This document shows, piece after piece, positions 1-32,204 of a stretch of DNA of 32,204 nucleotides. Both the position numbers and the translations under genes were made by a program. The DNA comes from a virus. The number at the start of each line of letters is the position of its first letter. Position 1 is the first letter of the stretch. The notes under the pieces were generated by a model. It was given only the letters and a program-made list of their open reading frames with translations, made no database searches and was not told where the DNA came from. The stretch covers positions 1 through 32,204 of IMG/VR virus record IMGVR_UViG_3300037586_002662, one strand, 5' to 3'.

Positions 1-939
1 CCAAAAGAAGAGAATTATAATAAGTTAACTTTGGAAGAGTTAAAAGAGAGATTAAAAGAAGCTAAAGAAAAAGTAAATGATTCATCTGGTGGTGGTTGGG
101 GTTGTTCTAACATAGAAAATGACCAAATTGTTCTACAGATGGAGCCTGGTGGAGAAGAAGATATTAATTATGATGACAAAGAAGCCTATAAGAAAGGTAA
201 GATTATTAACAGAATGTTGAAAAGGAAGATTGCCTTACAAGATGACTATGAGAAAAGACATAGAAGTGGTCGGATTGACTTGGATGAGGTAAGAAGACAA
301 GTAAGTATGGCAGGAAGAATTTACAAGGAAAGTGTATTCGAAAGAAATAATTCTTTTACTCGTGGTGGAGAATGGGCAATAGAAGTGTTGGTTGATTGTA
401 GTGGATCTATGAATGGACACAAGATGTCAGCAGCAAAACAGTTATTTGCTACATTGGGACACGCTCTTGATGGAATACCAAATGTTCACTATGCCTTGAC
501 TGGATTTCAAGCAGCAAATGGAGTAACAGATATAATCATTAAGAAGTTCAGAGATAGGAGAATTGACTTTAAGAAGTTGAATAAACTGCAAGCAGACAAT
601 GCTAATGCTGATGGGTATAATATAAGAGAGTCAGCGAATAGATTGTTGAAGTTTAGGAATATGAAGAAGATAATGGTGGTTATTTCCGATGGACAACCAG
701 CGTATAAGAATGGAATAGAAGATACTAAAAAAGCAGTTCAACAATCAGAGAATATGGGGATAAGTGTGATTGGGATTGGGATAGATGGGTGTACCGAACA
801 ATCGTTGAGGAATATTTATCCAAACAACTATCTGTTCAAAGACACAGATGATATGCCTAATGACATAACAAACTTGATACTGAGTTCATTGGGACAAAAA
901 GAAAAGAAAAAATTGGTTAAGACACATTGGGAAAAGTGA
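1..939 (+). CDS. CobT-like von Willebrand factor A (vWA) protein, 5' end cut by window
   Basis: The reading frame is open to the first base of the window, so the true start lies upstream; a TTG at 31 is only a fallback. Numbered from that TTG, residues 1-60 are charged and helical, and a vWA domain spans about 115-290. It has a complete MIDAS metal site: D122-x-S124-x-S126 in LVDCSGSM, a downstream acidic DGYN near 194-197 and VISDGQP around 217-223. The DGYN/ISDG pattern resembles the C-terminal domain of CobT, the cobaltochelatase subunit that works with the AAA+ ATPase CobS; viruses often carry such AAA+/vWA pairs outside cobalamin synthesis. A CobS/MoxR-like ATPase just upstream is therefore a reasonable expectation, but it cannot be seen. 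It is the only plus-strand gene here and converges on all the others. Family assignment is firm; the role is unknown. Confidence 0.85.
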   Translation, partial: PKEENYNKLTLEELKERLKEAKEKVNDSSGGGWGCSNIENDQIVLQMEPGGEEDINYDDKEAYKKGKIINRMLKRKIALQDDYEKRHRSGRIDLDEVRRQVSMAGRIYKESVFERNNSFTRGGEWAIEVLVDCSGSMNGHKMSAAKQLFATLGHALDGIPNVHYALTGFQAANGVTDIIIKKFRDRRIDFKKLNKLQADNANADGYNIRESANRLLKFRNMKKIMVVISDGQPAYKNGIEDTKKAVQQSENMGISVIGIGIDGCTEQSLRNIYPNNYLFKDTDDMPNDITNLILSSLGQKEKKKLVKTHWEK

Positions 940-954
940 TGTGAGGGCAAACCA

Positions 955-1001
955 TTTTTGATTGGCATCAAAAAAGAGGAGAGGTGTTTCAAAAAGAAAC
1001 A
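955..1001. terminator. Two tandem inverted repeats between convergent genes
   Basis: Two short perfect inverted repeats fill the gap between the convergent genes ending at 939 and 1034. The first is TTTTTGAT, loop TGGC, ATCAAAAA (955-974). The second is TGTTTC, loop AAAAA, GAAACA (985-1001). Position suggests transcription termination for one or both directions. The stems are AT-rich and the second has no T-tract, so this is inference. Confidence 0.4.
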
Positions 1002-1033
1002 ACTAGAAAATAGATGATAAGTGAGTCCCCCCG

Positions 1034-1243
1034 TTAGTCCTTGCGGTTACTACTCTCTACCAATCGATTTACTATCCTCTTCACTTCTCCCAACCATTCG
1101 TCAAAACTATCAACAGAAACTAATTGTTCTGTAGCATTTTCAGAAATTGTGAATTGTGAACACTTGTGTTTATCTGGCCAGAAGAACCTACACTTCTTAC
1201 CAAACTCTTTCCATTTCCAACAATCTTCACACAATTCATTCAT
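1034..1243 (-). CDS. Small cysteine-rich protein, probable zinc binding
   Basis: A 69-residue protein of unrecognised family. The N-terminal third holds the cysteines: C5-x2-C8 in NELCEDCWKW, then C18 and C28, with H26 nearby. This spacing could bind one zinc ion. The C-terminal half is acidic and helical with no cysteine. It is the last gene of the minus-strand series and starts 1 nt after the stop of the gene before it (1245-1397), so translation is probably coupled. Its expression probably ends in the hairpin region around 955-1001. The gene call is supported by packing rather than by homology. Confidence 0.6.
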   Translation of the reverse strand: MNELCEDCWKWKEFGKKCRFFWPDKHKCSQFTISENATEQLVSVDSFDEWLGEVKRIVNRLVESSNRKD

Positions 1244-1244
1244 T

Positions 1245-1397
1245 CTAATTTTCCATACTATGCCACATTACAAGTAATTCTTGTTTGATGAGTTCAAGTT
1301 CCATCAGAACGTGAGAGATTTCTCCTCTTTCTTTCACGTCCTTCAGGTTCTTAAAAACTCCAACAGTATTATCAACCCTTTTAATTTGGATTTCCAT
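1245..1397 (-). CDS. Small hypothetical protein (50 aa)
   Basis: I chose the ATG at 1397, giving MEIQIKRVDN..., over a longer possibility starting deeper inside the upstream gene. From this start it overlaps the end of the upstream gene by 17 nt and ends 1 nt before the next start, matching the tight packing seen throughout. It is charged and mostly helical with no recognisable motif. Function unknown. Confidence 0.5.
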   Translation of the reverse strand: MEIQIKRVDNTVGVFKNLKDVKERGEISHVLMELELIKQELLVMWHSMEN

Positions 1398-1677
1398 CTG
1401 CTTTTTTCTCTTCTTCTGCGTTTGCTGCATCTCTTTCTTGTTTCATCTTCTCTTGTGCATCGGCTGCAACTTTCTCTGCTTCAGCTTTTAACGCACCATA
1501 CTTTTCTTCCATCTTAGTAATCTCTTCTACTTGTTTACTTCCTTGTTGTTTTTGTTGATCCAATTGTTGAAGTCTTCTCAAATATTCTTCTGCATCAAAA
1601 CTTTCAACAATATTCCTTGTTACGTGGAATTTACCTTCCACAAAGGTTACATTTATCTCATCTTTTACTAATTCCAT
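1381..1677 (-). CDS. Hypothetical coiled-coil protein
   Basis: 98 residues with a strong ribosome-binding site (AAGGAGG, 8 nt before ATG 1677). Residues 1-27 look like a beta-rich start (INVTFVEGKFHVTRN). From about residue 28 to 90 it is a Gln/Glu/Lys/Ala-rich helix with heptad-like hydrophobic spacing, so a coiled coil is likely. The final residues are polar and disordered. No family recognised. It could be an oligomerising partner of the adjacent DNA-metabolism proteins, but nothing in the sequence says so directly. Confidence 0.65.
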   Translation of the reverse strand: MELVKDEINVTFVEGKFHVTRNIVESFDAEEYLRRLQQLDQQKQQGSKQVEEITKMEEKYGALKAEAEKVAADAQEKMKQERDAANAEEEKKADGNPN

Positions 1678-1678
1678 T

Positions 1679-1888
1679 TTATTTCCTCCTTATTAAATAC
1701 AGGTTTTTCTCTTCTCTAAGCTCAATAAAGCCAAACTTATAAAGTTTCATCAGCCTTTTGCTCAGATTCTGAGAGTATTTAATCTTGAATTTTAGTTGAA
1801 TTTGTTTAACAGTCAACCATCTTTTTTCTTTGTCAATATATTCTAGTATCTGAACCATATCAGGTATTCTAACTATTTTAATTTCCAT
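1679..1888 (-). CDS. Small winged-helix DNA-binding protein
   Basis: About 69 residues from ATG 1888 (MEIKIVRIPD); an upstream TTG at 1912 is less likely. The pattern ILEYIDKEKRWLTVKQIQ, then a second helix containing QNLSKRLMKLYKFGFIEL, then a strand EEKNLYLIRR fits a compact winged helix: three helices with a beta hairpin wing, as in archaeal MarR/ArsR-like regulators. The start overlaps the end of the ERCC4 nuclease gene by 11 nt, so the two are probably co-translated. It is likely a transcription regulator of the early region, but targets are unknown. Confidence 0.6.
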   Translation of the reverse strand: MEIKIVRIPDMVQILEYIDKEKRWLTVKQIQLKFKIKYSQNLSKRLMKLYKFGFIELREEKNLYLIRRK

Positions 1889-2816
1889 TTTTACCAAAAA
1901 AATATTCTTCAAATTTGTTTTTGTCCCATATTTCTTGTAAGTCAGCCCCCTTTAATGCGATTGGTTCTAAAATGCTTAATTTATAAACCAATTCTGCACT
2001 ATTTTTTCTACTTCCTGTAAACAAAAACTGAGACGTATCAGCAAAAATACTTCCCATCTCTTTAACTCTATGCATTATTTGTTTGTTGCTTCTTACACCA
2101 AAATTTTTATCTTTCATAAATCTTTTAATAGTACAATCAACAAGCACAACAACATAGATTTTTTGTTCTCTTGCTCTTTCTAGTTCTTTCCAAAATCTCT
2201 TAGTGAACACACAGCTTTTTAAATCGCCTTTATCTTTCCTTTCAATAACAATATTATCAACACCTTGTAATTGATAATCCCCTACATCTAATTTTTTAAT
2301 AATAAAATCCTCAAAAGGATATGGTTTCTTTTCTCTTGAATCAATAATTACTGTTAAAGGGAAAGCACTAGCTACAAATTTATCTTTTGGACAAGACCAA
2401 CTAAAAAAAGGAATTTTAGCTTCTTGACACGCCGCAGTAAATGATCCAAAATATTTATGGTAAATTTGGAAATTAACTCTCCCATCTAACCTCACTAGCT
2501 GCTGAGTTACTGCCCCTTTATATTTTTCATGAATTTCTTGTAGTATCTGTATTAAATAATTTTTATTGTATTTTAACTGCCCTTTATTTGTAGGAATTTT
2601 TTGTGAAAACCTTTTAGCCAAACACTTTTGATTACAAAACTTAGCTTGAAGATATTTTTCACCATTGAAAGGGATAAGATTACCACATTCAATACAATAA
2701 TTAGGCATAAAAGAAAGGTAATATTTTTCAACAGTCCAATCTTTATGTTTAAACCTAATATGTGTATTAATTCCTCTTTGGTTCTTCATCTCTTTTTGAC
2801 ATATTTTGCACTTCAT
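1878..2816 (-). CDS. XPF/ERCC4-type nuclease with zinc fingers and a homing-endonuclease-associated repeat
   Basis: 312 residues in four modules. A C2H2 finger at residues 3-24 has C3, C6, H19, H24. A four-cysteine zinc site has C41, C44, C61, C65. Residues about 85-137 resemble the homing-endonuclease-associated helical repeat (HNR), ending in the typical FGSFTAACQEAKIP. Residues 155-285 form an ERCC4 nuclease core with D159-R-E, GD at 179-180 and IERKDKGDL containing E192-R-K194 and D198, so the active site looks intact. XPF/Hef-type enzymes cut branched or flap DNA; this one lacks a visible helix-hairpin-helix tail, and the zinc/HNR front end suggests sequence recognition. The ATG at 2816 has GGTGA upstream. 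It may be a recombination nuclease or a homing-type endonuclease. Confidence 0.88.
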   Translation of the reverse strand: MKCKICQKEMKNQRGINTHIRFKHKDWTVEKYYLSFMPNYCIECGNLIPFNGEKYLQAKFCNQKCLAKRFSQKIPTNKGQLKYNKNYLIQILQEIHEKYKGAVTQQLVRLDGRVNFQIYHKYFGSFTAACQEAKIPFFSWSCPKDKFVASAFPLTVIIDSREKKPYPFEDFIIKKLDVGDYQLQGVDNIVIERKDKGDLKSCVFTKRFWKELERAREQKIYVVVLVDCTIKRFMKDKNFGVRSNKQIMHRVKEMGSIFADTSQFLFTGSRKNSAELVYKLSILEPIALKGADLQEIWDKNKFEEYFFGKNGN

Positions 2817-2979
2817 CTATTTCACCTTTGTTAATCTGGACTAGCTGTTTCCAAGTATATCTTCTACCTATTTTCCGTTCAAGGAACAAACAACAATTTC
2901 CGAGTGGATAACACCCAAAATAAATTGCAATACATTCTTTGTTCATTTCACAGGCAGTACAATCACTTTTTTTTATCAT
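2767..2979 (-). CDS. Small cysteine-rich protein
   Basis: 70 residues from ATG 2979 (MIKKSDCTACEMNKEC...). An alternative TTG start at 3030 would read through the previous gene's coding region, so I prefer the ATG. The N-terminal half is dense in cysteine: C7-x2-C10, C16, C23, then the C28-C29 pair, consistent with one zinc or Fe-S site. The C-terminal half is basic and acidic without motifs. It overlaps its upstream neighbour by 17 nt and the downstream ERCC4 gene by 50 nt. Function unknown. Confidence 0.6.
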   Translation of the reverse strand: MIKKSDCTACEMNKECIAIYFGCYPLGNCCLFLERKIGRRYTWKQLVQINKGEIDEVQNMSKRDEEPKRN

Positions 2980-3106
2980 CTTTGTCTCTGCATTTCTTAC
3001 AAGTCCAGTTGAACTTTTTTTTAACCTCAAATTTCTTAGTACACTTCCTACATTTTCTCATTTCCTTAGCTATTATGTTAGGAAATGGTCCACGAGCATA
3101 AGTCAT
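2963..3106 (-). CDS. Small zinc-ribbon protein (47 aa)
   Basis: A 47-residue gene. It encodes MTYARGPFPN..., then CRKC at residues 19-22 and CKKC at 36-39, with an aromatic/basic stretch between: a minimal two-knuckle zinc ribbon. The tail is highly charged (DKDDKKK). The start codon overlaps the preceding stop as ATGA at 3103-3106, the same coupling found across the genome, which is the main reason to believe it. Such mini-ribbons are common nucleic-acid or protein adaptors in archaea and their viruses; the specific role is unknown. Confidence 0.6.
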   Translation of the reverse strand: MTYARGPFPNIIAKEMRKCRKCTKKFEVKKKFNWTCKKCRDKDDKKK

Positions 3107-3267
3107 CTTAGCCTCGTATTCAGTATATCCTTTATCTTTGTTAACATTTCAAGTTTCTTTAACTCAATAAATTGATCTATTGTTAAATCTGGCAAAAGAC
3201 GAACCTTAAATTCTTTTGAACCACTACATCTGTCATTGTACTCTTGTAATATTTCAGCAATATCCAT
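3103..3267 (-). CDS. Small hypothetical protein (54 aa)
   Basis: 54 residues beginning MDIAEILQEY, with a good ribosome-binding site (GAGGT, 8 nt before ATG 3267). It opens directly after the terminator of the ssDNA-binding-like gene and heads the cluster of small zinc proteins, its stop overlapping the next start. The sequence is helical (LTIDQFIELKKLEML) with one cysteine and no recognised motif. Function unknown. Confidence 0.6.
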   Translation of the reverse strand: MDIAEILQEYNDRCSGSKEFKVRLLPDLTIDQFIELKKLEMLTKIKDILNTRLR

Positions 3268-3282
3268 TTTGTTTACCTCGTT

Positions 3283-3310
3283 AAAAAAAAAGGGAAGCTA
3301 AAAAGCTTCC
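3283..3310 (-). terminator. Stem-loop plus T9 terminator, stop codon in the hairpin
   Basis: On the minus strand a 7-bp perfect stem GGAAGCT / AGCTTCC (3304-3310 with 3293-3299) with a TTTT loop is followed by a run of nine T (3283-3291). The gene's TAG stop lies across the loop and second arm. It looks like an intrinsic terminator; in archaea the T-tract alone can be enough. Confidence 0.8.
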
Positions 3311-3642
3311 ACCTCGGTTATTTCATATACAGTAGCCTTTCCCTCACCTGCTCGAGTAACACTAACAAAGACATCTGCCCTACCTTCAGCTTCTGCTTTC
3401 TCACAGATTGGTCTTAGTTTACCCATTGCACGCATACTAGTTACTGTCCATTCTTTAGTCACTTCACCTTTACCTTCTTCCGCAAATACATCAAAGGTTA
3501 ATCCTTTCCTAAGTTCTCCGGTGTTATCATCTTTGAACTTATCTTGCGGTCTCCAGTTACGAATACCCATCTTTATAGGTTGTCCGTTCACTAACTTCAC
3601 AAAACTTCCGGAGGTCATATCCTCCCAATCTACTGTTCCCAT
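3298..3642 (-). CDS. Candidate single-stranded DNA-binding (OB-fold-like) protein
   Basis: 114 residues from ATG 3642, which has GGTGGAG eight nt upstream; an ATG at 3681 would add 13 residues but has no such site. The sequence is beta-rich: SFVKLVNGQPIKMGI, LTFDVFAEEG, TKEWTVTSM, RADVFVSVTRAG, ATVYEITEVEAF, with one helix around LRPICEKAEAEG. Order and length fit a single OB fold with aromatic residues available for base stacking (W5, W29, F72-type positions). Its place beside the primase-helicase and nuclease, and its own strong terminator, fit an abundantly made ssDNA-binding protein. This is fold-level inference; no signature motif proves it. Confidence 0.5.
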   Translation of the reverse strand: MGTVDWEDMTSGSFVKLVNGQPIKMGIRNWRPQDKFKDDNTGELRKGLTFDVFAEEGKGEVTKEWTVTSMRAMGKLRPICEKAEAEGRADVFVSVTRAGEGKATVYEITEVEAF

Positions 3643-3681
3643 TTTATAGTTCTCCACCGTGCTCACTCTCAGAGTTCGCAT

Positions 3682-3708
3682 CTGGTATTTTTAAAGGTCA
3701 AACTTGAC
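3682..3708 (-). promoter_or_regulatory. Possible promoter with a palindrome upstream of the SSB-like gene
   Basis: On the minus strand a perfect palindrome GGTCAA-AG-TTGACC (3695-3708) is followed by TTTAAAAATA (about 3684-3693), which resembles an archaeal TATA box about 45 nt before ATG 3642. That would leave a leader of roughly 20 nt holding the GGTGGAG ribosome-binding site. The palindrome overlaps the end of the upstream gene and could be an operator. Evidence is positional only. Confidence 0.35.
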
Positions 3709-4186
3709 CACAATCATAAAGTAATCTTTTTGCCCAATCTGAACAATACTCATTTAATCCCACTCCTCCTGTTTTACTTGCCATTTTTTTTAACGCATTA
3801 GAAAGATGTAATTTCTCTTTCTGTTCTAAATAAGAAATGATCGATTCTCTAACATTCCTTGAATAAAATTTTAATATTATTCTATTATCAATTGATATTT
3901 CTTCTATCATTTCTGTTGTATAAAATTTGCTTGGTATCCTCCTTAACATATCCCAACCAATTTTATAATCTTGAAAATTATTTTTTTGTGTATTCATTAA
4001 AAACATAAATTTGGTTAATCTTTTCTTAAATGAGTCTTTTTTACTATAATTTGCTGGGTTCAAAAACTCCTTTATTGGGTATAACCCCTGACACCATACT
4101 GTCCCTTTATCATTTGAAGTTTGCCACTCAATATAATAAAACTTAAATTCATTTTTTAAATTAGGTTGTGTAATTAAATCATTCAT
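3698..4186 (-). CDS. Hypothetical protein
   Basis: 162 residues from ATG 4186 (MNDLITQPN), which has GGGGAAG upstream and overlaps the previous stop by 8 nt; a GTG at 4240 is possible but poorer. The first half is rich in aromatic residues (FKFYYIEWQ, VWCQGLYPI), the middle is basic and helical, and the last 30 residues carry two cysteines (SDWAKRLLYDCGQV has one). No domain recognised. It belongs to the replication-side operon between the candidate origin and the SSB-like gene, so a DNA-metabolism role is possible but unproven. Confidence 0.6.
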   Translation of the reverse strand: MNDLITQPNLKNEFKFYYIEWQTSNDKGTVWCQGLYPIKEFLNPANYSKKDSFKKRLTKFMFLMNTQKNNFQDYKIGWDMLRRIPSKFYTTEMIEEISIDNRIILKFYSRNVRESIISYLEQKEKLHLSNALKKMASKTGGVGLNEYCSDWAKRLLYDCGQV

Positions 4187-4523
4187 TGAAATCTTCCCCA
4201 CAAAACGCACATTGGTGTTTAATAACCACTTCTGGTCCACCTATTGATTCTTCTGTAAATTTAACTCTAAATTGGTTAGGATGACTACATTTCCAATTCC
4301 TATGCCCCGAATACCTAACAAATATCTCTCCTTTATGGTTATATTCCAGAAATTCGCCATCTGGAACAGTTTTTTTGAAGTCTTCCCACTTCCATTCCTT
4401 AACAAGTTCCAACTTTGTCTCATCTGAATATTCATAAACAACCCCATTTTTAGCTGTTACTCTTAGTGTAATTGGTACTTCTATGTCATATTTGATGTCT
4501 GTTACAAACTCATTCAAGTCCAT
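4179..4523 (-). CDS. Hypothetical protein with C-terminal zinc knuckle
   Basis: 114 residues. The start at ATG 4523 is set by a near-perfect GGAGGT seven nt upstream. N-terminal strands (YDIEVPITLRVTAKNGVVYEYSD) suggest a small beta domain; the C-terminal half contains WKCSHP and ends with HQCAFCGEDF, a CxxC knuckle, so C and H residues could hold one zinc. It is the first gene after the 300-bp non-coding segment proposed as origin. Family not recognised; a DNA-binding role beside the origin is speculation. Confidence 0.6.
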   Translation of the reverse strand: MDLNEFVTDIKYDIEVPITLRVTAKNGVVYEYSDETKLELVKEWKWEDFKKTVPDGEFLEYNHKGEIFVRYSGHRNWKCSHPNQFRVKFTEESIGGPEVVIKHQCAFCGEDFNE

Positions 4524-4827
4524 TTTGACCTCCGTTGGCGATTTAAAGCCCATTTTGAACTGTATTTACTATACTCTACTGAACCGAACAATACCCTACT
4601 GTGAATGTACTGTGAAATTTCCCTTTTAGCGTGGTAGAAACCCCAAAATAATAGGTTTTTCTCCAAAATAGAGCCCACCCATTTTCGGGCTTTGAAAAGC
4701 GTGCCGAAAAACCCAGGGCTCGGTTTCAGGGTATAGTAGAACAGTACCTGATTTTGTCGTGGTAGAGAGCTGTTTTTCACAGTCCATTCACAGTAGGGTA
4801 TAGTTCGGTTCAGTTCGGTATAGTACA
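4524..4827. other. Putative replication origin region
   Basis: About 300 bp lie between the end of the primase-helicase gene and the next credible start codon, in a genome that otherwise overlaps its genes. The segment is occupied by the long inverted repeat and repeated GTATAGTA, ACTGTGAA and AACCGAAC units, the arrangement expected of initiator-binding sites beside a replication gene. It could instead be a strong transcript structure or a recombination site. Function is inferred from position and repeat structure only. Confidence 0.55.
4567..4825. repeat. 51-bp imperfect inverted repeat with internal direct repeats
   Basis: The left arm 4567-4617 and right arm 4775-4825 are reverse complements at 46 of 51 positions by my alignment, separated by 157 bp. 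Mismatches are three adjacent bases at 4575-4577, one at 4590 and one at 4608. Each arm holds two ACTGTGAA units in direct repeat, and the right arm has AGTTCGGT twice. GTATAGTA occurs in both arms and again in the spacer at 4731-4738. The spacer also has GAGCCC (4671-4676) pairing with GGGCTC (4716-4721) and a CGTGGTAGA direct repeat near 4630 and 4759. Confidence 0.85.
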
Positions 4828-7167
4828 TCATAGTAACTTTTTCTCCTTATTTTCCGAAATTCGCAAGTTTTTTATCCATTCTTGCAAAGGTTTTTCTTGA
4901 TTTTCCTGCATTTCTTTCATGTGTCCATCCAAATCTTTGTAATGAAATGGCTTTACATCGCACATTATGTACTTTGCAGGGTTAGGTGGAGTGGTAGTAT
5001 TCTCAAAAAAACCACCTCCACATAACGAAGACATCAACTTTCTAGCTGAATCTGGTGTTATTTTGCACCAATCACACACTTCACTAATTGAACACGATCC
5101 AATCCCAGTATGGAACTGGGTACTCATATGTGGAGCAATCTTATCATAATAATGTAAATCTCTAGCCCCAACTCCTTGAGTTGAAGCGTTAAGGGATTCA
5201 CCTGCAAATCCAAGAGCCATTCTTGCATCTCTCCAGTCAGCTACCAAATACTTCTTTCCATCTTCAGTAAACCAATTTCTTTTATGTTGATGAAGATAGG
5301 CTACTGCTTTAATCAATGAAATAAACTTCTTAACATCTCTCCTACCTCTAACTGTGTTAGTAGGAACAATACCTTTAAGCAAACTAGCGAAAGGGAATAC
5401 AACTTCGTGAGGTGTTTCTAACAATCTTAAAGAGTGCCTGATCCTTTCCAAGTTAGGAATTTCCCTACTTATCTCTTTCCCAAACTCATTCAAATAATGG
5501 TCAACAATCATATTTGTTTGGATATTGGTTTGGTCAGTATTCAATATCCAAGCCCTACTCTTCAACTGCTCACCCTCATCAAATTCTTCTGCGTTACAAG
5601 TAACAAATAAAACATCTTTAAAGTAAACAGTTTTAGGCTTTGTTACAAACTTCTTCTGACCTTTTTCCATTACTTCTGTTGTTTCAGCTAATATCAATTT
5701 CCCTTCTGAGATGGCAACTCTGAGCTGCTCAACCACATTCTTAGCACCTTGCAACTCTTCAATAATCACAATTTTACCTGCCCATTCTTTAGCTAAATCT
5801 TCCATGTGGTTCAAACTTGATGTTGTTAACCGAGAGTACACAAAAAACTCATCATTCTCTTCTCCAAACAATTCAGCAACTTTCTTCATAACATGAGTTT
5901 TTCCTGAAGCTGCTGGTCCATCTATTATAATACACCACTCTGGGTTGAAATTCTTTGTTAAAAATAACAAGAATAATTGCATTTTAAGTGTATTTTCTCC
6001 AACAATAGAAATGTCCAACGCTTTCTTAATTTCTGCTAATGGTTGGTCTTGGTTAAAAAATTCCAAATCTTCTTCGTGTTGTTGTTGGAAGTAAGGACAA
6101 TCCAATCTTTCACAAGCCCCAATATTTTTAGCGTGGCAACAATTCCAAAATGGTTCTGTTTCTTTATAGATCCATTCAACCCATCTAAACGCTTCATCTG
6201 GGGTAAATGGTTTAATTTGAGAGCAAGAATCAGCAAATTCCATTACTAATTCTTTAGATTCATCAACTGTTAACCCATCTAATCTTGAAGCAATAGCCAA
6301 AACCTTTGCTCCAACATTCCTAATTCCAGGCTTTAACCCTTCCCTAATCTTTTGAATACAAGGGAACTCACTAAATTTCCCTTCATATTTAATCTTTTTA
6401 ACCAGACTTTTACTTTTAGCTTTCTTCAACTCTTTCTCACAAATATCGGCCAACTGATCCTGAGGCAAAACATACTTTTCTAATTTCTCTGGATAATTAA
6501 CTTCCTCAAAATCAGCCATCTTCGGCTTCTTATCAGGTATATTCTCTAAATATGTCTTAAACCCTTTAACCAATTTATTATCATCTTGAATTTTTATGTT
6601 AGCCCCACCTGCACATCTAATCAAAGTGGACTTCCCACCAATGTCATCCCATTTAAGCTTGGCTAAATCAACAATCTTTCCATTCCCAATCAAATGTTTA
6701 CTCAACCCTGCTTGTTCCAATATCTCTTCCATAAAAGCAATTCTGATAGCTGCATAAATGTTGATTCCTTCCTCTAAACACTCTTTAACCAATCTTTTAA
6801 CAGAAGGAGAGTTCACTTCCAACTTCAGAAATACATGGATATGAATCGACTTATTTCCACTCCAAAAACAATAGTGTGGGATGTTTAACTCTTTTAGAAC
6901 TGTTACTATCAGTTTTCCATAACGGGCATTTTGGGCATAACTTTTAGCATCTAGTTCTCCTATAACTTCGTTCTTAGAAATTGTCCTGTGATCCAAAGGA
7001 GGTAACCCAAAAGGTGCTTTCCCTAATAGATGTCTTTTACCAGGCCCAAAGTCATTCCCTCGTCTCCAGTTCTTAGCCACAGACAAGGGCGAGTCAGTCA
7101 CATCAACCAGCAGTTCAAAATATGTCTTCTGCTTATCTATTCCAGTTTTTTTATTTGTTTTGTTCAC
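4828..7167 (-). CDS. Archaeal-type primase-helicase (PriS-like + PriL Fe-S-like + AAA+/SF3-like helicase)
   Basis: 779 residues. Residues about 60-200 form an archaeo-eukaryotic primase catalytic domain: GELDAKS (E71, D73 as metal ligands), SGNKSIHIHV (S103-V112) and LIRCAGGAN (about 182-190). Residues 265-360 resemble the PriL C-terminal Fe-S domain, with FPCI (C270), WNCC (C343/C344), C352 and C357 before PYF, enough for a 4Fe-4S cluster. Residues 375-570 are a P-loop helicase: Walker A GPAASGKT (417-424), Walker B KIVIIEE (465-471), sensor asparagine N525 in VTCNAEE. A winged helix near 690-750 ends the protein. It should prime and unwind at the viral origin; the adjoining inverted repeat supports that. 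The GTG start at 7167 overlaps the RHH gene by 17 nt. Confidence 0.93.
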   Translation of the reverse strand: MNKTNKKTGIDKQKTYFELLVDVTDSPLSVAKNWRRGNDFGPGKRHLLGKAPFGLPPLDHRTISKNEVIGELDAKSYAQNARYGKLIVTVLKELNIPHYCFWSGNKSIHIHVFLKLEVNSPSVKRLVKECLEEGINIYAAIRIAFMEEILEQAGLSKHLIGNGKIVDLAKLKWDDIGGKSTLIRCAGGANIKIQDDNKLVKGFKTYLENIPDKKPKMADFEEVNYPEKLEKYVLPQDQLADICEKELKKAKSKSLVKKIKYEGKFSEFPCIQKIREGLKPGIRNVGAKVLAIASRLDGLTVDESKELVMEFADSCSQIKPFTPDEAFRWVEWIYKETEPFWNCCHAKNIGACERLDCPYFQQQHEEDLEFFNQDQPLAEIKKALDISIVGENTLKMQLFLLFLTKNFNPEWCIIIDGPAASGKTHVMKKVAELFGEENDEFFVYSRLTTSSLNHMEDLAKEWAGKIVIIEELQGAKNVVEQLRVAISEGKLILAETTEVMEKGQKKFVTKPKTVYFKDVLFVTCNAEEFDEGEQLKSRAWILNTDQTNIQTNMIVDHYLNEFGKEISREIPNLERIRHSLRLLETPHEVVFPFASLLKGIVPTNTVRGRRDVKKFISLIKAVAYLHQHKRNWFTEDGKKYLVADWRDARMALGFAGESLNASTQGVGARDLHYYDKIAPHMSTQFHTGIGSCSISEVCDWCKITPDSARKLMSSLCGGGFFENTTTPPNPAKYIMCDVKPFHYKDLDGHMKEMQENQEKPLQEWIKNLRISENKEKKLL

Positions 7168-7279
7168 AATAATAGTTTAGTAAATTTGTAACAAGTGTAT
7201 TGAAAGATTCGCCTTTGCTTCCAAGATCTAGCAACCTTTGATGATTTTCCGCTGAGATTTTAATTATTTTTCCTTTCAT
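7151..7279 (-). CDS. Ribbon-helix-helix transcription regulator (42 aa)
   Basis: 42 residues from ATG 7279 (MKGKIIKISAENHQRL...). The strand KGKIIKIS, helix AENHQRLLDLG, turn and helix SFNTLVTNLL form the canonical RHH fold of MetJ/Arc/CopG and archaeal VapB-type proteins. There is no ribosome-binding site, but a TATA box lies 27 nt upstream, which suits a leaderless first gene. It precedes and overlaps the primase-helicase gene, so it probably controls replication gene expression. No toxin gene is adjacent, so an antitoxin role is unlikely. The repeated TGTC element at 7348-7371 is a likely binding site. Confidence 0.8.
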   Translation of the reverse strand: MKGKIIKISAENHQRLLDLGSKGESFNTLVTNLLNYYCEQNK

Positions 7280-7300
7280 AGGATTATTTAGGTATACGTA

Positions 7301-7312
7301 CTTATATATAAA
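7301..7312 (-). promoter_or_regulatory. Archaeal TATA box, leaderless promoter for the RHH-primase operon
   Basis: The minus strand reads TTTATATATAAG centred about 27 nt before the ATG at 7279. Archaeal TATA boxes sit about 26-27 nt before the transcription start, so transcription would begin at or next to the ATG. No Shine-Dalgarno is present there, consistent with a leaderless mRNA. Confidence 0.75.
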
Positions 7313-7347
7313 GGTTTTGAGCCCACTTCTCAGTGAAATTTGGGTAT

Positions 7348-7371
7348 ATGACATATATGACAAATAAGACA
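7348..7371 (-). promoter_or_regulatory. Operator-like element A: three TGTC units spaced 9 bp
   Basis: Minus strand: TGTCTTATT, TGTCATATA, TGTCAT in tandem, each TGTC exactly 9 bp from the next. It lies about 36-70 bp upstream of the TATA box of the RHH gene. A copy matching at 21 of 24 positions sits at 20775-20798. Roughly one helical turn between units fits side-by-side RHH dimers; the binder is inferred. Confidence 0.65.
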
Positions 7372-7378
7372 GAAATAA

Positions 7379-7528
7379 TCACCTATGGTTCACCAATTTT
7401 TGAACCTTACAGAAAACACAATAAAAAATAAAACCTTTCTCTTCTAGTTCTCGATCTACCACAGTCACAAAACTACAACAAGAACACTCCACTTTTCTCC
7501 ACTTATTAATTCTTTCCCACTTACTCAT
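7379..7528 (-). CDS. Small zinc-ribbon protein (49 aa)
   Basis: 49 residues. The sequence carries CSCC at 15-18 and CVFC at 37-40, separated by 18 residues with alternating hydrophobics: a classic small zinc ribbon. The start overlaps the preceding stop as ATGA at 7525-7528, the coupling style of this genome. It is the last gene before the RHH promoter. No family name can be given; zinc ribbons of this size usually act as nucleic-acid-binding or transcription adaptor proteins. Confidence 0.65.
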   Translation of the reverse strand: MSKWERINKWRKVECSCCSFVTVVDRELEEKGFIFYCVFCKVQKLVNHR

Positions 7529-7773
7529 CTCCCACATCTATAATAAGTAACCCAATTAAAGAATTCACCTTGCTTTTTTTTAACCATCATCATATCCCCA
7601 CGATAAGGGCAAATAACGGGTGGTTGTTCATTAAGAAAATGGTAAGTACAATAAGCATCAAACTTACCAGCCTTATTTTTAGTTACCACCCGATGTGTTT
7701 TGTTCTGAACACAAATTGCGATTTGATAGTTCATACGCTGAACTATGTTCTCCAGTTCATAGCGTCTTTTCAT
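7525..7773 (-). CDS. Small cysteine-containing protein, probable zinc finger
   Basis: 82 residues starting at ATG 7773, immediately after the preceding stop. Cysteines at 21, 42, 55 and 80, with H45 next to C42 (CTYHF) and CPYRG at 55-59, could form one zinc site in a ribbon-like fold. The middle is basic (NKTHRVVTKNKAGK). No family recognised. It lies at the junction of the virion genes and the regulatory region, so it could be a late or middle regulator, which is a guess. Confidence 0.6.
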   Translation of the reverse strand: MKRRYELENIVQRMNYQIAICVQNKTHRVVTKNKAGKFDAYCTYHFLNEQPPVICPYRGDMMMVKKKQGEFFNWVTYYRCGR

Positions 7774-8598
7774 TTATTTTACATTAATTGGTAGTTCACT
7801 ATTGTTTGTAAATAGTAATGTTGTTGCATTAACAGAACCCCCAATAATGAAGTTTGGTGTATCAATTCCACTACCATTACCAATATAACTGTTAATAATC
7901 TTTAATGTGCCTACTTTAAAGTTTGAGATGATAATTCCTGCACCATAAGAATGAATATCTTTCAGAGTGAAAGTATTACAGATAGAATCACCAGCGGTAC
8001 TATCAATTATTATTCTATCAAAATCTGAACTTGAGATGTGAGGAATATCTATGGTTCCTCTTGTTGAACCAAACTTATAATCAGGTATTGATGAAGTTAA
8101 TGTTGAACTGAATGAATTACCGTCTGCTTCATTATTTTGAATAATTAAAGAGTATGCAGAACCGTTCTGAATAATTAATTCTGGCGTTTCTAAACCGTCA
8201 AGGATTAGAGTTTCACAGGTTAAATAATAATTTCCTCCTGTTAGTAAAAATGCTTCAGTCAACCCTGACTGTTTACCAACTTCAATATCTTCAAAATAAA
8301 AATTGTTTATCCTTCCACCACCTATTAACAAATTTAATGTTTGAGTATGTTGAGTAAGGTTATCATCTTTAAACCCACCATTTAATACTTCTTCCCCTAA
8401 ATCTTGTGCATATTTAACATCATAAATACCAGCTTTTGGGAAGAATATATATTCATCAGGTGAAAAGAATATTAAACAAAATAATCCAATGAATGAGAGA
8501 ATTACTACTCCTAACATCCACATTAACACCTTGTTTGCAGTAAGTGTTTTAAAAATACCACTAATTTTTGGTAGTCTTGTTTTCTTTTTTCTTACCAT
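7774..8598 (-). CDS. Membrane-anchored beta-helix-like protein
   Basis: 274 residues. A basic N-terminus (KKKTRLPK) precedes one membrane helix at about residues 24-45 (WMLGVVILSFIGLFCLIFF). The rest is a long repetitive beta-strand region with regular Asn/Gly turns (LIIQNGSAYSLIIQNNEADG, GIIISNFKVGTLKIINSYIG), typical of a right-handed beta-helix or similar solenoid. The predicted topology is cytoplasmic N-terminus with the beta domain outside. It follows the holin-like genes, overlapping the upstream one by 38 nt, and may be a surface or superinfection protein of infected cells, or a lysis accessory. No homologous family recognised. Confidence 0.6.
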   Translation of the reverse strand: MVRKKKTRLPKISGIFKTLTANKVLMWMLGVVILSFIGLFCLIFFSPDEYIFFPKAGIYDVKYAQDLGEEVLNGGFKDDNLTQHTQTLNLLIGGGRINNFYFEDIEVGKQSGLTEAFLLTGGNYYLTCETLILDGLETPELIIQNGSAYSLIIQNNEADGNSFSSTLTSSIPDYKFGSTRGTIDIPHISSSDFDRIIIDSTAGDSICNTFTLKDIHSYGAGIIISNFKVGTLKIINSYIGNGSGIDTPNFIIGGSVNATTLLFTNNSELPINVK

Positions 8599-8830
8599 TT
8601 TTAGTCCCCTTTAACATATTTTGTGCAACTGCCCCAATTATTATACTCACGGGGTTTGAAAATATTGCAAACGCTACAAGAATAATATCCAAATGAGGTG
8701 CAACTTCTACTGGATTTGTAGTTGTTTTCCAAATTATAAGTATTCCTAAGATAACAAAAGCTAAGATTATCGGTGCCGTCATTATCAAATTAACAAATTC
8801 TTGTCCACTTATTTGGGTTTCGTCTTTCAT
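8561..8830 (-). CDS. Small membrane protein, possible holin partner
   Basis: 89 residues from ATG 8830 (MKDETQISGQEF); a TTG at 8872 would extend into the upstream gene. Two membrane segments are predicted at about 14-34 (IMTAPIILAFVILGILIIW) and 46-70 (LDIILVAFAIFSNPVSIIIG), with a basic, polar tail. This is the size and topology of small two-helix holins. It sits between a holin-like gene and a membrane-anchored protein, so I place it in a lysis or membrane cassette. No sequence signature confirms this. Confidence 0.6.
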   Translation of the reverse strand: MKDETQISGQEFVNLIMTAPIILAFVILGILIIWKTTTNPVEVAPHLDIILVAFAIFSNPVSIIIGAVAQNMLKGTKNGKKKENKTTKN

Positions 8831-8843
8831 GAATTTTGTGCAA

Positions 8844-9032
8844 CTACCACTTAACAGCTTGTTTAGTAACAACTCTCAAAACTAAATTCGCAGCTGAACC
8901 AACAGTGATTATTCCACCAGCAGCTAAATGACCACTAAATGCTAAAAACAAACCACCTAACAAAGCAAGTCCATTAACCCATACAGTTTTGGAATGCCAC
9001 CAAATTTTCTTAATTTCTTTTTTCTTTGCCAT
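8844..9032 (-). CDS. Holin-like small membrane protein
   Basis: 62 residues with a perfect GGAGG before ATG 9032. After a basic start comes HSKTVWVNGLALLGGLFLAFSG, a second hydrophobic segment AAGGIITVGSAANLVLRVV, and a C-terminal TKQAVKW. The order Ser-Lys-Thr-x-Trp-Val-Asn ... asparagine-Leu-Val-Leu-Arg ... Thr-Lys ... Trp is a layout I recognise from small phage holin-like proteins with two membrane helices. In a tailed virus it would permeabilise the cell membrane at the end of infection. It lies directly after a methyltransferase and a transglutaminase-like enzyme. Its activity in an archaeal membrane is untested inference. Confidence 0.65.
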   Translation of the reverse strand: MAKKKEIKKIWWHSKTVWVNGLALLGGLFLAFSGHLAAGGIITVGSAANLVLRVVTKQAVKW

Positions 9033-9033
9033 T

Positions 9034-9660
9034 TTATTCCTCCTTGTTTATTTCAACAGCGAAACAGTTATGATCTCCAACCATTTCAATTTTACTTAAA
9101 CTATCAATCTTAAAATTCTCGTGTCCCACTAACTCCTTGATATTACTCATTAATTCTGTTAACGTAAAAAAGTGAAGATGTCCTGGACACCATAAATTTC
9201 TTTCAATTGGAACAGTAAATAATACTTTTTTTTTAGCAACCCTAAGCATCTCAGCCAAAGCCAAGTAAGGTTGTTCCAAATGCTCTAACACTTGACTAGC
9301 CACCACTACATCAAACTCTCCATCTTTAGCATCAATGTCAAGGATATTTCCAACAGAAACATTGTTGTCTAATCTTTCATTACAAAACTCAACTGCACAT
9401 TTACTTATATCAAAACCCGTTGCAACAATAGATTTATGCTTTCTAAGTTGGTATAAAAATATACCACACCAGCAGCCACAATCAAGTACACTATCATTTT
9501 TATTAATAGCTCTAAAAATCCACCTATGCCTATTCTCCACATAACTATCTTTAAGTAATTCAAACATGTGAGCATGTTTTTTAAAATCTTTATCATAGTA
9601 AGCCGCCTCTTCTCCACTTACCGGTCTTTGGGTCTCTGCACAAATAGACATCTTCTTCAT
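9034..9660 (-). CDS. Class I SAM-dependent methyltransferase
   Basis: 208 residues with the full Rossmann methyltransferase pattern: motif I VLDCGCWCG (58-66), acidic D84 in GFDIS for the SAM ribose, a GNILDID segment (105-110), and FDVVVASQVLEHLEQP (116-131), followed by HLHFFT (161-166), common in Methyltransf_11/12-type enzymes acting on small molecules, lipids or sugars. DNA methyltransferase motifs (DPPY/NPPY) are absent. Its ATG overlaps the stop of the transglutaminase-like gene. Substrate unknown; modification of a virion or cell-surface glycan or lipid is possible. Confidence 0.85.
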   Translation of the reverse strand: MKKMSICAETQRPVSGEEAAYYDKDFKKHAHMFELLKDSYVENRHRWIFRAINKNDSVLDCGCWCGIFLYQLRKHKSIVATGFDISKCAVEFCNERLDNNVSVGNILDIDAKDGEFDVVVASQVLEHLEQPYLALAEMLRVAKKKVLFTVPIERNLWCPGHLHFFTLTELMSNIKELVGHENFKIDSLSKIEMVGDHNCFAVEINKEE

Positions 9661-10445
9661 ACTTCTCCTCTATCCACTTCAAAAACTTCTTTAGGCATTG
9701 TTCCCATATACCTTTTATTACCATAACTTTGCTTCGTATCAGTTGACCACCAAATTTCATAATAATCACGCTCCTCTTTGTGTGTCCTTCTTTCTGCAAT
9801 CTTTGCATACGAAGGATAATAACACCAGTCTAAAACGATGGCCTCATCATCAAATTCCCTAAAATATGACACATAAGCGTGTCCAACTGTCCCACCATAA
9901 GGTTCTCTTACATCTCCCGCATTCAACCTCACTCGCCAATAAGGAATGTTGTTTGCCATAGCAATAGCCCAGATTAAAATTGCTCCGTCTTCACAATCTC
10001 CTTTACCGTGTTTCAATGTTTGGTAAGGGTAAGCCCAATACTCTTCAGTCTTATACTCAGAGGTATCTGAAATATATTTTATGTTTTCAATGACCCAGAT
10101 AAGAATCCTTCTCATCTTGGTATCATTACTCCCAGTAAATTTTGGATAAATATAATCAGGCATACAAAAGGATCTTACATCAACTTGATAAGTCCCATCT
10201 GTCTCATGCCTTACATAATTTATATTCTTCTTAGGATGTTTGTTAATCCAAAACTCCTCAACTTTGTCCACTCTCCTCTTCTCTTTACATAACTCAGCTT
10301 CCTTCTTAAAACCATCTCTCTCTTTTTTTATCAATTTGATATTTTCAAACTGTTTCTTCCACTCGCCCTTCAGATACTCGTGAGTTGCAACTAACAAATC
10401 ATAGTTCTTAATTGCGTGTATCCAATGTTTGAGTTTAGTTATCAT
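9657..10445 (-). CDS. Transglutaminase-like cysteine protease-fold protein, candidate lysis enzyme
   Basis: 262 residues. An N-terminal coiled coil (about 15-60) precedes a transglutaminase-like domain at about 105-230 with the expected catalytic triad: C151 in KGDCEDGA, H189 in VGHAYVSY and D206 in IVLDWCYY. No signal peptide or membrane segment is seen. The fold covers peptidases, transglutaminases and amidases; in archaeal viruses the pseudomurein endoisopeptidases PeiW/PeiP belong to it. Two holin-like genes follow after the methyltransferase, so a cell-envelope-cleaving role is plausible. A structural or tail-associated protease role cannot be excluded. The start overlaps the fibre gene upstream (ATGA). 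Confidence 0.75.
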   Translation of the reverse strand: MITKLKHWIHAIKNYDLLVATHEYLKGEWKKQFENIKLIKKERDGFKKEAELCKEKRRVDKVEEFWINKHPKKNINYVRHETDGTYQVDVRSFCMPDYIYPKFTGSNDTKMRRILIWVIENIKYISDTSEYKTEEYWAYPYQTLKHGKGDCEDGAILIWAIAMANNIPYWRVRLNAGDVREPYGGTVGHAYVSYFREFDDEAIVLDWCYYPSYAKIAERRTHKEERDYYEIWWSTDTKQSYGNKRYMGTMPKEVFEVDRGEV

Positions 10446-11689
10446 CCGTAATAAGCCCCATAAGAAGTTATGCTATCTTGTTCAGTATCATTAGCCCTAG
10501 TTATAGTCATTCTAACCCTAAAACTTGTTCCAGTGTTAGATACTTCTGCTAAAACACCTTCAGTAACAGCTAACCAATTAGTACCACCATCAAAACTAAT
10601 TTCATAAGCAATAGTATTTCCAGCGGTTAAAGTATAATTTGCTTTAACAATACCAACTGTTTCATTGGTAGTTATTGTTGTTGAATCGGTTGTTATACTA
10701 CAAGTTAAATCTGATTCTGTTGCTGCTGTGATTAATGGGATTGACCCAGTAGCAAAGAAATCATAATCATATTCTCCACTCCAAGAGAAGTTTCCACTGC
10801 CCGTTCCTGCTGCCCAACTGATTGTTGTAGCTACTAAGAAGATTGCGTTTGTTGAACCTCCTTTAGCACAAGAATATGTCAAATGTTTTGCTCTACCGTT
10901 AATTGTAATTGTATCATTTAATACAAAGTTTGCTTCTTCCGCACTTGTATCATCCCCGTATTCATCAGATGAAGCTGGTGTAGTCAATCCATTACAACTA
11001 GCAACATTAACTGATGAACTTGTTGGAAATTCTATATTAGAATAACCAACTGTGCCTGATGAACCACAAGAAGAAGAACTACACGCCGACCAACAACTAC
11101 TATTATTAGAAGTTCCTCCCAGTGTTCCAACTTTAGTACCTGAATAATCCTGACCTGATGAATAACCCGAACTTCCTGGACCATTTACATATGTACATCT
11201 TTTTCCAATATCTCTAGAATCTGCTGATTTAATTGCAGTAATAGAAACAAAATTATTCATTACTTTTGCAGTTGTTGCATCCGCTGTATTAGTTGGCAAC
11301 CATAGCCATTCCATCACCTCAGCTCTGTTAACTTCTAAAGTTCCTGCACTAGCAAAAACAATCCATTTACCAGCAGAAACTTGTGCAATTGTAACATTTC
11401 CTGCTGAAGAAGCAGTTGTGCTTGTTGCTTCAATAAATAGATAATAAGTTGTTGATGTATCTTGACACTCATATAAATCAGTTCCTGAATTATACTCCAT
11501 AAAAGTTAGATATTGTGCTGTGTTCGAACCAAATAAATCTAATTTTAAATTATTTTGACTTGTTGTTGTTTCACCATCCAACCCAAAATTAATCATATTA
11601 CTTAACATAAAACTTGCGTTACTTAACACATCATCAGCTGAAGCTGTGTCTCCATTCTCAAAAAATTTTAAACCATTTGTTATTGCCAT
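10442..11689 (-). CDS. Tail fibre/receptor-binding-type virion protein
   Basis: 415 residues, rich in Ser, Thr, Gly and Ala with strand-forming repeats, as in tail fibre and adhesin proteins. A conserved-looking front half (MAITNGLKFFENGDTASADD...) is followed by NRAEVMEWLWL, similar to a WL motif repeated in the neighbouring gene. Residues about 165-235 form a Ser/Gly patch with five cysteines (165, 199, 203, 208, 232). The last 100 residues are immunoglobulin-like strands (YEISFDGGTNWLAVTEGV). Start ATG 11689 has GAGGT upstream. Place in the cluster, after the tail hub genes, suits a distal tail protein. Confidence 0.65.
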   Translation of the reverse strand: MAITNGLKFFENGDTASADDVLSNASFMLSNMINFGLDGETTTSQNNLKLDLFGSNTAQYLTFMEYNSGTDLYECQDTSTTYYLFIEATSTTASSAGNVTIAQVSAGKWIVFASAGTLEVNRAEVMEWLWLPTNTADATTAKVMNNFVSITAIKSADSRDIGKRCTYVNGPGSSGYSSGQDYSGTKVGTLGGTSNNSSCWSACSSSSCGSSGTVGYSNIEFPTSSSVNVASCNGLTTPASSDEYGDDTSAEEANFVLNDTITINGRAKHLTYSCAKGGSTNAIFLVATTISWAAGTGSGNFSWSGEYDYDFFATGSIPLITAATESDLTCSITTDSTTITTNETVGIVKANYTLTAGNTIAYEISFDGGTNWLAVTEGVLAEVSNTGTSFRVRMTITRANDTEQDSITSYGAYYG

Positions 11690-11700
11690 TTTAATTTACC

Positions 11701-12702
11701 TCATAAGACAGTTATTACATCATACTCATATACTTGGAACAATGCAGTTTTAGATATTTTAGCGAACTTTTGTTCAACAAATAAATCTCCACTTGCCGCT
11801 GCATTGAACAATCCAGATTTGTATAAATCTTGACTTGTTGCTTCACTTGCAGCTAACAATGCTTCATAAGTTACCACTGTGTTGACTCTACTCGTTGTTG
11901 TAAAAGCATTCCTCTCTTGTTCTCCTTCTAATGTTGTATCTGCTATTGCTGGATTTGTTGTCCCTGTTCCCCACGCAGTCTCTATTGGGGCTGTTGCTGA
12001 AGCTGCACCCAACCAATCCCTCATTTCATTAAGTCCTACTGTTGTCCAAATACCTCTTCCGGGAGTAGTATCATACCAAGTAGTATCAACAGTAAATCTA
12101 TAATTATTGGCATTGGTCATTGTTAAGCTAGTAATAATATAACGAGAATATAAATCTCCACTTGCCGCTGCATTAAAAACACCTACTTCCCTCATAGCTG
12201 AACCATGCAAAGAAGTATCAATTGAATTAACAATACAAATTTTTGTAGTTACTGAATTAGTTGAAAGAGTCCTACTATCAATCGCCTTTCTTCCAACTGC
12301 TGTTTCTAAAGCAGTATCATCAACAGTATAAGCTGTGCTTCCTGTACCAAACCCAAAGTGAGAGGGAGCAGTTGCTGCTTCTCCACCTAACCATTTAGCA
12401 ATTTCTACTCTCCCAGCATTTGTAACTGATTGAGCAACAGTAATTGTTTCAACTGTGGAATAAGAAGGAAGAGATCCACCCCATGTGGAAGTACCATACA
12501 CCCCTTTACTTGGATTTCCCCAAATCATTGCAGAACCAATAACTTGACTTTCAACTAGTATTCTTGTATTTTTAACAGTAAGTTCATAACTACCAAAAAC
12601 AAATCTTGTATTAAGAGTTCCCGGTTTAATTAACTCTGTCTGCATACTCTTCTTATCAGTAACAGATTTACCAATAGTTTTTCCAAGTTCTTTAACTGCC
12701 AA
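11701..12702 (-). CDS. Tail fibre/baseplate-type protein with an internal duplication
   Basis: 333 residues starting at TTG 12702, chosen because GAGGTG lies just upstream and no ATG fits. Two homologous halves can be seen. Around residues 95-195 is VEIAKWLGGEAATAPSHFG, a GTGS turn, DDTALETAVGRKAI and later SAMREVGVFNAAASGDLYSR. Around 220-320 is MRDWLGAASATAPIETAWG, DTTLEGEQERNA and YKSGLFNAAASGDLFVEQ. This duplicated beta domain is of a kind I have seen in phage fibre and baseplate proteins. It overlaps the hub gene by 11 nt. Probably a tail-tip or fibre attachment protein; no enzyme motif. Confidence 0.65.
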   Translation of the reverse strand: MAVKELGKTIGKSVTDKKSMQTELIKPGTLNTRFVFGSYELTVKNTRILVESQVIGSAMIWGNPSKGVYGTSTWGGSLPSYSTVETITVAQSVTNAGRVEIAKWLGGEAATAPSHFGFGTGSTAYTVDDTALETAVGRKAIDSRTLSTNSVTTKICIVNSIDTSLHGSAMREVGVFNAAASGDLYSRYIITSLTMTNANNYRFTVDTTWYDTTPGRGIWTTVGLNEMRDWLGAASATAPIETAWGTGTTNPAIADTTLEGEQERNAFTTTSRVNTVVTYEALLAASEATSQDLYKSGLFNAAASGDLFVEQKFAKISKTALFQVYEYDVITVL

Positions 12703-14239
12703 GGGTCACCTCGTCTTCTTCTAAATTTAATCTTGTTTCATCAACAGAATATTCAATTTCTGTTAATCTTAATTTTTTACCTGAAATACCAAAACTACCA
12801 ACAGTAACAGTATAAATATCTCCTAAGGCATAAGTGTTTGCATCTGATCCATAATCCATAGTTACTGTTATTTTGTATCGTGGTTTATTCTTTTGGTCTA
12901 TAACTTTCTTTGCCGCAAACCAACCCTGCCATTGTGCTTCATCCCAAATATTATTGTTAAAAGCAGTATCTGTACCAGCAGTTGCTACAGTTCCTGAAGG
13001 AACTCCAACTGCACTTCTTGTATCAAATTGCATACTATAAGGTCCAGCATAACTGGTTGGATAACTAGCAGTCCTAACTAAAACCCCACTTGTTTGTGAT
13101 TGTGTTGCCCAATTACCTGAATTATTAGTAAACTCATTGTTAATCAAAGCTTCCCCTATTGTATTTGTTGAAGTAATATACTCCCACTTACTCCCACTTC
13201 CTGCTCCACTTGTCCAATCAAAATAAGGAAACTCCATTCCGTTCCCTTCACAATCAAAACCAGCGTTATAAATTGCCGCATTAACCACATCTTCTGTATC
13301 TTTCTTTGGTTTTACTTCTGTGATTGCATCTGTTCCTTCAACAATAGTATCGGAAGAAGAAGTAGGTTTTGCTTTCCAATTGAACTCATACCTATCATCT
13401 GTTGCATTATAAACAATGTAATAGATATATTGACCATTGCCTGTGTGTTTATCTGAAGACAAATCATCAATAACTTCAATCGCACTTTTGTAACTCATAG
13501 TGTAGTTAACTTGAACCGAAGTTGTATCATTACCAATATTAGTCCATTCTGTTGAGTCTTGCCCATAGATTGTCCTATCTTGATTAAATTCATTTAGTTG
13601 CCCAATAACATCTTGAATAAAATCGTGAGAATTATTCAATGAAACTCCTGGTTTAGTAAATACCAACCCGTTAAATAATTGAGACATAAAACTTTCTCCT
13701 CTAACACTCAAACTTCTCCTGTTAAAATTAAAAGTACCATTAATAGAAGAGATTATTCCTTCATCTATTATATCACTATCAGTAAAAGTATCTGTATTCT
13801 TTATTCTATAAATCCTAATTAAATCATCAGCTTCTATAACAGGATATTCTACTTTAATATTGCCTATACCTGTCGTTGGAGCCCCCACAAAAGTTAATGT
13901 TGATCCAGAAATAGTGTATTCAGTAGTGTAAATTTGTAACACACCACCAACATAAACAAAACATTTCTGTTCTGTTCCATCAACATGTTGACTTGGAAGT
14001 GGCCCAAAATCTAATGTAAAAGCAGTAGTTGCCCCATCTCCATCATAAAAGGTTTCAAAATACTTATTGTTAGCATTTAACACACCAAAATTAAAAGTAT
14101 CTTTCTTCTTACCAACTGCTCTTGTTACTTCTATGTCTCCAGCATCAGCTAAAGTAATAGCATTCGCTGCTGTAGCCCACGAATTAGTTGTAGTTATTTT
14201 CTTCCTAACCTGTACTCTCATACGACTATAATTTACCAT
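12692..14239 (-). CDS. Tail hub/baseplate-like protein
   Basis: 515 residues. The gene follows the distal tail gene and precedes the fibres, the usual place of the gp27/late-control-D-like tail hub. Residues about 1-60 and 140-520 look like a hub: alternating strands, MSYKSAIEVIDDLSSD, IVYNATDDRYEFNWKA and a C-terminal LTEIEYSVDETRLNLEED. Between them (about 63-135) sits an apparent inserted beta domain (YDGDGATTAFTLDFG, VYVGGVLQIYTTEYTISGS) of a type common in phage fibres. ATG 14239 lies 1 nt after the previous stop. Hub identity is inferred from order and general pattern. Confidence 0.6.
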   Translation of the reverse strand: MVNYSRMRVQVRKKITTTNSWATAANAITLADAGDIEVTRAVGKKKDTFNFGVLNANNKYFETFYDGDGATTAFTLDFGPLPSQHVDGTEQKCFVYVGGVLQIYTTEYTISGSTLTFVGAPTTGIGNIKVEYPVIEADDLIRIYRIKNTDTFTDSDIIDEGIISSINGTFNFNRRSLSVRGESFMSQLFNGLVFTKPGVSLNNSHDFIQDVIGQLNEFNQDRTIYGQDSTEWTNIGNDTTSVQVNYTMSYKSAIEVIDDLSSDKHTGNGQYIYYIVYNATDDRYEFNWKAKPTSSSDTIVEGTDAITEVKPKKDTEDVVNAAIYNAGFDCEGNGMEFPYFDWTSGAGSGSKWEYITSTNTIGEALINNEFTNNSGNWATQSQTSGVLVRTASYPTSYAGPYSMQFDTRSAVGVPSGTVATAGTDTAFNNNIWDEAQWQGWFAAKKVIDQKNKPRYKITVTMDYGSDANTYALGDIYTVTVGSFGISGKKLRLTEIEYSVDETRLNLEEDEVTLGS

Positions 14240-14240
14240 T

Positions 14241-14903
14241 TTATACTGTTTCAGTAAAAGTCATTGTATAATTCCATCTTGCCCCAAACTGTTCATCTCC
14301 TGTTGCAATACTTATATCTGCACTATCAACTGCTACACTCAATGTATTCAACAAAGTATTACTCCCTGTCTTAACATATCCTGCTGTTGGTCTCCCTTTC
14401 AAAGCAGTTTTAATTTCATATCCTTCTCCACTCGTAAAAATATCGGTATCAACAGATAAGATAGTTCCACTATCAACTGCACTAATTGTTGCATAAGTCC
14501 CATCTGTTGTATTTATTGCTATTTTACCAGAAGCATTAGAAGTAAATGAAGCAGTTGAATCTACCAGTTTACTTGCTGAAGTAGATGTTGTTGTTCCTGA
14601 ATACAAATTCCCAGTTGGAATTACTAAAGTAATTGGAGTCGTGCTAACTAATGTTGCAAAATCAACCATCAAATCTTGGTTCATTGTGTTAGTTCCAATA
14701 TTGTTAACATCAATAATCCCTCTAATAATGATGGGTGAATTTTCATACCCTTCTGCACTTGTCTCTTTAATATCATAAGTCCCCAATATTGGTTTCTTAC
14801 TAATATTATTCTTCCAACTCCAAGTAACATCAACACCATTCATCTCTACTGCTGTTCCACTATTAACACTGGCGTGTTTAATCAAAATATCTGCTGTAAC
14901 CAT
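14241..14903 (-). CDS. Distal tail-like protein with inserted beta domain
   Basis: 220 residues, directly downstream of the tape measure, the position of distal tail proteins in siphoviruses. N-terminal strands (ADILIKHASVNSGTAVEMNGVD) and C-terminal strands (RWNYTMTFTETV) would form the core. Residues about 100-165 (SASKLVDSTASF, GKIAINTTDGTYATI, SGEGYEIK) form a separate beta module that recurs in many virion proteins of tailed viruses and looks inserted. No enzyme motif. The assignment rests on synteny and composition. Confidence 0.6.
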   Translation of the reverse strand: MVTADILIKHASVNSGTAVEMNGVDVTWSWKNNISKKPILGTYDIKETSAEGYENSPIIIRGIIDVNNIGTNTMNQDLMVDFATLVSTTPITLVIPTGNLYSGTTTSTSASKLVDSTASFTSNASGKIAINTTDGTYATISAVDSGTILSVDTDIFTSGEGYEIKTALKGRPTAGYVKTGSNTLLNTLSVAVDSADISIATGDEQFGARWNYTMTFTETV

Positions 14904-14905
14904 CT

Positions 14906-16357
14906 TTAATTCTTAGCAACCTCCATATTAATTACCTTAGCAACCTGTTCTGCTAATTGTCTTGCATCTCCAAGTGTATCTATATTTATCACCAAATCAA
15001 TCACTTTAGAGGCTTTATTGTAATCATCTTTTCCAAAATAATCAAATTTGTTTTTGTCAAATTCCTTGCTAATATATTCTCTCGCTCCACTAAAATCAAC
15101 TTTCCCAATATCTCCAATTGTAGATCCACCAACTACTGACATCACTTTGTTATAAATACTCAAAACAGAGTTTATTTTACTAATCAAAAAGTTTATTCCT
15201 TTCTCAACAAGCCAAATTAATCCTTGAGTAAAGATTTTACCAATATCATTTGTTAAGTTTTTCATAAAGAGTAATACATTGGCTATTGCTAAGATTGCTC
15301 CTAACATAATCTTATACATTAATCTTGTTAATGCTAATGCCGCTTTAGTAATATGTTCAACAAAACCATCAAAGTCACCATTAAGCAAATCAATTAATGA
15401 CTTCCATATTTCTGAAACAATAGTTTTTACTCCCCCAAAAGCATCTTTTACAAATGATGAAATAACACCAAATGTATCTTTAACAAAATCAGCAAACCCA
15501 CCAAAGTTTGTTTTCCACAGAAGTATCGCTACTAAAATTGCAGCGGCAATAATTCCTAATGGAACAAGAAGTGCTGAAAATGATGATCCAAGACCACCCA
15601 TTGAAGTAATCAATCCTTTAATTGCTAATCCTACTGGACCTTTAAACAAAGTAACTATTCCATTGAATAGTAATACAAATTGTGAACCAAAGAACATGAA
15701 TGCTCCAAGTGCAATCCCTAATGCAATTATCCCTGCTACCAACTTTGGGTTTTTTTGAACCCACTTAGAAACAGCCATAACAATCCTTTCTATTTTAGGC
15801 ATAAGTGGTCCAAGTGCTCTATTAATTGCCGAACCTATAACAAATTTGAGATATTCCCACCACCCACCTAATCGCTGGATAGCTGTCCCTTGAATATTTG
15901 CACTCTCCATAATTTTCTTAAATGAAGCAGTAGCAGACTTAGCTATAGAAGTGAATATTCTTTGAAGTTGCATACCAAAAAACATAAATGAAAGGAACTC
16001 CATACGGAATCTTTGAAACGCACCAGTTAAGGTATTTGTAGTTTTTCTTGCTTTCTTCATCTTAGGAATTAGTTGTGTTAATCCTAAAGATCCCATCACT
16101 CCTTTCGTAGTTACTTTATGAAGACCTTGAAATACTTTGGTTGTTTGCCTTGCTTTTGCAGAAGCCTTATCTAAATGGGCTTGCATATCTCTGGTGTTAA
16201 ATTCTCTAAATTTATTTAAACCAACATCAAATATTGGATTCTTGAGTTTAGAAAGATTCCTTAACTTTGCCATCCTACTAATAAGTGTGTCAATATTTTT
16301 GATTGCACCAGCAGTATTAGCAGTAACAAACAATCCCAATCTACTCTCAAGTCCCAT
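14906..16357 (-). CDS. Tail tape measure protein
   Basis: 483 residues, the longest mostly helical protein of the tail cluster, immediately downstream of the two overlapping chaperone frames: the classic tape-measure position. Residues 1-140 are basic amphipathic helices; about 205-280 form several hydrophobic segments (AGIIALGIALGAFMFFG, LVPLGIIAAAILVAILLW) and about 335-370 more (AILAIANVLLFM). Hydrophobic patches are typical of tape measures, which can insert into the host membrane. Length sets tail length; using the usual 0.15 nm per residue this predicts a tail near 70 nm. Start ATG 16357 has GGAGA upstream. Confidence 0.88.
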   Translation of the reverse strand: MGLESRLGLFVTANTAGAIKNIDTLISRMAKLRNLSKLKNPIFDVGLNKFREFNTRDMQAHLDKASAKARQTTKVFQGLHKVTTKGVMGSLGLTQLIPKMKKARKTTNTLTGAFQRFRMEFLSFMFFGMQLQRIFTSIAKSATASFKKIMESANIQGTAIQRLGGWWEYLKFVIGSAINRALGPLMPKIERIVMAVSKWVQKNPKLVAGIIALGIALGAFMFFGSQFVLLFNGIVTLFKGPVGLAIKGLITSMGGLGSSFSALLVPLGIIAAAILVAILLWKTNFGGFADFVKDTFGVISSFVKDAFGGVKTIVSEIWKSLIDLLNGDFDGFVEHITKAALALTRLMYKIMLGAILAIANVLLFMKNLTNDIGKIFTQGLIWLVEKGINFLISKINSVLSIYNKVMSVVGGSTIGDIGKVDFSGAREYISKEFDKNKFDYFGKDDYNKASKVIDLVINIDTLGDARQLAEQVAKVINMEVAKN

Positions 16358-16369
16358 TTTTAATGTCTC

Positions 16370-16570
16370 CTATTTCTTTTTAGCCATTTTACTTTGTTTC
16401 TTTTCTTCCTTGTTAAGCTCGTCAACAATAACTCCATAAGCTGAAATGGGCAAGGTCATCATTTGCTCCCAAGACCAACCCATTTCCTTCATAACAATAA
16501 CCATTGTATGAATTAACTTATTTGAATTATTGTTTTTTAAGCGGTGTATTCTTTTTCGCAACTCCATCAT
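16370..16570 (-). CDS. Tail assembly chaperone, downstream (T-like) frame
   Basis: This frame lies between the G-like gene and the tape measure and overlaps the former by 44 nt in the +1 frame. Its functional part reads MKEMGWSWEQMMTLP, AYGVIVDELNKEEKKQ and a Lys-rich tail, the pattern of T domains that recruit the tape measure. Its only early ATGs (16570, 16567) lie inside the G frame without a good ribosome-binding site, so I expect it to be made mainly as a G-T fusion by frameshifting. A fusion through the A6 run would be about 156-157 residues. Independent initiation is not excluded. Confidence 0.7.
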   Translation of the reverse strand: MMELRKRIHRLKNNNSNKLIHTMVIVMKEMGWSWEQMMTLPISAYGVIVDELNKEEKKQSKMAKKK

Positions 16571-16841
16571 CTAAACCATTAACTCTCATAATTGCTTCTG
16601 AAAGTTCTTGAAAATGTGCTATTGCCACACCTTCTATTTCTTCATCGGTTGCTTCTGGAACACTATTCTTCAAAGTAAGCTTTATCAATGAAGTAATTGC
16701 CTTAGCTTGTTTGGCAGAGTCTTCGCTCCCCAAATTAACAATTACATCCATATCTTTCATTGTTAAAGGTTTAATCAATAATGATTCTCCTTCAATTTTA
16801 ACTTCTACAGGTTTCCCTATTAATTTACTTAATCTACTCAT
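16527..16841 (-). CDS. Tail assembly chaperone, upstream (G-like) frame
   Basis: 104 residues: a short beta start (SKLIGKPVEVKIEGESLLIKPLTMKDMD) followed by helices (AKQAKAITSLIKLTLKNSVPEATDEEIEGVAIAHFQELSEAIMRVNG). This matches the length, charge and order of siphovirus tail chaperones such as lambda gpG, which coat the tape measure during assembly. It ends PLKKQ, and its final codons contain an A6 run where the T-like frame can be entered. ATG 16841 overlaps the preceding stop (ATGA). Confidence 0.8.
   Translation of the reverse strand: MSRLSKLIGKPVEVKIEGESLLIKPLTMKDMDVIVNLGSEDSAKQAKAITSLIKLTLKNSVPEATDEEIEGVAIAHFQELSEAIMRVNGLDDGVAKKNTPLKKQ
16533..16538 (-). other. Probable programmed frameshift site (A6)
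   Basis: In the G frame the minus strand reads CTT AAA AAA CAA TAA. A lysine tRNA on AAA can slip +1 (or -2) and still pair with AAA, entering the T frame at AAC AAT AAT. The site is 2-4 codons before the G stop, as expected for low-efficiency fusion. An alternative A5 run lies at about 16554-16558. Confidence 0.55.
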
Positions 16842-17131
16842 TTTTGTCCTCCACTCCCAAGTGTCTTAGGAGCTTTCTTTTCGTTCTGTTCTTCTAATGT
16901 TTGTTTAAGCTGTTCTACTTCTACCTTCAACTCATTGTACTGCTCAAACAACATTAACTCTTTAGCATTCCCTTTCATCCCATCTAACAATAATTTAAGC
17001 CCAAAAGCATAGTTATCATTAGTCTCTTTCTTACAGTATTCCGAAAAAGCCTTAAATATCTTTAACGGACATTTGGTAATACTAAAATTTATTGTTGTTA
17101 AATTCTCAACCTTCTCTTTCACTTCACCCAT
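16838..17131 (-). CDS. Hypothetical protein with C-terminal coiled coil
   Basis: 97 residues, strong GAGGTG before ATG 17131. Residues 10-50 (INFSITKCPLKIFKAFSEYCKKE) suggest a small strand-helix domain; residues 58-88 (LMLFEQYNELKVEVEQLKQTLEEQN) form a coiled coil; the end is Lys/Gly-rich. It lies just upstream of the tail chaperones, overlapping by 4 nt. The N-terminal part loosely resembles a ribbon-helix-helix but lacks clear agreement. Function unknown. Confidence 0.6.
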   Translation of the reverse strand: MGEVKEKVENLTTINFSITKCPLKIFKAFSEYCKKETNDNYAFGLKLLLDGMKGNAKELMLFEQYNELKVEVEQLKQTLEEQNEKKAPKTLGSGGQK

Positions 17132-17366
17132 TTTTCACCTCGACCAGCCAAAACTGCTGTGTCTTATCTTTGAATATTTTGAAATCTTCTGTTAATGGGA
17201 AAAAGTGGTCACATATTTCATAGTAACAAGTATCTTCGCATCGGATCATAATGTTCTCTTTCCCTGCTTCGTTTAATCTTTTCACTCCTTTAAACCCTTC
17301 TCTTTTTGGGAATTCAATTTTTTCTAATTTCATAATCCTTTTCATCATATCTGCTTTTGATACCAT
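17124..17366 (-). CDS. Hypothetical protein (80 aa)
   Basis: 80 residues with GAGGTGG upstream of ATG 17366; it starts inside the end of the glycosyltransferase gene. The N-terminus is helical and basic (KADMMKRIMKLEKIEF). The C-terminal half has aromatic strands (CYYEICDHFFPLTEDF, TQQFWLVEVKNG) and three cysteines (43, 47, 52), so a small metal site is possible. Family not recognised. It may belong with the glycosyltransferase cassette or with the tail genes that follow. Confidence 0.55.
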   Translation of the reverse strand: MVSKADMMKRIMKLEKIEFPKREGFKGVKRLNEAGKENIMIRCEDTCYYEICDHFFPLTEDFKIFKDKTQQFWLVEVKNG

Positions 17367-18343
17367 TCGTGTCCACCTCTATCAAACGCTATTTCACAAG
17401 CATCTTTCCATCTCTTCACACTATTTTCATAGTTAAACCATTCAACTTCTTTCTTAGCTCTCGCCATAATTTCTTTTACTTTGTCAGGTTGTTCTCTAAC
17501 GAATTTGAACACCCTCTCAGTGTCTTTGTAATCATACGGGTCAACTGTCAACTCAGGCATAAGTTTGTTGTATGACCAAACTCTGTTGCTTCCAATAACA
17601 GGTTTACCTACACAAGCCATCTCAACACCATTTCTTCCATAAGTGTGATAAGCACATGGATCATAAATCACACTCTCTCCTTGAAGTCTTTGCATGTAAT
17701 CTGGAAAATCCATAAGCTCTGCTTTCTTATCAAACATAAACCTGTTAAATTTCCGCATTAAATCAGCAGACTCTTTGTAAGCATAAACTGTTGTTTTACC
17801 AACCAGTCCTTTTTCTTTCATCTTGTTTAACATACGAGAAGGAATATAACTTTCCCCGTGCCACCAATGATAAAGAAACCCCACAGACTTAGACCCAGCA
17901 TCTAAGTCTGTTCCCATCCTCTTCAAATATTTTGTGTTGGTAGGGTGAGGTATTGTAAAAGTACCGTCTAACATATTGGAAACTTGGTGTGGTTCTGTAC
18001 TAAAAACCATATCGCCCATCCTTTGTATGTTGTCATACTTGTATGGATCAATCTGCCACCTGTTCCAACATTCAGGAACATAATCATTATTCAATATTAA
18101 CTTCGTTGAACTATTCCTCAATCTCCTTCTTATCTCAGGAATAAAAGGCATATCAACAGGAGTCATATTAACCTGAACTTGGTCATAATCTTCCAAATTA
18201 TCTTTTATTTGGTTAAATGCATTAATCTCTCCTCTATGTGCAAATATCCAATTAAACATTCCAGACCTTGCAGGTTGTTCTTCTAACGCTCTTGCAATAT
18301 GTTCTGGTACTTCATTTCCACCAACTATCAAACTAAATTTCAT
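17345..18343 (-). CDS. GT-B fold glycosyltransferase (GT4-like)
   Basis: 332 residues from ATG 18343 (MKFSLIVGGNEVPEH), with GGTGG upstream; a GTG at 18355 is less likely. N-terminal Rossmann-like half: FSLIVGG, WIFAHRG, KLILNNDYVP, TFTIPHPTN. C-terminal half holds the donor-binding pattern of family 1/4 glycosyltransferases: YDPCAYHTYGRNGVEMACVGKPVIGSN (about 227-253, quoted in two parts of the same stretch) followed by VREQPDKVKEIMARAKK. It transfers a sugar from a nucleotide donor. It sits in the middle of the tail genes with a sugar-type methyltransferase, so virion glycosylation or host surface glycan alteration is likely. Acceptor unknown. Confidence 0.82.
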   Translation of the reverse strand: MKFSLIVGGNEVPEHIARALEEQPARSGMFNWIFAHRGEINAFNQIKDNLEDYDQVQVNMTPVDMPFIPEIRRRLRNSSTKLILNNDYVPECWNRWQIDPYKYDNIQRMGDMVFSTEPHQVSNMLDGTFTIPHPTNTKYLKRMGTDLDAGSKSVGFLYHWWHGESYIPSRMLNKMKEKGLVGKTTVYAYKESADLMRKFNRFMFDKKAELMDFPDYMQRLQGESVIYDPCAYHTYGRNGVEMACVGKPVIGSNRVWSYNKLMPELTVDPYDYKDTERVFKFVREQPDKVKEIMARAKKEVEWFNYENSVKRWKDACEIAFDRGGHEWYQKQI

Positions 18344-18504
18344 TTCGTTTTCCACCTTTTCATATTTAAATCAGTCTTATCCCGTTCCTTGTAGCAGGGA
18401 AGGGTGTGAGGGTTTCCAATGGTGGAACGGGAAGAAGACCTGACCTCGCACACATTGTGTACATGATATGGGAAATCCAATATTCCCACTTTTGAAATGC
18501 TCAT
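18340..18504 (-). CDS. Small protein between methyltransferase and glycosyltransferase (54 aa)
   Basis: 54 residues starting MSISKVGILD, with C19 and C37 as the only cysteines and a basic end (NMKRWKTK). I choose this frame because both ends overlap neighbours as ATGA: its ATG overlaps the methyltransferase stop and its TGA overlaps the glycosyltransferase start. Two other frames across the same DNA are also open, one giving a 46-residue protein with CGG and CTQC. The region is more GC-rich than its surroundings and contains a 9-bp inverted repeat. Which frame is used is uncertain; function unknown. Confidence 0.5.
   Translation of the reverse strand: MSISKVGILDFPYHVHNVCEVRSSSRSTIGNPHTLPCYKERDKTDLNMKRWKTK
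18380..18432. repeat. 9-bp inverted repeat in a GC-richer patch
   Basis: TCCCGTTCC (18380-18388) pairs perfectly with GGAACGGGA (18424-18432) across a 35-nt loop. The patch stands out in AT-rich DNA. It may be an RNA stem within the methyltransferase-glycosyltransferase message or simply coding sequence. There is no T-tract, so it is not a typical terminator. Confidence 0.5.
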
Positions 18505-19082
18505 ACAAACCACCACACATTTGAAAAGACTTGAAGGTGTTTGTTATTTTTGTAAGCATAATCAATTACTGCTTTTCTAACAGTATATTCTCTTAATTTA
18601 TTGTGCCAATTCCAATCATCTCCAATAATCACTGCGTCAGGAAAATATTTCATTGAATCAACTATGTCATGCATTGCTCCATTGTAATCGTGAGCTGCGT
18701 CAATATAAATGACATCTGGTTTCATCTTCATTTCATAACACTCTTTTAACCCTTGTTTTGTACTCATCCTACATACTTTAACTCTATCTTTGAAATCCCA
18801 CATATTAACTAAAAATGTTTCATACAAATTTAATAACTTATCTTTAACATCTTCTCTCCCTTTATGTCCAGGATTTCCTTCCCAGTGGTCTATTGCAACA
18901 ACAGTAGCATTCGGTGCTTGTTTTGCAATAAATCTGGTTGATTTACCTAGCCAAGAACCTAACTCAATAACTAACTTAGTTTTGTCATTAAGGTAAGCTT
19001 TTAACACTTGTTCATTTGCTTTTTGAAACCACCCGTGTTCATCAGCTGGTACATTTGGTTTTTTGTCAGGCCATTCATTCAT
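18501..19082 (-). CDS. SAM-dependent methyltransferase (Methyltransf_24/TylF-like)
   Basis: 193 residues. ATG 19082 is set by GGAGGA upstream. Motif I is VIELGSWLGKS (38-48), the ribose-binding acid is D65 in VAIDHW, then VIYIDAAHDYNGAMHDI (124-140) and IIGDDW (152-157). The AAHDY and GDDW positions are typical of metal-dependent sugar O-methyltransferases and cephalosporin hydroxylase-like/Methyltransf_24 proteins. Together with the following glycosyltransferase it probably builds or caps a methylated glycan. The first gene after the tail-tube terminator. Confidence 0.82.
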   Translation of the reverse strand: MNEWPDKKPNVPADEHGWFQKANEQVLKAYLNDKTKLVIELGSWLGKSTRFIAKQAPNATVVAIDHWEGNPGHKGREDVKDKLLNLYETFLVNMWDFKDRVKVCRMSTKQGLKECYEMKMKPDVIYIDAAHDYNGAMHDIVDSMKYFPDAVIIGDDWNWHNKLREYTVRKAVIDYAYKNNKHLQVFSNVWWFV

Positions 19083-19105
19083 CTTCAATTCCTCCAAATT
19101 AAAAT

Positions 19106-19132
19106 AAAAAAAAATGTAAGCTTAATGCTTAC
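19106..19132 (-). terminator. Stem-loop plus T9 terminator after the tail tube gene
   Basis: On the minus strand GTAAGC, loop ATTAA, GCTTAC (19127-19132 with 19116-19121) is followed after one base by nine T (19106-19114). The TAA stop of the tail tube gene is inside the first arm. It should limit read-through from the abundant tail-tube message into the glycosylation cassette. Confidence 0.8.
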
Positions 19133-19812
19133 GTTACATACGCTCCAGTCCAACTTCTTGTGGTTGTTACTGACCAAGTCAAACTTCCCCTTGCTTTGTC
19201 AATTAAACCTTTTCCTAAAGAAGTAGTCATTGTTGCCAAAGTTGTTCCTGCTGAAGTTCCTACACCTACACCTTCATCTTCAATGTAGTTTGGGTATCCA
19301 TCTGGATCAGTAGCTGAGAACTCAAAGTTCAAAGTTCCCTTAAAGTATTCATCTGCACTAAATTCTTTGTCAAAAGTAATTGCCTTACAATCAACAAATA
19401 CCATACGATAAATACTTGCAGCAACAGCTGGTACAGTAATTGTTCCAGTTGACAAATGACTAGCTGCACTTTGGAACCAAAAGATTATTCTCCATTGGCT
19501 AGGTACTTGGTCTGAACTAACAACTCTTCCAGTCATAGCACCTATTGTAGCTCCACTTGTTCCACTTCCAAATTGAACATAGTCAAAGTCACTTGTGTTA
19601 ATCATTACTTCAAATGATAAACTAAACTTCTCCCGTGGTTTCTGGAAGTTAAATGTTTTATTTCCAAATGCAAAAACCTCATCTGTTGATGATGTTCCTC
19701 CACTTACATTCCAGCTCAGCATCTTTCCTTCTACATTATAGACTAATGCTTTGCCGTTTTCTTCAAACGTAATTATTACGTCTTCTCCTTCAAAATGATC
19801 TGGTAATGCCAT
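19129..19812 (-). CDS. Major tail tube protein
   Basis: 227 residues with GGAGG before ATG 19812. The sequence has the tail-tube layout: N-terminal strands (EDVIITFEENGKALVYNVEGKMLSWNVSGG), a central domain (FNFQKPREKFSLSFEVMINTSDFDYVQFG) and a strand pair with FSADEYFKGTLNFEFSATDPDG before the C-terminus, as in gpV-like tubes. Length, position between tail terminator and chaperones, and its own strong terminator all agree. It polymerises around the tape measure to form the tail tube. Confidence 0.82.
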   Translation of the reverse strand: MALPDHFEGEDVIITFEENGKALVYNVEGKMLSWNVSGGTSSTDEVFAFGNKTFNFQKPREKFSLSFEVMINTSDFDYVQFGSGTSGATIGAMTGRVVSSDQVPSQWRIIFWFQSAASHLSTGTITVPAVAASIYRMVFVDCKAITFDKEFSADEYFKGTLNFEFSATDPDGYPNYIEDEGVGVGTSAGTTLATMTTSLGKGLIDKARGSLTWSVTTTRSWTGAYVT

Positions 19813-19854
19813 TTTATATTATCCTCCTAATATTGTTTTTTATCGTGTCAATCA

Positions 19855-20325
19855 TCATTTTCTTCCAAATACAATTCTTCTTTCAAATTCTCTTGCTACT
19901 TGTTTAGTATCACTTCTAAACTGCCTCATCGATTTAGACCAAAAATTTGTCGGTTTATTTTGAGGGTGTGGTTTCTTACTAAAAATGGGGTTATTCGGTT
20001 GATGATAATCAGATTTTTCTGTTCCTTTCTCAACAATTATAGGTAAGATTTTACCATACTTATCTCCTCTCTCATCAAAAAAGACTTTATGTCCTCCAGT
20101 AAATTTCTTTTTATGCAACCTCCTCCTTAAAGGAGTTGGAGTATTGTGATTAGTTAACCCAATATCTGGGTGTTTATGTGAAGGTATATTCCGAGAGACA
20201 ATTTGCTTAAACCTAAGTGCCAATGCATCAGTCATCTTATTTGGCTCTGTCTTCATCCTTTTCCTAATTCCATTATATATTTTAATGGAATTGTCTATAC
20301 CAACTCCCCTTATATCTAGTCTCAT
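19855..20325 (-). CDS. HK97 gp10-like tail completion protein
   Basis: 156 residues, strongly basic, beginning MRLDIRGVGIDNSIKIYNGI, with a helical N-terminus and FWSKSMRQFRSDTKQVAREFERR near the end. The form is that of HK97 gp10-like proteins: N-terminal amphipathic helix, a basic Gly/His-containing middle (SHKHPDIG, HKVFFDERGDKYGKIL) and a C-terminal helix. It starts inside the preceding stop (ATGA), between the tail terminator and tail tube genes as usual. It joins tail to head or completes the tail. Confidence 0.7.
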   Translation of the reverse strand: MRLDIRGVGIDNSIKIYNGIRKRMKTEPNKMTDALALRFKQIVSRNIPSHKHPDIGLTNHNTPTPLRRRLHKKKFTGGHKVFFDERGDKYGKILPIIVEKGTEKSDYHQPNNPIFSKKPHPQNKPTNFWSKSMRQFRSDTKQVAREFERRIVFGRK

Positions 20326-20741
20326 GCAACATAAAAGAAAGTCACATCAAAAGTAGCTCGATGCCTCTTCTTCTTTCCCTCCGACCAACTATCATTATCT
20401 CCTCCACTAATCTCCATTCGCTTATACCCAGCTGAAGCAAATGTTGCTCTACCTGCAATAAGTTTTGCAACAACATCATCTTTTAACGATTTGAGACTTG
20501 CTGAAGAAGTGTGATAAATTTCGATTGTCATAACAATCTCTGATTGAGTGAGTTGGCCACCAACAGTAAGTTTATTCATACTGCTAGAAGGGGGAGAGAT
20601 AATAACAAGAGGATACCCTTTTGTTTTGATTAATGTAGAATTAAATGCACTAAAAATATTGTTTGTGCCAATTGCGTTTGTAGTCTGCAGATAGGTATAA
20701 ACACTATCCCAAACATCCGTATTCAAAGTTGCTTTCGCCAT
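20322..20741 (-). CDS. Tail terminator protein
   Basis: 139 residues (MAKATLNTDVWDSVYTYLQTTN...). The pattern of an N-terminal helix, KGYPLVIISPPSSS, a strand SEIVMTIEIYHTSSASLKSLKDDVVAKLIAG and a closing strand RATFDVTFFYVA matches the gpU/gp9 tail-terminator fold, an alpha-beta sheet protein that caps the tail tube as a hexamer. Start ATG 20741 has GGAGT upstream. It is the first gene downstream of the operator/promoter region at 20775-20820, so it may begin an independently regulated tail transcript. Confidence 0.7.
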   Translation of the reverse strand: MAKATLNTDVWDSVYTYLQTTNAIGTNNIFSAFNSTLIKTKGYPLVIISPPSSSMNKLTVGGQLTQSEIVMTIEIYHTSSASLKSLKDDVVAKLIAGRATFASAGYKRMEISGGDNDSWSEGKKKRHRATFDVTFFYVA

Positions 20742-20774
20742 GAGTTTAACTCCAATTCACTTGGTTTGTCCCAA

Positions 20775-20813
20775 ATGACATTAATGACATATAAGACAAG
20801 ATGTATGTCTTAT
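20775..20813 (-). promoter_or_regulatory. Operator-like element B with inverted half-site
   Basis: Minus strand: TGTCTTATA, TGTCATTAA, TGTCAT (20775-20798), matching 21 of 24 positions of the element at 7348-7371 and keeping the 9-bp spacing of TGTC. In addition ATAAGACA (minus strand 20806-20813) forms an 8-bp inverted repeat with TGTCTTAT across 7 bp. This is one of the few non-coding gaps in the virion operon. Confidence 0.65.
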
Positions 20814-20820
20814 TTATAAC
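20811..20820 (-). promoter_or_regulatory. Possible TATA box of an internal tail-gene promoter
   Basis: GTTATAAATA on the minus strand lies about 27 nt before the middle of operator element B. Transcription would start inside the element near 20788, giving a leader of about 45 nt with the GGAGT ribosome-binding site of the tail terminator gene. The overlap suggests repression. Inferred from spacing only. Confidence 0.45.
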
Positions 20821-20826
20821 TCAGTA

Positions 20827-21216
20827 TCACCATTGAGAAGTGACATCTTCCCGTGATACAGTAATTATCTGCACAACAAGCGTATCCTGAGTTCTAACGG
20901 GTCTAATTGAAATAACCCTATATTCAATCGAATCTACTGTTAATCGGTCATTGACAACAACAGTCACATCATCTCGAATAATCTTTTCATCTTCACCAAG
21001 AGATTCCATTCCCTGCATCTCTTGACTTAATTCTTCAGTCACATTATCTCCATCAACTACTTTAATAGAAGTAGCACTTCCCCAATTAGATACTGCTACA
21101 TCTCCTTCCTCACTTTCTGTTTTAGTCGCAGAGCTATAGGTGTAAAGAGAACCTGTATTCCCAAAGGTATTAATCAAGTTCCTTGCTGCTGTTCTCAAGC
21201 TGGTAGATAAAGTCAT
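20827..21216 (-). CDS. Head completion/stopper protein
   Basis: 129 residues with GGAGC before ATG 21216. N-terminal helix (RTAARNLINTFGNTGSLYTYSS) followed by beta strands (SIKVVDGDN, IIRDDVTVVVNDRLTVDSIEYRVISIRPVRTQDTLVVQIITV shown here only by its ends). The arrangement of a short helix and a small barrel with xxYRVISIRP fits SPP1 gp16/HK97 gp7-like stoppers that close the portal channel before the tail docks. Synteny agrees: after the connector adaptor and before the tail terminator. Confidence 0.65.
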   Translation of the reverse strand: MTLSTSLRTAARNLINTFGNTGSLYTYSSATKTESEEGDVAVSNWGSATSIKVVDGDNVTEELSQEMQGMESLGEDEKIIRDDVTVVVNDRLTVDSIEYRVISIRPVRTQDTLVVQIITVSREDVTSQW

Positions 21217-21221
21217 TTTAT

Positions 21222-21578
21222 TTATTGCTCCGAGTCCTTGAATATAATTGTTAGTCCATCAATACTATATCCTTTAACGATAAAAGCTTTCCTTGCTTCT
21301 TCGTGGAAATAATCTCGCATAGACTTCAAATCTTTTGCCCCTACGGACAATGAACCAATTGTTTTGTTAACAGGATCAACTCCACCCATCACATGATTTG
21401 CAACCATTGCATCTGTCAATGGCCTAATTATTGCATCATATGCAGTAGTTGTTCCTGATTGTAATTTGACAAATTCTTCTGCTCTTGTAATAATAGCACT
21501 TACTGCAGTAGTACCACCATCAACAGCATCGTACACTTCCCCAGTATCTGCACTTACTTGTGCTAATGTTACAACCAT
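21222..21578 (-). CDS. Head-tail connector adaptor protein
   Basis: 118 residues, mostly helical: AVSAIITRAEEFVKLQSGTT, AIIRPLTDAMVANHVMGGVD, SMRDYFHEEARKAFIVKGYSIDG. This four-helix layout with a C-terminal strand corresponds to HK97 gp6/SPP1 gp15-like adaptors forming a ring beneath the portal. GGAGG precedes ATG 21578. It lies next to the stopper gene. Assignment by fold pattern and order, not by a signature motif. Confidence 0.65.
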   Translation of the reverse strand: MVVTLAQVSADTGEVYDAVDGGTTAVSAIITRAEEFVKLQSGTTTAYDAIIRPLTDAMVANHVMGGVDPVNKTIGSLSVGAKDLKSMRDYFHEEARKAFIVKGYSIDGLTIIFKDSEQ

Positions 21579-21579
21579 T

Positions 21580-21756
21580 TTAATCCTCCAACATAATCTT
21601 CTCGATTATTTTTACATTAATCAAGTGTTTGGCAATTAATCTTTGCCTTTCATCTATTGGCACAGCTACACATCCAGGCAACTCTCCAATATCAGGATTC
21701 CTGATCATAGTTCCTTTCTGTGTGTTAACTGCCCATATTCCATCAATCTCTTTCAT
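21580..21756 (-). CDS. Small hypothetical protein of the connector region
   Basis: 58 residues from ATG 21756 (MKEIDGIWAVNTQKG); a TTG at 21789 would overlap the preceding gene. A beta start (GIWAVNTQKGTMIRNP, GELPGCVAVPID) is followed by a helix (ERQRLIAKHLINVKIIEKIM). It starts 6 nt after the previous stop. Small proteins of this sort are common next to connector genes, but this family is not recognised. Confidence 0.55.
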   Translation of the reverse strand: MKEIDGIWAVNTQKGTMIRNPDIGELPGCVAVPIDERQRLIAKHLINVKIIEKIMLED

Positions 21757-21761
21757 TCTTA

Positions 21762-21983
21762 TCAACCCCAAACTTTTTTTATTATCCAAAGGAAAAACCC
21801 ACCGAGGATAGCAGATATAAAACTAACAGCACCAATTACTCCTTTTGCTTGAATCCTAAACTTTGTGTTCTCTTTAACTTCCCCATTTAACTTATCTAAT
21901 GATTCTTTAATATATGTTACTCCTGCATGTATCTCACCAATCTCTCTATCTTTACTTGTGTAACATAATTTCCCTTTAACCAT
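21762..21983 (-). CDS. Small coiled-coil membrane protein (XhlA/holin-like)
   Basis: 73 residues from ATG 21983 with GGAG upstream. An amphipathic N-terminal helix (IGEIHAGVTYIKESLDKLNGEVKENTKFRIQAK) leads into one membrane segment (GVIGAVSFISAILGGFFLWI) and a short basic end (KKVWG). This is the layout of haemolysin XhlA-type holin partners and of similar small phage membrane proteins. It lies between adhesin genes and connector genes, away from the other holin-like genes. A role in lysis, or in anchoring virion assembly to the membrane, is possible. Confidence 0.6.
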   Translation of the reverse strand: MVKGKLCYTSKDREIGEIHAGVTYIKESLDKLNGEVKENTKFRIQAKGVIGAVSFISAILGGFFLWIIKKVWG

Positions 21984-23958
21984 TATAAACTCCAACCCTT
22001 TTCACAATTGCGTTATCTCCTCCTAACTCTCCCAATACAAGTACATTATTAGTTGTTCCTGAAAAGACAATATAATTGGCAGTTGTAAATGTATTTTCTG
22101 TTGCGGGGTTTGTTCCAACGGAAGGTGTTATTAAAGTCCAGCCAACATAAGCTCCTCCTTTAATGTAAGCAGTCCATTCCCCTAAATTAGTTCTCGTTAT
22201 TCTGTAAGTGTAAAAAGTGTTTAAGTCTATATAACTAACATCTGTATAAAACAAATCCGAAGCTGACCCATTGGTTACTTTCCTAAGCCTAACTCTTTCA
22301 TTACTGTCAATATGAAGTGTATATCCATTTTGAGTTCCAGCATTCCAATCATCGTCATCACTAGCTGAAAACATAAACACGAATCCACCAGACCCATTAA
22401 CTTTCTTTAATGTAAATTCCCAAGTACCATAAGCTGCTTCCGTTGGACTACTATTAAATCCACTTGGTGGTACAGTACAATATCCTGAACTTGCACAAAC
22501 TAAAGTTTTAAATGGTTCATCATATTCAATATCCCACGTTCCACTTTTAACATTAAAATCAGTTCCACCTATTTGTCCAGCAGTAATACCATCAATTTCT
22601 AAAGAGAACCAATCAGTTTTATAACTAACTGTTTTAGCCCCGTTTTCATATTCTTTAGTAACCCAAGCTTGGTCTTTAGCCTCGTTGTAGATTTTAACAT
22701 TTGAGATTATTTGTTGACAATCTTGTGCGATAGAAATATTTTCAGTAGTATCTAGTGCCTGAGTAACTGTTGTAGTTGTTGGTCCGATAACTCCATCAAC
22801 ATAAACTTTAACAGTAGTTCCATCATAAGTTCCAACTATGTGATTCCAAAATCCTGCCACAATTCTTCCAGTTGCTGATTGTGCTAAATTTTGAACTGAA
22901 CCTGCTTCTGCAATTCCAAAGTCTGCTCTTCCAAGAGAATTGGTGTATAATATCCAAGTTCCTGCTGAAGTATCCCAATTATCTGTTTGAACAATATCAT
23001 TCCAATCAACATTGGCGTGAGTTTTAGTCCAAGCTGAAACAGTTATTGCTGTTGAAGGTAAATTGTTAAATGATGCTTTGTTAAGATAATTCCCATTTGC
23101 TGTTAAGAAATCAATCCCATTTCCAAAAGGAGTTCTAGTATGAAATCCATCACCAATAATGCTCATATCATTATTATTCCCACTTTCATCAACTACAACA
23201 CCAGCGGTTGGTTTCATATCATAAGCACCAACTAATGAAGTGTCTTGTTCTATCAAGTAATCACTTCCTCTTGAACCTTTCGATTTAGTTGGCCAAGATG
23301 TATTTTCTAATTCTGCTTTAATCTGACTTACTTCAGTGGCGGTTAAAACTCTATTAACAATTATAAATGATTTCCAGTCCCCATCAAACATATTGGCTGT
23401 TTGAGTTAGAACCTTTCCAATTTGTAAAGGATTACTTGTATCTAAATCTTCATTTATATCTCCAGGGTTAGTTGCTGTAGTTGCAACCAATCCACCATTA
23501 TAATATCCAAGTCCACTTCCATCTCTATCAAAAGTCCAACATAAATGGGCAGGAATTGTTGTTTCTACTGAACTGTCAAATGCTAATGTATATGATGCTC
23601 CTGCTTCAAAAAATATTCTAACCAAATTATTTTGAATATCTGCAAAACAACCACCAGTAAGGTCACTGTTTGAAAACAATCTTAAATTCCTAGCAGATAA
23701 ATCGTCAACCGATTTAATCCAAATATAAATACTAAAATCAGTTGAAGTTCCAAAATTAAAATCAGACGTGTTTGGAACGCTTACTAAATTAGTACCAGCT
23801 GCAGCTGGGTTTACAAACCTTACTCCTGCTTTATCCAGATAAACATCAGTTGGAGTTCCATGATTATCATTACCACTCCAATCGCTATAAGTCCCACTTC
23901 TAAAATCCATATAAAGTTTTAATACGCCTTCAGTTTTTAATTGTTGGATTATGCTCAT
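21976..23958 (-). CDS. Triple concanavalin/LamG-domain virion adhesin
   Basis: 660 residues with three beta-sandwich domains. Domain 1 (about 1-230) has VLKLYMDFRSGTYSDWSGN, FSIYIWIKS, PAHLCWTFDRDGSGLGYYNG. Domain 2 (about 235-445) has SLVGAYDMKP, VVDESGNNND, ITVSAWTKT, WNHIVGTYDGTTVKVYVDG and a closing VKIYNEAKD. Domain 3 (about 450-660) has WDIEYDEPFKTL, GTWEFTLKKVNGSGGFVF and WTAYIKGG, also lectin-like. LamG/ConA folds bind glycans or protein ligands. No signal peptide, so it is virion-borne. The ATG overlaps the stop of the upstream adhesin gene. Confidence 0.8.
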   Translation of the reverse strand: MSIIQQLKTEGVLKLYMDFRSGTYSDWSGNDNHGTPTDVYLDKAGVRFVNPAAAGTNLVSVPNTSDFNFGTSTDFSIYIWIKSVDDLSARNLRLFSNSDLTGGCFADIQNNLVRIFFEAGASYTLAFDSSVETTIPAHLCWTFDRDGSGLGYYNGGLVATTATNPGDINEDLDTSNPLQIGKVLTQTANMFDGDWKSFIIVNRVLTATEVSQIKAELENTSWPTKSKGSRGSDYLIEQDTSLVGAYDMKPTAGVVVDESGNNNDMSIIGDGFHTRTPFGNGIDFLTANGNYLNKASFNNLPSTAITVSAWTKTHANVDWNDIVQTDNWDTSAGTWILYTNSLGRADFGIAEAGSVQNLAQSATGRIVAGFWNHIVGTYDGTTVKVYVDGVIGPTTTTVTQALDTTENISIAQDCQQIISNVKIYNEAKDQAWVTKEYENGAKTVSYKTDWFSLEIDGITAGQIGGTDFNVKSGTWDIEYDEPFKTLVCASSGYCTVPPSGFNSSPTEAAYGTWEFTLKKVNGSGGFVFMFSASDDDDWNAGTQNGYTLHIDSNERVRLRKVTNGSASDLFYTDVSYIDLNTFYTYRITRTNLGEWTAYIKGGAYVGWTLITPSVGTNPATENTFTTANYIVFSGTTNNVLVLGELGGDNAIVKRVGVYNG

Positions 23959-25238
23959 TTGTTATTCACCCTTTTTAGTTCGTTATTGTATAAGTCTTGG
24001 ATTTGTAATGGTGTTAATTCAGAATTCCATACTTTGAAAGAAGTTAATGAACCTGCAAATGGATTATGGGGGTCGAAATTCTCAATTCCCAACCTATAAG
24101 AAGTACCAGAAGCATATCCATAATTAAATGCACTTTCTGTTTCTCTATACTGTCCGTTAACATAAACATGCAAATCAGTTCCGTCATGTGTTATTACAAA
24201 ATGAAACCATTGTCCAAGTTGAACAAAAATGTCATTTATAATAATACTACCTGAACCTTTATTATAGACTCTAAAACCACCAGCAGGTTGATTCGCTTCC
24301 AAAACCCAACCTTCTTCGTTCCCATAATCATATCCCAAAATAAGGAATACTTGGTCTAATGTATATGAATCAAACTGGGCCATAATAGAAACAGTATATT
24401 CATCATTTGCTGAAAAACCAAGATTAGGAACATCTAGCCCATCATCAACTCCATCAAACCGATACCCATTAATGTGTGTGTTCTTAATTGGGTCTGAAGT
24501 TCCACCTGGCATTGTTGCATCGTTTCCATTTCCACTTACATCTTTAACTAATCCATTAGTTGTGTCATTATTAGCAAAATCCATCGGTAAATCCACAATT
24601 GATTCATTACGATAAGAATAAACCTCTCCATTATAAATATCGGTGTGCTCTTGTAATGTTAACATTTCACTAAACATTTTAACACTATGGATTGTTCCAA
24701 TATATTTATTAGTTCCACCAATTTCCGAACCAATAGCAATTGCAGTATCAGTTACTCCTGCTCCTCCTCCACTACTCCCACCACTTAATTGAACTCCATC
24801 CAAAAACACACTTCTGGCTGAAGCACCATTAAAGCGTACAGTAATTGTATGACGACCACTGCTTAACGGAATTCCTGTTCCAGTAAATGGTTGGTGAGCA
24901 TTATTCGCACCCATTCTAATTGTATCATCAGCATCAATTTTTATATATCCTGCTTCGTCATTAATTCCAGTTCCCCAATGTGCTATTACTTGAGCCGACC
25001 CTCTTCCAGAAATATGGGTTATATCAATATTAACACTATAATCACCCACATCACCCCAAGGAGCGTAATTATACAATAAACATTCACTTCCAGTTAAGAC
25101 CAGTCCATTACTGAAAGTTGGAGTTCCAGTTATTGCTGCACCATTAGCGGCAACACTATTTGCATCAATTAATTGTTCCACAAATAAACAGCCTCTTCCT
25201 CTTTCAGCTGGTGTACTGTTCTTAGTTAGTAAGCTCAT
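23955..25238 (-). CDS. Double LamG-domain virion adhesin
   Basis: 427 residues from ATG 25238 (MSLLTKNSTPAERGRG). Domain 1 (about 15-205): GLVLTGSECLLYNYAPWGDV, YSVNIDITHISG, GRHTITVRFNGASARSVFLDG, then IGTIHSVKMFSEMLT. Domain 2 (about 210-425): VDLPMDFANND, VKDVSGNGNDATMPGG, YTVSIMAQFDSY, WFHFVITHDGTDLHVYVNG and SLTSFKVWNSELT. These are textbook LamG/pentraxin-like patterns (DxSGNGND, HxxxTxDGxxxxxYxNG). It pairs with the gene downstream in a probable receptor-binding apparatus. Confidence 0.82.
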   Translation of the reverse strand: MSLLTKNSTPAERGRGCLFVEQLIDANSVAANGAAITGTPTFSNGLVLTGSECLLYNYAPWGDVGDYSVNIDITHISGRGSAQVIAHWGTGINDEAGYIKIDADDTIRMGANNAHQPFTGTGIPLSSGRHTITVRFNGASARSVFLDGVQLSGGSSGGGAGVTDTAIAIGSEIGGTNKYIGTIHSVKMFSEMLTLQEHTDIYNGEVYSYRNESIVDLPMDFANNDTTNGLVKDVSGNGNDATMPGGTSDPIKNTHINGYRFDGVDDGLDVPNLGFSANDEYTVSIMAQFDSYTLDQVFLILGYDYGNEEGWVLEANQPAGGFRVYNKGSGSIIINDIFVQLGQWFHFVITHDGTDLHVYVNGQYRETESAFNYGYASGTSYRLGIENFDPHNPFAGSLTSFKVWNSELTPLQIQDLYNNELKRVNNK

Positions 25239-25239
25239 T

Positions 25240-25500
25240 TTATTCAATTGCTTCTCTCGGTGTTAGTTCGTTCACTTTAGCCATCATCTTTTTATGAATC
25301 TTAGCCACTTGTTGTTGTGTTAATCCAAGTTTGTGAGCAATAGCCGAATGACCATTATTCTTCGTCACTTCTTTTAATAATGGAATTGCTTTTTCCACAT
25401 CAGCTTTAGTTAATGCTTTAACTGCTGCACTTTTAAGTTTAGCACTTTGCAAGTCTGATAATTTCTTATCGGACAAAGCTTCATCAATTACGTCTGCCAT
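25240..25500 (-). CDS. Small helical protein with a helix-turn-helix-like segment
   Basis: 86 residues from ATG 25500, with GGAGGA 7 nt upstream. All-helical: DVIDEALSDKKLSDLQSAKLKSAAVKALTKADVEKAIPLL followed by HSAIAHKLGLTQQQVAKIHKKM (two adjacent pieces), where AIAHKLGLTQQQVAKI fits a helix-turn-helix of the resolvase/sigma type. It lies between LamG genes inside the virion operon, so it may be a regulator of late genes or a small structural protein whose HTH resemblance is accidental. Undecided. Confidence 0.6.
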   Translation of the reverse strand: MADVIDEALSDKKLSDLQSAKLKSAAVKALTKADVEKAIPLLKEVTKNNGHSAIAHKLGLTQQQVAKIHKKMMAKVNELTPREAIE

Positions 25501-25544
25501 TTTATTGTCCTCCATCCTTAAATCCTGTTACCATTTTTCAACTC

Positions 25545-26381
25545 CTAAAATTTTAATTTTCCTTCAATTTGATATGTGTTTCCACCAACAGTGCTTTCAA
25601 TTGCATAATCATTATGTCTCATAACGGGTGTGAAATCAGCAGTATATCTTGCAACTTTACTAACTCTTATCTCATCCATAAACCCTTGCAATTCTTCAAT
25701 ACGGTTTCCTGCATCCCAAGTTCTTGCACCAACCATTATCTCACTTGAATTACTACTTGTCATACTTAACGAATCAGATACAGAATGAACTTCTGCACCA
25801 TTGTAAAAAAACTTTAAAGTTCCACTCGCCCTACTAATTGCTAAATGGTGCCAAGAATCTTTAACGAAAGTTGGAACGACTAAATCTGGAGTAACATAAT
25901 CAGTAGTTGAGCCACCTGACCTAATAGCTAAGTTCATTCTTACTCCTGTTCCCCATACAGCAGTATGTCCAAATCCAAAACACCAATCGCCATTATGATC
26001 TTCTAGTTCTCCTTGTGCCATAATCCGATAAACCTCAGTAGAAGAAGGAACATCTGTGTAATAAATCCAAGCTTCAACTGTATAATCTCCTGCTCCCAAA
26101 TTAAAATCTGCGTGGTTAGGAATAGTTAAGTAATCTTCAACCTCGTCAAAATACATTGAACTAACATTTCCGTGTCTTAATGTCCTCATATGTTTAACAT
26201 GACCATTCCCTGTTACGGTATGATCACTTGCACTTAAGTCATTAAAAGTTGTACTCTCGTGAGTTCCGTCTCCAATGATCAACAACACAGTATCTCCATC
26301 ATTTCCAGTCACACTACTATCAGTCGGAGTAGGGATATTGGTAGCCCCAATCAATTCTCCATCTTTAAATCCCATTACCAT
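25545..26381 (-). CDS. Single LamG-domain virion adhesin
   Basis: 278 residues with GAGGTT before ATG 26381. After about 30 residues (DSSVTGNDGDTVLLIIGDG) a full LamG domain runs to about 260: MYFDEVEDYLTIPNHADFNL, YTVEAWIYYTD, WHHLAISRASGTLKFFYNGA and GFMDEIRVSKVARYTADFTP. The DEIRVSxxARYTxxFTP ending is the commonest signature of LamG domains in tailed-virus structural proteins. Third gene of the lectin cluster and closest to the fibre genes. Confidence 0.82.
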   Translation of the reverse strand: MVMGFKDGELIGATNIPTPTDSSVTGNDGDTVLLIIGDGTHESTTFNDLSASDHTVTGNGHVKHMRTLRHGNVSSMYFDEVEDYLTIPNHADFNLGAGDYTVEAWIYYTDVPSSTEVYRIMAQGELEDHNGDWCFGFGHTAVWGTGVRMNLAIRSGGSTTDYVTPDLVVPTFVKDSWHHLAISRASGTLKFFYNGAEVHSVSDSLSMTSSNSSEIMVGARTWDAGNRIEELQGFMDEIRVSKVARYTADFTPVMRHNDYAIESTVGGNTYQIEGKLKF

Positions 26382-26390
26382 CTTTTAACC

Positions 26391-27284
26391 TCATGCTTTT
26401 TTTGTAATAGTGACATCTATTGCACATTTCCAATTGATCGTTGCAGCTGCTCCAGTCACTTGAACTTCAATAGTTTGAGCTCCTATGTCCAATGCAAAAT
26501 CACATGCCCAAGTAGCATCTGTTTCAATCGTGTTAAGACTTACTGTTGCTCCTTGTTGAGTCACATTCCCTGCTGTATTCCTATAAAACAATCCATGAAT
26601 CTTGTAAACTGCCCGATTTGTCTCATCTGTTTCAACTGCTACCACATCAGCAGTAATGCTAACAACATCTCCAACTTCAATGGCAAACGAAGTCCATACT
26701 GGAGTTGGAGTATCATTTACGGTCTGTCTTGCACCGCTATCAATCAGTGGTCCACCACCATAACTCTGAGCTGGGTCTAATAAAAAAACTCCTTCAACTG
26801 CTGTATCTGAATTAATAATTGTAACACCTGTCCCTTTAGGACTAATTTCAATGTCAACATCTGCATCTCCACCGACAGTCGATATTATAGGAGCATTCCC
26901 GGTTGCCGCATTTGCAATCTGAATATTATTCACCGCTGAACCAGTTGCACTTATTCCAATCAATTCATTATCGTTAGTATCTAAGATGTCTGTTCCTGCA
27001 ATCTTCAAATCAGTTGTCATTTCCGTAACACCAGTTCCTTTTGGTGATAACAAAATGTTAATATCTGCATCAGTCCCAGTTACTTCAATTCCAGGTGAAT
27101 TCCCTGTTGCTGTAGCGTTAATTTCAACTCTATTAACAGAAGTATTTTCTACGTTGAAAGCTACACATTCTACCGACGAACCATTACCATCAACTACCTC
27201 AATGTTGTTATCTCCATTAAGGCTCATTGAAGGACTACCATTTAAGTAAACGGGTGTTCCGAAAACTCTTGAGCTTCTTTTCAT
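26391..27284 (-). CDS. Repeat-containing tail/head fibre protein
   Basis: 297 residues, GGAGG before ATG 27284. Two clear tandem repeats of about 50 residues: NRVEINATATGNSPGIEV with DADINILLSPKGTGV, and NNIQIANAATGNAPIIST with DADVDIEISPKGTGV. SPKGTG repeats are typical of beta-helical virus fibres. The C-terminal 120 residues form a separate beta domain (VYKIHGLFYRNTAGNVTQQG, INWKCAIDVTITKK) common at the ends of fibre proteins. No enzyme motif. It is a probable fibre or spike next to the lectin genes. Confidence 0.7.
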   Translation of the reverse strand: MKRSSRVFGTPVYLNGSPSMSLNGDNNIEVVDGNGSSVECVAFNVENTSVNRVEINATATGNSPGIEVTGTDADINILLSPKGTGVTEMTTDLKIAGTDILDTNDNELIGISATGSAVNNIQIANAATGNAPIISTVGGDADVDIEISPKGTGVTIINSDTAVEGVFLLDPAQSYGGGPLIDSGARQTVNDTPTPVWTSFAIEVGDVVSITADVVAVETDETNRAVYKIHGLFYRNTAGNVTQQGATVSLNTIETDATWACDFALDIGAQTIEVQVTGAAATINWKCAIDVTITKKA

Positions 27285-27295
27285 TTTTTATCCTC

Positions 27296-28588
27296 CTAAT
27301 AAAACTTCTTCAAATAAATAGTCCAATCTGAAGTGTTCCCAGTTGTTGTTATTACTTTTACATTCACATACTTAAATCCATTTGGTGTATCTGCTACCCA
27401 CATATCACTAGCAGTCAGTACTTGAGTTGCTGCGTTTTGTGTGTGAACACTGGATACTCCAAACAAAGCATTAGTTACATCTTGATAAGTGCAACTTCCT
27501 GGTGCAGTTCCATCATCTTGAACAGTAGCATAACAATAAACATCTCCTGCTCCTGCTCCTGCATCTTGTGTTAATGCTATTTGTAAGGTGAAGTACCTAA
27601 ATCCATTCATGTCAAAATAGTAGTTGAATGTTCCATCTGTTGCATTTGTTACATCTGCTAAAGTTTCACTTACAAACTTCTCAGGAATTGGGTCAATCTC
27701 TTCAGTTCTTAACGATTGAGTTGACCAAGTGTAACCAGCCATTACTTGTTCACCATATAGGTTTGCTGTTGGTCTCGCTGCGTCACCACTTGTTACTGCA
27801 GTTATTTGAGAACTTCGAGCATCTAACATAGTCATTACTCCAGCAGTTCCTCCACTAGCTGCATTAATTACAGAGTCGTGTCCAACTATTGGTGTTGAAC
27901 CACCTGTTGAATCAGTGAGCATATTATACTGAATTCCAGCTAAACTTGCTGCTGGTCTTATTGCATCTCCTTCTACAACTGTATTTGATAAAGCACTTCC
28001 ATCATAATCTTTGGCTTCTACCATTACTTGATTTCCAAAATTAGAAGCTGCTACATCGTGTTGGGCTACATTAATACTTTCAATATATAATGCTCCTGCA
28101 TCATTTGTTGACAATGGTTGATAATCTCCATCTGTTCCAGCTAAAGCACTTGGTGTATCTTGTCTAACAGTTAAAGGCATTAAACCAATATCACCAGTTG
28201 TGTGAGCTGTATCTTCTGCATAACCAGTTAAACTTCCTGGCATAGTTAAAACATCAACTTGTGGGTGACCATTTGCATCAACAAGTCCAAAACTTGTAGT
28301 GCTTGTATCAGCAATATTTGTTGCCCAAACAGCAACATTATCAATTATAATATTTCCATCAACTGTAAGTTCTGTATCTACCATTAACTTACCATCTGTG
28401 GTAAAGTGCATAACTGCTACATCCCCTGTAGTATAAGCTGGTGCAGAACTCCTATATAACCCACCAACCATCATTGTGATCGGCTTCGTATTACCATCAT
28501 TTAAAACTAATGCACTATCTTCTAAGTGCGTGGCATTCCATAATAATTGGTTGGTTGCCCATGTTTTTGAACTACTTTCATATCCCAT
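27296..28588 (-). CDS. Virion structural protein with GD-rich beta repeats
   Basis: 430 residues, GGAGG before ATG 28588. Imperfect repeats recur: TTGDVAVMHFTTDGKLMVD, TTGDIGLMPLTVRQDTPSAL with GTDGDYQPLSTNDAGALYIE, GDAIRPAASLAGIQYN and GDAARPTANLYGEQVM. This pattern of GD-x-G/A followed by an R-D or R-P segment and DGDYxPL is found in many large tailed-virus structural proteins. A C-terminal domain of about 110 residues (YYFDMNGFRYFTLQIALTQD ... VNVKVITTTGNTSDWTIYLK) looks like a beta sandwich. Probably a neck, fibre or surface protein. Confidence 0.65.
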   Translation of the reverse strand: MGYESSSKTWATNQLLWNATHLEDSALVLNDGNTKPITMMVGGLYRSSAPAYTTGDVAVMHFTTDGKLMVDTELTVDGNIIIDNVAVWATNIADTSTTSFGLVDANGHPQVDVLTMPGSLTGYAEDTAHTTGDIGLMPLTVRQDTPSALAGTDGDYQPLSTNDAGALYIESINVAQHDVAASNFGNQVMVEAKDYDGSALSNTVVEGDAIRPAASLAGIQYNMLTDSTGGSTPIVGHDSVINAASGGTAGVMTMLDARSSQITAVTSGDAARPTANLYGEQVMAGYTWSTQSLRTEEIDPIPEKFVSETLADVTNATDGTFNYYFDMNGFRYFTLQIALTQDAGAGAGDVYCYATVQDDGTAPGSCTYQDVTNALFGVSSVHTQNAATQVLTASDMWVADTPNGFKYVNVKVITTTGNTSDWTIYLKKFY

Positions 28589-28653
28589 TTTGAGACCTCC
28601 TTGATTTCAAAGTAAAGACCGCTATACAGAGGTGACAGCATGCCTCATCAAAC

Positions 28654-29010
28654 CTATTTTTTTGGTTTGACCTTTGTTTCTTCTAATTCTTGTTCTTTCT
28701 TTTTAATTGAAGCGTTTTCAACCCAACTAGCTGCTCCATCTTCTGAACGTGCATAGATGATTAACCCTGCTTTAGTCTTCCCACTTTCTGCAATCTTCTT
28801 ACAATTTGCCAACATTGTCTTAAACTTAATAACAACATGTCCATTGCTAGATTTCTTCCAGAGTTCAATACTCTTCTCAATTCCTTCTCTAGTTAACCCT
28901 CTTGGGTTTTCATTAATTTGATACCATTCCGTATCTTGAAAGACAACTCCTTGTCCTCCATTTTTCTTTCCTAACATTGGTGGAGTTATATCCACAAAAT
29001 CTTCTGCCAT
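28654..29010 (-). CDS. Hypothetical protein of the head module
   Basis: 118 residues from ATG 29010, set by GAGGTG upstream. Mixed helix and strand: EWYQINENPRGLTREGIEKS, HVVIKFKTMLANCKKIAES, AGLIIYARSEDGAASW and a charged helical tail (KKKEQELEETKVKPKK). Family not recognised. It lies between two T-rich non-coding stretches in the head region and probably has a minor structural or assembly role. Confidence 0.6.
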   Translation of the reverse strand: MAEDFVDITPPMLGKKNGGQGVVFQDTEWYQINENPRGLTREGIEKSIELWKKSSNGHVVIKFKTMLANCKKIAESGKTKAGLIIYARSEDGAASWVENASIKKKEQELEETKVKPKK

Positions 29011-29040
29011 TTCATTCACCTCATCGTTGTGTGTTCAAAT

Positions 29041-29050
29041 AAAAAAAAAA
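29041..29050 (-). terminator. Poly-T tract (no hairpin)
   Basis: Ten consecutive T on the minus strand within a very AT-rich stretch, 19 nt after the stop of the fibre-like gene at 29069 and just before the ribosome-binding site of the next gene. A T-tract without a stem is the archaeal type of termination signal; it may be only partly effective. Confidence 0.5.
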
Positions 29051-29068
29051 TAAATAAATTGTTTCATT

Positions 29069-29587
29069 CTACATTAATACTTGTAAGTAAGATACCCAAG
29101 TATTGGTTGCTGTATTTACACTTGTAACTTTCATCCATTTACCTGTAGTTACTGCTGCTACTCCACCAACAATGGTGTGTCCAGCTGCTGCGGTAATAGT
29201 TGAAGTTTGGTCACCATCGTTATAGTAAATCCATTCAATAGTTGAACCAACTGCTACACCTGCTACTCCTGATGACATTGCTGTCCCAGTATCTAGCGTT
29301 GCTACTCCTGCACCTGTAGTTGAGGTATGTTGTGCTATTCCACCAAGCATACTAGCAATAGTCAAAGTTGGACTTTGAGTATCGAAGTTTGTAATGGTTT
29401 GTTGCTTAACAACATTAGTTGCATACAACTGCCCTGTAAGAGTTGAAACTCCAGTAACATCTAAGGTTTCACCAACAGTTACCAAACCAGTAACAGTCAA
29501 GTTATCAGTAATATTAACATCGTCAGTTGCAGTCAAAGTATCTACTTTAACTTCACCAGATGATCCACCACTTAATCCGTCTTTCAT
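29069..29587 (-). CDS. Fibre-like or decoration protein
   Basis: 172 residues, AGGAGG before ATG 29587. The N-terminal half is a regular beta repeat with the period KVDTLTATDDVNI, TDNLTVTGLVTV, GETLDVTGVST, LTGQLYATNVV, as in trimeric fibre shafts of virus structural proteins. The C-terminal half (TIEWIYYNDGDQTSTITAAA, GHTIVGG, WVSYLQVLM) would be a small globular head. It is the gene next after the major capsid protein, so a capsid fibre or decoration is likely. Confidence 0.65.
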   Translation of the reverse strand: MKDGLSGGSSGEVKVDTLTATDDVNITDNLTVTGLVTVGETLDVTGVSTLTGQLYATNVVKQQTITNFDTQSPTLTIASMLGGIAQHTSTTGAGVATLDTGTAMSSGVAGVAVGSTIEWIYYNDGDQTSTITAAAGHTIVGGVAAVTTGKWMKVTSVNTATNTWVSYLQVLM

Positions 29588-29617
29588 TTTTTATCCTCCT
29601 TCTTTTTTACTAAAAAG

Positions 29618-29645
29618 AAAAAAAAGGTAAGTCAAAAAGACTTAC
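29618..29645 (-). terminator. Stem-loop plus T8 terminator after the capsid gene
   Basis: Minus strand: GTAAGTC, loop TTTTT, GACTTAC (29639-29645 with 29627-29633), then C and eight T (29618-29625). The stop codon TAA of the major capsid gene lies in the first arm. It has the same architecture as the terminators at 3283-3310 and 19106-19132. Confidence 0.82.
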
Positions 29646-30520
29646 GTGGTAGTGATCTCTGAAGTTGCTTCGTCTCTTAGACCTGATACAGCAACTCTTT
29701 GAGTTACAGCCACAAATCCTGTGTCTCTTGCAACATCACTGTATCTTTCAACAGTTAATGGTCTTTTCTCTGCAATTACAAAAGCATGTGCAGCATCAAT
29801 TACATAAGATAAAACTGAACTTACATTGTTGCTTACCATTACTTTCATACCGAAGATAGTTCCAATCAAAGATTTTGTTGGATCCATTACTCTAGACTTA
29901 TCAGCTTCTACAAAGGTGTCAATGTTCCGAAGATCATTGGCAATTTCAACACCACAAATCATGTGAGTTGGTTGGTAGTTACCAGCTTCTAAGTTTTGCA
30001 TAGCTTCAGTAATATCTGAGATAGCCAAAGATGCGTTACCATTAGCTACGTTGTTACTTGCAGCAGCGGAAGCAGTGTTTAATGCAGAAACAATTAAACT
30101 TTCTTCGTTGTCAGCAAATTCATAACCTGCTAATTCAGCGTGGTAAGATAGTAAATCTAAGATTCCATCTTCCATCATTTCTTTGGTTACTCCAATTCTT
30201 ACTCCGTACTTTACGGGAGTTAGAGTTAAGCTTTCCCATTGGGATTGTACCAAAGGAATTTCTCCACCTTCTCCAACCTGAGTGGGTGTTAACTGAGTAT
30301 TTGAACTGATTTCAGATTGCATTGGGATTACTAACGTTCTACCTGGAATACTTGCAGGTCCAAAAATTCTAGCTGCTAAGCCTCTTAACATAAGCTTTTT
30401 TCTTACAGCGTTCATTACCTCTGGTAAAAGAGTTCTTGGAATCAAGTAGGAGGTAGTTGATGTACTGGCTGTTGCACTTGCAAAGTCAGCACTTCCGGTT
30501 CCTAACATATTATTTGGCAT
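29642..30520 (-). CDS. Major capsid protein, HK97 fold
   Basis: 292 residues, AAGGAGG before ATG 30520. Typical HK97 capsid landmarks: N-arm, IPGRTLVIPMQSEIS with GEGGEIPLVQSQWESLTLTP (E-loop and spine-helix approach, two pieces), KYGVRIGVTKEMMEDGILDLLSYHA (two adjacent pieces), a long spine helix, an A-domain with MKVMVSNNVSSVLSYVIDAA, and the closing P-domain strand TVERYSDVARDTGFVAVTQR. At 292 residues it is the size of HK97-like proteins after removal of the delta domain, so scaffolding is probably supplied by the protease gene. Order protease, decoration, capsid agrees. Confidence 0.92.
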   Translation of the reverse strand: MPNNMLGTGSADFASATASTSTTSYLIPRTLLPEVMNAVRKKLMLRGLAARIFGPASIPGRTLVIPMQSEISSNTQLTPTQVGEGGEIPLVQSQWESLTLTPVKYGVRIGVTKEMMEDGILDLLSYHAELAGYEFADNEESLIVSALNTASAAASNNVANGNASLAISDITEAMQNLEAGNYQPTHMICGVEIANDLRNIDTFVEADKSRVMDPTKSLIGTIFGMKVMVSNNVSSVLSYVIDAAHAFVIAEKRPLTVERYSDVARDTGFVAVTQRVAVSGLRDEATSEITTT

Positions 30521-30533
30521 TTTCTATTCCTCC

Positions 30534-31013
30534 TTATAAGCACAGCTTCCAGATGATATATTTACCATCCACTGTTCCACCAGTCAATGCTCGACCGATT
30601 TTATCTTGTTGTGCGGATACAGGTAAAGATGTAGTGATAGTCACCGCATCTAATTGATCCAATTTATTGGTTGCAGCTTCGTCTCCTTGTAATAAGTCAC
30701 CTGCTTCTGTATTTGCGTTGGTTGCATGCATAAATACACCTTCCATTGCCATACTTCCATATCCGTCTGCTGGAATGTCGTCTAAGGCGACACCCAAAAC
30801 GGTTAGGTAACCTGTAGCACTATCAGTTTGTGAGAATACTTTGATGTCACCAGCAGCGTATGCATTTCTTGCACTTGCAGCAGTTCCAGTCAAAACATCA
30901 TCATTAGTTGAAGTGAAAACTAGGTCACCAGCTTCGATTGCAGTTGTACCACTGTCGTTCAAAACAGTAATGGTTCTACCTTCGTCGCTTAACATAAATC
31001 CTGTTTGAGCCAT
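30534..31013 (-). CDS. Capsid decoration protein (DUF2190-like)
   Basis: 159 residues, AGGAGG before ATG 31013. Short beta protein with TVLNDSGTTAIEAGDLVFTS (two turns), ITTSLPVSAQQDKIGRALTG and a closing strand YIIWKLCL. The ExGDLV, VLGVALDDIPADGYG and IGRALTGG steps fit the small capsid cement proteins related to DUF2190/lambda gpD-like decorations encoded directly before the capsid gene. It would trimerise on the shell and stabilise it. Confidence 0.75.
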   Translation of the reverse strand: MAQTGFMLSDEGRTITVLNDSGTTAIEAGDLVFTSTNDDVLTGTAASARNAYAAGDIKVFSQTDSATGYLTVLGVALDDIPADGYGSMAMEGVFMHATNANTEAGDLLQGDEAATNKLDQLDAVTITTSLPVSAQQDKIGRALTGGTVDGKYIIWKLCL

Positions 31014-31029
31014 TTTATTTTCCTCCTAT

Positions 31030-31470
31030 TTAGTTAACTCGCTCTCTAAGTTCTTTGTTGAACTTAGCATAAGCTTCCTTAGTCAAAGATAAGTCACCTT
31101 CTTGGTTAACTCCAAAATCTTCGTGTACAGGTTCGCTTTCTTCAACAATACCAGCACCCTCAACTTTGTTAGCCAACTTGGTTTCGTATTCTTTCATCAA
31201 GTTCAATCTCTCTTCACTTTCTTTCATCAAGTCTTCTTTCTTCAAATCTTTGTTTAGTCCAATGATAGATTCAACAAGGTCAACTTTCTTAGCTGATTCT
31301 AATGCTTCAATTTTTTGTCTTAACATTTTTAATTCCTCTTGAGCAGCAGGTTCTTCCTTCTTCTCTTCTTCGGCAGGTGCTTCGGCAGGTGCTTCAGCAG
31401 GTGCTTCGGGAGCAGGAGCAGGTTGTTCCTCAGGAGCTACTTCAGGTTTTTTTACTTCTTCTTCTGACAT
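31030..31470 (-). CDS. Nested scaffold protein from an internal start
   Basis: In the same frame as the protease gene, ATG 31470 (MSEEEVKKPEV) is preceded at ideal distance by GGAGGA (31475-31480), as strong as any true start here. It falls exactly at the boundary after the protease domain and would give a 146-residue acidic, coiled-coil scaffold lacking the protease. The arrangement mirrors lambda C/Nu3. Use of the start is inferred from the ribosome-binding site and domain boundary. Confidence 0.65.
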   Translation of the reverse strand: MSEEEVKKPEVAPEEQPAPAPEAPAEAPAEAPAEEEKKEEPAAQEELKMLRQKIEALESAKKVDLVESIIGLNKDLKKEDLMKESEERLNLMKEYETKLANKVEGAGIVEESEPVHEDFGVNQEGDLSLTKEAYAKFNKELRERVN

Positions 31471-32010
31471 TTTGTCCTCCTTACTAGGTTTTTCTTCGTC
31501 TTCTTCTGAAGACTCCTTCAATTCAAACGACTCTGCTATTGCATAGTCAATACTTGCTGACTTAACACCTTGAAAAGCAACAAGACCAACTCCCATAATA
31601 TTCAACCCCTCAACTAAGTAATTACCATCTTCTTCGGTAATCTTACCAGCAGTTGCATGAATAGACGGGCCTAAAAAACCATCCTTTACGGATTGGGATA
31701 CGTCAGGGTGACGTGCTGTATTTCTAATCTTTCCTTCATGCAATAACTCTTTGCCAGATAAAAATAATCTACCCTTTCCAACAACATGTTCTTCTACTTC
31801 GTTGTTTCCTGGGTGTCCGAATAGCCATTTAAAATTACGGCCATCGTTCTCTTTTAAGTTCTTAAAAGTATATTTGTTTCCATTTCTACTAATTCCTTCT
31901 TCTAAAGCCATACCACCTATTTTTAACCAAGTAGCCTTATCTTCTCCTTCAGTAATCTCAAAATTAGTTGGAGTAAATTTCAAATCAACATTTTCTTTTA
32001 TATTTGACAT
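31030..32010 (-). CDS. Prohead maturation protease with C-terminal scaffold domain
   Basis: 326 residues from ATG 32010 (GGTGA upstream). Residues 1-165 form an HK97 gp4-like serine protease: WLFGHPGN (H66), HPDVSQSVKDGFLGPSIHA (nucleophile S116) and VGLVAFQGVKSASIDYAIAE. Then comes a low-complexity Glu/Pro/Ala linker (three APAE repeats) and a coiled-coil scaffold (EELKMLRQKIEALESAKK, LMKEYETKLANKV). It builds the prohead with the capsid protein, then self-processes and removes scaffold. It precedes the decoration and capsid genes in the standard order. An internal start (31470) may make the scaffold alone. Confidence 0.85.
   Translation of the reverse strand: MSNIKENVDLKFTPTNFEITEGEDKATWLKIGGMALEEGISRNGNKYTFKNLKENDGRNFKWLFGHPGNNEVEEHVVGKGRLFLSGKELLHEGKIRNTARHPDVSQSVKDGFLGPSIHATAGKITEEDGNYLVEGLNIMGVGLVAFQGVKSASIDYAIAESFELKESSEEDEEKPSKEDKMSEEEVKKPEVAPEEQPAPAPEAPAEAPAEAPAEEEKKEEPAAQEELKMLRQKIEALESAKKVDLVESIIGLNKDLKKEDLMKESEERLNLMKEYETKLANKVEGAGIVEESEPVHEDFGVNQEGDLSLTKEAYAKFNKELRERVN
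31369..31404 (-). repeat. Three tandem 12-bp units encoding an APAE-type linker
   Basis: Plus strand TTCGGCAGGTGC twice, then TTCAGCAGGTGC. They encode Ala-Pro-Ala-Glu repeats in the disordered linker of the scaffold. Such tandem units can expand or contract by slippage. Confidence 0.8.
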
Positions 32011-32019
32011 TTTATTCAC

Positions 32020-32204
32020 CTAGTAGTTCTTTTTGAGTTGACCAAGTCTTTCACCACCTGGTCTGAAAGCAGGGCCACCTATTAACACAGTAGCTGATCT
32101 TGTTACATCAGATTTTGTGTTTGTCCTGTTCATCAATGGTTCATTCCTACTTAACAAATCATCAGGAGTCATATTTTGGAATGTCTTTCTACTCCTTCTA
32201 CTCG
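32020..32204 (-). CDS. C-terminal end of upstream structural gene, probably portal (partial)
   Basis: An open minus-strand frame enters from the right edge and stops at TAG 32020-32022. The 60 visible residues include KTFQNMTPDDLLSRNEPLMN, SATVLIGGPAFRPGG and the end RLGQLKKNY, a basic, disordered-looking tail. The gene lies immediately before the protease, where tailed viruses carry the portal gene. The visible tail has no diagnostic motif, so portal is inferred from gene order only. It ends 9 nt before the protease ATG at 32010. Confidence 0.5.
   Translation of the reverse strand, partial: SRRSRKTFQNMTPDDLLSRNEPLMNRTNTKSDVTRSATVLIGGPAFRPGGERLGQLKKNY

Follow-up and report, generated by a model that had tools for sequence, protein, structure and literature searches.

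The archaeal virus RHH repressor SvtR (SIRV1) controls its own gene and a tail-fibre gene from sites about 80 bases upstream of the TATA/BRE elements, and a second such protein, F55 of SSV1, recognizes direct repeats arranged in tandem at a number of viral promoters, its own included (PMC5569661). Dimers of the RHH protein omega (ParB) of pSM19035 occupy short contiguous units in mixed orientation (PMC9499535), and the stoperators of mycobacteriophage L5 are dispersed among promoters and short intergenic spaces with a bias in orientation (PMC9283540). Outside a few model systems, the timing of head, tail and replication genes in archaeal tailed viruses is largely obscure.

The DNA analyzed here (the window) is a whole IMG/VR virus record of 32,204 bases and of unspecified completeness, and it carries two arrays of TGTC units. 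SvtR offers the parallel of a viral RHH protein that controls both its own gene and a virion gene, and the distance of its sites from the promoter resembles the geometry at the primase site of the window. However, SvtR recognizes imperfect inverted repeats with a different sequence, and conserved sites inside coding DNA are not described for SvtR (PMC5569661). F55 resembles the window arrays in its use of tandem repeats, but these are 11-bp ATAGATAGAGT repeats at early promoters, whereas the window virus has 9-bp TGTC units at module boundaries. The short, mixed-orientation units of omega recall the swaps between TGTCA and TGACA described below, although the omega heptads (WATCACW) have a 7-bp period, come in 7-10 units and have a ParA partner. 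The L5 stoperators are 13-bp single asymmetric sites for a monomeric HTH repressor in bacteria. The arrays share with them a dispersed distribution in short intergenic spaces, beginning 0-8 bases past the stop codon of the head-closure gene Hc1 at seven junctions in other viruses, but do not keep a single orientation relative to transcription, since the tail and primase arrays are all sense and nearly all terminase-region arrays are antisense.

Arrays at the tail and primase positions

About 40 related IMG/VR contigs were recovered with a tail-side gene and the major capsid protein as queries, and 27 of these were read as whole contigs, the eight longest being 15-47 kb. No close isolated or cultured phage matched the window or its relatives, and alignments of the major capsid and terminase proteins against genome contigs gave no provirus relatives. 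The relatives form a single clade of metagenomic contigs, and the genomes counted below are therefore not independent. One contig (G025) is 100% identical to the terminal 2,208 bp of the window and continues the same virus outwards into the terminase gene. The features of the window are collected in Table 1.

Table 1. Arrays, promoter-like elements and genes at the tail and primase positions, with the candidate binding proteins
Feature	Position	Strand	Remarks
Tail-site array TGTCTTATATGTCATTAATGTC	20777-20798	minus	three TGTC units at 9-bp period; in the gap from head-closure to tail-terminator gene
Imperfect fourth unit GGGACA	20767-20772	minus	downstream of tail array; also in G001, G003 and G004
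Inverted half-site TGTCTTA (coding strand TAAGACA)	20806-20812	plus	similar in G001, not in other relatives
TATA-like box TTATAAATA	20811-20819	minus	upstream of tail array; this virus only
Predicted small hairpin CATTTGG-GACAAA-CCAAGTG	20758-20777	minus	directly 3' of tail array
Head-closure protein Hc1	20827-21216	minus	PHROG 161
Tail terminator (lambda gpU-like)	20322-20741	minus	first gene past tail array; AlphaFold model and PDB fold matches
Primase-site array TGTCTTATTTGTCATATATGTC	7350-7371	minus	upstream of RHH-primase operon; 7 bases after the stop of gene 7379-7537
TATA-like box CTTTATATATAAG	7301-7313	minus	about 30 bases ahead of RHH start codon; leaderless archaeal-type promoter
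42-residue RHH-like protein	7151-7279	minus	Pfam DUF7557, 21.8 bits (cutoff 25); in the window virus only
Primase-helicase-like protein	4828-7167	minus	conserved in G001 and G004
RHH-CC, an RHH-like protein of 97 residues (long C-terminal helix)	16838-17131	minus	proposed binder

A sequence-only reading of the window had described two sites, 7348-7371 and 20775-20798, as a shared three-unit operator. On direct reading the two, both on the minus strand, are indeed identical at 21 of 24 positions, and each holds three exact TGTC units 9 bp apart. Both arrays are intergenic, and a search of the whole record with the 9-bp-spaced motif returned them as its sole exact three-unit matches. The inverted half-site that had been noted at the tail site is also there (TAAGACA...TGTCTTA). 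A first-order Markov model gives an expectation of 0.005 exact arrays per window, and 0 of 400 simulations produced two; the window exceeds the expected number of exact arrays about 400-fold. Beyond the window, the same virus has a third exact array in the terminase gene (contig G025).

The unit is TGTC, extended in many sites to TGWCA, and repeats with a 9-bp period in three, sometimes four, copies. When all 4-mers were ranked at periods of 6-15 across 27 genomes, TGTC at period 9 was the commonest triple array, with 19 occurrences against 6 for the next independent one. TGWCA is palindromic except at its center, and unit 2 reads TGTCA or TGACA across the relatives, which amounts to a strand flip of the near-palindrome. 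Such near-palindromic, flippable units fit tandem binding by a dimer, as by RHH proteins; the short units, their spacing of no more than about one helical turn and their tolerance of flips are the features of a tandem RHH operator. The element diverges with the viral lineage; all three sites of one relative (G007), for example, contain TGTCACTWATGACA.

When the AlphaFold model of the first gene product past the tail array was compared with PDB folds, phage neck and tail-terminator proteins matched at E 1.8e-5 to 1e-3, and since this protein shares the fold of lambda gpU and further tail terminators, the array marks the head/tail boundary. Searching the relatives with the motif revealed arrays at the same two gene positions, head-closure/tail and primase operon. 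The gap between Hc1 and the next gene holds an array in 8 of the 11 distinct viruses, window included, that have this junction on the contig, and lacks one in the other three (G006, G019 and G023); the remainder of the spacer diverges while the array stays. At none of the seven other array-bearing junctions is there a TATA box comparable to that of the window. Because the TATA-like box occurs in the window virus alone, an internal tail promoter, which had been put forward as the purpose of this site, is not the conserved feature. Nor is overlap with, or proximity to, a TATA box or start site common to all arrays, those of the terminase gene being within coding sequence.

The glycosyltransferase/methyltransferase block of one relative (G001) separates the array from the tail terminator, while the array still adjoins the head-closure gene; judged from this gene order, the region of the array resembles a point of module exchange. 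The glycosyltransferase and methyltransferases occupy 14137-15129 of the oriented G001 contig (L006), and in the window they are found past the major tail protein. The hairpin 3' of the tail array recurs in several relatives with a varying stem and an ACRA-like loop. It is retained in G006, whose junction is without an array, and for that reason may be an element in its own right, situated where the head-closure gene ends.

An array stands upstream of the primase operon in all three genomes with a homologous primase (window, G001 and G004), in agreement with the earlier placement of site 7348-7371, and the G001 copy matches 15 of 15 TGWCA positions. The order in the window and in G004 is array, TATA-like box and small RHH-like gene; in G001 a zinc-ribbon gene occupies the place of the latter.

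Constraint on arrays in the terminase region

Nine relatives, G025 included, have an exact antisense array inside the gene for the terminase large subunit. Among eight array-bearing genomes, the third base is invariant in 10.2% of terminase codons gene-wide, whereas over the array the third bases of nine consecutive codons are all invariant. This difference argues for selection on the DNA itself. The codon ahead of the first unit is GCG, AAG, GAG or GTG, with a varying amino acid and a constant final G. No comparable invariant stretch of third bases was present in the other structural gene families scanned. Since dinucleotide shuffles alone understate chance when the period is a multiple of three, synonymous shuffles were used as the null model for coding DNA, and the 14 exact arrays observed there compare with 0.42 in the shuffles. 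Protein motifs in the terminase and zinc-ribbon genes (TSKTLET and DRYDNKD) were first suspected as the source of these arrays, an explanation that the synonymous-site test overturned for the terminase. The zinc-ribbon arrays, which a protein motif might explain in part, are less certain than the terminase ones.

An array lies between the terminase start and the major capsid gene in 16 of the 23 genomes that have both genes. Its position is flexible, with four placements across lineages, the alternatives to the interior of the terminase gene being a site close to the 3' end of that gene (G019), the gap between terminase and portal (G007 and G017) and the zinc-ribbon gene (G002, G015, G018 and G021). 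The longest contig (G004) has further arrays within minus-strand genes. Sites are about 7-15 kb apart, at 3-7 per genome.

At the level of sequence comparison, these data establish a conserved DNA element at module boundaries that is under selection even inside coding sequence and whose unit orientation is interchangeable. The boundaries concerned are the terminase-portal region (in reverse orientation), the head/tail junction and the region upstream of the primase operon. The simple two-site circuit drawn from the window must thus be enlarged by at least one further conserved site, in or near the terminase gene and in the opposite orientation.

Candidate binding proteins and models of array function

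The 42-residue RHH-like protein had been suggested as the binder of both sites. No homologue of it is detectable in the array-bearing relatives, and thus the sites are conserved and the protein is not, whereas each of the seven distinct genomes spanning the RHH-CC locus encodes RHH-CC, in every case among the genes past the head/tail junction. Conserved in RHH-CC is the pattern TTINFSITKCPLKxFKxF..NDNYAFGLKLLLD. The AlphaFold model of the protein consists of an extended strand, a helix at residues 23-36 and a helix at 41-85 (strand-helix-helix), a predicted architecture that would fit an RHH domain continuing into a coiled coil. The best PDB match of the model is the ArtA RHH-DNA complex (3gxq), at a non-significant E value of 2.3 and a probability of 0.54; ArtA, a small plasmid repressor, differs in that it lacks the long helix at the C terminus. 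A second match, to a MazEF antitoxin complex, is also not significant, Pfam found no RHH domain in RHH-CC, and PHROGs and PDB sequence searches gave it no name. From its conservation and its modeled fold we propose RHH-CC, rather than the 42-residue protein, as the candidate array binder. One relative (G006) has a divergent RHH-CC copy, yet is without an array at the canonical places. The idea of shared regulation is correct in outline, in that the two sites are one functional element conserved in relatives; the 42-residue binder and the general tail promoter are its probably mistaken details.

Other possible regulators were seen. G004 encodes two further RHH-like proteins (L065:15783-15929 and L067:6329-6607), one of whose genes sits between array and primase like that of the 42-residue protein of the window, without detectable homology to it. 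The window gene 25240-25515 encodes a 91-residue protein with a KorA/TrfB-like helix-turn-helix below cutoff and a related copy in G006; from this similarity it is another possible regulator.

The model we prefer, and consider evenly balanced between right and wrong, is that the arrays are dispersed DNA-level elements bound cooperatively by a viral RHH dimer, most likely RHH-CC, and that they block, insulate or loop between modules. Each unit would receive one virus-encoded dimer, with cooperative binding along the array, and the occupied array could then block, insulate or loop transcription between modules; archaeal-virus RHH repressors and mycobacteriophage stoperators offer analogues. Variants of this scheme would be repression of nearby promoters (primase and portal geometry), a block to elongation (tail gap and terminase) and loop anchoring (reverse orientation around the head module). 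The circuit would be autoregulatory, since the gene for RHH-CC belongs to the tail operon downstream of the array. No start codon is near the terminase-internal sites, an unusual situation for a simple operator, and a dispersed operator, roadblock or looping fits better than an internal tail promoter. It is tempting, if somewhat unlikely, that archaeal-type tailed viruses carry a dispersed code of module boundaries, in which RHH-bound 9-bp arrays of fixed orientation flank the head module in opposite directions, embedded in the terminase gene, and serve not as promoter operators but as transcription roadblocks or anchors of loops. If true, this would be the first stoperator-like or insulator-like system in archaeal viruses. 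The outcome is a sequence-defined element under selection within a coding gene, together with a named candidate binder, in a group for which no cultured member was found.

Several other explanations were weighed. Repressor-bound arrays between or inside genes might act purely as stoperator-like roadblocks, stopping elongation and silencing modules in a latent or early phase, and the placement of arrays right after stop codons in short gaps without visible promoters, as well as inside coding DNA under selection, would suit this, as would the fixed orientation at each position and the genome-wide occurrence of L5-type stoperators in short intergenic spaces, also in fixed orientation (PMC9283540). 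We nevertheless regard it as unlikely, given the few sites per genome compared with more than 20 in L5, the opposite orientations relative to one direction of transcription, unlike stoperators, and the fact that no lysogeny genes were identified. It is more doubtful that the 42-residue protein binds both sites, autoregulating the primase operon and controlling a tail promoter. Its gene immediately follows one array and a TATA box, SvtR likewise regulates its own gene and a tail-fibre gene (PMC5569661), and in G004 too a small RHH-like gene separates array from primase; but array-bearing relatives are without a homologue, the G004 counterpart is not detectably related, G001 has the array with a zinc-ribbon gene instead, and the TATA box at the tail site is not conserved.

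Similarly improbable is an architectural or partition-like role, in which the arrays would anchor looping, segregation or packaging of viral DNA instead of affecting transcription. The wide spacing of the sites and the flexible position of the terminase-region site are compatible with it, the long helix in the RHH-CC model could bridge dimers, and omega serves in partition as well as in repression through tandem units that differ in orientation (PMC9499535). However, no ParA-like ATPase was recognized among the proteins scanned, and omega needs at least four contiguous units to activate its ParA partner, whereas most arrays here have three. Nothing in the data links the element directly to a viral protein, and the binder might be a host DNA-binding protein; we doubt this to much the same degree, since the divergence of the element with the viral lineage suggests co-evolution with a viral binder, although different hosts could mimic that pattern. 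Very improbable is a role in RNA, as leader hairpins or as an mRNA binding site, because the arrays have the sense orientation at two of the positions and the antisense one at the remaining position. A hairpin does follow the tail array in several relatives, but unit flips keep the DNA palindrome and not an RNA motif. RNA structure as a common denominator was rejected, as there was no convincing consensus fold and no consistent hairpin at the primase sites.

Host assignment and other gene content

TATA-like sites in this virus group peak 20-29 bases ahead of start codons (17 of 36, compared with 3 of 42 in the control). This peak, together with the ERCC4 nuclease of the window and the ATP-dependent DNA ligase encoded in G004, points to an archaeal host. 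The nuclease gene (1878-2816) fuses an ERCC4-type domain to a homing-endonuclease-associated repeat. On the opposite strand, 31-939 encodes a VWA-domain protein whose G004 homologue adjoins two AAA ATPases, forming a VWA/AAA module.

The adjacent genes 7774-8598 and 8561-8830 are 93-97% identical to those of G001, compared with about 50-78% for other shared proteins, which suggests recent exchange. The terminase large subunit of G002 (26444-29740, L016) has 1,098 residues versus about 490 in relatives, and its insertion of about 600 residues is probably an intein.
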